Shown: piece after piece, positions 1 through 64,000 of the stretch
Numbering within the stretch: position 1 is the first letter of the stretch
How the letters are laid out: every line of letters starts with the position of its first letter
NCBI GenBank assembly: GCA_014871385.1
Contig: CM026423.1
Location: forward strand, 7,602,967-7,666,966
Length of the DNA stretch: 64,000 nucleotides
Direction: 5' to 3'
From: Ceratodon purpureus
Lineage: Eukaryota; Streptophyta; Bryopsida; Pseudoditrichales; Ditrichaceae
Program-made: the position numbers and the translations under genes
Notes under the pieces: model-generated
The model's input: the letters and a program-made list of their open reading frames with translations, nothing else
The model's database searches: none
Told to the model about the DNA's origin: nothing

Positions 1-1503
1 TGAAACCCCACCTACTTGTACCGAAGTCTTGAGTCTTCCCAGCGCTTTCTCAATAGCTCCTGACGCCGTTCGATACAATTCGGTTCCGGTCACTTCTTTC
101 ATCATTCCCAGTTCTCGGACCGTGTCCGCAGCTAGGACTGATGTGGTTGCTCCACTGTCAACCTGGCCGCTTACCTCCTGACCAGCAATTTCTACTGTGA
201 GGTGCACAGCTTTGCCATTGCTTATGCTTAACACTAGCTTGGCGCTTCCTTCGCCAGGCTGCATTGCATTAATAGGTGATGCGTCTGGTAAAACAACGGG
301 CTGATTCTTGGTTGCATTACGATTTTTCTTCACCGCTTTGAGCAGGTCTTCTAGATATTCCATCTCCCCGGGTAACTTCATGATGCATTCCAGTGGGCTC
401 AGCGTCACCCGGCCCTTCATAAAATGTGATAAAATCTTGGATTTCTCGGACAGATCGCCCTGCGCCTTCAGCCCAGTAGTCTCCATTGGCTCTGCTCGTA
501 CACGCGGGACTTGTTCACCTGTACCAAAAGCTGTTCTTCGCTTCGGTAATCTCTGCGTAGTTAGAGTGTCAGCGAGATTTAACTCTTGAGCGAGCTCATC
601 AAGATAATCAGCTCCATCATCAACAGTAATGCGCTCAGTAAGGTGTGTTGCGTGAGGTTCATGAGCTGGTCTATTTTGACATTCATGGTCAAAATAGCCC
701 ATTCCTTTGCAGCTTCCACATCGAACCCCGCATGCAATAGTCCGATGCCCAGGTGCCTTGCATTTGTCACAGACTAGATCTTTATCTGGGCATTCTAAAG
801 CTCGATGACCGGCCTTGTAGCAACGCCGGCACAGATAAGGACTTCGCACATGTATGCGCTTCTCACTGCTCTCTGCTACAGTGGTACCCAACGTCTTTTG
901 CACTATAGCAGTCATGGCACTACTAAGCGTCGCAAGGTGACGTTCAGTATCCACTGCCCTCTGTGACGTCACGACATTCTCTTCTTCATCAGGTAGTGCT
1001 TCGTATGGTGTGTCACCAATCTTGCTTAAACCTTTTTCTATAACCAGCACGTTGCTCAAAGCGGCGTCTATGCTGTCATAGTCTCTACCAATGCACGCTC
1101 TCTGCAACTCTACCCGTAAGCCGCTGATAAAGCGTTCGATCTGCTCCGGTGCAGGGATTCTACCTTTGTCAAACCATCTTTCCAGACGATCGTAGTAGGC
1201 TTGAACCCTCTGACGGGGTTCTTGCCTGATGGCATCAAGTTTTCCTTTGACCTCTACCGCATCATATTGTCCAAATTTTTCGATCAAAGCCGCAGCAAGG
1301 TCCTCCCATGTGGAGAGTGGTGGTGAGTGTCTCTTCACCCAGTCCTTTGCCTTGCCACGAAGGTTTAGACGTGCTACCTTAAACAATTTATCTTCTGTGT
1401 AATCTCTTACTTCAGCTGCCATTTGCAGCCGCTCTGCCCAGTCAAAGACATCCTCATACTCTCTCCCCGAAAACGTCTCATCAACTCCTTTGGGACTTGT
1501 CAT
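1..1503 (-). CDS. Ty3/gypsy Gag-Pol, N-terminal 501 codons, cut by the window edge
   Basis: An open frame runs on the minus strand from the ATG at 1503-1501 to position 1 with no stop, 501 codons. It encodes a retrotransposon Gag domain in the first ~170 residues, rich in W, E and R (DWAERLQ, LRGKAKDWVKR). Zinc knuckles follow: CRRCYKAGHRALEC and CDKCKAPGHRTIAC fit C-x2-C-x4-H-x4-C, and a third (CGSC...HEC) is degenerate. Near the left edge is an aspartic protease motif, VDSGATTSVLA, around residue 447. The order Gag, knuckles, protease in one frame, with a tRNA-Met primer site upstream, fits a Ty3/gypsy element. Reverse transcriptase, RNase H and integrase should lie beyond position 1. No frameshift is seen, so the element may be intact. 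The ATG is chosen because it is the first in frame ahead of the Gag domain. Confidence 0.87.
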   Translation of the reverse strand, partial: MTSPKGVDETFSGREYEDVFDWAERLQMAAEVRDYTEDKLFKVARLNLRGKAKDWVKRHSPPLSTWEDLAAALIEKFGQYDAVEVKGKLDAIRQEPRQRVQAYYDRLERWFDKGRIPAPEQIERFISGLRVELQRACIGRDYDSIDAALSNVLVIEKGLSKIGDTPYEALPDEEENVVTSQRAVDTERHLATLSSAMTAIVQKTLGTTVAESSEKRIHVRSPYLCRRCYKAGHRALECPDKDLVCDKCKAPGHRTIACGVRCGSCKGMGYFDHECQNRPAHEPHATHLTERITVDDGADYLDELAQELNLADTLTTQRLPKRRTAFGTGEQVPRVRAEPMETTGLKAQGDLSEKSKILSHFMKGRVTLSPLECIMKLPGEMEYLEDLLKAVKKNRNATKNQPVVLPDASPINAMQPGEGSAKLVLSISNGKAVHLTVEIAGQEVSGQVDSGATTSVLAADTVRELGMMKEVTGTELYRTASGAIEKALGRLKTSVQVGGVS

Positions 1504-2111
1504 GGTTACGTTCTCTTGTTACTATTCCGATGTATCTAATGCGTAATCAATTCTATGGATACACCTGCACAGTGCGTCTGCTTCCTGATAGCGCCCTAAT
1601 TTCTGCGATGATGTTTTCAAAACATGTTTGACATTCCTCTGTCCACACATACGATTCTTGCATCGACTCTGCCAATGCGAGCAGTGGTGTTACGTTTAAT
1701 TCTATACGTAGGAGTGGTTGGACTATGCTAATCGTGTTCAAAAGATAAAATAAAGCTATTCTATTTGGAGGTGGGCTACAGTCAATGCTGACACGCAAGT
1801 GTAAAGAAAGTATCTGGGAAAAGCCAAAGTTAATTGATGCCATGCCACTGCATGTTTCAATTGAGTGCCTTCAGTTCCGATACCCTCCTCTGTAGGTATA
1901 TGACCACAATGAGCAGCAGTATCAACAATACGACTACCAAACGACCTTTCCAGCCATCTAGGCACCCACCCTTATTAGCAGTGCATGGTTCCACGTAATG
2001 TTGACGCCTAGCACAGTGTTTACAACGCTCCTTATACTCAAACTCTCTTGTTCTATGCATGATTCTACTGGCTCGATGACTTTCTCACAAATTATCTGGA
2101 TTCGCAAACCA

Positions 2112-2123
2112 GCTCTGATACCA
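2112..2123 (-). other. Primer binding site for initiator tRNA-Met (gypsy element)
   Basis: On the minus strand these 12 bases read TGGTATCAGAGC, the standard complement of the 3' end of plant initiator tRNA-Met. It lies 608 bp upstream of the gag ATG in the same orientation, as expected for a retrotransposon leader. Confidence 0.8.
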
Positions 2124-2810
2124 AAAAGAAAGTCACCTAATTCTCTTATTCCTAGGACCTTCCTCGACCATTTCACACTTCGACTCTGGCGCAGCGGAAA
2201 CACAGAGAGTACCAACGGAGAAACAGGAGCAGTTTAAATTGTAAATCGGATTCACACCATGTACTTGCCAAAATTCGTCACTCTTTACTCATTGATGAAC
2301 CGGCACTTATAAGGCCACTGCCTGTACAAGGTCTGTAACTCAAACTCTCTCGGAGCTGTCCTATACTGTGACTGACCCCCATCACCTTGCAGAAAATGCA
2401 CCTTAAGTATTTTCCAAACTGATCCTACCACTACCCAACACTCGAGAACCAGCCGCCAAGCACATATTGTTGCTAACCACCCACTCCTCAGTTCTAACTA
2501 ATTACTGGTGCTAATGTAACCACCGTAACCAGCCCAAGTACTTGGTCTGCAGTTGTGTCTCGCCACCGCACCTGTCCAGATCAGCCTCCCCTATTTCTTA
2601 CGTGGACATACTTGACCAGCAAAATCCACGTCACAGACACTCATCCACAACAGCGAAGAGAGCGAGCCTCGCGAGATACCATCACTGTAGCACTCAAACC
2701 CCACTCACTAGTAAGTTGCAACAAACACCAACACACACAAACGTACACTAGTAAGTTAGCAGAAACGTACGTAAGTTGTTAGTAGCAGAACGAGACGCAA
2801 ACCCAAGCAC
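2124..2810 (-). repeat. Probable 5' LTR of the gypsy element; boundaries unresolved
   Basis: By position, the sequence at higher coordinates than the primer site should be the 5' LTR. I could not find clean TG...CA ends or a target duplication, and the partner LTR lies outside the window, so the limits are approximate. The outer part (2700-2780) holds short repeats of ACTAGTAAGTT. The LTR abuts the SNF4 5' region head to head. The stretch 1504-2111 is the untranslated gag leader and shows no other feature. Confidence 0.4.
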
Positions 2811-2983
2811 TTCACCTGCGAGACAGAGTTGAGTTTGGGGGCCTTTCTCCACTAGTCACGGACTTGGCTTCTTCGTCTCGGCTTCGCCCAACGTTGCTGC
2901 CTGCGAGCGGACTCCACCCGCCCATCGCCATCGCCATCGCCCGTCTAACCCTCGCGCCGAACCCCCTGTTCCGCCCTCTCCCT

Positions 2984-5900
2984 ATGTTCGGCGAAGAAGG
3001 CACGGCCGCCGTGCCCGGCACGGGCCTCGTCCCCACTCGCTTCGTCTGGCCGCACGGCGGTCGCCGCGTCTACCTCTGCGGCGATTTCACCAGGTACGCT
3101 ACTATTCCTCCCCTCACTCTACCTCTTCTTGTTTTAGATCGGGCGCATTTGGAGCTGCTAGTGAATCGCTCGGCAGGAGGTACGAGGCAGAGGACAGTAG
3201 ATAGAAGACGGACGACGGGAGACGGAAGACGGGAGTTCATTTTTATTAAGGTTTCGTTGTGGTAGGGAATGGTAGGGATTGGTAGGTTGAGTTGTTAGTT
3301 TAGGGCGGGAATTCGGTGACGAGAGGGTTAGATCGGTTGCGTTGATGCGGCTTGGAATGGCGGAGCTGAGGTTGATCGTGCGGGGAGAGGAGGTGGCGGT
3401 GTTTTTCTTTCGAGATTTTTCGATGGGAGGGTTTTGGCGTTGCGTTGTTAGTTTAGGGCGGGGGATTTTGGTTTGAGGAATGTAGGGAGGTGAGAGGAGG
3501 GGAGATCGTTGTGAGGAGGGAGGAGTTTTTGCGTAGGTGTAGGTTACTGTTGACAGGAGGTGTTTGTTTCGTTGAATTTCGTTTGTGGTAGGGATGTTCT
3601 GGTTAGGTTTTTGGTTTAGGGCGGGGAATCTTGGCTTAGGGAATGCAGGGAGGGAGGTGTGAGGAGAGCGATCGTTGTGTTGTGGACAGAGTTTTTGGTT
3701 AGTGGAGAGAGTTTGAGGAATCTTAGAGCGATCCTGTTGTTAGTTGAGTGTTGATTTATTAATTAAGGTTACAGGAAAGTGATAGTGATAGAGATAGTGA
3801 TGGTGATAGTACCGTGCATTTGTTGATGGCAGCTTTGTTACCTAGTGGCTTATGGTAGAATATTCTGTTTATTCCTGTTGAGTGGCATCGAGTGTAGATG
3901 CTGATAAGGTAGTGAACAGAGGCTGTCTATCCTGCCATGGTCTGACGTAGGTTGGCGCTGCGGATCTTCATTCTGAATATGGTATTGTTCCTGTATGGTG
4001 ATCGAGTTTTCTCGAGAAATGGCTTGAGAGTTACTAGTTCCTCTTTACCAAGCGCTTACATGATCTCGGCTACTTGATGCGAATTAAGATAGGCGGAGGA
4101 GTTCTCGGAATTGTGCGTATTCTAAGTTTTTATGATTAATAGGGTTTAGTTGAGTTTTACAATGATGTTCGCCATTGCGCAATCGCCGCCTGGTGCTGCT
4201 TTACTATTTCACATTAATACAAGTCACGTGGTCATTACTGTTCTGTTTATGTGGACATTACCCCTCTGCCTTATTGTGTATTGAAGTTTGTCCTTAGTAC
4301 CAAATTAATGGTGAATATCTGCTGAAATGGATTGTAACTTCATTTGTAGCCTTCGGTCATGTGTGTGGAAAGAAGTTGCACGTTACTGAGTTCCACATGG
4401 CTGCAGATGGCAGGACACATTGCCTTTATCTCCAGTTGAAGGGTCGTCCTTGGTTTTCCAAGTGATATGCAGCCTGTCACCAGGTTACCACCAGGTATGC
4501 AGTTGTTTGGGCACCGTGTGTTACAACTTGTTCCAATTGGACGTTTCAACTTGCCTAGAAACTTGTGGAAGGTTATCCGTTTTGGAGGTTTTAGTGTGTT
4601 AGAGTCTTACAGATGTATTGTGTTAAATCCTTATGCGTTTGGAGTTGGTTGCAGTATAAGTTCATCGTGGATGGGGAATGGAGACATGATGAGCAGCAGG
4701 CACACATGGCGGATTCTCATGGCCACGTCAACAACTGGCTCTTGATCACAAGGCAGCACCACCATATCCCCCCTCCCACTACTGATATGGCTAGTTCTGG
4801 TGTCACTATGGATGTTGACCATGAAATGGTTCATCAAGTTGTGAGCACCCCGCCCCGGGACCATATTGAGAACGTTTTGAACTTCGCTGTTTTCGTTGAT
4901 GGATGTTTTTTTGTAGTGGGTGGTCTTTCATTGATTGATAGTTGCAGTCAACGAGACGATGCTGGCAGCATGTGCGTGCCTTCTCTCTTCCGTTTGCGAA
5001 CTCAGTTATTATTCGCTTTCCTTACTAAATTCCTTTCACCTATCCTAGGTGTTTTGCATTAGTAACTTCGCTGATGACGAGCTGTTTGACATTGAACAGG
5101 GTTCAGGAGTTGATGATCTCTTACAGCTGCATGAAGGTGCGCAGCAGGATCAACAGCAATTAGATAGGGCTCTAATGGCAGAATCTGGAGCTACGGTAGT
5201 GTCCTCTGCTGAAGCAGAAGCCTCTAGAAAAAATATTCAGGAATTTTTGAAGCATCATTGTGCTTATGAATTACTGCCCGAATCTGGCAAGGTGTGCCCT
5301 TTTCTCTCTTTTATACTCATCGCCTATGCGTATATATCCCGTTGTGCACAAATAGGCGAAGTTATTAAGACCAGTTTTGCGATAATTGGACTGCGAGCGA
5401 ATGATCTCGATCGAATTTGGTTATTTAAAGCGAAAGGAGATTATGCTTGTTTGTGCTGAAACGTCATTTAGTGCGTCATATTTTTCCTTAGCAACCTGTT
5501 TCTCTAGAAGGCCTGTTTAGAAAGAATCAAGTAGCATGCAAATACAATACACTCCAGAGTACACGGGATTGTCGTATCTTCACATTCTGCGAAGGTCTTT
5601 TAATATATGTGATCGCTCTGTGCCATCATGTTTTGATTTGGTGGTTTTCAAATTAAAAATAAATTATAACTATACTTTGTTCTGCTAACTGCCATTAAGC
5701 TAACCTTTTTTCCAACTGAAGATATTATCTACTTATCAAGAGGGAACTCTCCATACTACAAGAGGGAATTATCAATTTGGTCTTGACGATGGCATCTCTA
5801 TAACAGTACTTTAATTAGATTTTGTTAATGAGAATGGTGTAAGGTTATTTAGACTTGCTGAATATCAAGATTGAAATGATTGGTCTGTTGTCTGAACAGA

Positions 5901-8656
5901 TGCGTGGCGTGTACAGGTTGTGGCTCTGGATGTGGCGTTGCCTGTGAAACAAGCTTTTCATGCCCTTTATGAACAGGTTGATGATATACTCTTTCATGTT
6001 AACAGCTCAACGTCCTTGATAGCTGTCTGTGTGTATATTGTGATAATTATTTCAGGAACATGTGTTCATCAATTTAATTCTAGATATTGAATGAGATGTT
6101 AATCCTAGTAAGATTTCGTACGTGCAGGGTATTCCTGGAGCTCCATTATGGGATTCTTCATCACAACAGTTTGTTGGCATGCTTACAGCAGCAGACTTCA
6201 TCTCTATATTACAGCGCGTACGTTTCTACTCTCATGGTTGTTTTTATTTAATGATTCGATCAGATTTTGTTACAATTTTCAATAAGGATATAGTTTTGTT
6301 GATGGGCTTCTACTTAATGTTGAACTTTACCTTCCTGATAGACTTAGTTTTTCAATTAGTTGCATCTTGGTTGATTGTGAATGTCACAAATGACACTTAT
6401 CATGTTTGTTGTTCCAACATGTGAGTCACCTGGTCAGTTTTGTAGTCACGCGCGTTGTGTTCATAGTGAAACATTGACGTTGCAAGAGATTAGCTTTGCC
6501 TCTGATTTTAGGAGAAACTCATTATATTTGCTTGATATATGCGTAGCTTGGAAGCAACGGTGCTTCTGTATTTTCTGAGGAAGAGTTGGAAATGCATACT
6601 ATTGAAGAATGGAAAAAGGAAAAGCAGACACTTTTTCCCTCTGCCATCCATGCGCTTGCATATGTGAGTGCTTTTTTACATGTTTACATGTTTGTGGCTT
6701 CAATCATGAGCATAAAGTGTGAACTCTATATTTTGGATTGAGAATAAGATTATGCACTCAAATTTGCACATTTTTCTGGTATCTCTGTTGCTATTACAGT
6801 ACATCTTTTCCTCTTATGTTTTGCAAAAATATGCATGAATATTGTAAAATAAATAGAAGATTTGCATTAGAGGTGAGCGAGGCTAGATTTTGGCACATTA
6901 CATGGTCTGTCTACTATATATTTATTGGTTGAAGTGGTGAATATGCAGGTAGGACCAGATGATACGCTCGCGCATGTGGCCAGTGAACTTATGAGACTGG
7001 ATGTCGCGCAGCTCCCTGTCTTGCACTATCCAGCCCATGCTCTGGTTCCAGAGCTGTTGCATCTAGCTTGTCTCTCTGGCATTTTAAGATGTAAGTTCCT
7101 TGCTGCTGGCAAAGTTGATCTTAGAAAGTTGAATGAATGCACATATCAATATTTGTTTTAAAGTGCTGCTTAAATGTTTGTCGAAAAAGTGTTGAGGGGT
7201 TCTGCAAGTCCTATTCTACCATTGCAAAGTTAAAAGGAGCATGCCAGACTTAATTTGCTAATTTCATTAACTCTAGTACAGTGTGACTTAGAGAGTATCC
7301 TCATGTTGAAGAGAATTTAGCCCTAACGTTGAATTTTGCTTATTTGTGGCTGTGCAGGCATCTGCAGACATTTCCGACATGTTCCCTCATCCGTCCCCCT
7401 TTTCTCACAACCAATTGGAACATTGCCCATTGGAAATTGGGTTTCTGGTATTGCCGAACCTGGAAGCCGACCACTGCAAGTATTACGACGAGACGAACCT
7501 CTCAGTCGTGCACTTGCGTTGCTTCTCGAAGGTTCTGTCTCAGCCTGTTTGTGTATTCTATGTATTCAAGCATGTCTGAGTGTGTTAATTATTTGTAAAG
7601 TTCAAGACACTTTTTATCATGAAATTAAAAATTTCCAATGTTTGCTTTTGTAGCTCGGGTTAGTGCGCTTCCTGTCGTGGATGAGAATGGTGTCTTTCAA
7701 GACGTTTATGCTCGGGGGTATGCTTCGATCTCTCATGTTGTTGATTTAGACTTTCCATCTGACACTCCGATACAGGACCTTTGTGTTTTGTCTGTATTAA
7801 GCAGTGGTTGATGACACTAGTATCTAATATATGTAAAGAATCGTTTTTTGGTATTGAAATTTACATTATTTGTAGCATGTTCCGTCGTTCTACTTTAATC
7901 CTCACAGTTATTTGTAGATAGTCTTTCATACTGAATCCATGCATCTGATTAGCATTGGGTTGATGAAAAAAATCTTTCAGGGACATTACAGCTCTAGCAA
8001 GGGATAGCACTTATACCCGACCCCAGCTAAATGACATGACAGTCAGCCAGGTCTTGACCGCTTGCAGCTCTTATGTTTGTTTTTAATATGATCAATCAAT
8101 TGAGTTATTCTGGACTGAAATGTGCAATTGGCTCCTCGTTTTTGACTTGGAATCGCGTCTCAGTTCATCGTGCCTCACCTATTTAATCCCTCTTATTTGG
8201 CCACATGACAGCTCAATACCTGGTAGATATGCCGCTTCCTGCATTTTCATCTTGGCCTAACAGGTTATTTTTTGCTGCAACAGGCATTGCAGATGGGCAC
8301 TGCACAGGATTGGCAAGGGCCTGGGCCAATCAATGGCAGTCGTTACCTCATGTGCCTTCGATCGGACTCTTTACGCTATGTAATTGAGCGTCTAGCTCTT
8401 CCAGGTATGCCTTTAGAGGAGACGAGTTTTAAATGCAAGGATTCTAGAGTGTTACTCTTTTAATTGATTTGTTACTTTTCATAGTTTGCAAATGGTTAAA
8501 TTTTTACAGTGGCAATCAGTTTTACACTATTCATGAAGTCTCGAACTTACGCTACTAACATGTGCAGGGGTTCGAAGATTAATATGCATTGAAGCGGGGA
8601 GCAGGCAAGTGGAGGGAATCATCACGCTGCGAGATGTTTTCCAGTTCTTGCTGTAA
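2984..8656 (+). CDS. SNF4: KINbetagamma / SNF4, regulatory subunit of the SnRK1 kinase (13 exons)
   Basis: Hybrid beta-gamma subunit of plant SnRK1, the energy-sensing kinase. Coding exons read from splice sites and frame: 2984-3093, 4407-4494, 4655-4840, 5100-5291, 5917-5976, 6128-6217, 6547-6663, 6949-7090, 7358-7531, 7654-7717, 7981-8050, 8284-8404, 8568-8656. They sum to 1503 nt, 500 aa, with all phases consistent; Arabidopsis SNF4 is of similar length. Residues ~20-97 are the CBM48 glycogen-binding domain, including [15 protein letters not shown] and NNW. From ~155 onward four CBS repeats follow: [19 protein letters not shown], a long CBS2-CBS3 linker, [18 protein letters not shown] and a C-terminal [15 protein letters not shown]. 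Exon 4 could also start at 5049, which adds 17 residues in frame. Intron 1 is long (1.3 kb) and G-rich. The gene looks intact. Confidence 0.95.
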
Positions 8657-9449
8657 ATGTAACTCGTTCGATAAAGAAATGCTATTATGTTTCTGGCACA
8701 TTCTGGGCAGGGGGTTTGAACTTGAGCTTCTGGTTGTTCCAGTTCCCATTGTTTTATGAAGTTCGATGCAAAGTAGGTGGAACTCGCTACAGAGTTCCAA
8801 TTTTTTGCACGACTTAAATTCAACCAAACACTGTTAATATCCCACTTCTGTACTTCATTGCTTTATTTCCTCTGATTCTTCGAACCTCTGATTCTGGCAA
8901 CTCAGCTTCTGTTGTACCGGCTACTGTTCGAATCATTGAATAATTAAAAGAGTCTTTGATGAACTATTCTGTAACAAGCAGTTTCAATTTTGATTTCGAG
9001 ACAGCTTACCCATTTCAGATAACACTGCTTTGTTGTAATTTGTTGCATTGAATCCCCAGAACACAGGCTGGGAGATACTTCGTGTAAATCAATATTTTGC
9101 TTTCGGATTAACAATAATCAAAGTTTCCAAAAAACAGGAAATACAAATCAATGTTACCAGATTTATCTAAATACTGCATTATTACTATGAACAAAAACAA
9201 GCTGCTTTGCAGCAAGAGCGTTCATAAAAACAAAACAGAACTTGGGCCTGGTCCAAAATATTGAGAATCAAAATACTACCTTCAACTTGGTTGAAAATCC
9301 AATGTATTTTTGTACAATTCACATTAACCTACCTCTCAAGAAATGATAAATGCATCTGAACTGCAAAATTTCATAAGAACTAAAGTACTTATATGGTTCT
9401 TCAAATTTTAAAAGACCTTGAATTTTTGGTTCAAATCTCAATGAAGCAT
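8657..9449. other. Convergent 3' flank between SNF4 and enkurin
   Basis: These 790 bp separate the SNF4 stop from the enkurin stop. They become AT-rich towards enkurin and contain AATAAT/ATAAAG-like poly(A) signals. No additional coding exon was recognised. Confidence 0.6.
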
Positions 9450-11787
9450 TTAATCCTTAAGTCGAATATACACTTTTGGTCTTGAAAAGCGAGCTATTGA
9501 TTTCTCAAGGTCTTGTAATTGAAGTTCCAATTCAAGTTTATTTCTCTTTTGACTTGATGTTTGTATTACCAATGGCATATTCATCAATTCCGTCTCCAAT
9601 TTTTCTTTGCCTAAATGTTAGTCATTGTTTTCTTGGTTAAGGCTCAACTATTATAATGATCATTTCTCTTGTAACAATAATATAATTCTTACATTCCTTA
9701 TAGTATCTTGTGTTATCCATTAACATATATCACTTACGTAAAAACTATAACGCATTTAAGTTTCTTATCATATATCACAGAATAGTAATATATATTGTAT
9801 TAAAAAAAATATCTTTATTTGAAGGATACTGCCTTTGAGGGTTGTTAAAACATCCACTCGATCATTATCTTCCATAAGAACCAATCCAGGTGGCAAGTTC
9901 TTATTTTTATTTTCAAGCAACCTAATAGGAGCAACCCAGAATAAACCATGGATGCAAATAAATTAGTTGATTATCTTCTGATGATTACTTGCTCCATGGA
10001 GCAATCCAGACAAAAAATTCACCAAAATAAATTCGAAACATAATTTCAACAAAGAATAAACACAAATTAGAGTGATGTTCAATTACATTGAAGGAGTATC
10101 ATTTTGGTAAATTATTTATTCTTATATTTATTAATCCATCAATTTATTTTGATTTCAATGGTATGAATTGTAGAGAGGTTTTTTAAAACCCAATCATGAG
10201 ACAACATGAATTAAGTGTTAAAAAAAAAAACTCAACATATTATTCCAACCATATATAATAGATTGTTATAAAACCCTAAATACATCAAATCAAAGTCATC
10301 ATTTAAATACAAAACAAACCTTTTTTCAATGTTTTGTGCAAGTTCCTCCTTTCTTTTCACCAAACTGAAATAACAATAATCAATCAAAACGTCAAATAAC
10401 TATTTTTGAATCACGAAACAATACTAAGATAAAAATTTAGTTTCAAGTGATTATCTTTTGAGTTACAATATATTTATTCTTTTATCCTTTTGGAATTCTA
10501 AAAGATGAGATTGAAATAAAATGATTGGCACCTACTAAGCTGGAACTTTGCCAAAGTTTTCCTTCTTCAAATAATCCAAACGCTCGACCTTCGGATTAGA
10601 CTTTGGAGCATTGCTTGCAGCAGTTTGAACATTCCTTGTAATGTAGTCAATGCCATTCCTGTTTTTTACCCGCGGTTGTCGTTGTATATTACACTGACCA
10701 TCTTGTTCTTGTGATGTTATTTTACATTCAGTATTACCTTCTGGATTCTGTTCAGTAATTATTAAAGTATTCAAATTTATATCACGTTTAAATAATGTCT
10801 CTACTACAATATACTTCCAAAAATATCGAGTTTCTTATTTTTATTTTCTTTTGTGAACTAACTTTGATATCTTGCAGCTACAAATTTATTAAGTATTCAC
10901 TAACATGGTTGCGTTAAATTCAATTGATGCTTATAGAAATTAGAAATATATAATTATAATACTTGAGTTTTGATGTCCACACTTGCTTTAAAGCGTGATT
11001 CTTTGCACTTGTTTTGGCGATAAGAGCTCGATTCTCACGATGATGATCACGAGGTGTTATTCCTCTTCTTAGCATTTCATCTCTTCAAATTTAAATAACA
11101 AAAACAATTATTATTGATCATTGTTGTATAATTTATCTAATTAATTATATATTTAATATGATGTACGTGCATTGAAACTTTTATTCACATTCGTGTGCTA
11201 AGTTCATCAAAGTATTATAAAATTCAATTCTATAAGATTTTATTTAGTTGCCAATGTAAGAGTTAAACCTAATTCCGCGTGGAGGATTTAGAAGGTCAGA
11301 TATTTGATAACTATCCAAGTGACTAGGAAGTGACATCCTTCTTGTGTTGCATTTTGCATGAACTTTAGTGTAATTGCCTGCTGCCACATCATTTGTATGA
11401 TCTGTAGCCTGCCAAGAATTGACATCAATGGCCATCAAAAATTTAATTATTTACACAATATTTACATAATCATTACTAGTTCTCAATCTTATATACACGT
11501 ATTTGCATAAATATCATATAGTCAATAGTAATCTTCCTTTAACTACAAGTATTTTAATATTTTATTTTTTAATAAATTTTCATATCATATTATAAATTTG
11601 AAATACTTAAGTAAATAAAATTCATAGGTATAAGTTCTCATGCCTGATTATCAAAAGAACTCAATGGTGAACGACTATCACATGTTGAGCTCCGAGTTGA
11701 TATACTTTTGGGAGACATTGCATTCATGGTAGTTGAATTTTGTGGGCTTCCTATATGTTTATTACTACGACTTCTACTTCGTATCAT
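9450..11787 (-). CDS. ENKUR: Enkurin-like flagellar/ciliary protein (7 exons)
   Basis: Exons on the minus strand: 11787-11644, 11408-11269, 11082-10983, 10747-10536, 10364-10320, 9921-9830, 9610-9450. They sum to 894 nt, 297 aa, with consistent phases throughout. The C-terminal half matches the enkurin domain: YLKKENFGKVPAYLVKRKEE, then NLPPGLVLMEDNDR, then a basic helix and the ending FSRPKVYIRLKD. The N-terminal half contains SDLLNPPRGIRDEMLRRG and ITPRDHHRENRALIAKT. Enkurin is a microtubule-associated protein of motile axonemes and is missing from plants without swimming sperm. Each exon is short and less AT-rich than its introns. Intron 1 would need a GC-AG splice (CAG|GCATGA). If it is not real, translation could start at the ATG at 11435, giving 258 aa, close to animal enkurin. 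The intron 3 donor (CAA|GTGTGG) is weak. Identity rests on motif reading, not a search. Confidence 0.88.
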
Positions 11788-14700
11788 TTTTCAAATCAAC
11801 AATTCCTTCTCATAATATTGTTGGCTCTATTAATCTCACAATTGAATAAGTAAAAAAACTATCGAAACCAAGTATTGATTATGCCTTCATCAAAAAAATA
11901 AAAACCTATGTACCAAATAGACTCGTCTTTACAATTGTATCTAAAATTCCATGAATGATGAATTATTGGACACATTGAATATTTAGTTTCAAATCTTCAT
12001 CAAGCCAATATCAGATTTTGGAGCTAATTATTTACCTATTGACTATACATATAAATATTTGATTCATATCATCATTTGAAGCAGAATGAATAGAATTTAT
12101 TCATAATAATAAATGGTGCATTTATTTCTAAAAACTTTTTAAATACAAATCAACATAATCTTTTAGGGTTTCAAAAAAATGTTTATTTCATTTCCACATG
12201 TCTTTCTTTACATATGTTCATTGATAAATTATGAATCAATTATATGAATGTTTTGATTCTCAAAAGCTCATTAACTTATAGAAAATATCAGCAACTAGTA
12301 TAAGTGAACGATTTTGGATCTATTTCGTAGTTAATCAGTATGTCATGAAAAACTTTTTTGATTTTTTGAACACTGTAATCAATAACATTGTTTTCTACAC
12401 AATTACAATTGATTTACCACTTTTATAACAATCACCTCATAAATTAATAAAACAAATGGATTATAAAATTCTATTGTATTTATCGTTTTTACTTGGACTT
12501 TATATGATTTTATTTGAATGCAACTACAATATCACTTTGATTTATGTATGTATGGCTATTCTTAAAGTAGGGAAAGAAAAAACTTCAAAATCTCTAATTT
12601 TTAAGTGATAAAGATTTTCTTTTCTTTGCATCTTGAAAAAAGTGGGAGAATACTCTAATTCCTCATGCACTAAAGTTTTTCCAAGTATGAACTAGGTTGT
12701 TTTTGACAATCTCAAAGGCATTGATTATATTAGTTACTCATACAAAATAACTCAAAGGTATTAGAAGGTGTAACAAACATTTGGAATTGCCTTTCATTGA
12801 AGAAAAATGATTTAAAGGAGAATTTTATTTTTTTCTAGAGGCCCAATCCAAAAAATTAAACTATGTGCAAAAAGACTAAGAGCTCTTGAAATTCCTCATG
12901 TCTACAAAAGTTTCAAAAAATTGCATTCAAACTTTGGTATTGTAGGAATCTATCTAAAATCCCAATTATTTGTCAAGCGGACAATAAAGTTATCCTTACA
13001 ATCACCTTGAGTTTTTAAAAGATGGCATGAATTTTGCAATATTGTGTTTTTTTAATTTTTTTTTACTTCCAATAGTTGGGAGACATGAATAAGCTTGGTA
13101 GCCTCAATATATTAAGCGTATAAGAGCTTGGTTGTCTCTAAACTCAAAGAAAATTAGTTTTAGCATCATTCCATCCTTGAAGACTAATTTTCTTTGAGTT
13201 TAGAGATCACCAAGCTCTTATACAACTAATACGGAGAGTCCACCACATTCTTTTGTGTTTATTGATTATTTATAATGAGAAAAATTGTGTTTGATCAAAA
13301 TTCATAATATCTAAGTTAAATAACATATGCCTTTACAAATAACTCTCATAGTCCTTTAGGAATTAATAAACCAAAATATTTGAATTTTCTTGGAGAGTCC
13401 ATTCAAAAGTTTAATGTTACTTTTTCAATTAGAAAAAAGATAGTATAAAAATTATAGAATTGGTTGGGTGATCTAATGATGCTTTAATGTTTAAAAAAAA
13501 TAAAAATATCCTTTATAAAGATGCATTAATAATCAAGAATGTTAATATGAGTGAAAAATAATAAACTTAAATTTGGTGCTAATGATTTTTTCTCTCCCCT
13601 TCAAAATTTCAAAGTATTTTAGTTAGGTATCTTTATAATTTTTTTTATATTCCCATATCAATTTGGAGAATTTGTCATAAACATTCTAGTTTTGAGTGTT
13701 TATTATGTACAATCATAAAAAAATTCACATTTTCAACAATATATAATATAATTCACTTATAATTGAGAATAGTCTTGTCTACTAAATTTCTAAGTGACTC
13801 TACAAATTATTATAATAATAATAATAAAGAATTATTTAATTCAAAAACAGCACTTTTATATGCACTAATATACTTTGCTTTTATTTTGATTTTTTTCTAT
13901 ACAAAAAACATGCATACATTTATCGATTCTTAAATATTCATCTAGTAATTTTTTCAACTTGTTTTTACATCTGGTTAAAAAATCCACATGAGGTGGCAAC
14001 TCCCTTCTTCAAAGAATTTGAGTCTAAATCCCTTATACTTCTAATAGTTAAAGATGCATTCAATGTCAAAGAAGTTTCAATGTCAATAGAAAAAAAGCAT
14101 TGCAACAATTTCAATGATGTCATTAGTGACAAATTCAGAATTTTTTGGTTTAAAATGTTCTTCTCATAATTTTTTTAGCAGCATTTCTTCTGAATTAAAC
14201 CAAACTCACTGAGTCATTTTTATTTTCAAGAAAAAAACATGTTAAGTAAAAATTTGGTTAAAACAAAGCATTCCTTGGAAATAATTTGGTAGCTCCATAT
14301 TGATTCTTAACCTGTAAGAACAATTGTCCACATTTGGGCTTTCTGAAAGTTTGGGCAAGTATATGTGATGTCAATTTGAGATAATTTTTTATGAAACTTT
14401 TTGTGAATGTTTGTCGTAATAAGGGCATTGAGGATTTTTTTTTTTCAATTACACATTTGTAAAAGTAGTTATGGTACCCAAAGTGGAATTTATCTTTGGT
14501 GGGCAATTCTGACAGCCATGCTAAATACATTTGTTACTTTTGAGATATTTCTTATAAATACTCAATGTCGTTATCTTTGAGATTTCCAAAAAAAATGCTT
14601 ATTTCAATACAAAATGTTCATTCTACAAAAGACCAAAATTTTTTCACCATTTATGTTGATGTTTCAACAAAAATTCTTCTTTCCTTCATAAAAGTTAGAA

Positions 14701-15279
14701 AATTTCTTTTTTTCTTTTTTTTCTTTTTTCACACTTTAAGTAGAGAGAAAGAAACTTCGGTCTCCGAAGGAGACCAATTTGAGTTAAGTGTCTGTTTGAT
14801 CTACCCCGAATCCAATGCCTACAGGACAAAGGTATGAAAGTAAAGCACACTTTAAGGATAGATATCAATCTTCACTTTGACCATTTGGATTGGAAATTTA
14901 TGAAATGATGAAATTTCTACAAAAGAAAATTAATATGAATTAGCATTCTTGCGTATTCAACTTAATAAAATATTATTTTCAACATGCTACACTTGTGTTC
15001 TGTGTGTAAATGTTTTTAAACAATTAACAAACTTAGTTGTTTTTGTCATGCACCAAAATCCCCAAAACCTATTTAAATGCAAAAAACCTAAAAAAGAAAA
15101 AGTTAGAGTGTGTGTGACCTAGTTAAAATTGTTTTACAAAATTGTTTTCAAATTCGAATTGCTATAATCTTCTACTCTCTACGGTCAATTATGATGATAT
15201 TTTTGAGCTATTTACTACAATAATATTGTTGAAAATTTTAGGGTTAAAATTGAAATACAATGATTTTTTAGTCATTAAT
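11788..15279. other. AT-rich intergenic spacer
   Basis: Strongly AT-rich DNA upstream of enkurin, with many homopolymer A/T runs. I found no convincing coding exon; the open frames at 14258-14530 and 14565-14837 are low-complexity. The only structured element recognised is the inverted repeat at 13118-13223. The enkurin promoter must lie in the first part, but no clear TATA box or motif stands out. Confidence 0.6.
13118..13223. repeat. Inverted repeat able to form a ~41-bp stem
   Basis: The left arm (13118-13158) and right arm (13182-13223) are reverse complements with about two mismatches. Both arms contain TAAGAGCTTGG and CTCTAAACTCAAAGAAAAT. The loop is ~23 nt. Size and near-perfect pairing suit a microRNA-like or small foldback element. 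Confidence 0.7.
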
Positions 15280-18200
15280 ACTTTTTACATTAGAAATGGC
15301 AATTTTGGAGCGTTTTTTTGGTGAAACATAGTGAAAGACTTTAGGGGTAAAGGAACTCAATCCACATGGGTTGCAAATCAAAAAATGTATTAATTAAGTA
15401 CAATTTACTAAATGGATCACCTAGACAAATTTGCGATTCCTAATTCCCAAAAAAATCAAAATTATTAAAAAAAGAATACAAGTTCCTTAAATTTAGAAGT
15501 AGAAAAGGGAGGAAGAGGGAAGGGCCAAACTCATCCATTTAAGACGAGGGCAAGGTTTATTACGAGGGCATGCCAGTAGCATTGAAAAAAACTTGATGGT
15601 AATTCAAAGTATACCCATAAGTAAAAATTTATACTACATGTGGATATGGTGTTGGGAAGGAATTTTCATGGATCGGAAGAATAAGAGGCATTTGCCTACT
15701 TTGTATATTTTGCTTGGAACTAGACCTTTGTATCTTCTTCACCTCTGAAGAGTACACAATGACAAACAGTTTGTAGTAACATGGATGATGATATAGGATG
15801 GGACAAGAGGGAACAGTACCGTATAACGGTGGAAGTGTGTCATGTCAATTGAGAGTGGCAAAGATGATGAATAGCTAGCACGTGAGTAACTGTTTGTACA
15901 CGTGGGTAACAATATCCAATATTCAAATCAACTATGAAGAGCACAACTGTGCAAACGTGGCCAAGTTGGTCCTGACTCCTTTCTGTCAATTTACAAAGTT
16001 AACGATCATATTTTTCTGTATATTTTTGGTCACAATAACGTTAGTTTGAATGTACCCGTGCAAACACTTTTGTGATACTTAGACAGCAATTGGGAAATTC
16101 GATTTCTCTTGCCACCAGCACTTGCTCTGGGATTTGTGCAACAAGTGGGTATCCAGCATGGAGTGATCAGGATGTCATGAGTAGCAAATAAACATATTAA
16201 TATACTAATATCAACACTGCAGTCTCGAAATTTCAGAGTTGATGTTCTGCATGGTTGCTAGATCTGAAGTGCAGCGCGCTGAACAACCATGATGCAGCTA
16301 CAGTGTTGTAAACAAATTCGTCGGTGAGGGCTACTCCAAGGATCATCTGATCAGGGTGTGTAAGATCTGGGTGAAAACATATGGTTTGAGGAATCATGAT
16401 GAATCAACAACTGCATGCAAGGTCGATACTGTTGTTCAAACCGGTTGGTGAAGTCACAGATCAATTCAATTACCTTCAGGCTATCTGTCGACTTCATTTG
16501 ATGAAAGACCTTGAATCGGATAGTCACTCATGTATATGCCACGGTGATAATGTTCTCCTTCGAACTAATTGTAGACTTATGTACACACTAAATGTTGGAA
16601 CTCAGGATTAAATAGATGTTAATGTCCAGATGCGGGTTGTGGCCAAACCCAAGCCTGAGAACGTGTGACTGATTTCCTGTGCAGTATTTTCCCAACAAGA
16701 TACGATGTACAACTCACTCTACCTCCGTGGCTCAGATTTCATTCCAGTTGCCGTTAAACAACTGAACGAGGGTGAAATGTTTTAAGCACAAATCTGAACT
16801 TCTGAAAACCGCAACGATTAAATTCAAATTTCAGTGGTGAGTTAGGTTCTCACTTAGGTTCCAAAAACCTAGTTAATAGGTCACACGTGCGTTGACCTTC
16901 AAAGTGTAAACACTGTCACTCACGTGATCTTCTCACCAGCTAAACACTTTGACACCGTCCCAATATGATCTGGTAAGTTGCTGCACTATCTAAGATGTTC
17001 AGTATCCAGACTGTCCACGAGTCCTGTTACACACAATCACTCCGCTAGCTTGACTAAAGTATCATTTTATATTTTTTTGAAAATAATAATATAGTGGACT
17101 CCAAAGCGAATTGCACTACGGATTCAAGGATGACTTCCTTTTTTTGTCATTTGAATATATAGCGTTGTTCATTTGAAAAAAGAAATATGTACGTGTCAAA
17201 CTGAAGCCTCGAAGGGGCAGACCGAGTAGTGAGGGCGGGAGTAAGATTACACCTCGGCAGATGCAGACACCGGAGCAATTTCGACGAAGAACATTTCAAA
17301 CGAAGAACTATGGGAAGGTGTTGCTGTCGAGTATGTAGATGGCAAATAATTTTCGTTTTGAAGACCATTCCGAATGGGGAGTCGTTGCTGGGCAGGATCA
17401 ATGGGCTCCTTCTTGGCCCCGCTCTGAATCGGTTTCTCTCGTGCAATGAAACTTGTGATTGTTTATGCCAAAAAGAAGAAGACCACTTACAGTGAAGTTG
17501 ATATAAATTATAATGCACCATACCATAGAAAAAAGTAGACCACTTACAACAGTTCGTTGGCGTTATGCGCTATACCATATAAATCTTTTTAGTATTCCAA
17601 TAATGACGTTCTAATTTTAAAACGTAAAAGTTGCACCTGCAACCATCAACTGAATCTCTGATTGAATCCGATTAAGCTTTACGGGAGATTCAATACACTT
17701 CAGAAGCAACAGTACATTCTCTGCTTGCTCGCTCGTTAAGTTACACATGGAGATTCTCTTGGATTCCCATGTGTTATTCGCATGTGAGATTGCCGCTTTT
17801 CCCACATGACTCTGAGATTATTCCCATGTGATATTCCCTGTTCACATTTGGGGCTTCCCCACATTGCCTTCCCCCACTTGATTCCGGGAATAGGTCGATT
17901 AGAGAATTTGAAATATTGAAATGGAAAACGGAAAGCTCCTTTGTACATTTTTCTCAGAAAAGCCTCAAAAAAGGCCGACTCGGAAACCATATACGATCTC
18001 CCTGTATTACAGCTGTACGCCTACAGTACAGTGTTAGCAAGCTCATATTTTATTGTGATGAATCATGAGTTAGGAAAGGTTCATGAGTTGCTTTCAACTG
18101 TTGTGAGTTGATCACTGCATGGTGGTGTAGATGGTATGTAACGACAGAGGAGTTCCTGAGAACTTGGATTTACTGCGATAGCAGGCCACCAAGCCGCACT

Positions 18201-18304
18201 CTCGGGACTAGTATCTGAGACAGCACCTGGACATTCCGATATAGTTATCGTAGATTGCAACTGAGTAATACGGATTACTTACTGCAAGTAGGTACACCAG
18301 AGCA
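15280..18304. repeat. Duplicated ~3-kb segment, copy A
   Basis: This stretch aligns along its length with 35373-36262 plus 48922-51359. Matching landmarks include GCATGCCA(G/A)TAGCATTGAA, GATGAATAGCTAGCACGTG, CAACAAGTGGGTATCCAGCA, ACCTTCAAAGTGTAAACACT and TTTACTGCGATAGCA. The copies differ by many substitutions and small indels, so the duplication is old. Copy A lacks the two elements inserted in copy B and shows their empty sites at 15857-15865 (GGCAAAGAT) and near 15812. I see no intact gene in it. Its nature (old transposon or plain duplication) is unknown. Confidence 0.85.
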
Positions 18305-18921
18305 GTAACATTTATGAGGTTCTGTAATTTTCATGACATGCCACTCAGTTACCGCTTTCGTCGAAGTCTAGTTGAGTGTCTAAATTAGAGCCAGCAATTT
18401 GACTTAAGCCATGAGCCAGATATTCAGGGAAACGCACCCTAAAAGTGTTGGCTTTAAAAGCATTGGTTTAAGGAAAAGAACATGTACAACACTCGACACT
18501 GAGTATAAGAACCGAACCTCGATGTTCTTTTCATTCAGCTCCTGCTCAAACCTTGAGCTCAACCGGTGCTCTAGTCACCCTAGACCCGCAGGAACTCTCT
18601 CCAGAGCTCATTCTATCTCTCTTAGTGCTCCTGTGGAACCTGCTTACATTGAGAGCCAGCTTTAGAGTTCTAATTTGATTAGTGTGTTTTTCTCTTGCCA
18701 ACAGCCTGAGCTTTCAGCTCTTATGCTGTGGCCGATCGCCATTCATGCTATGTACTAAAAAGTCTACCTCATAGGATTGATATCTCTCTCATGGTTCCGG
18801 AGTGTACGAATTTATACTTGCATTAGGTTTCGGTGCAGAAGCTGTTACGTCCAGACTCCACTGATCAACTCGGTGCGTCGTTCCGGCCAATCTCAGATAA
18901 AACTGATCGACACCAATCATC

Positions 18922-20077
18922 ATGGCTATCCGGTAAGTAAAAACAGAGACTGAATTTGTAGTACTAGCAGTAGTGGGACTCCTAATCATTCGGGGTAGGA
19001 TTCGTTATGAATCAAGCTGAGATTGTTATGAATCTACCATAGGATCAATGCAATGTTGGCCTCTGCGATTTAGTACTATCAATATTTCATCAATCGTTGC
19101 GTTGCAATATAGTTAACTGATTGAAATACTGAGCTTTTCGTTTGGTACGCCGACAATGTCACTAGTGGGGCGAACTTACTGACTGACAATGATAATGGTG
19201 TTGCAGATGGTACACCTTAGCGCCACCAATGGTAGTATACTTCTTCGCCATATTAGTAATCACAAAACTAGCCGAGGCTCTTCTCTTCCGCTACTGCACA
19301 GTCTACCGCGACCACTTATCTTGGCACCAGCGCCGGAAATTCATCGCCCATTGCTGGCTAGCACTCACCGCCGTCGTGGGCTTCATCATCCAATGCATCG
19401 CCTACTTCCCCGCCATCTTCAAAGGAACCGTCGTCCCCAACACCAACGTCCACCTCCTCCTTGGTCTTTCGACCATCATCATCGTTGTCTACATGCACGA
19501 CCTGGCCTACACCCGAGCCAACATACCCCTCATGATTCACCACCTATCGACAGCACTCGCACTAGTACTCGTAGTTTTCAGCATCAACGACACCAACAGC
19601 GTGCAGACATTTCTCATGTTCTCCACCATCATGCTCATGTTCGAGACGCTCTCCGGCACCACCTACATTGCCATGATCCTGCACCGGCTCTGGGCGTCGC
19701 CCCTGCCGCATCCCATCCGGTACATGTGGGCGGGTCGGTTCATGCGCCTTGCGGCGTGGTGGTTTGTTATCACCAGAGTTTTTGTTTACACGTTTGCTCT
19801 CACGCGGTTCATTCAAGTTGCAAGCAAGGGCCAAAGTAAGCTGGAGTTTGCACCGCCTGGTGAGCTGCCGGTTGTTGCATTGATCGGAAATTGGTTCTAT
19901 GTCTGGGCGTTTTATTTGCCGGTTATGTTCTTAGCGTTGATGTACGCGCATTACCACACCGCTGTTGTGATGTTCAAACTTGCCAGGCGGTACATTGGTC
20001 GAGATGTGAAGCCTCCGGGAGCGTTGGAGGGGATCGTAGTGGTGGAGAGAGATGATAAGGATCTCCTTGCCACTTGA
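18922..20077 (+). CDS. TLC-domain multi-pass membrane protein (TMEM56/TLCD4-like)
   Basis: Exon 1 codes only 11 nt, the ATG at 18922 to 18932, before a GTAAGT donor. The intron runs to the TTGCAG at 19206 and exon 2 is 19207-20077. The sum is 882 nt, 293 aa, and the join gives MAIRWYTLAPPMVVYFF. The protein has about seven hydrophobic segments, an HH pair at ~115-116 (PLMIHHLSTA) typical of TRAM-LAG1-CLN8 domains, and a short charged C-tail ending ERDDKDLLAT. Family members are ER or other endomembrane proteins linked to lipid handling; the substrate here is unknown. Length fits the plant family. The two-exon model removes the need to start at the internal Met at 19229. The GC-rich coding exon contrasts with its AT-rich flanks. 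Confidence 0.85.
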
Positions 20078-21130
20078 GATTGTTTTACTCCATTTTGTGT
20101 CGGAGAGTGTAATTACTGTGAAACGAACTGCTAGATTCGGGGAGCAGATTAGGGAGTAGATGGAATGGCAAATAGAATATTTTTGTTGAAAACTTGAGTT
20201 GCTCAAATTGAGCAACATGAGTGAAAATATAAGCTAGTTAGTTGATTAGGTACACTTAGAATCTTATGCACATGAGTGCTATCATTGATCGATGTAACCA
20301 CTTATTTAAAGAGACCTTAGATTCAAATTTAATTTAAAGTTATCCTGTGTTTTATCAGAGTCCATCCAGTCTTTTACTAGCAGTGTAGATCTAGCAATGT
20401 TTTCTAGAGCTCAATGGTGTATCCAAACTAGTGTGGGAGAAACCTTGTCAGCATTGAAAGTTCAACTATTCTCACGTTCTCAAAACTCTGACCAAGTATT
20501 CTTAGTTCTTTCAACTTTTTTGCATAATTGTTAGGATAACTTTATTAAAAATGTAATAATAACAAACTATTCAGTCTATGAACAGATTCATCTAATGAAC
20601 ATCGGAGATTAAGGGATACCTCGGAAATACTTCCAGAGATTTTTGATGAGGACATTCCTCCTACGAGACCAAGTGAGTACTTAACCCATCTGTTTACATT
20701 TTCTTTTATCCCAGTTCAGCGTGTCTTCACTTTGAGCTAGCATCTCCCAAGTTATATTGACTTCACACCTTCGTAACTCTCACGTGGTTTCAAATCTGTA
20801 GAACCCGGGGCCCAACGAGTGCAGAACGTGGAAGAACGTCAATCAGGGGTAGGCGTTCATATGTTTTCTGAAAATTCCTCATCACGATTCACATCCGCGT
20901 GGGAGTGCTCTTCCGGTTATCCAACCACAGAGTGCAACCCCCCCTGGAGTAATGACCCATACGCCGCCAACGGATTCCAACGCAAGAATTATGAACGGTT
21001 ATCCCCACAATATCCAAGTCCAGAATGCATTCAGCGATAGCGCCATAGCAGGAGTCGATGGTGGCAGTGACAAGGACAAACGGGAGGAAGACGACAATCT
21101 CAATGTATTTGACGAGGAGACAGTTAAAGA

Positions 21131-21409
21131 TATTGCAGGTGCATCGTTCCGTTGATAGATTAGTTAGTTGCAAAGCAGCATAGATAGATTAGTTAGTTAG
21201 TTAGTTTCGATGATAGTCGTTAGTCAGTATAACGTTCATCCTAAACTCTGTCTTCACCTCCGACGTACTTAGTGTCTGTGTGCGATGTTGACGCTGCTGT
21301 TTCCCCATTGTAGTTTTCTTTCAAATTAGTGTCATATTGAGCATCCGCTCTTGGCCATGGCTGTGTGTACGAGTCTGTTGTTCTTAGAATGAGTGTGTGA
21401 AATGCAATA
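21131..21409 (+). repeat. 5' LTR of the copia element
   Basis: 279 bp, TATTG...CAATA, with no difference seen from the 3' LTR. It contains the short tandem TTAG repeats at ~21150-21206. The termini are not the usual TG...CA but are supported by the flanking AAAGA duplication and by a primer site starting at the next base. Confidence 0.93.
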
Positions 21410-21420
21410 GGTTATGGGCC
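21410..21420 (+). other. Primer binding site matching the anticodon arm of initiator tRNA-Met
   Basis: GGTTATGGGCC starts at the first base after the 5' LTR. It complements the anticodon-stem region of plant initiator tRNA-Met (GGGCCCATAACC), not its 3' end. Use of an internal tRNA fragment is known for Drosophila copia and yeast Ty5. The match here is from memory of the tRNA sequence. Confidence 0.7.
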
Positions 21421-21619
21421 GTTACCAACGCTTGGTTGTTGTGTGTTTTTTTTAGTTTTCCTTTTGCTGCGGACGTTTCTTGAGACACTTGAGTGTAGGT
21501 TCTTGTTTCTTGGTTGAGCATTAGGGTTTCATTGTTTTTAGCAAAAACAGAGTGAAAGAGTGATTTTGTTGTTCATGGTTACACGATTCAAGATATTAGT
21601 TCAGTAAGTACAAGTCAAG

Positions 21620-24600
21620 ATGGCTGATCAAGGAGAGACTATCAGGGAGGCAGCCAGTGTAGAACGTTACGATGGGACCAATTTCCAGCTATGGAAAATG
21701 CACATGGGGGAGAGCACAATAAAGTGGACCACAAAGTGACGCATGTGATCATTTGGAAGTGATTATGAAGTGTGCTGTTTTTCAAAGCTCAAATCTGATT
21801 TTGAGCATTTTGGTGTAGTTTTTGAGCATTTTAGTCACTTTCTAAGGTGTCATAAGGTGTCTTACACACACCTTCATAAAAAGAACATCCTGAATTGAAA
21901 CTAAATTTGACCATTAGTTCTAAATCATGAAAACAAACTTTTCCAAAGTCTTGATTTCTTCATTTACAGCCCTCTATTGTCTTTAGAAGATGTTTTTTCC
22001 AATTTAAAAAACAATGTTTGGTAAAAAAAAACACACAAAAAGTACCGCCAAAGTGACCCTCCTAAAAAACATCTCGGCGGTACTTTAGGAACCCTAAACT
22101 AATTAATGAGTATATGAATTTACTATTTTAGAATACCTCTTACACATACAGAGGGCTGCACTTCATCAAAAGTGATTTCAAACAAAACCCTAAACCGTTA
22201 TGTTCACTTTTCCAAATGACTACATTCACTTTGCCCGACTTCGGCGTCTCTGTTTTCCATTGTAAACTCAATTTATTTTCCCACAACTTTGGGAAGTTCA
22301 AGAAGATCAAGTCTACTTTCCGTATCCCAAACTTAATTTTGCGTTGACTTAACGGAGATCCCCCTTTCTCTAGTGTTTACGAAAGGGGCTGAAATTGGGG
22401 AAAAGATAAGCACTTTTTTGGTTCACTTTATTGTGCTTCCCCCCACATGTCCTTCATATTTCAGGCTCGGGACCTGTACGATATTGTCACAGGTGATTCC
22501 AAGCTCAGTGATCAAACTACTCCGGAGGAGAAATCGAAATGGAATCGGCGGGATAAGACAGCGGCGGTGGCAATTCTGTCAGCGGTGGATCGTCATCACA
22601 AGCATGAGGTAATTAATTGTGAAACCTCAGCTGCAATGTGGAATCAGTTAAACGCTTATCATCAGCAACATTCGGAAGAATGTATCATCTCTCTTCAAGA
22701 GAAATACTATCGGTGTAAGCTCTCAGCAGATGATTCTATTGCTGTATTTATCAGCAATGTACAGAAACTAGCGAAACAGTTGAATGATCTTGGACAGGTT
22801 ATCTCTGAGCGGCAGGTTTTGAGCAAAATCAAATGTAGCTTACCACCGAGTTATGACTCCCTTCTCTTAGCCTGGGATAGTGTACCTCTTGAGAAGCAAA
22901 CTCTCAAGGATTTTCAGTCCCGATTGGTCAAACGAGAAAATGCTCTGAAAGACAGGGGTGACAAAACTGATATGGAAGTGGAGCGTGCATTCTTTTCTCA
23001 GAGCAAATCTGCTAGTACCTCTCGTTCCAAATTTCGACCTCAGCCTCGTTCTGCCCTTACTACAGATCAAAAGAAGTCTAAGGCGACTAGGTTAGCAAAT
23101 CTAAAGAAGCACTCTCGATGTAATAACTGTGGTGAGCGTGGACACTTTTCAGCAGAATGTCCTCATTCTTCCTGTTCCTCCTCTCAAGAATCTCCTAAGC
23201 CGAGATCTCACGTTCATAAGTCGCATAAATCCGGGCTTAAGAAGCAAAGCCATGCTCATGTTTCTTCCAGCCGTATTGAAGACTTTGACTCTGGTTCTGA
23301 AGACACGGACTCTGTTTCCAGTGAAGCATTCGTAGTCTCTCAACTTCGATCTAACGAGTGGGAGAATGTGTCGTGGATTGCCGACTCTGGGGCCACAGAA
23401 CACATGACAGACAAGAGACATTGGTTCTCAACTTTTGAAGATATTCCAGCATTTTGCTGGGGAGTTACCATTGCAGATAATAATCGTCTATGGGTGCGTG
23501 GAATTGGAGATATCATGATTACATCCACCGTGAATAATGAGACTTCCTCATTTCGACTGAAGAATGCTCTATATGTTCCCGACCTGGCTCGGAATCTTAT
23601 CTCTATATCACAGCTTACGAAGAATAGAGTAGCCATAATTCATGTTCGCGACCAATGCAAGATGATCACAGATTATGGTCATGGCAGATTGTTTATGACC
23701 GGATACAGAGACAACAATCTTTGGAGACTCAACATCACCACTCAATTTCATATGAGTGAGGCTCATGCAGTCAATACTGTATGTTCCACACCGTCGAAAG
23801 CTACTCTGATTTTTCGTCGCTGGCATGCCAGACTTGGACATATAAATGCTCAGGCACTTAAAACCATGGTACAGAATCATATTGTCCAAGGCTTGGACAT
23901 TTCTTCTAAGGTCGACATGGGCATATGCATTGGCTGTACTCACGGGAAACATCATCGACGTCCCTTTCCTGTGAACCATGAGCGGAAGCGTGTAAAAACT
24001 CCTGGAACATTTTTTCACAGTGATATTTCAGGGCCATTTCAAGTCAACTCAGTTGGAGGTCACAGGTACTTCTTGATATTCAAAGATGATCACAGCTGCT
24101 TTCGATTTGTGTTTTTCCTCAAGAGTAGAGGTGAAGTACTGGACCACTTCAAAGGACTCTTCAAGTATTCAAGAAATGTTACTGGAAACTCCATCAAACG
24201 TCTTCGTACAGACAATGCCAAAGAGTATGTGAGCAAAGAGATGGAGGCCTATTTGCTCAAGAAGGGCATCCATCATGATTTGACGGTTCCTTATACACCG
24301 GAGCAAAATTCTGTAGCAGAGCGGGACAATCGCACAATTGTGGAGTGCACTCGGAGCATGCTTTATGAGAGACAGGTTCCACTACAATTCTGGGCAGAAG
24401 CGGTGAATACTGCTATTTACACACTCAATCGTGTTTCATCAAGAGTCATCCACAACTTGACACCTCTACAAAAGTGGACAGGTGAAGTACCAGACGTCTC
24501 ACATTTCCGAATATTTGGAAGTATGGCTTATGCACATGTTCCGAATGCTATCAGAAAAAAGCTTGACAGTAAGACACGTGAGTGCATGTTTCTGGGCTAT

Positions 24601-26844
24601 AGCAATTCGAGCAAGGGCTATCGTCTCTGGCACTTTGAGAAGAAGCGCCTTATTGTCTGCCGAGATGTAATTTTTGATGAGGATAGTACCCTATCCCGTC
24701 ATTCTTTCTTCGAACCAGATATTGTTTCAATTGATGAGCTCTTCCCAATTTCCTTTATTCATACGGATTTGGAAAACTCTGTTTCTATTTTGACAGACTC
24801 TCAGAGTCTTGGAAATGACTCACCTGATTTAAGAGCACGCTCTGACTCTTGTAATACTCAACTTGGTGAGAGCGCAACTTTCAGTGGGAGCTTACCTGTG
24901 AGTATTAATTCACTACATGAGACATCACCATTGATGGTGAATTCTGAATTACCCATACCAGAACAAGATGTGCTATCCAAAGAACCTGTGTCTTCGACAT
25001 GTGGAGATGATTCCGATGAAGCATGTATCGGAACTCCTTGTTTCAGTGGGAGTGCTTGTGGCAGTGAAGATTTGCGAAGCAATGGAAGTTATCATCCTAG
25101 TGGGAGTATTTCCCATGTTCCACCATCATCAACTCCTGCAGATTCTCCTGATCTCTTAAACCCAGTACTCAAAACAAAGAGCCTTCATGATTTATATAGT
25201 CAGACTCTTCCTACTGATCAACCTTCCTCAACCTCTTTCCTGGCAACTTCCACTCCTGGCAAATCTTTATCGACTTATCAGTCTCTTCTACCTTCAGAGC
25301 CCCTTACCGTTGAAGAAGCGTTACTATCTGAACATGCACAGGAATGGAAATTGTCCATGGACGATGAGATTAATTCTCTTATCCACAATGGCACATGGGA
25401 TCTGGTCACACTTCCTCCTGGGAGGAAAACTGTTAAAAATAAGTGGGTTTTCAAAATCAAAGTTAAATCCGATGGTTCTATTGATCACTTCAAATCTCGC
25501 TTGGTAGCCAAAGGTTTCTCTCAAGTATTTGGATTGGACTATGACGAGACCTTTGCCCCAACTGCTAAAGCTGACAGCATTCGGACGATACTCTCTCTTG
25601 CTGCAGCAAATGACTGTGAATTGATACAGTTTGATATCAAAACAGCCTTTCTACATGGGGACCTTGACGAAGAAATATTCATGGATCTTCCCTCTGGCTA
25701 CACTCTTCCTGACAGTCATGGAAAAGTTTGCAAACTGAAGAAATCCTTATATGGTTTAAAGCAAGCGAGCAGACAATGGAACAAGAAGTTCTCAAGTTTT
25801 TTGTCTCAATATGATCTTCATCAGAGCACGGCTGATCCCTGCGTGTTCTTCTCTTATTCGAAACCAATTCTTGCTCTCACGATCTTTGTTGACGATGGCT
25901 TGGGAATCTGCAAGTCTTCCTCAAAGCTTCAGAACATGATTGAGTATCTCAAGACACATTTTGACGTGACAGCGGGTCCTGCTGATACATACATCGGTCT
26001 TCATATCACAAGAGATCGTTCTCGTCGAACCTTGTACATTGATCAATCACGATACATTGAGACCATGCTGGCAAAGTATGGATTTAGCTCTATCAATCCA
26101 GTTTCTACTCCGGCTGATGCAAATGTCCATCTTCATCGTCCGCTACCTGATGACGATCAGCCTTCCCCGAATTTTCCATACCAAAATATGGTAGGATCTC
26201 TACTATACCTGATGGTATTTTCACGCCCTGATATTGCTCAGGCTACTACTACTGTTGCTCAGTACTCGAGTAATTTTCGAGAGATTCATTGTACAGCGGT
26301 ACGTCGCATCATGAAGTATCTCCGAGGCACTTCCTCGTATGCTTTGTGCTATATGCCGGCCACCAAATCTGCTTCGCTCATGGCATTTGCAGATGCTGAT
26401 TTTGCTGGTGACTTAGACGATAGGAAGAGCAGGAGTGGATGTGTTATTCTGTTCAATAGCGCACCTGTCCTGTGGCTGAGCAGAAAACAACCGTGCACGG
26501 CCACTTCAACAACGGAGTCTGAGTATGTGGCTGCGTGTCTTGCTGGCAAGGAGATTGTCTGGCTTCGACGTTTGCTATCTGATTTGGGAGTTTCTTTTTC
26601 AGATCCTACTCCTTTGAAGAGTGACAATCAGTCTGCAATTCGCTTGGTTCTAAATCCAGAGTTTCATAAACGGACAAAACATATTGATGTGATTTTTCAT
26701 AAAATCCGTGAGATGCAAACTGCTGGGGAGATTGCTGTCTCGTATATACCAACTGATCAGCAGCTCGCTGATATTTTTACCAAACCAGTGACTCCGGAGC
26801 GATTTCTTCGACTACGATCTCTTCTCAACATCGTGAAGCGTTGA
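21620..26844 (+). CDS. Copia Gag-Pol polyprotein, split after codon 29 by an inserted element
   Basis: The frame opens at the ATG at 21620 and runs 29 codons to 21706. It is broken by the insertion at 21707-22443 and then continues from 22447 as 1465 codons to TGA at 26844. Positions below count from 22447. Gag_UBN2-type Gag is followed by a zinc knuckle (CNNCGERGHFSAEC, ~225) and protease (ADSGATEH, ~313). Integrase has the HARLGH...CIGC finger and catalytic D, D and E at ~526, ~589 and ~619 (HSDISGPF, RTDNAKEY, TPEQNSVAE). Reverse transcriptase carries NKWVFKIK, the FDIKTAFLHG motif and FVDDG (~1148) in place of YVDD. RNase H has FADADFAGD and TESEYVA. The INT-before-RT order defines copia. 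Catalytic motifs all appear intact; only the gag N-terminus is detached, and the ATG at 22447 could still start most of it. Confidence 0.95.
21707..22443 (+). mobile_element. GGGGAGAGCAC inverted-repeat element, copy 1, inside copia gag
   Basis: 737 bp with ends GGGGAGAGCACAATAAAG and, at the right in complement, GGGGGAAGCACAATAAAG. It is flanked by CACATG at 21701-21706 and 22444-22449, a 5-6 bp target duplication. Removing it with one CACATG restores the gag frame. It has no transposase, so it is non-autonomous. Two diverged copies occur at 30861 and 32718. An internal stem (22041-22049 with 22076-22084) is conserved in the other copies. Family assignment is open. Confidence 0.88.
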
Positions 26845-26894
26845 AAATCAAGTGGGAGATTTAGTTTACATGTTGTGATCTCTCAACTCTGAAC

Positions 26895-26906
26895 GATGAG
26901 TGGGAG
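26895..26906 (+). other. Polypurine tract before the 3' LTR
   Basis: The purine-rich run GATGAGTGGGAG lies directly before the 3' LTR, the position for priming plus-strand synthesis. A similar AAGTGGGAG lies at ~26850, just after the stop codon. Confidence 0.6.
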
Positions 26907-27185
26907 TATTGCAGGTGCATCGTTCCGTTGATAGATTAGTTAGTTGCAAAGCAGCATAGATAGATTAGTTAGTTAGTTAGTTTCGATGATAGTCGTTAGT
27001 CAGTATAACGTTCATCCTAAACTCTGTCTTCACCTCCGACGTACTTAGTGTCTGTGTGCGATGTTGACGCTGCTGTTTCCCCATTGTAGTTTTCTTTCAA
27101 ATTAGTGTCATATTGAGCATCCGCTCTTGGCCATGGCTGTGTGTACGAGTCTGTTGTTCTTAGAATGAGTGTGTGAAATGCAATA
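26907..27185 (+). repeat. 3' LTR of the copia element
   Basis: 279 bp, matching the 5' LTR without a visible difference. It is followed directly by the second AAAGA target copy at 27186-27190, after which the host exon resumes in frame. Confidence 0.93.
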
Positions 27186-27913
27186 AAAGACAACATCGTT
27201 CTTGACCTCATAGCAGAGTCTAATGACAACAACTGTGAGGATGTCAACACGGAAAATCACAGCAACCACACCGTTCAAGGAAGTTGCGATTCAGAAGTCG
27301 AGGAGGCGGAGGATGTTGTGGACCGTGTTCAAAATCCAGGTGCAGCGGATATCAAGAACGCAGTCCATGAAGACGAAGCTGAGGACATTGCAATGTATGA
27401 TAAACCTGTAGGCTCATCGGCAACAGCACCTTCTCTTCCCAGCACTGTTTCCGTCATAGGTCAAGGTTGTGGAAGTGTGAGCATTTTTGACTCGAACTCT
27501 GTAAAGCGGGCAGTCCCTGCGTTTCTGTTCATGCCAACAACCCGCATGACGTTTACCCCGCTGTAGAAGTGGGAGTACGAAAACGGGTTCCCAATTGACG
27601 GCGTCACCGACACTACACGCTGGGCCGGTGAAGTAGGATTGGAGGTGGGGAGTCAGAACCCTGAAGTCAACGTAAACGAAGAAAACTATTGTCTGCGACG
27701 GACCCGCCAAAATACGTGTGTACTTACACACATGACGATTTCTCGCCAGATGATGAGGATGGGAATTCCACACCTACAGAAGCAACATCAGATGCTGACG
27801 AGGAAGGACCCCCTGTTTCTCGAAAAGGAAAGAAGAAGGCAACAGAAGGAACATCGGATGCTGACGAGGAAGGAGCCCCTGTTTCTCAAAATGGCAAGGA
27901 GAAGGTGGAATGA

Positions 27914-30314
27914 AGAATCAAACATAAGGTGTGCACTGTGTCCAAAGTTTAAACCACTTCCATTCACGTAATAAATAGTTGTCTTGTGTAGCACAAGTTG
28001 CCTTAGTGTTCCGGCTAAGGAGGAAGGGACTTAGAGAATACCATCAGAACACTACAGTGCAACATATGTTTGATAATGAAGACTGCCACCAACACTTCGG
28101 TGGCTCATGTGTTCCTAATGTTAAAACACCTGTTAATGCAGTTTGAAGATAGAACAGCACACGGAGGGAGTTGATGATTTGGAAGTATTACATTGTTGGG
28201 TTAGGAATTACGTTTTTTGAATCGTTGTGAAATCCAGCTTAACCTCTAAAATTCTTCGCGACCATATTCTGGTCGTTCCACTTTTTGGGCAGCCTTCGGG
28301 GACCTCATACTTTTGAAACTTTCAATGGAAATTTTAGTGTAGTTTCCAAAAACTACACTCTACATGTAGCACTTCGTTTCACGTCATTCCGATAAGTATT
28401 GCAAAAGTTATAAGCATTTGAAGTTTTTGAAGCAAGATCGGGCAGCAAGAAATTTTTTATTTTTTACTTTTTTTCGGAATTTGTTTTTTGATTCATGATC
28501 GGTTGATCTTTATCTACAATTGAAGCTTTAAATCAACCCATTCTGAGCAATGGGATAAAAGTTATGAGAAGATATGTTTCTTAGGTAGTTTGAACTTTGG
28601 ACAAAAAAAACTTTGAAGCTTATTTCTAAACTCAATTTTAAATATTTTTTAATGAAATAAAAAGCACTAGGTGAAGTCTTCTAAGTACAACATTCTCACC
28701 GTTAAGATTGACATTTTACAATTCCATGTCAAACTTATAAATGATTTTCTATTTCCTTCCATTTTGTACCGACTTCTAGTAATTGTTTTATGAAAAAATT
28801 AATATGAGTTTTTTTCTTACAAGATTTTATATTTGAAGACTTAACTCAATTGTTAACATGGCCTTGCCATTCAATCAATTTCTAACCCATTCAAAAAAAA
28901 TATATTAATTTCTAAAGTTCAAATTTGTCACCAGATTGAACTCCAAAAAATCTTCTTGTGCAACTTTGATCCTTATAATCTAAGAATCTAATGGTCATCT
29001 TGCTCTCAAATTTTGTGCTCACATGAAAACCAACTTGGGTATTAGATCTTACGGTTAAATGATGAAAAAACTAAAAAAACATATCATTTCTTCTCCAACT
29101 TCCAAATGCTGCGTTTTTCATGGTTTTATGTGAGATTACAGTCAAGGAATTTTAGGGGTTAAGTGACTTTTAAGACATTACCCTTTTGTTTCAGTGCAGT
29201 TTTGATGGACTTGATTCCAACACAATATCGTTGGATTCTGTGGAAATTTAGAGAGCTTTGAATTCTAATGATGGTACATGCTTACGAGTGTGTGAAGAAC
29301 ATGATATTTTTGATGTTTTGTTTCTTTCTGGATTTCTAATTCCTTCTACTCCTCTGTTTACGTCTCTGGGCTTCTAAACTGACAAGTGCTTGAACTTGTA
29401 GAACCGTCTATGTCCACTGAATTTGAAGTAACATTAGGACATGTATAAGTACGAGCATGTTCAGTCATTTTATAAAAACATGGTTCTTAACAACGTAATC
29501 ATCTGCCGTAGAGTTAAAGTCCTAAATATAGGCATTTTTGGTTGAGGGTGTCATCTGATTCATTGAGTGTATGTTAACGTTATCTGGGAAGAGTGTACTG
29601 TAATCGAGATATTGCATCACAGACTCTCTGAGGAGAAAATGCTAGTGGCATCAATGAATACTAGGTTGAGGTATCTCTATTTTGTGTTGTTGCTAGTTCG
29701 GATCAAGTACATAGGTTTCACTGCAAGGTAGTAGTATGTAGACATAATTCCAGAGAAGACGTCATGGACGGTTAATCATAATTTAAGAATTATGACTGCC
29801 CCGCCAAGCAATGTTTACATTTAACAAATGTAATATTCTCCATCCCGGATTAGTACTTCTCTCTTATGGTAAATTCTTTCCAGCTCAAAAAAGATTCACT
29901 GGTCAATTGATTAAATGTCAATTTGATTTGGATTAATAGAACTGGAGTTACCGCAATGAACTAACATCAATGTGTTGTAAGCATTGACAATTGATTGCTC
30001 GAACAGATTGTTGATCTTCATGCTTTCTATTCCGCGGAGTGTACGAAGTCGTTGGTGCTGAGGTATGCGATAGGAAAAGGTAAAGCGTCACATAGTTCAC
30101 TACATGATAATTCCAAGTGAACTCTAAGTTCATCTTCTGTTTGGTAAACTAACTTTCGTCATCGCATGCTCCAGTAAGCGCTCATCTCTTGCTGGTATTT
30201 GTTGCTTCTATATAGTACTCACAATTGACATAGTCGTGGATGTAGTGCATGTTCTATATTGGTTTATTGTGTATACAGATACTGTAGTAAGCAGGAACTT
30301 GTGCCCACTTGAAG
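27914..30314. other. Intergenic spacer, no gene recognised
   Basis: AT-rich, especially at 28400-29100, with scattered homopolymers. I saw no exon-like frame with supporting splice sites, no long repeat and no terminal inverted repeats. Confidence 0.5.
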
Positions 30315-31799
30315 ATGGCGGACTCCGTGAAAACAAGTGCTCCGGAGGAATGTAGTAAGGTGACAGCGGAAGGTGGTAAGAGTTTGGAGGTGGATGGAGT
30401 TTCAGATGGAAAACCAGTATGAGGAACTACATCTCCTGCTGGAAAAACAGTTGGTGACCCATTTGATGGTCCAAACGAAACCATATGCTCCGGATCCGGT
30501 TTCTTCACCACCAAACCCCCTCGTTGGAAGAGGAGTTACGATTCAAGGCGGACTATTATGACAAGAAACGAAGTGTTGAGAGGGAAAGAAGACTCAGCTC
30601 TTCGATGTCCCGAAAGGAAACTTTAGTCCGTAGGTAGGAAACAAAATTCCTTTCCTCCCTACTCCTCATTTTTATAAGATTTCTAATTGTATGTTGCTGG
30701 TTTCTTAAATTCCTTTCTTTTCTTGATAAGTAGCTTGAGTAACATATCACGAAGCATGATGTTCTGCCTTTCAACTTATGGCATCCCAGGGACTTCGAAA
30801 GTTGAGGAAAAGTCAGCTGCTGAGGTAGGGACCTTGAAGGAGGAAGAAAAAACACATAAGGGGGAGAGCACAATAAAGTGAACCACAAAGTGACGCATGT
30901 GACCACTAACAAGTGAATATGAAGTGTGCTGTTTTTGAAGGCTCAAAGCTGATTTTGAGGATTTTGGTGTAGTTTTTGAGCATTTTAGTCACTTTCGAAG
31001 GTGTCATAAGGTATCTTACACACACCTTCATAAAAAGAACATCCTGAATTGAAACTAAATTTGACCACTAGTTCTAAATCATGAAAATGAACTTTTCCAA
31101 AGTCTTGATTTCTTCATCTATTGTCTTTAGATGATGTTTTTTCCAATTTAAAAAAACAATGTTCGGTGAAATAAAAGTGACAAAAAGTATCGCGGAAAAG
31201 ACCCTCTTAAAAAGCATCCTTGCGATACTTTTGGAACCCTAAACCAATCAATGAGTATATGAATTGACTATTTTAGGATACCTCTTAAACATACGGAGGC
31301 CCCCGCAAAATTAAAAGTGATTTCGGACAAAACCCTAAACTGTTTTGTTCACTTTTCCAAATTAGACCATTCACTTTGCTTGACTTCGACGTCTCCGTTT
31401 TCCATTGTAAACTCAATGTCTTCTCCCGCAACTTTGGGAAGTTGAAAAAGATCAAGTCTACTTTCCGTATCCCAAAATTAATTTTGCATCGACAGAACGT
31501 AGATCCGACTTTCTCTAGTGTTTACGGAAGGGGCTGAAATTGGTGAAAAGATAAGCACTTTTTTGATCCTCTTTATTGTGCTTTCCCCAATGATGAGATA
31601 AATCCTGGTGACATTGCGACTGCTCAAGACGAGAATGCACAGAATACAGTATTGGATTTTGTGCAACCAATTAGAGAGCCGGGAAACTAAATCCGATGGA
31701 GACGAAAGCGACGATAACATTGGAAAACCAAAGCGTCCGAAGCCAGCTCTGTACATTCCAATTCTGCGTGGCAAATTTCTGACCCGACCTAAGAGATAA
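30315..31799 (+). pseudogene. Unrecognised host gene fragment, interrupted by element copy 2
   Basis: A first exon is likely at 30315-30416: the ATG gives 34 residues (MADSVKTSAPEECSK...) before a GTATGAG donor. A second coding stretch ends near 30633 and is highly basic and acidic (ADYYDKKRSVERERR) before a GTAGGA donor. A third runs from ~30795 to 30860 (KVEEKSAAEVGTLKEEEKTH). It is broken by the 728-bp element and resumes in frame at 31589 (NDEINPGDIATAQDENAQ). A final stretch in another frame ends at TAA 31799 (KPKRPKPALYIPILRGKF). The frame change near 31670 and the insertion suggest a dead gene, though an unseen small intron cannot be excluded. No domain is recognised. Confidence 0.4.
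30861..31588 (+). mobile_element. GGGGAGAGCAC inverted-repeat element, copy 2
   Basis: About 728 bp, same orientation as copy 1, with ends GGGGAGAGCAC and, in complement, GGGGAAAGCAC. It sits in a coding exon of the 30.3-31.8 kb gene. No target duplication is visible. Its interior is almost the same as copy 3 and clearly diverged from copy 1. Confidence 0.85.
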
Positions 31800-32717
31800 G
31801 GAGACGTACGTTTCGATGTACAGGTGAACTCCGAATAATGACTCTTGTAAGTATAATTGCAAAGCGATGATATGTTTTTTTCCATTGTACCCTGCATTTG
31901 AAATGATACATATTTCTGGTGAAAAATTTGAGAAGAGATAACAAGTTTGAACACTCGTATGACAGGTGATTTTCCTTCAGGGACATGATTACATAATCTC
32001 ATGGTGAAGGATGCATTCTGGAGAGGAGGTTGTTGCCTACTACTGTTACAAACGATGTTTTCACTTGCATGTCACTAGGTTTGCAGTGCGCTTCAGTGTT
32101 CAACAATGCTTGCGCTGCGTTGTTGTCGTTCTATTGAGAGTTCGTCCAGTAACTCAACAACTAGACGGGTTTCTCATCCGATGCAAGACACGTGAGTGTG
32201 TTTGAAGGTGGAAAGAGGATTTCAGATTGTACCTAGTCATTGAAATTTCCTACAATCTATTTCTTTTTCAAAAGTTTGTTATACATGTTGTATGATCTTA
32301 TGCAAGGATCATGTATAGAACTACTCTCGAGTGAATTCACTGAAATGTCTAAATCATTTTGTCCTAAGTTCTGTTTCAAAAAGAGGATTTTGCTATTCTG
32401 TACAATGAATATTTGCAATTTTTCAGCTTGATACAATAAATTATAGCTTGTGCGAACATGGTTGAGGAAACTTAGATTAGTGGCCATTCTGAGGCCCTGA
32501 TGACACAATTGATTTATGTAATAGATATTCCGTGTTCTGATTGAAAGCATGTATTTTGAGAGAAGTATATGCGTACAGAGGCTGAACTCGGTATCAATGT
32601 GTAACAACATTGAAGTATCTATTGCGTAACAGTTGGAAAGGAAATGAATGTATATGTATCTGTCTGTTTTTTATTATGAGAGTCAATGCCGATACCATAG
32701 TTTTTGTTAGAATATTA
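31800..32717. other. Spacer between inverted element copies
   Basis: About 0.9 kb of moderately AT-rich sequence following the damaged host gene, possibly its 3' region. No coding frame or repeat was recognised. Confidence 0.5.
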
Positions 32718-33446
32718 GGGGGGAAGCACAATAAAGTGAACCAAAAAAGTGTTTATCTTTTCACCAATTTCAGCCCCTTCCATAAACACTAGAGAAAGTC
32801 GGATCTATGTTATGTCGATGCAAAATTAATTTTGGGATACGGAAAGTAGACTTGATCTTTTTCAACTTCCCAAAGTTGCGGGAGAAGACATTGAGTTTAC
32901 AATGGAAAACGGAGACGTCGAAGTCAAGCAAAGTGAATGGTCTAATTTGGAAAAGTGAACAAAACAGTTTAGGGTTTTGTCCGAAATCACTTTTAATTTT
33001 GCGGGGGCCTCCGTATGTTTAAGAGGTATCCTAAAATAGTCAATTCATATACTCATTGATTGGTTTAGGGTTCCAAAAGTATCGCAAGGATGCTTTTTAA
33101 GAGGGTCTTTTCCGCGATACTTTTTGTCACTTTTATTTCACCGAACATTGTTTTTTTAAATTGGAAAAAACATCATCTAAAGACAATAGATGAAGAAATC
33201 AAGACTTTGGAAAAGTTCATTTTCATGATTTAGAACTAGTGGTCAAATTTAGTTTCAATTCAGGATGTTCTTTTTATGAAGGTGTGTGTAAGATACCTTA
33301 TGACACCTTCGAAAGTGACTAAAATGCTCAAAAACTACACCAAAATCCTCAAAATCAGCTTTGAGCCTTCAAAAACAGCACACTTCATATTCACTTGTTA
33401 GTGGTCACATTTTGCACTTTAAGGTCCACTTTATTGTGTTCTCCCC
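32718..33446 (-). mobile_element. GGGGAGAGCAC inverted-repeat element, copy 3 (inverse orientation)
   Basis: About 729 bp, the reverse complement of copy 2, forming with it a large inverted repeat around a ~1.13-kb spacer. Internal sequence matches copy 2 over roughly 600 bp, while both terminal zones differ. No target duplication was found. Its right end is 2 bp from the TTAA of the next MITE. Confidence 0.85.
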
Positions 33447-33448
33447 TG

Positions 33449-33765
33449 TTAAGGTGAAACCACCTATAAGCAGGCACCACCCCATGGGCGTGCCCTAAGA
33501 TTCTTGCCTTTATAAAGATATAACCTCCCTTGCATGTACCTCATGCGTACATAAACAGGGTGCCCGCTTATAGGTTATCACTTCTTAAGGCTTTGAAAAT
33601 TTGTACTTAATTATGTGTATGCTTTGAAATATCAAAAAAATAGGGAAAACTTGTCTTTTCCTATTCCTTATCCCTGAAAAATAGTAACCCACTCATTTCA
33701 TCACCCAAGAATATAGATTCCTTACATAATCCTTAATTGCCCGCTTATAGGTGGTTTCACCTTAA
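33449..33765. mobile_element. TTAA-flanked MITE with 24-bp terminal repeats
   Basis: Element 33453-33761 (309 bp) lies between two TTAA copies (33449-33452, 33762-33765). Its ends read GGTGAAACCACCTATAAGC and the complement, 23 of 24 bp matching. A third, partial end copy (TGCCCGCTTATAGG..., 33561-33590) lies inside, again running into TTAA, as if a shorter element sits within a longer one. TTAA targets are the mark of piggyBac-type transposition. Confidence 0.8.
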
Positions 33766-34807
33766 TTGGTAGAACTGAACAGATAGCATTAGAGATTGTC
33801 GCAGTAGAAACGCAGAGCACAAGTTACTATGCACAAGGCAGAGCACAACAATAAATACCTAACCTAGGTATCGCACATGACTATGGTCTTCAATGCAACT
33901 CGTGCCGGGTATCAGGAACAGACATTACATGATGATCTACCTTGGACACATCATAATCTACATCGGAAATACATAGATGTCAGAATCAAATTCAAAGTTG
34001 GAAAGAAGATCTGTATTCCACGCATTGAAAATCTAGAATATGAGTTTACTTGAAGACCAGATAGGATCGATTGTAGATTTCCACCTAAGAATTCGTAGAA
34101 CGCACATTAAATGTAGGATACGATGATCGGAGATTGGCTGCGCATAATACGTAGATGTATATGCACAGCGGGAACCCATGTTGTTCATGAGGGGATATGC
34201 GGCAGAGGAGTTCACAGTCCCAATGAAGTACATCACCAGAAAGTCACCCACTTTTCACTCAAATATTGAACAAACACTCGATACGTCACTGCACTGATGA
34301 CGGAGGAACAGGGCAAAATACTTACGTCATTTATCCAGTCATCATAGACAACATCCGGACATCATGTCATATGCAGGCCGTCTCCAAAGGACACATTTTC
34401 TACTAGTGATATTTATTATGTTATTCGGTACATGTGCAAGATGGATCCTAAAGAAGACTCCTTCATGCACGCTCCGAGTTATAGTTTCAACGAGGTTATG
34501 GAAATCCTCGAACGAATGGGTGCCTTTTGAAGAACTATTTAGTTTATAACGTACAAGTAGCCTCCTAGTAGACAATAGGCTACTATATGAGCAGCGTTTT
34601 GTTCTAGATTGGATTTGTCTTGATTTGAACTGCAAAAAATAAAGATGATTTCTTTGTATGCCATTATATACAATCAAATTAGGTGAGTTTTTTTCTACAA
34701 CAAAATAGAAATCTCTCTCTATCCTTCCTTCGTATGACAAACAATTCCAATTTTCTCGTGAGAAAACTCAGCAACGTATCATTGAGTTTACAAGAATGTC
34801 TGTCCTC
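33766..34807. other. Intergenic spacer
   Basis: About 1 kb without recognisable gene. The open frames on both strands near 34342-34740 overlap each other and lack domain signals. A small palindrome (TAGCC...GGCTA) lies near 34558-34583. Confidence 0.5.
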
Positions 34808-35013
34808 TGGAGGTGCATCTCGGATCCGAGGGTCCCCTTCAGGCAGAGCCAAATGGACTGTGGGATCCGGAATACACCTTCAGCATTGCAAATCCAACTA
34901 TGTCCTTAGGAAAAAATTCGATGCGCTGCAGGTGTATCTCGGATCTGAAGGTCTCCTTGAGGCAGAGCCAAGGGGACTCTCGGATCCGAGATACACGTCC
35001 AGCACATCGAATT
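34808..35013. repeat. Two tandem ~90-bp hairpins
   Basis: The second hairpin spans 34915-35013. Its arms are nearly complementary over ~40 bp, from AATTCGATG to CATCGAATT, both including GTATCTCGGATC or its complement. The first spans ~34808-34885, is a diverged copy, and has the same loop sequence AGGCAGAGCCAA. The GC-rich hairpins stand out sharply from the AT-rich DNA that follows. Confidence 0.75.
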
Positions 35014-35372
35014 TTTTTTATTTTTAAAATTTTTAATATTAAAATTTTTTAGTAAATTTTGTTAAAGTAGGGTAAAAAATCATTTTAAACCGATCTTCAT
35101 TATAAATTTATTGTATATATGATCTATTTTTTTAACTTCTATATTTAGCATTTTTAACAAAAATATCTTAAAAACGACAAAAATCCACAGTGATAGGTAC
35201 TTTACTAATTTTAGTAATTTCTCTCCAATTTCGTCAAAAATTCCCAAAATTCCCAAAAACTTGTCAAAAAACAAAGTTTTTCAAAAAAAAGAAGAAAAAA
35301 TTGTCAAAAACGCCTCCACTGCTCTCTGTTCCCGCTCTCTGCTCACAAGATAGCTTCGCTAAAAATCTTATG

Positions 35373-36262
35373 CTTAGAATTGGTAGTTTTGGAACGTTAT
35401 TAACTTATTTGGTGAAACATAGTCAAGAAACTTTGGTGTAAAGAGACTCACCCCATAGAGGCTGCAAATTAAAAAATTTATAAATTAACTAAAATGTACT
35501 AAATGGATCACCTAGACAAATTTGTGATCCCTAATTCTAAAAAAAATCAAAATTATTAAAAAGGGGACGCAAGTCCTCTAGATTTAGAAATAGAATTGGA
35601 ACTAAGAAAGAAAGGGACAACGTTAAGATGAGGCCGTGGTTTATAACGAGGGCATGCCAATAGCATTGAAAAAAAGTGGATGGTAATTTAAAGTATGACC
35701 ATTGACCATTAGTAAAAATTTATAATACATGTGGACATGATGCTGGGAAGGAATTCTGATGGATCGGAAGAATAAGAGGCATTTGCCTCCCTAGTCTAAT
35801 TTGCTTGGGACTAGATCTCTATATCTTCTTTACTTGTGGAGAGTACACAATGGTGGATGGTTTGTAGTAAGTTAGTAATATGGATGGTGATATAGGATGG
35901 GACAAAAGAGGAATAAGGTTGAGTGTCCTAAAACCAACCACTTAAGCAATTTAATTATTTTGAGCTGTGGTAAATTATGAAGAAAAATATGAGAGGCTTT
36001 GAAATAGGATTTCGAAAGAATTGGAAAAAATTGCAATAAGTAATATGCATTCATTATTTTTTTACAGAATTTGAAAGGGCAAAGTAACTTATGACCCAAA
36101 ACCGATCATATGCTCTAATGTACAAACGAGGTACATCTATTTTTTCACAATCTAGAAATTCGTCCTGATCAGTTTTGGGTCAGTGGTTGGTATTAGGACA
36201 ACTAACCATAGTACCATGTAACGGTGGAAGTGTGTTTCATGTCATTCGAGAGTGGCAAAGAT
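35373..36262. repeat. Duplicated segment, copy B, left part
   Basis: Homologous to 15280-15865. It contains a 292-bp MITE absent from copy A and ends at the MULE insertion point in GGCAAAGAT (36254-36262). The rest of copy B resumes at 48922. Confidence 0.85.
35916..36207. mobile_element. MITE in copy B with GGTT(G/A)(A/G)(T/G)GTCCTAA ends
   Basis: 292 bp absent from copy A at the same place. The terminal repeats are ~26 bp: left GGTTGAGTGTCCTAAAACC and right, in complement, GGTTAGTTGTCCTAATACC. It is flanked by ATA (35913-35915, 36208-36210), consistent with a 2-3 bp TA-type target. No coding capacity. Confidence 0.8.
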
Positions 36263-36522
36263 GGGTCTCTCTATTTTGCCCCATCGAGCGTTGCAGCCGC
36301 CCCTCACGCGGGCAGGGGCAGCGCAACGCCCCCCGACCCTCCCCCTCCCCGAACCAGGCCGTCCCCGACCCTGGGCGAAGCCCCGCGCGCCCGTGGTGAG
36401 CCCCCGCGCCCGGGCTCCCGCTCCCCGCCCGGTCTGTCCGTCGCCCATTCTTCATCCCGGTCCCGTCACCCTCGTCGAGCCTCCACCCCCGCGCCCCGCG
36501 ACGTCTCCCCCGTTGTGCATTC
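36263..36522 (+). repeat. Left terminal inverted repeat of the MULE
   Basis: 260 bp, very GC-rich after the first ~20 bp, the reverse complement of 48662-48921 with no mismatch noticed. Long open frames in it are by-products of base composition. Confidence 0.93.
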
Positions 36523-36934
36523 ATTATTCTCGGCGTCTCTCCTGACGGCGGCTGCGCAGTTTTGAACGTCGGGGCGACGCTGTGAGGCAGAGCCAGGGGC
36601 GAATTCATGAGTTTGTAGGGAATTTGGATCGGACATGGCATGGGGAGGTTGGGCGGGGTTGAGGATTGTCTACCTTGTGGCATTTGTGCCGAAAGTTTTC
36701 ATGAACCTGCTGTGTTCTAGTTGCTGGAATTATGCGATGCATGGGGGAGGTTGTAGTTGCTGGGATTATGCGATGCATGGGGAAGGGTGAGCGGTACTTG
36801 TAGCGCGAGCTTCATTCAGCATGAGATGACGGTTGCTGAGTGAATCACTTCGGATCGGTGTGACTCCATTCTACCCCTGTCATGCATACTCATCGGATCG
36901 GGAGCACGATCCGGACCTCGCAGACACTGTACAG

Positions 36935-39900
36935 ATGCATGATGTCCAGTTCGGGGCGGACGCTTATGCGGTGGACTTGGGCGCGGTCGGTGAGGACAGC
37001 ACCTGGGGCTTCCAGGAGGGCGGGGGCGATGCAGCAGAAGATGAAGGAGGGCGAGCCCGAAGGGAGGAGACTCCCAACATCGATGTCGGCTGTCGACAAG
37101 GCAGATGGGCAGTCCACTCCGATGCAGCAGGGCCTGTTTCCGAGCGGCTTCAGCAGCCAGTCGGATCAGCAGGCTACGGAATGGATGAGCAGTGCGACGA
37201 GGAGATGGAGGACGGGGAGGACAGGGTCAGTCCGGAAGAAGAGCGAGAACTGAGCGAAGGTGAAGACTCTCTCAGTTTTAGGACACAGCCCGTCCTGGAA
37301 CCAAGTGGTGATGAACCTGAAGTCCAGGACTTGGGCGTCCAGAGTGCTGTTCTGGACGAGAAGATCAAGAGGCCCTCCTGGCGGAGGGTGGCAGACAGGG
37401 TTAGAAGGTCTGTCCAGAACCCACCCCCCGGGCCATTCTGTAGGACAGATCTGCGGTGGGAGTCCAAGTGGAACCAGGGGAATGGGAAGCGAAGGGAGAC
37501 GCAGAAGGTCACTATCCCATGGGATAGGTTGGAGGACTTCCTCGAGGGTGAGATGTCTGCCCGTCAACATCCCTGTACCTTTGTGGAGGAGTCCCGCCGA
37601 TGCATGAAGAGGGATGCTAGGAAACAGATCAGGGCTGACTCGGCTGTCCAGGAGATAAGGTAATGCCTGGCCTGAAGTGCTTCCCTGCTTAGGACAGCTC
37701 CTTTCGTTTGCAATTTCTGTCTGCTGCGATTTTCTGAGTCCCTCGCTGCTGCTGTGCAACCTCGAACAGTAGGACAGGTTCAGCTCACTTTACATGCCCC
37801 TCTCTGTGTCCTGTGCAGCTATTGGTGTCAATATGGGCCGGTGGACTACAGTCGCCAATACAAAGCCGAAGTGCAAAAGGTCTTCTCTCACTGCCTCACC
37901 CAGAGAAAGAACTCCACTAATCAGAGGAAGGCCGTGAAGAAGGCTCAGAAGCTTGTAGAGAAGGCTGCAAAAGATGCTGAAAAGGCTGCAAAAGATGCTG
38001 AGAAGAAGGCCGCAAAAGAGGCTGGGAAGAAGGGGCGGCCTAAAAAGAAAGGTAAGACAGAGACTATCCCTGTTCCTGACCTTAATGTTGAGGCGGTGGA
38101 TGAGGACGCAGAAGAGCTTGCTCGCCTACAGGAAGCACAGGAGAAGCTGCTGCAGGCGCAGGCCTTGATCGAAGCAGCCTCAAAGCCAAAGAGAAAGACC
38201 CGGGTGAGCAAGGTCCAGGCCGGGATGTCAATCAAGCGCGGCTGCCAGTGCAATTTCGTTGCAAAACAGCTACAGTGCGATGAAAAACTCTGTACTATTC
38301 AATTTCACTGCATGACCCATACTAACCGGGAAGGGAAGGAGTGTCATGGAGCACAGTTTGGAGGCCACAGAGCTGGCCTATCAGGTCATTTGTCAGCAGC
38401 CACGAAGAAGTGGATAGCAGACACCTTGAGGTCAGGCAAGTCGCCTGCCCAGGTCATGGCCGAGCACAAGGCGGAAGTAATGCGATGTGCGCAGAATAAC
38501 CTGCCAGCCACGAGGGACACATTCATTATGCCGTCCGACGTATATAACATCGCTAACAAGCTTGCCAAAGAACTGTGGGAAAAGCATCCCTCCGATGCCA
38601 TGAGTGTCCGTATGTGGACAGACGAGAATGCAGACTGTCACTATCACTACCGTGAGTATGGGACTGTACAGCTGAATGAGCCGCCGCCTCCTGAGGATGA
38701 CCCATTCTGCCTGGCCATCCAAACAGACTGGCAACTGGAGATGATGGTCAGACACGGCCACAGGAGGGCTCTCTCTATGGATGCGACTTTCTCCACCAAC
38801 GCCCCCAAGGTTAGCACGCCGATCACCCTCCAAATCTTCTGTACACATGAAGCCCTGTTTGCTGTATATGAGTTCAATTGCCTGTCCTCCTGTCCGAGCC
38901 ACCTCTGATATTGTTCTCCCTGTCCTCGGGTGCAGTATCCACTGTATACGGTGATGGTGTTCGACGAATGGGAGCAGGGGATACCAGTAGCCTTCACAAT
39001 CCAGGGTAGGTCACGGGAACAGGACATCACACCGTGGCTTACGAAGCTGCGGGATCGTTGCATAGCTGTGAAGCCTGATTGGAGACCAAGCTCCTTCTTG
39101 GTTGACAACGACCAGGCTGAACTGAATGCAATTAGGTGAGGACACTGACTACTATATCTCCGGGGGAGTGTCTTAAATATGATTAGGACACGCAGCAGTT
39201 CATCACGTCCCTGAAACAGCCCGCTTTCATGTCACTTTGCAGGAAGGTCTGGCCTGAGGCCGATGCTGTTGAAGGGGGGACGAAGGACGACGTGAAGATT
39301 CTGCTGTGTCTGTGGCATACACGCAAGGCGTGGCTGGAGAATGCGACTCAGAAGATCAAGGCAAACTATCTTAGGGCAGAGATTCTGTCTGCCTGTGCTG
39401 ACCTAATGTATGGAAACGGTATCCTCCAGGGAGATCTTGCTGTGAAGGCTGCGCAGGAGCGTTTCAACTTCCTGAAGGCTAAGTATCCACAAGCAAAGGC
39501 ATTCTTCCAGTATTTTGAAGAAACATGGATTCCCAAGCTGGAAATGTGGGTCAAGGGTTTCCGCAACATCCCACACTGCAACCAGGACACCAACGCAGCA
39601 GTTGAGAGTTACCACGCCAACCTCAAGGCCATTCTCAGGTACTCCAGGCAGAAGTTTGACGGCCGCCGTGTGGACTGGTTAATCTACCATCTGGTCAGGG
39701 ATGTACTAATTCACTACTGGTATGCTGTCCAGTGTAAGCTGTACGGGTTTATCAAGAACGGGAAGGCAGAGGGGATTGTGGCCAGTGCAGTCATAAGGGC
39801 TGCAGAGATCCCCGACGAGCATGTCTCTATCTGCCTCGACCAGGACGTGGCCTATGTTGCGTCCCAAACTAATTTTCCAGCGATCTGGGTGGTGACCAGC

Positions 39901-40422
39901 CCAAATTCAGACTGGGCTCACTGCAACTGCCCATTGGGCATGCGAGGTAACATCTGCAAGCATGTGGTGAAGGTGTTTAGGATGATAAACACGGAGGTTC
40001 ACCCTGGAGACATCATACGGTATGCTGGGACCTTGAGGGGTACGATTCAGAGTGGCTGCAGTACTGCTGGCCTGGACATGGGAGACGGGACAGGCGAAGC
40101 GGCAATCCAGGACATCAGAGGGGCTGTCCTAAAGTCGGACGATCCTGAGAAGACGTACATCCAGATGAGGGGGTTCCTGGGGGAAGCGGATACTCTAGCG
40201 CTGGAGAATGTGGGTCTCCGGGAGCATTTCCTGGCTATCCAGGCTGAGGCCACAGGAAAGATGGCTGCACTGAAAGCCAAATCCGAGGCGGGCTTGCTGC
40301 ACCCTCTCTCGCAGCCGTCCTTCAAAGTGAATGCAGGGCCCAAGAATCTGCGGCGCTTCAAAGCATGCTCCGAGACTGGGACTAAGAAAAGGGCTGCCGG
40401 GCGAAGTAGGAAATGGGATTAG
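36935..40422 (+). CDS. MULE transposase with DDE core and SWIM zinc finger (4 exons)
   Basis: Exons 36935-37659, 37819-38809, 38936-39135 and 39243-40422 sum to 3096 nt, 1031 aa, with matching phases and GT-AG introns. An acidic disordered N-terminus (~1-150) is followed by a Trp/Arg-rich stretch. Next comes an Ala/Lys helix (KKAQKLVEKAAKDAEKAAKD) ending in an AT-hook-like KKGRPKKKGK, then a Cys/His-rich DNA-binding region (CQCNF...CTIQFHCMTHTN). The catalytic core has D at ~563 (SMDATF), D at ~629 (FLVDNDQAEL) and E at ~760 (AVESYHANLK). A SWIM finger CNCPLGMRGNICKH starts at ~866. All expected MULE residues are present. The start ATG at 36935 is a choice; the frame is open upstream to 36833 without another ATG. 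It is the likely source of movement of this element. Confidence 0.9.
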
Positions 40423-40859
40423 GACAGGGGAGTAATATGACAGAGGAGTACGAGGACAGGAGTTTATTAGGGGGGACGAGTACTCTGTATAGGATAGACA
40501 GGGTATGCAGGTACTGTATGTATGTATATATACTTAAACGAGTATTGTTACCTCAGTTTTGTGAGTACAAGAAGGTTATGGCATATGCCCAGCTTCTCTT
40601 TTCCCTGCCCAAAGAGGCTTCGGCCCCCACTCTAGTCCTTCTGTCATCTATAGTCGTCTTCGAAATTGTTGTGGGTCTGGAATTTTAGGCCACCCTTAAA
40701 ATTCCGGAATCACTGTGCACAAGAGACACGGTTGTAGTACTTCGTACTACTATAGTTTAGATTCTGTTCTCAGTCCCGTGGTCACCGAATTCAACAGTGC
40801 AGACCTGGAATTCAGAAAACCTTCAATCCACCAAATTTCAGTCTAGAAGGTTCAGCCAT

Positions 40860-41005
40860 GGTTGCCTGTCCTAAATAATCCTACACACAGGTTGACTAGA
40901 ATTGGTTACCTGTCCTAAATAATCCTACACACACGTCAATTACAATTGGTTACCTGTCCTACATAATCCTACACATTGTGGTTCATTGCAGTTGGTTACC
41001 TGTGC
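40860..41005. repeat. ~44-bp tandem repeat, four units, each with CTGTCCTAA or a variant
   Basis: Units start near 40860, 40903, 40948 and 40993 with GGTT(G/A)CCTGTCCTAAATAA, the last two with single changes (CCTACAT, TGTGCTAA). The conserved part includes AATCCTACACA. Confidence 0.8.
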
Positions 41006-41711
41006 TAAATTACTGTATAATCCATGCTTCATTAATTTAATTGCCACTTGGTAACCCATCTCCATTTGCAAACGTAGCAACCTAGGGTACTCAATGAATA
41101 TTTGATTCTGAATCTTTTTATTTTGCAGTTCTCTGGCTTTGGTCATGTTAAATTTATGTGGTATTGCATATTCTCGAGTGGTATGCTAAGAAGAGGAGGC
41201 GATTTAAAAAATCAGAATAAAATCATGGTTATACTGCGTGAGATAAACTCATACGAAGACCTCATGCTCTTGAAGGGGTCATTTAAAGAACCTTCTCTTC
41301 GTTAGGAACACATTTCACTTCCTGGTTTTCAATAAAAAAATTGTTTAGAGTCTGCGAATCATGAAACTGATGAATCAAGCACCCTTTCGTTTCTCATGGC
41401 TTACAAGAATAATAGATTGCCTCTCCGGTTCAGGTACTCAACAACGTGATGGAGTACCACACTGGTGTCTTTAGCGTGCAGGAAAATTGCAGCGGTAACT
41501 CCAAAGTTGTAATCAACGCCTGATCGATAGCTGGAGTTTGCGAAATCAAGTTTTCATATGTAAAGGCTTTTTACATGCAAATTCAGAAAATTCAAGTTCT
41601 CTCAAGAGTCCCATAAAAATTCAAACGCTGCAACAACTTTAGGATGCGAATTTTAATTAACGCATACGTCTACAACAGCGGGAAGGACATCGAATAATTC
41701 AACAAAGTGGG

Positions 41712-42085
41712 GCCTGATTATTTCCTGCAACTTTTTCAGAAGACCTTCATCATGAACTGCCGTGAAGGAGCACTAAACCAAGTGAAGCCTGATTTTTTCC
41801 TGCAAAACCAGCAGAAGACCTTCATCATGAAGTGCCGTGAAGGGGCACTAAACAAAATGAAGCCTGATTTTTTCCTGCAACTTCTTCAGAAGACATTCAT
41901 CATGAAGTGCCGTGAAGGGGCACTAAACAAAATGAAGCCTGATTTTTTCCTGCAACTTCTTCAGAAGACATTCATCATGAAGTGCCGTGAAGGGGCACTA
42001 AACAAAATGAAGCCTGATTTTTTCCTGCAACTTCTTTACAATAGCTTCATCGGGAAGTACATGAAGAGGCAGTTAAGAATCTGAA
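41712..42085 (+). repeat. 75-bp tandem repeat, five units, open as 25-residue repeats
   Basis: Units begin at 41712, 41787, 41862, 41937 and 42012, exactly 75 bp apart. The frame 41707-42084 stays open and repeats MKPDFFLQLLQKTFIMKC-like blocks. Units 3-5 are almost identical and the first two diverged, so the array expanded from the right. A period divisible by three keeps the frame open by itself, so coding is not proven. Confidence 0.8.
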
Positions 42086-44265
42086 TAACACCCGAAATTA
42101 GTATTCTATTAATTTTGACGGAGACACCTCTTTTTTCGGCAATTAGATGTGGATTGATAAGTTGAACTGCGCACTAGTGGTTCTCTAATTTGACGCATCG
42201 ACGCTCCTCAAATGTGTAAGAGTTCTTCTCTATAGAGAAGCTCCACAACTTATCCAAATCTTTCTGGACTCACAATTGAAGATGTCTATCACCTTCTTGT
42301 AGATTCCTACTTTGGTGCAATCATAAACTTGATATAAGCACTTCGTTCTTCAGAATATTGCACCAGGTTCTGAATTGAAGTTAAATATTTTGCTTTCCCT
42401 GCCTTGTAGATCTTATTTATGTGTTTATGAACTTCACAAAGTTTACAGCTCTCGATTCATACTTTTAATGTTCGGTTGCGTGAACATGTTTCTTGGCATA
42501 AACGTCCTCACCGCTTACTGAAACGAGGGACTGTCGTAGCCAGCATCTTTGCCTTCGACGCCGCCTCCCCATTCCTCCTCCTTAGCTCTACTCGCTCCAC
42601 TCTTTGCCCTCGCTCCTTCCCATTGCCCTCGCTGTCTTCTCGATTTTTTTTTTTTTGTGAGCCTGGCCATGGGGAATGATGGAATTCTAGGACGACGCTG
42701 CCTCCTTGTATTTGCGAGGAAATCCTCACCGCATTTAAGAACTTATTGCTCAGTAAAATGGATCCAACATAACGCTAAGTACTGATTTTTATCTCCAACT
42801 TTTTCATCCAAAGGTCACATAACCCTAAACTCTACAACCTTCTATGGAAGTGCCCCATAATTCTATGTTTTTGTTTCCGGAGTCTTCTTTTAGTTTATTT
42901 TATTGTAGGATTACAAATTTTAATATTTATTTCAAAAGTTTAGTACCTTCCTCCTCACATGCATTGCCTATAGCCTCATATCCTTTCACCTCACTGTATT
43001 AAATTCATAGCATTTACTTCTTGAAAGTTTAGAACATTTAGTTCCTGAACATTCTAAATTTTACCAAAAATAGTACCTCGTGACCCCTTTTGATCACCCC
43101 TTCCTATCCCTTGGTCCGCACGGACCGCACATGTTTTTTATTTTGTTTTTTCTTTGTTGGTTACTCTTATTTTTTTTCCATTGTTGACTCCTTCTGGATT
43201 CTTTCTAAATATACATATTTTATTTCCGAATTCTTTGCATATATTCTCTGGACTTCACTTATTCCTTAAATTTTCCTGCCCTTATTCTAGGTTTTCTTTT
43301 GGGTAATGTTTTTTCTGATTCAATTCATTTTGATCGTTCTTGTCCTTTTCATTTTCTCCCTTTTTTTCTAAATTTTGGGCGTTTGAATTCCTCCCCATTT
43401 GCCATTCCTTTTCATTAGCATGCTCAGTTTCATTTTCATCTTTTTTTTTTTTTTTTTTTTTTTGGGTTTTCTATTCTTCCCCATTTTCATTTTCGTCCCC
43501 GTTTACTTACATTTCAGTTTTCCATTCTTCCCCATTTTCATTTTCATCACCATTCTTTTAAATTTCAGTTCTCCATTCTTCCCCATTCCCCATTTTCATG
43601 TATAAGAAGTCTCCACGTAAAATTAAGAAACTTTATTTTGGAGTCGCTTCCTGCCTAATTTCGCGGAAATCCTCACCAGAATTGTATTTAGGACAGACAT
43701 CTGTGGTCGTCCTTCTCTGTTTTTGCCCTTCCACGCTTTCTGTCCTAAATGTCACCTGTCCTAAATGTCCCCTGTCCTAAATTTCCTCCTCTCTACCTGT
43801 TCATTTAATTTAAATGAACTCGCACGTAAAGCCCTGCCAGTCCCGCGCTTAGGACAGAGGAATGAAGACGACTTAGCATGGTAAAACCTTGATCTGCAGG
43901 GCTGCCGACCTCCGGCTCTGTCCTAATGGCGCAATGCTGAGATGGAGTTGCCTGTTTTTTTCCCTAGGGAGTTTCTGCACTTATAATCAGTCCTCTTCGT
44001 GCTTCCAGTTAAGTACCTAACTCTGTACTAAATGTTAATACATTCACATGAGGAGGCAACATACGAATTTTGAAAGTGTGTTTAAATTTCAGTGGTCACA
44101 TACGAATGGTCTCTGGCCTAACGTACTCCCAACCCCGTCCTCGCCAGCTGCCCAGCGTCCCCCATACGAACCGCCCGTCCTAAACTGAACCAAGTAAGAG
44201 CAAGCAAAAACTGTCCCGGACTGACTAATACAGAAGTAGCACCCTGCGAATTCTGCCTAGAAGAA

Positions 44266-47200
44266 CTAAGGGGCAGCTAAGGAAACAACTGATTCGCACG
44301 ACGGTACAACGGGCTCCACGTCTTCCACCTGCTCGCATGAAGGGATCTCTGGCTCCACGCCTCCCGAAGCCTCGCACGAAGGGTTCTCAGGGTGCTTGCC
44401 TTCCACTTGCCCAGCATCCGGTGCGAGGTGCCACTCCCCCCCTGCATTGCGCTCCCCCGAGTTACTTCTCTCCATCCGGCTGAAAGCGCTGTCGCCCTCC
44501 AGACACGGCGAGACCAGCGGCATGTCGAACGTACACATCACCTGCGAGGGCAACGGTAAGTAATCCAAGTCATCCAAGTCCACTGAGATGTTCCAGTCGG
44601 CCAACTTCGCATGCATGTGGTACTGGCTGTTTGAGAGCATCTCCTTCGCTGCATCAAACAGTGCCTCCCCCGCAGCCGGCCATTGCCCCGTAGCCTCCAG
44701 AGACCCCCACCCGTACTCGAGGTCGATGTTCTCGCGAAGGAGCAAGACTGTCCTAAAAGCCCCCGCGACCTTCTCTTGATCCACTCCTGCCTTCGTTACC
44801 CACATGTCCCGCAATATATCCTCCTTCCCCTGATCCATCACGTCCATGCATGCACGAATGAAGGTGGCGCGCCTCCACTGCTGGTAGCTCTCCACCTGCC
44901 CACCCTTGTCGTCCCCGACATCCAGCACCTCTCGGAAGACTTCCCAACTTTCTCCATGAATATCCATCGTGGGGAAATAAATTTTACCCACTCGTATGAG
45001 TTCCTCCATAGCCAGCATGACCTGCCTCGATCTCTTCATGAGAGTGTCCTCCGTCAGCCCGAGCACCGGACACAGCATGGGCACGCGAGCCCCTGTCTCG
45101 CTCCGACTGAAGAGCTTCAATGCCCTCGCAAAATGGGGCGGCTCGTTCTTCTCCCCGGCCTGGCGGTTCTCCCGCTCCATCCATTTGATGAGACCCTGGA
45201 ACTCGTCCTCGGAGTGCTCACAGGGCCTGCAGAGGCAGGGTGGCAAAGGCAACAGGATCATATGACTGAAGAGAGGCGACCACCCCCACTCCCGAGCCTC
45301 CGCCGCAATACTCAGCTCCCGGTCGAATCTGGCCATCTCCTCAGCCACAAACGCAGCCCGGTTCTTCACCAACTGTTTCCTCGCCTCCACGGACTCCTCG
45401 TGCTCCTTCACCCGCGTTGCGTAGCTCAGTACGTCGTCGTGATACAAGTAGAAGTCTTGGATTTCCCTCTCGATGGCTGCCTCGCATTTGGACGTAAACG
45501 CCTCTTTGCACCTGTCCAGGAGCTTGAGGGACTGGATCGGCAGCGCATCCTGCAGTCATTAACCGGGGGGCAGCCACGATTAATCCTCGGCAATACACAA
45601 GGGCTGCTCGGAGAATGCATGGAAAGCACTCATAGGAATTCAGCAATGGCGACGGAAACTTACCGTCAGGTCTGGATTGAATTGCAGCGCCCCCCATGCG
45701 TGGGCTACCAGCCCAGGAAGTTGGCCCACCTCCTGCAGCTTCCGCAGCATCTCCACCGGGCCGTGAAGATCCTTCATGCAGTCCGCCGCGAGAATTGTCC
45801 CTACTTGCTTCTGCAAGCAGTACAAGCCCGGCGGATGCCCGGGCTTCCTGGGGGCTGGCTTCACCTGATTATCCGGGTAGAGCGTTCGCGCCCTCTCCCT
45901 TGCTTCCTCTTGTATCTGCAGTCGCCGACTCTGTCGTCCCCCCTTGGCTTGCACCTGCTCCTTCCCCTTCGGCTGCCCTGCCTCCTTCCCCTTCGAAGCC
46001 TCTGCCCCCTTCCCCTTCGCACCATCGTGGTCCTTCCCCTCCAAATGTTCTGTGTTTTTCCCCCACGCCTGCGCTCCCTCACTCCCTCCTGGCTTCCCAT
46101 CCCCCTTCGACCCCGATGCCGGCTCGCGCTCCGCTGCTGGACCTGCATTTCCCACATTCCGCCTACCTCCCTTCACCGACGGGACCCACTCCTCCGAGGT
46201 GGTCTTCTGCTCCGAACTTGGGGAACCCACACGCGGCCGCCTCTCGGTCTCCTTTGTTGGAGTCGTTCCCGCCTGCTGTGTCGCGGCCCGTGTCCTTCCC
46301 CCGACCCCCGGAACGTTCTGCCCTTGATTCTTCGGCGTCCCTGCAGGGCTTCTCCCCCCGACCCCCGTGCTTCCTCCGCGGTCACCCTTACTCCCTCTCT
46401 TCCCGGCCGCAGTGGATGGCCCTGCTCCAGCCTTCGGCCCACTGCAATCAGCACGGCGGCCCCCTCCCTCCTTACTCCCTTGCGCTCGACTGGGCCGCTG
46501 CCTCTTGGGCGACCCCGCTTTCATCCAGTCGTTGCGCTTCTCACGCAGCAGGTCCGCGACAGATGGCGGGTCTTCCTCCCTTGCCCGCTTCCCTTGCGTC
46601 GGCGTTTGCTGGGTCCCCCCCCTCCTATCTCCCCCCGTCTCCCTCTCTGGACTGGAGATCTCGACCACCTCCACACCTGCGCGTACACCCTGCCCCTCCT
46701 CCGAGCTGGTACCATCTTCCCCCGAATCGGTGCTTTCCCCATGTGTCTCCAACTCGTCTCCGTCCGTGTCTGGTGGCAGGCTTTTTTTTCCGAGCATCTG
46801 CCACGGTAGCTTGATGTTATACTTCCGAAACACCGCCCGGGACTCCTTATTTCCATTCACCCCCATCGCCGGATAAATCTTCAGAGGGCCCCAGTCATTG
46901 TACTCGTAACCCTCGCACAATCCCATTTGCCGATGCCATCCCAGGTTTGCTTTGTCCACCATGTCTAGGTCGCAGTACTTGCAGTAGAATGGGATCTTCG
47001 TCCTGGCCTTCCCGACTGCCTCCGGTGCCGGCTTTGTCCTTCGCCACAACAGGTTAACCTCCACCATCAGCCAGTCATATTCTGACATGGTGAAGGCGTC
47101 CCTATTCGGAGCGTATCCCACCCATGTGCTGCAGCACACTATGACCCGCTCCGGGCCGAATTTTCCTTCCACCTGGAGCTGCAAAACCAGAGCCCCGATG

Positions 47201-47511
47201 AGTGAGAACTCCAAGTAGAATAGAAGAAGGTATTCAAACAGAATGACAATAAAATTTGGAAATCATGTTTAGGACAACATGCAGATATGAGGGGAGAAGT
47301 TGTAGTCGCTTACCCCCGGGACAACTCCTGGATCCATCTTCGCGATCTTGGACTGCCATTCCTTCGACAACGTCTGGACGTCCAGCTCTGTCGCCCTCAG
47401 CCTCAGCACATCGCAGGCGTCCTGCCGGGAGAGTCCAGATAGGTCTGGAGTGTTGGGATCATGGATCTGGGCAGCGAAGGGCACCATCGTCAGGGCTCGG
47501 AGCAACGACAT
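44266..47511 (-). CDS. 998-aa zinc-finger protein of unknown function, second gene of the MULE
   Basis: Exons on the minus strand: 47511-47314 (66 codons), 47178-45664 (505 codons) and 45549-44266 (428 codons with stop). Clean GTAAGC/GTAAGT donors and TTGCAG/CTGCAG acceptors give phase 0 at both joins. Exon 1 begins MSLLRALTMVPFAAQ. A single zinc-finger-like motif, C-x2-C-x12-H-x5-C (CKYCDLDMVDKANLGWHR...C), lies at ~132-154 in an aromatic region (EYDWLMVEVNLLWRR). Residues ~210-480 are charged and disordered, with basic clusters (GSPKRQRPSR) and KGKE-type repeats. The last exon is helical and acidic, rich in W and E. It converges on the transposase as mudrB converges on mudrA in maize MuDR, but I see no similarity to mudrB that I can name. 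It could be an element accessory factor or a captured host gene. Confidence 0.75.
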
Positions 47512-48661
47512 TGCGAGGTCAATCAAAAATTCAACGGCAGAGGGGAAAGGTGGGGAGAGAAGAGCCAAGGTGAACCTAGGTGGGGATACGAAGCCAAGGT
47601 GAACAGGAACTCGACAAAGAAGAACATGAACAGCGTAAGGGAAGAGGCGGAGCCGAGACGCAATGGGACTGAAGAGGAGCTAGTGTCGGAGGTTTACCAT
47701 GCCCAATTGGATCCTCGAAGCTGCGACGGATCCCGAACACAAAGTCTCCGGAAGATGGAAAGAAGACGAGAGCAACCTTGAATACGACCCTAAACCCTAA
47801 TACAGTGGTAGGACAGACCGAGACGAGGACAGCAAATCGAGAAGAACATGAAGACACGAAGACATTAGGACAGCAAAACTAGGTGACTACAACACAACAT
47901 AAAACTTCAAAACAAAGGGCAAAGCTCAAACGGGAAGAGAGGTACGATGCTCAGTACTGACCAGCGCGTGTAGAGGTCCCATGGCAGTAGCCTCACTTGA
48001 TTTCACGCTTCCGGCACCTCCTGCCTACGTCGCGTGTCCACACGCACGAAGACGCCCTCCACTGCCGAAGCTTGGTGCCCACCTGCAGTCCGAGATGCAA
48101 TCGCCTTCCTCACCGTCACAATGGCACCGCTGTCCAAGGACACAGAACGCGTCCCCGCCTCCTGGCCAGCACCCTCCCGAAGTCTAAAACCTAGGAGGAA
48201 ACATGGGCCCCGGGATCGCCCACCTGGCCTCCAGAACTCCAGTCGGTCGACAGCCTCCGAGGATGTATAACAGCAACATGAATCTATGTTGAGCTGCTCC
48301 TGAGCAGGAACTTTGAGGCAGGTTTGCAGTGATATGTCAGCAAAGCCGACAAACTCTCTGTCTCTTTGGGGCGCAAATTGTTGTCCACGTTATTGATTTG
48401 ATTAGTCTTCAATCGCAGCCTCAAACTCGCACTTGACCAACCCTGGACGCTCCAAGACAGCCTGCCCCTCTATCCCGGAGAAGGAATGCTCATGGCCACC
48501 TAACCTAACCCTGACCACGATATCACAGAATGCACAAACATCCTAAACCCCTAACCTCCGCTAATGCACACCCTAAACGCCATAGCCATTGTGAGTAAAC
48601 CCTACCTTAGAATTCAAAACCTGCCTGTCCTAAACTCAGGGGCAAAACGTCGAATCATGTT

Positions 48662-48921
48662 GAATGCACAACGGGGGAGACGTCGCGGGGCGCGGGGGTG
48701 GAGGCTCGACGAGGGTGACGGGACCGGGATGAAGAATGGGCGACGGACAGACCGGGCGGGGAGCGGGAGCCCGGGCGCGGGGGCTCACCACGGGCGCGCG
48801 GGGCTTCGCCCAGGGTCGGGGACGGCCTGGTTCGGGGAGGGGGAGGGTCGGGGGGCGTTGCGCTGCCCCTGCCCGCGTGAGGGGCGGCTGCAACGCTCGA
48901 TGGGGCAAAATAGAGAGACCC
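48662..48921 (-). repeat. Right terminal inverted repeat of the MULE
   Basis: 260 bp, the mirror of the left repeat. It ends ...GAGAGACCC directly before GGCAAAGAT. The start of the right-hand gene lies ~1.15 kb inside it; the spacer 47574-48661 holds several C/A-rich short frames but no recognised gene. Confidence 0.93.
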
Positions 48922-51359
48922 GGCAAAGATGATGAATAGCTAGCACGTGTGTAACTGTTTGTACGCATGGGCAACAGTATCCAATATTCAAATCAACTAT
49001 GAAGAGCACAACTGTGCAAACGTGGTCAAGTTGGTCCTTTCTGTCAATTCACAAAGTTAACGATCATATTTTTCTGTATTTTTTTGGTCACAAAAAAGTT
49101 AGTTCAAATGTAACCTTGCAAACACTTTTTTGATACTTTGACAATTGGGCAAATTTGATTTCTCTTGCCACCAGCACTTGCTCTGGGATCTGTGCAACAA
49201 GTGGGTATCCAGCATGGAGTGATCAGCAGGTTGTCATGAGTTGCAAATTATTATATTAATATGACCATTGCAGTCTCGAAGATTTAGAGTTGATGTTCTG
49301 CATTTTCGCTAGATCTGAAGCGCACGCACTGAACAACCATGATGCAGCTGCAGTGTTGTGAACAAATTCGTCGGTGCGGGATACTCCAAGGAACTTCTGA
49401 TCAGGGTGTGCAAGATCTGTGTGAAATCATAAGGTTTGAGGAATCATGATGGAAACAACAACCGCATGCAAGGTCGATACTGTTGAACCGGTTAAGTCAC
49501 AGATTTCAATTACCTTCAGGCTATCTGTCGACTTCATTTGATGAAAGACCTTGAATCAAATACTGATCACTTATGTATGTGCTATGGTGATAATGTTCTC
49601 CTTCGAACTAATTGTAGTCTACATACCAAATGTTGGAACTCAGGATTAAACAGATGTTTATGTCCAGATGCGGGTTGTAGCCAAACCCAAGCCTGATAAC
49701 GTGTGACTGATTTCCTGTGCAATATTTTTTGATGAACACCTCACTCTGCATCTCTGGCTCAGATTTCATTCCAGATGCCGTTATCACAACTGAACGAGGG
49801 TGAATTCTTCTAGCACAAATCTGTTCTGAAAACCGCAACGATTAAATTCAAATTTCAGTGGTGAGTTAGGTTCTCACTTAGGTTCCAAAAACCTAGTTAA
49901 TAGGTCACACGTGCGTTGACCTTCAAAGTGTAAACACTGTCACTCACGTGATCTCCACTCCAGCTATCTTGACAGAACTTTCTCTATAAACTGCTCAACA
50001 GTTTGACACCGTCCCAATACGATCTGGTAAGTTGCAGCACTAACTAAAATGTTCAGTATCCAGACTGTCCACGAGTCCTGTTATACACAACCACTCCGCT
50101 AGAGCTTCACGTCTTGACTAAAGTAGTAAAGTATCATTTTATAATTTTTTGAAAATAATAATATAGTGGACTCCAAAGCCAATTGCATTACGGATTCAAG
50201 GATGACTTCCCTTTTTTGTCATTTGAAATTGCGTTGTTCATTTGAAAAAGGATATATGTAATTGACAAACTGGAGCCTCGTAGGGGCGGGAGTAAGCTTA
50301 CAACTGATCGGCAGATGCAGACCCCTGAGCAATTCCAACTCTAGGTAAATATTTCAAACGAAGAAAAACTATGGGAAGGTGTTGCTGTCGAGTATGTAGA
50401 TGGTAAATAGTTTTCGTTTTGAAGAATGGGGAGACGTTGCTGGGCAGGATCAATGGGCTCCTTCTTGGCCCCGCCCTGAATCGGTTTCTCTCTTGCAATG
50501 AAACTTGTGTTTGTTTATGCCAAAAAGAAGAAGTCCGCTTTCAACAGTGAAGTTGATAACTTGATCTGATGCACCATACCATATATAAAAGAAGAAGACC
50601 ACTTACAACAGTTCGTTGGCGTTATGCGCTATACCATATAAATCTTTTTAGTATTCCAATAATGACGTTCTAATTTTAAAACGTAAAGTTACATCTGCAA
50701 CCATCAACTGAATCTCTGATTGAATCCGATTAAGCTTTACGGGAGATTCAATACACTTCAGAAGCAGCAGTAGATTCTCTGCTTGCTCGCTCGTGAAGTT
50801 ACACATGGAGATTCTCTTGGATTCCCATGTGTTATTCGCATGTGAGATTGCCGCTTTTCCCACATGACTCTGAGATTATTCCCATGTGATATTCCCTGTT
50901 CACAATTGGGGCTTCTCCCACATTGCCTTCCCCCACTTGATTCCGGGAATAGGTCGATTAGAGAATTTGAAATGTTGAAATGGAAAAACAGAAAGCTGCT
51001 TTGTACATTTTACTCAGAAAAGTTCGACCCGGAAACCATATATGATCTCCCTGTATTACAGCTGTACGAGTACTGGACAGTGTTAGCAAGCTCATATTTT
51101 ATTGTGATGAATCATGAGTTAAGAAGGGTCATGAGATGCTTTCAACTGTTGTGAGTTGATCACTGCATGGTGGTGTAGATGGTATGTAACGACAAGGAGT
51201 TCCTTAAAACTTGGATTTACTGCGATAGCATCATAACAGGCCACCAAGCCGCACTCTCGGGACTTGAATCTGAGACACCACCTGGACATTCCGATACAGT
51301 TATCGTTGATTGTAACTGAGTAATACGGATTACTTACTGCAAGTAGGTATACCAAAGTG
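48922..51359. repeat. Duplicated segment, copy B, right part
   Basis: Homologous to 15857-18304. It starts with the second GGCAAAGAT and runs until about 51359, where similarity to copy A stops within CCAAAGTG/CCAGAGCA. No gene is recognised. The shared open frames (near 50298-50498 and 50648-50863) are broken differently in the two copies. Confidence 0.85.
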
Positions 51360-51420
51360 CATGGTTGTCATAATGGACGGACGGGCCAAAAAATTGTCGT
51401 GTAGTCACGTGACGAACATG

Positions 51421-51485
51421 ACGGACGGTTATCGGACGGACGCTTATCGGACGGACGCTTATCGGACGGACGCTTATCGGACGGG
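51421..51485. repeat. 15-bp tandem repeat (TTATCGGACGGACGC), four units
   Basis: Four near-exact copies at the left end of the island, following looser GGACGG repeats from 51374. The position, just inside the presumed terminus, suits subterminal transposase-binding repeats. Confidence 0.85.
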
Positions 51486-51853
51486 CTCCCGACCGCGAGC
51501 AAAATTACTGTCCTCACAGTTTACTACTGTTTACCATGGGTGGCGCCCGTCGTCGTGTCCGCGCGCGTCTTTGCGCCTGTTCGCGCCGGTCATTTGTGGC
51601 TGTTCGCGCCCGTCGTCAGTCTCGCGCGCGCGCGGTGATCGCGCCCGATTACCCTTGCCCGACCAGGGTCGCCCGCGCCCGTCGCGCGCTTGCTGTGATC
51701 GCGCCCGTCGTCAGTCTCGCGCGCGCGCGGTGATCGCGCCCGATTACCCTCGCCCAATCAGGGTCGCCCGCGCCCGTAACATGCTCGCGCCCGTAGCAGC
51801 CTGCGCGCGCCCAACCTGCTCGCGCCCACACTGTCGGCCCCGTGAGTATAAAT
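51480..51853 (+). promoter_or_regulatory. CpG-rich motif array A and TATA box before the 134-aa gene
   Basis: Dense CGCGCCCG/GCGCGCGC motifs, with a ~96-bp direct repeat (units at ~51607 and ~51703). The array ends in TATAAAT (51847-51853). The ATG follows 128 bp later at 51975. The leader after the TATA box shares TTGCCTTCAACAGCCC and GGGTAGCTGATTGC with array B. Confidence 0.7.
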
Positions 51854-51974
51854 TGCCACCCTCCTCCACTGATTTCGCACCCCCCCACTTTGTGCATTTT
51901 GCCTTCAACAGCCCAAGGGTAGCTGATTGCTTAGTGCTACGGTGGGTTTCTCAACATTCGGTGTACCGTCCAAC

Positions 51975-52379
51975 ATGAATTCCAACGCCTGCAATTGCCA
52001 ACAAATCAAGTCCATTATGAGTTTAACGAATGGTGCTACTCCACCGGGCACTGCACAGCGAACGGACACAGTTATTTGGTCAAAGCTGGAGCGACTCCGT
52101 CAACTGATTGAGTTCTTCGAGGATTGGATCTCTCGCCGTGACAAATTGGTGGCCTACGCAGAGAATGGACGCCCTCTGCCTCCAACCACTGAAGAGCAGT
52201 TGGCAACCCAAGCGACTGTCGAAGAACTTGACTGTGAGATTGGCGATCTCATCAAAGAACTGAAGAAGGAGATGGCAATACTTTGTGTCCCCACTATTGT
52301 CTCTAGTGCTCAAACGAACCATTTCGAGACGCACTTGAAAGACCTAGAGGACCGGTACCTAGAGTGCATGGCACTGTAA
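51975..52379 (+). CDS. 134-aa helical protein of unknown function
   Basis: Single frame from the ATG at 51975 to TAA at 52379. After a Cys/Asn-rich start (MNSNACNCQQ), most of the chain is predicted by eye to be helical and acidic (SKLERLRQLIEFFEDW, EELDCEIGDLIKELKKEM, HLKDLEDRYLECMAL), consistent with a coiled-coil or adaptor protein. AATAAATAAA signals lie 30-40 bp after the stop. It has its own TATA box and a leader matching that of the following gene. I recognise no family. Confidence 0.65.
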   Translation: MNSNACNCQQIKSIMSLTNGATPPGTAQRTDTVIWSKLERLRQLIEFFEDWISRRDKLVAYAENGRPLPPTTEEQLATQATVEELDCEIGDLIKELKKEMAILCVPTIVSSAQTNHFETHLKDLEDRYLECMAL

Positions 52380-52494
52380 TCGACATTACAATGAAGTGAT
52401 ACATTTCCAAAATAAATAAAGTATTCTTTTTTAACTCTGAATTTGCAAGTCCTCTTTGGTTACTCTGATTTTTAACAGTGTTCTAGGTTGTGGT

Positions 52495-52871
52495 GGCGCC
52501 CGTCCTGGCCCACTGCTCGCGCCCGTCCATTCAGCGTTGGCGCCCGACGGTCGCGCCCGTACAGTTCGGATCGCGCCCGAAAATATCCGCGCGCCCGCGT
52601 CGACGTCCGCGCGCGCGCCCCTTCGGTACCCGGACGACGCCCGCTCGCGCCCGACGAAGACCGGGTCGGTACCCGCTCGCGCGCGGTAAAACCCGCGCGC
52701 GCCCGTCATATACCCGCCACTGAACCGCTCGCGCCCGTTGATATCCGCGCGGGCGCGGACGGATACACGGCCGAAACCCCGCCGTCGGTGCCCGCGCGCG
52801 CCCGTCGGGTTTCCGCTCGCGCCCGTAGCAGGCTGTTCGCGCCCGTTCCCTGGCGCCCGTGACTATAAAAG
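52495..52871 (+). promoter_or_regulatory. CpG-rich motif array B and TATA box before the RING gene
   Basis: About 370 bp packed with TCGCGCCCG and GCGCGCCCG motifs, ending in TATAAAAG (52864-52871). The leader shares ACCTTGCCTTCAACAGCCC-type sequence with array A. A possible leader intron runs from CAG|GTGGGT (~52960) to TTCTCCAG (~53006). Confidence 0.7.
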
Positions 52872-53147
52872 GGCGATTTCCCACCTCATTTTGCACTCCC
52901 CCCCCCCTTTGAGCACCTTGCCTTCAACAGCCCCCGGGTAGCTGATTGCGTGGTACTCAGGTGGGTCCCAGCACTCTGACACGTGTCCTTGTTTTTATTC
53001 TCCAGAACTCTATGGTGTCTGTGTATTACATTTGAGAATTTTGTAAATGTTTATAATTTGTAAATGTGATTGAGGTTCTGGGGTAGTCGTAGGCTTTTAA
53101 TTTTGCACCTTCGGAAGACTTCGAAGAACGATCTACCTCGAGCAGAC

Positions 53148-55700
53148 ATGGAACGGCAACAACCAGCACTCACGGCGGCAGAGCAGAGGAAAAAGCAAAA
53201 GGATGCGGGACGGCCCAGGCATGGAAACCTCCAACATAAGAGGGTCCACGTCTTATTGAATCCAGCAAAGCTGGCATTCAGAGGGTGGGAAGCTGCATCG
53301 CAACCGTGGACTCTAGCAACGTGTGAACAATTCATTGAATGGTGCCACATTGGGAAGTTATTCCCGTTGCACCGTCATAATAACAATCGTACTTCAAACA
53401 AGGCGAACATGAAATATTGCAAGAACCGTCAGTTCGGGAGGCGGTGTTTGGAGGTGTGGCAGGTCCTATACAACCAGGCGATGAACGAGAGGAATGAGGT
53501 TCCGCTCTTTATTTGTAGAATGGTATATGCCGAGGTAGTGCTTCATAGGCAGGTGGATTGGAGGACCATACGGTTGACTCCTAGTGTCCAGCGGCGTCCA
53601 CATGAGATGGCGATACCTACAGGGGTCCTAAGATTTCCAGGTGTGGACTGGGCATACTTGGATGATCCTGAGGATCAAGCGCCTGTTGAATGGAGTGACT
53701 CAGGGGAGGATAATGATTCTGATGGTACGGTAGACCGTACCCCTCAGTCACAGACAAGAGCAGCGACTAGTGCTAGAATCACACGGTTAAAAAAGAAGGA
53801 TCCTGTGCTAGCTGCCTGTTTGTCGACGAGGAATCGTGCACCGCCTGCAAATCCTACTGGACCGGGTATTCCTCATCAGGCTCCTCCAGCAATCGTTGGG
53901 GGCCCGAGCAATGTTGATGTTGCTCCTCCTATATTAGTTCCACAGATTGCGGGCCCGAGCAATGTTGATGTAGCTCCTCATGTACTGAATCCACAGATTG
54001 CGGGCCCGAGCAATGTAATGGAAGATGATGACACTGGGTTTGCAGATGAGTTGGAGGCTACAATAGCCGCCGCTGATGCCCAGGGCCTGCAAGTCGATGC
54101 ATTGCAGAAGGAGCTGGAAGGAAAAAATGCAATAATTTCTGAGATGGAGAAGACTATCCAGAACTTGTACGAAGAAGCTGATAGGATGAATGAGATTATA
54201 CGGAAGCAGAATGAAGAGATTTCGCAACTTAGATCTGCGAAGACTCCGACTTACATACCCGAAGCAAGCCAAGCTCCAATCCCTCGTAGCCCTGGAATGA
54301 ACGAGGAAGACGTTAATGCCATCATTGAATCGGCCACGCACGGTCTCCTGGAAGATACCCCTGTCCGAGTTCCCCGTAAGCCAATCATTCCATTCGCGTC
54401 ATCAAGTCAAGTGATGCACCCCCCCCAGCGGCAAATCATGTTCGTAGATTCTCAAGAGACGGAGGACACTTTGGGATTTCAACAGCCATCAGTACCCACT
54501 GTCTCCGAATTGCAAGCTACCAACGGGATGCTCAGAAAGTATCTGATCGAGATGAGCAGACAGTACTACCAATGGAAGATTGCATGCATCATGAACGTCG
54601 ACCGTTTCAGACAGATGCGCGCTGAGTTCGAGAGGATTGACCGCGACTACCTCCAGCTTAACTCCAAGAGAGATTTCGGTCTTACCTCGTGGGCAGATCC
54701 AAATGAAATGTTCCCTGACAGCCTACCGATGATTGGTAAAGCAATAGATTGGACGCGGTTGGGGTGGGAGTACAAGACCGCCATATCCAATGAGAAGATC
54801 GCTAAAAATGCAAAGCCAAGCTTGCTCTGGCCCAATCCAGCGAAGTATGTGTTGGATGGAACCCACTGTGCAATTTGTACCAATCTATTTGGGCCAGAGG
54901 GGGGCTGGCAATTGGGATCCTGTCAATGCATGTATCATCCACAATGCTTGATCTCGTGGGCCTTGATACGTCGGAAGTGTGCAGTATGTAAGGCCCCCTT
55001 ACACAAGCGTTTTTATGAGCAATTCGGCCTAGTGAATTGGATGCCACCGCATTGGGAGCAAAATGAGGAAAATACTCCTGACTTTCCAGACAAGTGGGGT
55101 GAAGACTTGATTTGGAATTGGCTTATGGGAATGCACCTGTCCTATATTAAACAAATGAGCGATCAGTGGAGGTGGGACCAGAAACCTGCGGAGATTGTAC
55201 GGATCTGCCACGAACTCATCAAGGGCGGGACGGAGGAGGAACTCGAGGGAAGGAGGAATTTCTTCTACCAAGTGCTACATGGGTATTGGGATATTCAAAC
55301 TTGTACATTCCAGTACGGCCCCCATCCTCTTGGATTTAAGTGGAATTCCAAAGGGGAGTTGGTTGCGGATCAGATCAAGGAGTTGCACGACATGACTGCA
55401 GAGGATTTCCGGATCGCTGAGGATGTACAAACCGCGGAATCTGAATGGGATATGTTGTTCAAGAATCAAGCCGTGGATTTCCTATGTGCTGAAGTGGCTC
55501 CGGAGGTCGTAACAGTGCTCCGTCGGATGCGCAACAACAACTTCATGGAAGCAATGCTTGGAGGAGATGGCATAGCGAAGAGAACCCGTTCTGCCAAGCG
55601 GAAACTCATCGCCAACGATGGGGCAGAAAGTAGTGCAGCAGGTACCTCTCGTGCTCGACACGATGAGGGTGGATCGAGTTCCTCTGCACCGGGCACGTGA
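53148..55700 (+). CDS. 850-aa coiled-coil protein with a variant RING finger
   Basis: Frame from the ATG at 53148 (MERQQPALTA) to TGA at 55700, no introns. A conserved-looking N-terminal domain (~20-175; WTLATCEQFIEWCHIGKLFP, CLEVWQVLYNQAMNER) is followed by an acidic linker. Then come three copies of a ~17-residue repeat (GPSNVDVAP..L.PQIA, ~250-290). A coiled coil lies at ~306-365 and a second helical region at ~455-510. A RING-like finger at ~573-620 reads HCAIC, then SCQCMYHPQC, then CAVC. The fourth ligand is Cys, giving a C4HC3 order unlike standard C3HC4. The C-terminus ends in a basic and Ser-rich tail. RING proteins usually act as ubiquitin ligases; that role is inferred. A start upstream of 53148 would need a non-ATG codon. 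Confidence 0.8.
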   Translation: MERQQPALTAAEQRKKQKDAGRPRHGNLQHKRVHVLLNPAKLAFRGWEAASQPWTLATCEQFIEWCHIGKLFPLHRHNNNRTSNKANMKYCKNRQFGRRCLEVWQVLYNQAMNERNEVPLFICRMVYAEVVLHRQVDWRTIRLTPSVQRRPHEMAIPTGVLRFPGVDWAYLDDPEDQAPVEWSDSGEDNDSDGTVDRTPQSQTRAATSARITRLKKKDPVLAACLSTRNRAPPANPTGPGIPHQAPPAIVGGPSNVDVAPPILVPQIAGPSNVDVAPHVLNPQIAGPSNVMEDDDTGFADELEATIAAADAQGLQVDALQKELEGKNAIISEMEKTIQNLYEEADRMNEIIRKQNEEISQLRSAKTPTYIPEASQAPIPRSPGMNEEDVNAIIESATHGLLEDTPVRVPRKPIIPFASSSQVMHPPQRQIMFVDSQETEDTLGFQQPSVPTVSELQATNGMLRKYLIEMSRQYYQWKIACIMNVDRFRQMRAEFERIDRDYLQLNSKRDFGLTSWADPNEMFPDSLPMIGKAIDWTRLGWEYKTAISNEKIAKNAKPSLLWPNPAKYVLDGTHCAICTNLFGPEGGWQLGSCQCMYHPQCLISWALIRRKCAVCKAPLHKRFYEQFGLVNWMPPHWEQNEENTPDFPDKWGEDLIWNWLMGMHLSYIKQMSDQWRWDQKPAEIVRICHELIKGGTEEELEGRRNFFYQVLHGYWDIQTCTFQYGPHPLGFKWNSKGELVADQIKELHDMTAEDFRIAEDVQTAESEWDMLFKNQAVDFLCAEVAPEVVTVLRRMRNNNFMEAMLGGDGIAKRTRSAKRKLIANDGAESSAAGTSRARHDEGGSSSSAPGT

Positions 55701-56026
55701 CGTCGTGGAGATCCATGAGTGAAGACCACGTTTTGTAAAAAGATATCGGAATATAAATACATGTAGATGGCATAGGGGTATGGATAGGTTTGGGATTACA
55801 TTCACATGTTTAATGTTTGTTAAACTCAAACAATGGATGATAATTTGCTTTTGTAAATCATTGTCGTGATTCTCAAGACGCTTTTATGCTCCCTTCATAA
55901 TACATTGGCCTCTCTTTTTTGGATTGCCAATCATGTTATTCATTCCGCCCGTTGTCTCATCTCCTTCCATCGTATGATAAGTGTATAAATATCTCTGTTG
56001 CACACCAAAATGTTTAATATGGACAG

Positions 56027-56224
56027 TGGATTTAAGTCACGCTAAGGGTCCCTTCACACCTGGAGGTGTGTACCACCGGCTACCGACTGTCTAACTCCGG
56101 GCCCTCCAAAAAACCCGTTTCCGATTCACAGGGTTCGAGTTAATTTACAGGGGGTTGGGTCTCGTGATAGGCCAGAGTCGGGGATCGGGGGCTGGGGTTC
56201 TTGCTGGATTTAAGTCACGCTAAG
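56027..56224. repeat. 158-bp insertion flanked by 20-bp direct repeats
   Basis: TGGATTTAAGTCACGCTAAG occurs at 56027-56046 and 56205-56224. The enclosed 158 bp contains GGTTCGAGT, close to a pol III B box, but no clear A box or A-tail. A SINE-like insertion with a long target duplication is possible. Confidence 0.6.
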
Positions 56225-57029
56225 AGAACTTCAGTTATTGTAAGTGTATTTAACTTATGGACTGAATTTTATGTTACGTGGATTTGAACTCTGATCCCGC
56301 CCGCATGGTCGCGCGCGTTTGCGCGCGCCCGTAGTGTGCGTACTCGCGCGCGCGCGAACCTGCCCCAGCGAGAATAAAACCAGGATTACGCCCGCCCGTG
56401 CGCGCGCGCACGAACTGCTCGCGCGCGTGCGAAGTGCTCGCGCCCGTCGCGCCCACAGCGCGCGAACGGATACTGAAATGTGGAACACCCGACGGTGTCT
56501 CCGTCGTTTGGCTCGCGCCCGATTCCGCATGCGCCCGCCCGATTTCGCGCGCGCCCGACAGTGCACGCGCGCGCGCACTGCAACCTGGGTGGGGGACTAA
56601 TTTCTCTCCCCAAACTCTCTTTTCCATTTGCCCGCGCCCGTACGCGCGCGCGCGTCCTGATCGCGCCCGTCAAACCAACCGCGCGCGCGCGGTCGCGTGA
56701 TTCTGAATCTCTTCCTCCCCCACAATGTCCCCCGCATTTCGTTCGCGCCCAATTTCGCGCGCGCCCGATTGCGCGCGCCCGTCAATACTCGCGCGCGCGC
56801 ACTGCAACCATGTCATGGAAGTAATTTCTCCCCATTCAGTCCCTCGTTCCATTTGCACGCGCCCGGACGCGCTCGCGCCCATCAATGCGGGCGCCCGTTT
56901 TGCACGCGCCCAAGCACTCCAACAACATCACTCAAATAAATTTTATGATTCCCCCACTCTCCCATCGTATCCCCTTGTTTTTATTAAATAATCCCACACT
57001 CTCTAAATTTTTAATTGTTTTTTTTCCCC

Positions 57030-57930
57030 CTCTTTGAACAGTACGTTTTTATTTAACTTGTAATCTCATTTTGTCTGTTCATTTTTATAATATACTAAAG
57101 GTAGTAAATCTTCATGTCGACCCAGAGTCACATGAAGATCCTCTAAGCGCCTGAGTTCAGCTGATTTATATCCACTATTTTTTTTTTCCCACTGTTTTTT
57201 TTTTCCCCCTTCGTTGAACACTACGCTTTTATTTAATTCCTTCTTTCATTTCGTTTGTTCAATTTTATAATTCCACCTCTCCCCCTTCTTCCCGCCTTAT
57301 TTTTATTCAATACTTCTACGCTCTGTAATTTGTTTTATATTTTTTTTTCCCCTTCGTTGAACACTACGCTTTCATTTAATACCTTCTCTCATTTTGTTTG
57401 TTCATTTTTATAATTCCACCTCTAGTCTATCCTCCCGCCTTATATTTATTCAATACTCCTACGCTCTTTAATTCCTTTTTTTTTTTCCCCCTTCGTTGAA
57501 CACTACGCTTTTATTTAATTCCTTCTTTCATTTCGTTTGTTCAATTTTATAATTCCACCTCTCCCCCTTCTTCCCGCCTTATTTTTATTCAATACTTCTA
57601 CGCTTTGTAATTTGTTTTATATTTTTTTTTCCCCCTTCGTTGAACACTACGCTTTCATTTAATACCTTCTCTCATTTTGTTTGTTCATTTTTATAATTCC
57701 ACCTCTAGTCTATCCTCCCGCCTTATATTTATTCAATACTCCTACGCTCTTTAAATCCCTTTTTTTTTTTTTTCCCTCTTCGTTGAACACTATCATTCTA
57801 TTTAATTCCTTCTCTCATTTCGTTTGTTCATTTTTATAATTCCACATCTCCCCCATCCTCCCGCCTTATTTTTATTCAATACTCCTATGCTATTTAATTT
57901 GTTTTTTTATTTTTTTCTTCATTTTATAAA
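57030..57930. repeat. ~140-bp tandem array, at least five units, dimeric pattern
   Basis: CTTCGTTGAACACTA recurs at ~57209, 57352, 57489, 57637 and 57778, with a diverged unit near 57030. Two subtypes alternate (one with CTCCCCCTTCTTCCCGCC, one with CTCTAGTCTATCCTCCCG), so the higher-order period is ~285 bp. Poly-T runs separate the units. Confidence 0.8.
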
Positions 57931-58082
57931 TTTGAATGCCTATTCGTTTACTTTTTTTTTTTTTTTTTCCTTTTGGGTACTCCAATCTCCCATACTAATG
58001 TATGGTATTTCAGTGTAGTCCAGTCTCTCCCTTAAGCTTTATTTTTTTTCTTTTTTTGAACTTACGACTTTTAAACTTCATT

Positions 58083-58330
58083 GAGCGCGCCCTGTTGGAT
58101 CGCGCGCGTCCGAACGCGCCCGCAGGCGCCGGCGCGGTGGTGTCCGCAGTGGACCCACTGAACCTGCCCACGCGCGCGCGCGCACACTCGCGACCGCACC
58201 CGCAAGTACGCGCGCGCGCCTGCTTGTTCGACGCGCGCACGCGTCGTCCCCGACCTGCGCTCGCCCTGCTCGCGCCCACCCGTTCGCGCGCGCCTGCTCG
58301 CGCCCCACGCCGCCTGCGCGCGCGCTCGGG
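58083..58330. promoter_or_regulatory. Isolated CpG-rich array
   Basis: About 250 bp of CGCGCGCGCC/CGCGCCC motifs of the same type as the gene-linked arrays, but with no TATA box or gene start right after it. Confidence 0.5.
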
Positions 58331-58664
58331 GTTTCAACTGGATTAGTGCAGTAACTAGTAAAATTTATCCCATATTTTAAGTTAACACTCCCTGAGGTTA
58401 GCTTAAAACGACTTACCTTCCACTAGGAGGGCAGAAACATGAGGGGCGAAATGACAACCTCCTCTAGTTCTTAGACATGTGTGAATGGAGTGGTTTGTCC
58501 TTTCGCACTGTCATGTTTCTCATTTTTTTTACTAAAATAGGGTTCCTTTTAATGTAGATGTGCACGTGTATGTAGTTCACACACTTTAATTTATTTAAAT
58601 TTTATTCATTTTTCCCTCTCGTTGTTACTTCTTCTCATAGAATTGAGGTGGTCAAATCGATCCC

Positions 58665-59007
58665 GGCCGTTTGATCGCGCCCGCACCCGACCGCCCGTGC
58701 GCGCCCGCGCCTGCATTCGCCCGCCGCTCTCCGCCCGTGCGCGCCCGCGCCCGCATTCGCCCGCTGCTCTCCGCCCGCGCCCAATCCGCGCCCGCCCGCT
58801 TCGCGATCCAGCGCTCGCGCGTGCATGCGCCCGCCCCCGCCCGTCTTCCACCGCGCGCGCTATCCGCCACGCGGCCTTCAATCGCGCGCACCCACCTGCG
58901 CCCGCCCGTTCGCCTCGGATCGCGCCCGATCTTCTGGTGCGCGCGCGCCCGTTCGGTCGCGCCCGTCCGGACAGTACTCGCCCGGTCGAGGGCGGCAGTA
59001 TATAAAC
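58665..59007 (+). promoter_or_regulatory. CpG-rich motif array C and TATA box before the hAT gene
   Basis: Dense CGCGCCCG motifs including a ~49-bp unit repeated twice (58690-58790), ending in TATATAAAC (58999-59007). The leader contains GGGCTCCTTGCTTG and TTGGGTGGGGGGAA, matched in array D. The ATG is 251 bp from the TATA box. Confidence 0.7.
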
Positions 59008-59249
59008 TGCCCCCTTGATTTGACATCCACCTTACCTCCTTGCGTGCTTCATGTCCTGGGTCTCCTTGAGGGCTCCTTGCTTGAAACTGTTAGCTTGGGG
59101 AGACACTTGGTTTGGGTGGGGGGAATGTAAAAATTCTTCTCTCCATAAATCAATGTGTCAAGCACTTTTCAGACACACTAAGTTATTCAGATAATAATCT
59201 TTTGGTACTACTGGTCCTATTAGTCCCGATACTTCCCTAATCATTCACT

Positions 59250-62200
59250 ATGGATCCGGATGAAGCGGTTGAACCGGTTGAAGTGGTTGCTCCGGCTAGA
59301 GCCATTCCAAGACTCGGTACGAGAGAGTGGGCACCATGGTTTTCGATCAAGTTCCAGGAAGGGTCACTGTCACATAAGGTAGCCCAATGTGTGTATTGCA
59401 GGACCAAGTTTTCGTACGTGAGGTCCAGGTGCTTTCAGCATTATGGTTGGGACCAGTCCAATCTCTCGAGGGTTTGCCAAAAGGCACCTACCGTAGTGAA
59501 GAGGAAGTTTCAGTTTTGCGCTGGAAAGATTCCCGGCCCTTTGACACAGGAGGAGGTGGATGGTATCAGGCCAACGTTCCCCGCGTCAGTTCAACGTGGA
59601 ACATCCAGTGCTTCCACACACGGCACTCTGTACGGTGGATCCGAACCCTCGTATAATGATTCCGAAGAGGACCGAAATGTCTCCAGTGTTGCACCTAGTA
59701 GGGCCGGTTCGAATACCACTAGGAGCTTGCGGCAACAGGACATGAGTGAAGTACTCCAGATCGCCAAGCGGAAGGAGCTGGACATGTTGTGGTCATCCTT
59801 CTTTTACGAAGCCAACGTCGCATTCAACGTGGCCAAGCACCCAGCATTTATTAAGGCGGTGAGCACAACCGCGGCTGCCGGATTTAACTACAGTCCTCCT
59901 TCCTATGACGCGATGCGAACAACGCACATCAAGGAAAAAAAGAAGTTAATCAAGGCAAAGATTGATGAACGTACGAAAACCTCGACCGAGTTATACGGGG
60001 GTACCATATGCTCCGATGGCTGGGATAATGTGAATCGCCGACCGTTGATGAATGTCATGCTAGTATGTCCGGCAGGCGATGTATTTCTTGGGTCTGTTGA
60101 TACGACTGGCGAGAAGAAGTCAATGGGATATATTGCCGGGGAGATGAAGAAATATATTCGAGAAATTGGCCCTCAGAATGTTGTCCAGATTTGCACGGAC
60201 AATGCAGCCAACATGCTTGGCGCCATGGATAATATCCTGGAGGAGTTTCCTCACATGTACAAGCAGGGCTGTTGTGCCCATATTCTAGATCTTCTTATGG
60301 AGGACTGGGGCAAGGAAGTCTTTGTGAAGGATTTGGTCGCCAAGGCTAAACACGTGTGTCATTACATTCGGAGACATCATGTTCCCATGGCCCTTTTCCG
60401 CAAATTTGAACCGAAGTTGTCCTTGGTGGTTCCCGCTGAAACCAGATTCGCTTGTAACTATCTGATGATAGAGCGCCTTATGGAGGTTAAATTTGCTTTG
60501 GAGCAAGTGGTCATGGCACAGGAGTGGTACGAGTATGTCGACGGTTTATTCAACCAAACCGAGGGGGTGCGTAATCATGCACGCGCAAGCGTAGTGCGTC
60601 AAACAATTCGTGACGATGGGTTCTGGCATCAGTGTGACAACTTCACGCACCTAGTGAAACCAGCCCTAGTAGCTCTCAGGACCTTCGATGGAAGCCAGCC
60701 GGCAATGGGCAAGGCATGGATTACAATGAGCAACCTAAAGGATCACGTGTACAATCTCCGAGGATCCCCTTGCTTTTTCCCACCTGTCATGGCAACAAGG
60801 ATGGAGCTGCGGTTCGACCGTAGATGGGACATGATGCATACCGATCTTCATTATGCCGTGGCGCTCTTGAACCCTTGGGTTAGAACGCATAAGGGCTTAC
60901 AAGTCATAGGAGAAGCGAAGGCGGCTCTCAATCGGGTGTTTCGTCAGGTGGGTGGCCAAATTGGAATTCCATTTGGCGATCTTATGAAAGAGATGATCGA
61001 GTTCGACGAGGGACGTGGCCCTTACAGCCCCGAAGTGACCATCGATATCAGAGGTTTGAATCTGGAACCCCATCAATGGTGGCAGAGGATTGGAGGGGGA
61101 CCATTGGCAGTCATTGCGAAGCGCATTTTATCTCAGGTCTGCTCCGCCTCATCGTGTGAACGGAATTGGAGCATGTACTCGTTTGTCCACAACAAGGTAC
61201 GCAACCGCCTGGGGTTAGAGAAGTCTGAGGCCTTGGTGTACATTTATACGAATAGCAGACTCCTCCGCGAACGCCCAAAGCCCAACCCCCTCAGATGGTA
61301 CGAGAACAATGCATGGTCAGAGGAGTCGGATCCGGAGAGAGATCCAAGCGAAGAGGAAGGAGATGACGACGATCATTACATACCAGTTGACCATGCAGGC
61401 AGTGGGGATGATGATGTCTGGGGACATGATAACGTCGACGTTAACACGAATGGGCAAAACGACGGTAATGGCAACGGACGCGGTGACCCTAACCGCAACA
61501 ATCCGCGTGACCGCAACAACCACGACAATAACGGTGATGAGTACGACTTCAACAATGAACCAGAATATAACCAGGGAAACCCGGACATGAACATCTATGG
61601 AGACGAATTACCCACGCTCCCGGTATTTGATGAAGCGGCTAATGCAGAAGGAAGAGGCGCTCGTGACGAAAGAGATGCTATTCCAGTCCAAATCAATCCT
61701 GAGAACAATGACGGGGTTGCAGATGATTCATCCAGCGAGGACCATCTAGGCAACGATATCCATGCTGGCGATGATGATGAGGACAGTGACGAAGGGGGTG
61801 ATGGAAGTCATGGACGGGCTGTAGATGGACCTCATTGGACCGGCCTCGTTAGTGGGGAGGGCAACTGGGGAACCGTTCCGGCACAAGGCGACTCAAGCTT
61901 GTTTCAAGAGATTCCTCCTGCTCACGAGAGAAGGACTGTGCACGCAATCCCCGCACAGACTGTGGCTCCATCGCAACCCACTGGTACGGGGGGTATCGAA
62001 CCAGATACAATCGTGGATGGAAGCCTGGCTCGGAGGCCCACAAGTTCAATGGGCGCAAAAATAGCTCAACTCCTTAGATCATCAGCAGCGGCGAGGCCTC
62101 CACTCAATCGAGCTAGTGGTAGTCGGCGTGGTGCCTCCACCGCCAAGCTAGTCCCCGTGGCGCCAGCTATAGACGAAGCCGTACAGAATGTGGCCCAACG

Positions 62201-62696
62201 TGGTGCGAAGAAGTCCACAGCCAAGGTTGTTAGGAAACCACCATCACAAGAACCCCGCGGAGGAACACGAAAGTCAAGCAAAAAAACTGGACCTGATCCC
62301 CTTCCATTCTATACAGGGTACACTGAAGGGGGGCCTTCTTCTGGAACTGGGGTTGTTCGCACACGCATAAACTTTGAGGATGGCATCACAGCCATCGGTA
62401 ATTCCGGAAAGGAGAGGCCTATGAAGCGCCTAGTAAGTGCCAGAGATGGCAATACGGGTGAAGTTTCCGTGCAAGTGCGCAATCTTACATCGGAGGTGGA
62501 AGGAGAGGTACAAGCTCCAGTGGTCGGAGCTCCTGAGGATGAAGGTGACAACGAGCACTCAGAGGAGGAAGACCCCGATTGCGATGAGGCGCCAGATGAC
62601 GAAGATGTGATAATCCGGCACGAATTGGGGCCCACTGTAGCTCGGAAAAGACAATCTTCACGCAAGAAGAAGCCCCGCAAAGCAAGGAGAGTCTAG
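59250..62696 (+). CDS. hAT-like transposase, 1148 aa, with long acidic C-terminal tail
   Basis: Single frame from the ATG at 59250 to TAG at 62696. A BED-type zinc finger lies at ~28-80 (WAPWFS, CVYC, CFQHYGW, C76). The DUF659/RNase H-like core includes ICSDGWDN (D ~256) and QICTDNAANM (D ~317), followed by a Cys/His stretch (KQGCCAHILDLLMEDWGKE) usual in plant hATs. The C-terminal hAT dimerisation region (~600-680) contains SCERNWSMYSFVHNKVRNRL. Plant hAT transposases are commonly 600-800 aa; here a further ~450 residues follow. That tail is acidic and Asn/Asp/Gly-rich (DDDDHY, NDGNGNGRGDPNRN), then serine-rich, ending in a basic cluster (RKKKPRKARRV). No introns or frameshifts are seen, so it may be functional. 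Confidence 0.92.
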   Translation: MDPDEAVEPVEVVAPARAIPRLGTREWAPWFSIKFQEGSLSHKVAQCVYCRTKFSYVRSRCFQHYGWDQSNLSRVCQKAPTVVKRKFQFCAGKIPGPLTQEEVDGIRPTFPASVQRGTSSASTHGTLYGGSEPSYNDSEEDRNVSSVAPSRAGSNTTRSLRQQDMSEVLQIAKRKELDMLWSSFFYEANVAFNVAKHPAFIKAVSTTAAAGFNYSPPSYDAMRTTHIKEKKKLIKAKIDERTKTSTELYGGTICSDGWDNVNRRPLMNVMLVCPAGDVFLGSVDTTGEKKSMGYIAGEMKKYIREIGPQNVVQICTDNAANMLGAMDNILEEFPHMYKQGCCAHILDLLMEDWGKEVFVKDLVAKAKHVCHYIRRHHVPMALFRKFEPKLSLVVPAETRFACNYLMIERLMEVKFALEQVVMAQEWYEYVDGLFNQTEGVRNHARASVVRQTIRDDGFWHQCDNFTHLVKPALVALRTFDGSQPAMGKAWITMSNLKDHVYNLRGSPCFFPPVMATRMELRFDRRWDMMHTDLHYAVALLNPWVRTHKGLQVIGEAKAALNRVFRQVGGQIGIPFGDLMKEMIEFDEGRGPYSPEVTIDIRGLNLEPHQWWQRIGGGPLAVIAKRILSQVCSASSCERNWSMYSFVHNKVRNRLGLEKSEALVYIYTNSRLLRERPKPNPLRWYENNAWSEESDPERDPSEEEGDDDDHYIPVDHAGSGDDDVWGHDNVDVNTNGQNDGNGNGRGDPNRNNPRDRNNHDNNGDEYDFNNEPEYNQGNPDMNIYGDELPTLPVFDEAANAEGRGARDERDAIPVQINPENNDGVADDSSSEDHLGNDIHAGDDDEDSDEGGDGSHGRAVDGPHWTGLVSGEGNWGTVPAQGDSSLFQEIPPAHERRTVHAIPAQTVAPSQPTGTGGIEPDTIVDGSLARRPTSSMGAKIAQLLRSSAAARPPLNRASGSRRGASTAKLVPVAPAIDEAVQNVAQRGAKKSTAKVVRKPPSQEPRGGTRKSSKKTGPDPLPFYTGYTEGGPSSGTGVVRTRINFEDGITAIGNSGKERPMKRLVSARDGNTGEVSVQVRNLTSEVEGEVQAPVVGAPEDEGDNEHSEEEDPDCDEAPDDEDVIIRHELGPTVARKRQSSRKKKPRKARRV

Positions 62697-63029
62697 ACTG
62701 TGGTCACCTTTTTAGCGCATGAAGTAGCAGTAAATCTAAACATAGAATCTACCGGCTAAAAACCAAAAAAAATACTACGTTATTCTTAATGTTTTTTTTT
62801 TTTTTTTGGTAGCACCTTCTTATTACGTAGGCTTATACTGTTACTTAGAGTCAACCTAGTTCATTATCTCACACTCGAAGGAATTGTATGGTTGTGCTCT
62901 GTATTAATTTTTGTGCGCTAAATGCGGTTAATATATCTCCATTGAGTAATTTCCCAGTGAATTTTTTTGGTATTCTGTTCAATATACGAGTATACCGTAA
63001 CCGAACCTGTACAGTGTATGTAACGCTGC

Positions 63030-63413
63030 CTATCCGGGCGCGTGCACTGGGACGGGCGCGTACAGGAAGGCGCCCGCAGGGGCACGGTGTCGAGCGCGTG
63101 CGCGGGGACGGGCGCGTGCACGGTCACGGGCGCGTACAGCGTGCTCGCGCGTACAGATAACCGGCGCGCGCAGGGGTACGGGCGCGAGCACGCGGGCACG
63201 GGCGCCTGCGGCGTCGGGCGCGCCCGATGTGGGCTGACGGGCGCGCACGTGGGCACGGGCGCGCAAACGCGGGCACGGGCGCGGGCAGTCCCCCGCGCGA
63301 ACGCGGTGGACGGGCGCGTGCAGACGGGCGCATGCGGACGGGCGCGTGTGGAGGCCCTGTGCGCGCGCGTGTACGCGCTTACGGGCGCGAACAGCCGAGG
63401 GGAGCATAAAAGG
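63030..63413 (+). promoter_or_regulatory. CpG-rich motif array D, motifs inverted, and TATA box
   Basis: About 370 bp of ACGGGCGCG(T/C) motifs, the reverse complement of the motif in arrays A-C, although the gene still reads to the right. It ends in CATAAAAGG (63405-63413). The leader carries GTGGCTCCTTG and TTGGGTGGGGGGGA, as in array C. Confidence 0.7.
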
Positions 63414-63588
63414 CGCCCCTTAACCCTTATTTTCTACTTTTCAAAGTCTCCTCTTCCAGGTGGCTCCTTGTCCTAGCCCGTGACTCCACGTGCTCTGCTT
63501 GGAACTGCAGGAAGTGGGAGCAACCAGATTGGGTGGGGGGGATCTTTTGGTTTTTTTTTTATTGTGTGTCCAGTTCATTATTCCAACT

Positions 63589-64000
63589 ATGTCGGTCTCT
63601 CGCGGATCCGGGAAACGCCCTGCCTACGTAGATCTTGATGCTCCTGTAGAGGATGTGATGGCAACCTCCACAGCACCGACCGTTACAGGCTCAAACCCGT
63701 CATCAAGCTCATCGGGAAAGAAGAACCGGAAGTCGGCGAGTGAGAGGGACCCGGACTACCCACCTCCTCGGTACCAGGAATTCGTTAGAGAGCTAGCATT
63801 GGAGTGGTACGGATGTCGGAAACGGGAGATGATTACCCGTACGTACGTTGAGAAGGGGGAGACCGGAATTAAGGACTTAAAGACCCATTTGGAAGAGTAT
63901 TTGTGGAAGAAGCTGGACCTTTCCGAGAGATATAATGATTGTATTCATTACTTTCATTTCCCTAAGTGGATGGAGCAACAAATAACAACAAACACTACGA
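63589..64000 (+). CDS. N-terminal part of an unknown island gene, cut by window end
   Basis: Open from the ATG at 63589 to the window end, 137 codons without a stop. The N-terminus is disordered and Ser/Lys-rich (SSSSSGKKNRKSASERD). A folded-looking acidic/aromatic domain follows from ~58 (PPPRYQEFVRELALEWYGCR, EEYLWKKLDLSERYND, HYFHFPKWMEQQ). No family is recognised. Its promoter matches that of the transposase gene, so the two may be expressed together. Confidence 0.7.
   Translation, partial: MSVSRGSGKRPAYVDLDAPVEDVMATSTAPTVTGSNPSSSSSGKKNRKSASERDPDYPPPRYQEFVRELALEWYGCRKREMITRTYVEKGETGIKDLKTHLEEYLWKKLDLSERYNDCIHYFHFPKWMEQQITTNTT

Follow-up and report, generated by a model that had tools for sequence, protein, structure and literature searches.

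A 14.4-kb hAT transposon of the moss Ceratodon purpureus that carries RING, kinase and small-protein genes beside its transposase

hAT elements usually carry one gene, and in classical members that gene is the transposase only. The stretch of Ceratodon purpureus DNA analysed here (64,000 nucleotides of contig CM026423.1, hereafter the window) holds a hAT-like transposase on the plus strand together with three other genes, in an island where duplicated host sequence breaks off. An earlier note, made from the letters of the window, had suggested that the whole island may be one giant mobile element. The question raised by this locus is whether the four genes move as a unit and, if they do, what the three genes beside the transposase contribute.

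Boundaries, target site and copies of the element

The duplicated sequence does stop where the earlier note had placed the break. Its last block, 88.6% identical to copy A elsewhere in the window, ends at 51,354 (18,299 in copy A), and the island starts at 51,360 with the letters CATGG. The right end was located in DNA fetched downstream of 64,000, where homology to the right flank of copy A (18,301 on) picks up again at 65,801 with 89% identity and where the junction reads CCATG, then CCAAAGCG. The features that delimit the element are as follows.

51,360-65,796 in window numbering (C3:7654326-7668762), plus strand: whole element, 14,437 bp, right end beyond the window
51,352-51,359, no strand: left target-site duplication, CCAAAGTG
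51,360-51,378, plus strand: left terminal inverted repeat, CATGGTTGTCATAATGGAC, 19 bp, with its complement at the right end
18,297-18,304, no strand: empty-site equivalent in copy A, CCAGAGCA

At either end stands the 19-bp inverted repeat with its CATGG start, a short CA/TA-start terminus of the hAT type. The two target copies, CCAAAGTG on the left and CCAAAGCG on the right, match at 7 of 8 positions, the sole difference being a change of CG to TG, and the copy A site CCAGAGCA matches the left copy at 5 of 8 positions and the right copy at 6 of 8. The 8-bp target and CATGG start that had been proposed from the left junction were thus borne out, and the search right of 64,000 yielded the resumed homology, the second target copy and the complementary terminus. 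Because all four genes lie between the junctions with their target duplications, chance neighbours can be rejected: the island is a single mobile hAT transposon with defined ends, 8-bp target duplications and four genes. The usual hAT count of one gene would speak for an ordinary one-gene hAT amid unrelated neighbours in duplicated host DNA, but outer ends, target duplications and an empty site surround all four genes, which refutes that reading and leaves its probability close to nil. With the role of the cargo left aside, we are confident of the anatomy of the element and of its mobility as a cut-and-paste hAT transposon. It is probably autonomous.

The exact 19-mer end has 252 matches in the genome versus 0 for a reversed control, which excludes chance, and with up to 2 mismatches allowed there are 802 matches versus 2. 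Twelve elements were read at both ends; the target duplications are perfect over 8 bp in 10 of them and agree at 7 of 8 bases in the other 2. From 100 listed of the 252 exact ends, 30 neighbouring pairs less than 60 kb apart were formed, 20 spanning 14.0 to 16.4 kb and 10 spanning 26.5 to 48.6 kb; no pair among these 30 was shorter than 14.0 kb. Among the matches listed, all four genes fell inside 12 of the 30 pairs, and one pair contained none of them. The kinase gene lies 592 to 624 bp from a right end in 27 of 28 matches on C1-C5, and the small gene 470 to 724 bp from a left end in 26 of 34. In those copies that could be judged, the same four genes occupy fixed places. Further copies, alike in gene content and length and flanked by target duplications, are therefore present in the genome, as expected of a single large mobile element. 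Scored copies are 93 to 100% identical and most frames are open; among the rows listed, stops were present in 3 of 40 transposase, 12 of 84 kinase, 7 of 62 RING and 11 of 150 small-gene frames.

The small-gene copies also differ in location. Of those below 99% identity, 65 of the 84 scored lie on a very large, probably non-recombining chromosome; the corresponding figure for closer copies is 12 of 66.

The four genes and their upstream arrays

The open reading frames noted earlier on the plus strand proved to be real; they encode 134, 850, 1,148 and 522 amino acids (all four start codons are our choice). The interior of the element is laid out as follows.

51,378-51,490, plus strand: subterminal GGACGG repeats beside the left end, candidate transposase sites
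51,480-51,900, plus strand: CpG array with a TATA-like box at 51,847, upstream of gene 1
51,975-52,379, plus strand: gene 1, small protein, 134 amino acids
52,480-52,870, plus strand: CpG array with a TATA-like box at 52,864, upstream of gene 2
53,148-55,700, plus strand: gene 2, RING protein, 850 amino acids, RING-type zinc finger spanning residues 573-618
56,290-56,940, plus strand: central CpG array
57,195-57,920, no strand: tandem repeat rich in T, with units of about 143 bp
58,080-59,010, plus strand: two CpG arrays with a TATA-like box at 58,999, upstream of gene 3
59,250-62,696, plus strand: gene 3, hAT transposase, 1,148 amino acids, with DUF659 and a hAT dimerisation domain
63,030-63,410, minus strand: CpG array whose motif is mainly in minus orientation, with a TATA-like box at 63,405, upstream of gene 4
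63,589-65,157 (the window ends at 64,000), plus strand: gene 4, protein kinase, 522 amino acids

The hAT identity of gene 3, recognized in the earlier note, is confirmed by the dimerisation domain (PF05699, 24.5 bits, cut-off 21.4). DUF659 is matched at E 2.6e-34, and the match to Hermes is weak (E 0.08). D256, D317 and E637, placed by motif, are the presumed DDE triad of a putative RNase H-like core. No BED zinc finger was matched in this protein in Pfam, and a C-x2-C occurs at residue 47. DUF659 with the dimerisation domain, short CA..TG ends and 8-bp duplications place the element with the hAT superfamily (Ac, Tam3, Hermes), from which it differs in its 14.4 kb, its four genes and the arrays before those genes.

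For the small protein, searches of Pfam, NCBIfam and PDB sequences gave nothing notable. The RING protein that had been read from gene 2 is present, matching RNF24 at E 9e-5; its PF13639 score, 19.2 bits, is under the cut-off of 27.3, and residues near 300-365 weakly match coiled-coil proteins. Its product appears ubiquitin-ligase-like. E3 activity is not assured, because the RING ligands read C-x-C-x2-H (fourth ligand Cys, not His) compared with C-x-H-x2-H in the second hAT family described below. Gene 4, previously listed as unknown, encodes a protein kinase (PF00069, 31.8 bits, cut-off 31.7). The residues that we take to be its catalytic motifs are the Gly-loop at 220, the VAIK lysine at 242, the C-helix Glu at 260, HxD..N at 358 and DxG at 383, with a presumed APE motif also present, and the kinase is probably active.

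The CpG arrays that had marked the island are distinct from the rest of the window. CpG observed/expected is 1.22 to 1.54 in the five array-bearing island kilobases, 1.44 in the T-rich kilobase and 0.72 to 0.92 in the remaining island kilobases, versus 0.20 to 1.08 in kilobases before 51,000. Within the element the array word GCTCGCGCCC was counted 19 times, versus 0 times in the remaining 51,359 window bases. For the subterminal repeats the word GGACGGAC was counted; the element has 4 copies, and the rest of the stretch examined has 0. The 68 bp past the TATA-like box of gene 2 are 84% alike to the corresponding stretch of gene 1. CpG decay, which might mark unmethylated arrays, gave no clear signal; counted at array versus coding sites, it was 4 of 463 versus 9 of 417 between the window and C4 copies, 2 of 300 versus 4 of 283 between the window and C8 copies, and 4 of 300 versus 1 of 276 between C4 and C8.

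Possible roles of the cargo genes

The transposase would bind the CATGG termini as well as the subterminal GGACGG repeats, and would cut and rejoin them like other hAT transposases. Each gene is preceded by a CpG-rich array and a TATA-like box of its own. The family-specific arrays may be landing sites for one cargo protein, by analogy with VANC on VANDAL repeat arrays. We give slightly less than even chances to the proposal that the three cargo proteins form an accessory module that counters silencing by the host and so keeps the element expressed, one of them docking on the CpG arrays.

Other hAT families of the same genome bear on this proposal. A second family, with a transposase 33% identical to gene 3 and a weak, below-cut-off match to a BED zinc finger (E 0.026), has a RING relative (E 2e-21) in an arrangement different from that of the 14.4-kb element, and it carries an array motif of its own. 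This RING gene lies at constant spacing from the transposase in 33 of 46 copies, the other 13 having no transposase neighbour among the matches listed. No kinase homologue was found in the 16 kb of this family; its right end was not found in the DNA read, and its 17-bp left end gave no close forward-reverse pairs among the places listed. Given the constant spacing of a homologous RING gene in a second family, the pairing of RING protein and transposase in hAT elements is probably old. In a third family (transposase 41% identical), 17 kb of sequence yielded no homologue of the RING, kinase or small genes.

It might be argued that the cargo genes are passengers, taken up from the host on one occasion and serving no function in the life of the element. 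Transposons do capture genes, and some copies contain stops. The ratios resembling dN/dS, relative to a spectrum-matched control, are 0.40 for the transposase, a value biased low by its derivation from the 8 best protein matches, and 0.63 for the kinase, 0.67 for the small gene and 0.69 for the RING gene, values biased high by copies taken mostly from lower in the match lists. The element copies are under mild purifying selection. For the RING and small genes the signal is weak, 91 and 65 of 2,000 shuffles, respectively, reaching the observed synonymous count, and such modest values would suit passengers. However, the genes are held at fixed positions in copies of 93 to 100% identity, the 30 exact-end pairs include none below 14.0 kb, and a RING homologue, differently arranged, occurs in a divergent second family, so that passengers seem improbable.

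Alternatively, the cargo proteins could be direct cofactors of transposition, acting in end binding, transposase phosphorylation or turnover, or target or repair choice, rather than in anti-silencing. Second proteins aid transposition in plant DNA transposons, as do TnpA of En/Spm and MURB of MuDR, and a kinase and a RING protein fit the regulation of a transposase. The arrays, however, precede every gene and are not confined to the ends, which fits a chromatin or promoter role, and we consider direct cofactors somewhat unlikely. A fusion of virus and transposon like Teratorn, with viral genes as the cargo, has a precedent in that large virus-carrying transposons exist (PMC10175614). Against it, no polymerase, capsid or packaging match reached the Pfam cut-off in the four proteins, and three IMG/VR scans with transposase, kinase and RING peptide patterns, which detect close relatives only, gave no confirmed relative; this candidate was rejected as very improbable.

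Returning to an anti-silencing module, we hypothesize, tentatively, that a hAT lineage built a transposon-encoded signalling module, with the RING protein in at least two divergent families and the kinase and small protein in one. It would act via the family-specific CpG arrays before each gene, unsilencing its own kin only, and the outcome would be hundreds of insertions.

Known cargo elements and significance

VANDAL elements are Mutator-like, Starships are moved by a tyrosine recombinase, and Lanisha is reportedly from Ceratodon, probably the same host as that of the present element. Searches of the four proteins against Pfam at E up to 1 gave no match to a TET/JBP dioxygenase or to a Starship tyrosine-recombinase captain. 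The nearest precedent is the fungal hAT7 with a TET/JBP gene, published by Kojima in 2025 (PMC12730594). In the parts of that paper used here, the TET-bearing hAT7 elements of rust fungi resemble the moss element in joining a hAT to an extra gene thought to counter silencing; they differ in their fungal hosts, 7-bp rather than 8-bp duplications and TET/JBP dioxygenase, and those parts name no RING protein or kinase for hAT7. The proposal of a new kind of element stands as to multi-gene carriage, while "new kind" is a little strong because such hAT7 elements are in print (PMC12730594). IS3EU of rust fungi likewise has a kinase gene beside its transposase, but the kinase is an alpha-kinase, the superfamily is different and the duplications are of 6 bp (PMC12730594). 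Lanisha has an EnSpm-like transposase and target duplications of 2 to 5 bp (PMC12730594, citing Maumus, McDaniel, Carey 2020), and membership was rejected on the hAT domains and 8-bp duplications of the moss element. VANC targets are often tandem repeats that vary among related elements (PMC5735166). VANDAL/VANC of Arabidopsis is alike in pairing an element-encoded factor with tandem-repeat motifs that differ between relatives, and unlike in being Mutator-like; array binding in the moss element is proposed by analogy. Starships of fungi are also large, cargo-carrying eukaryotic elements (PMC11623301), differing in the tyrosine recombinase that drives them, to which the four moss proteins gave no Pfam match.

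Most known DNA transposons that are large and carry several genes come from fungi or a small number of animals. The finding described here is a plant hAT in which a RING protein is joined by a kinase that is probably active, in a family of hundreds of termini (802 when up to 2 mismatches are allowed) and many near-identical copies. The element family offers a direct test system for the use of host ubiquitin and kinase signalling by transposons, and it is relevant to the way in which elements of this type come to fill a chromosome that is very large and probably non-recombining.

Boundaries and copies of the element

The earlier note had proposed that the island beginning at window position 51,360 might be one giant mobile element, and this is borne out: the island is a single unit with defined ends, as seen from its shared termini, its flanking duplications, and the resumption of host homology on its far side. 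The homology between the two copies of the duplicated host segment breaks at 18,299 in copy A, which holds the empty site, and at 51,354 in copy B, and DNA resembling the sequence right of the break in copy A restarts at 65,801. The element spans 51,360-65,796 (14,437 bp) and carries CATGGTTGTCATAATGGAC at both ends. It is flanked by CCAAAGTG and, at the right junction where a second copy of the target had been predicted, by CCAAAGCG, which agrees with it at 7 of 8 bases.

The genome searched comprised 362.5 Mb in 151 contigs, and the window corresponds to C3:7602967-7666966. Chlorophyll a/b-binding genes gave 85 matches in this genome, which marks the host as a green plant or alga. The 19-bp end had 133 forward and 119 reverse exact matches (reversed control, 0) and 802 matches with up to two mismatches (control, 2). 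The first 100 of the 252 exact ends gave 30 neighboring forward-reverse pairs less than 60 kb apart; 20 of these spanned 14.0 to 16.4 kb and 10 spanned 26.5 to 48.6 kb, one of the latter containing another element, and none was shorter than 14.0 kb. Twelve elements were read at both ends, namely, the window element, a second site on contig C4 (flanked on both sides by CTGTCATT), and ten picked from end pairs of 14.0 to 15.6 kb. The 8-bp target duplications were perfect in 10 and matched at 7 of 8 bases in 2.

A 12.7-kb Mutator-like element also lies in the window (36263-48921), with 261-bp identical inverted ends, a 9-bp duplication (GGCAAAGAT), and an empty site intact in copy A. One of its several open reading frames weakly matches a SWIM finger, at a score below the cutoff.

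The four genes and their conservation

The element contains the following genes:
Gene 1, small protein of 134 amino acids, no useful match
Gene 2, 850 amino acids, RING-type finger at residues 573-618 (Pfam E 0.0015, under the Pfam cutoff; E 9e-5 against RNF24)
Gene 3, hAT transposase (DUF659, E 2.6e-34), dimerization domain above its Pfam cutoff
Gene 4, protein kinase, barely over the Pfam cutoff, usual catalytic motifs present, running past the window end

The gene previously described as unknown encodes a protein kinase. A TATA-like box lies 128 to 284 bp upstream of the ATG of each gene, and upstream of this box all four genes have a CpG-rich array.

All four genes were matched in 12 of the 30 end pairs. 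The other 18 cannot be called incomplete because the comparison was confined to the best-scoring places for the transposase (40), the kinase (83), and the RING gene (53) and to 89 of 150 small-gene matches; among these scored matches, the pair at C6:25607363 has none to any of the four genes. On contigs C1 to C5, for which the exact ends are completely listed, 27 of 28 kinase matches lie 592 to 624 bp from a right end, the sole exception being C3:7502290 (99% identical), and 26 of 34 small-gene matches lie 470 to 724 bp from a left end, all eight of the remainder being under 99% identical. On these contigs, then, the genes were not found scattered in different contexts, and the gene set is fixed in the copies that can be judged.

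Among the scored matches, stops occur in the reading frames of 3/40 transposase, 12/84 kinase, 7/62 RING, and 11/150 small-gene rows. As a selection control, the same kinds of change were re-dealt over each gene in 2000 shuffles. Synonymous changes were in excess in all four genes: 13 versus 7.3 expected in the transposase (26/2000 shuffles as high; 8 copies compared), 42 versus 30.9 in the kinase (25/2000; 10 copies), 34 versus 25.9 in the small gene (65/2000; 13 copies), and 33 versus 25.5 in the RING gene (91/2000; 6 copies). Only the RING gene had a clear deficit of stops (0 versus 4.4 expected; 20/2000), with 3 versus 4.4 in the kinase and 3 versus 4.9 in the small gene. Because the copies are few and related, the evidence for selection is moderate.

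A RING variant with an 893-amino-acid frame gives overlapping match pieces (e.g., C5:12620861 and C13:6496361), which suggests an internal length change common to nine scored copies. Within the element, at window 56020-56230, the two copies of a direct repeat (GGATTTAAGTCACGCTAAG) lie on either side of about 160 bp, which may have arisen by tandem duplication or as a small insertion.

Other hAT families of the genome

The 150 scored matches, out of 903 candidates, revealed further DUF659 hAT families. In the second family, examined over 16 kb (C8:4668500-4684499; L074/L075), the transposase is 33% identical to that of the element, and a convergently oriented gene encodes a 1,001-amino-acid protein that has a RING above the Pfam cutoff and two blocks homologous to the RING protein of the window element (E 2e-21 and E 4e-12). 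Of its 46 scored copies in the genome, 33 face a listed transposase at near-constant spacing, the start-to-start distances of 2,821-3,244 (minus-strand RING genes) and 5,353-5,424 (plus-strand) being one gap viewed from either strand; for 13, a transposase neighbor was absent among the matches listed. Judged by this spacing, the RING gene probably lies inside the second-family element.

The left end of the second family is CAGGGTTGTCACGGTCG, versus CATGGTTGTCATAATGG in the window element. Its 17-mer had 164 matches genome-wide (control, 0), and the right end, which was not found, probably differs, since the 100 places listed held no close forward-reverse pairs except loose ones of more than 20 kb. 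The second family has its own CpG arrays, with a motif (GGCCGTCGCC) occurring 17 times there and 0 times in the window element; the window-element motif (GCTCGCGCCC) occurs 19 times and is absent from the second-family stretch.

A third family (transposase 41% identical) had no homolog of the three cargo genes (genes 1, 2, and 4) in the 17 kb examined. In the C4 copy, an 18.7-kb element (L022-L024, positions 15781-34506 of the joined stretch) interrupts the kinase gene, with a 9-bp duplication (TACAGCGGG). The right part of this insertion shares 95% identity, over 6.7 kb, with DNA left of the third family and has an open reading frame that weakly resembles a DNA methylase (E 2.5e-5, slightly under the cutoff).

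Distribution, movement, and possible role of the cargo

Contig C6 has 110,524,308 bases, 30% of the genome. The sex chromosomes of C. purpureus are reported as 110.5 and 112.2 Mb (PMC9273592) and as each exceeding 100 Mb and jointly making up some 30% of a genome of 360 Mb (PMC8000587), and we infer that C6 is one of them. Among 150 scored small-gene copies, C6 holds 12 of the 66 with 99% identity or more, versus 65 of the 84 below 99% (Fisher p 3e-13), a skew that suits the persistence of old copies on a little-recombining chromosome.

Searches of open-access literature listed no paper on a multigene plant hAT element with a kinase and a RING protein, as judged by title or the start of the abstract; the Ceratodon genome paper or Repbase may mention this family. 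Cut-and-paste movement follows from the ends, the target duplications, and the transposase. CpG decay at array versus coding sites was 4/463 versus 9/417 (window and C4 elements), 2/300 versus 4/283 (window and C8), and 4/300 versus 1/276 (C4 and C8). Fungal transposons bearing TET/JBP genes are proposed to evade silencing (PMC12730594), and the VANC protein of VANDAL elements is reported to induce methylation loss, its targets often forming tandem repeats (PMC5735166). Any role of the cargo is inferred. Arrays with family-specific motifs precede each gene, and in this the window element would resemble VANDAL elements with their tandem-repeat targets.
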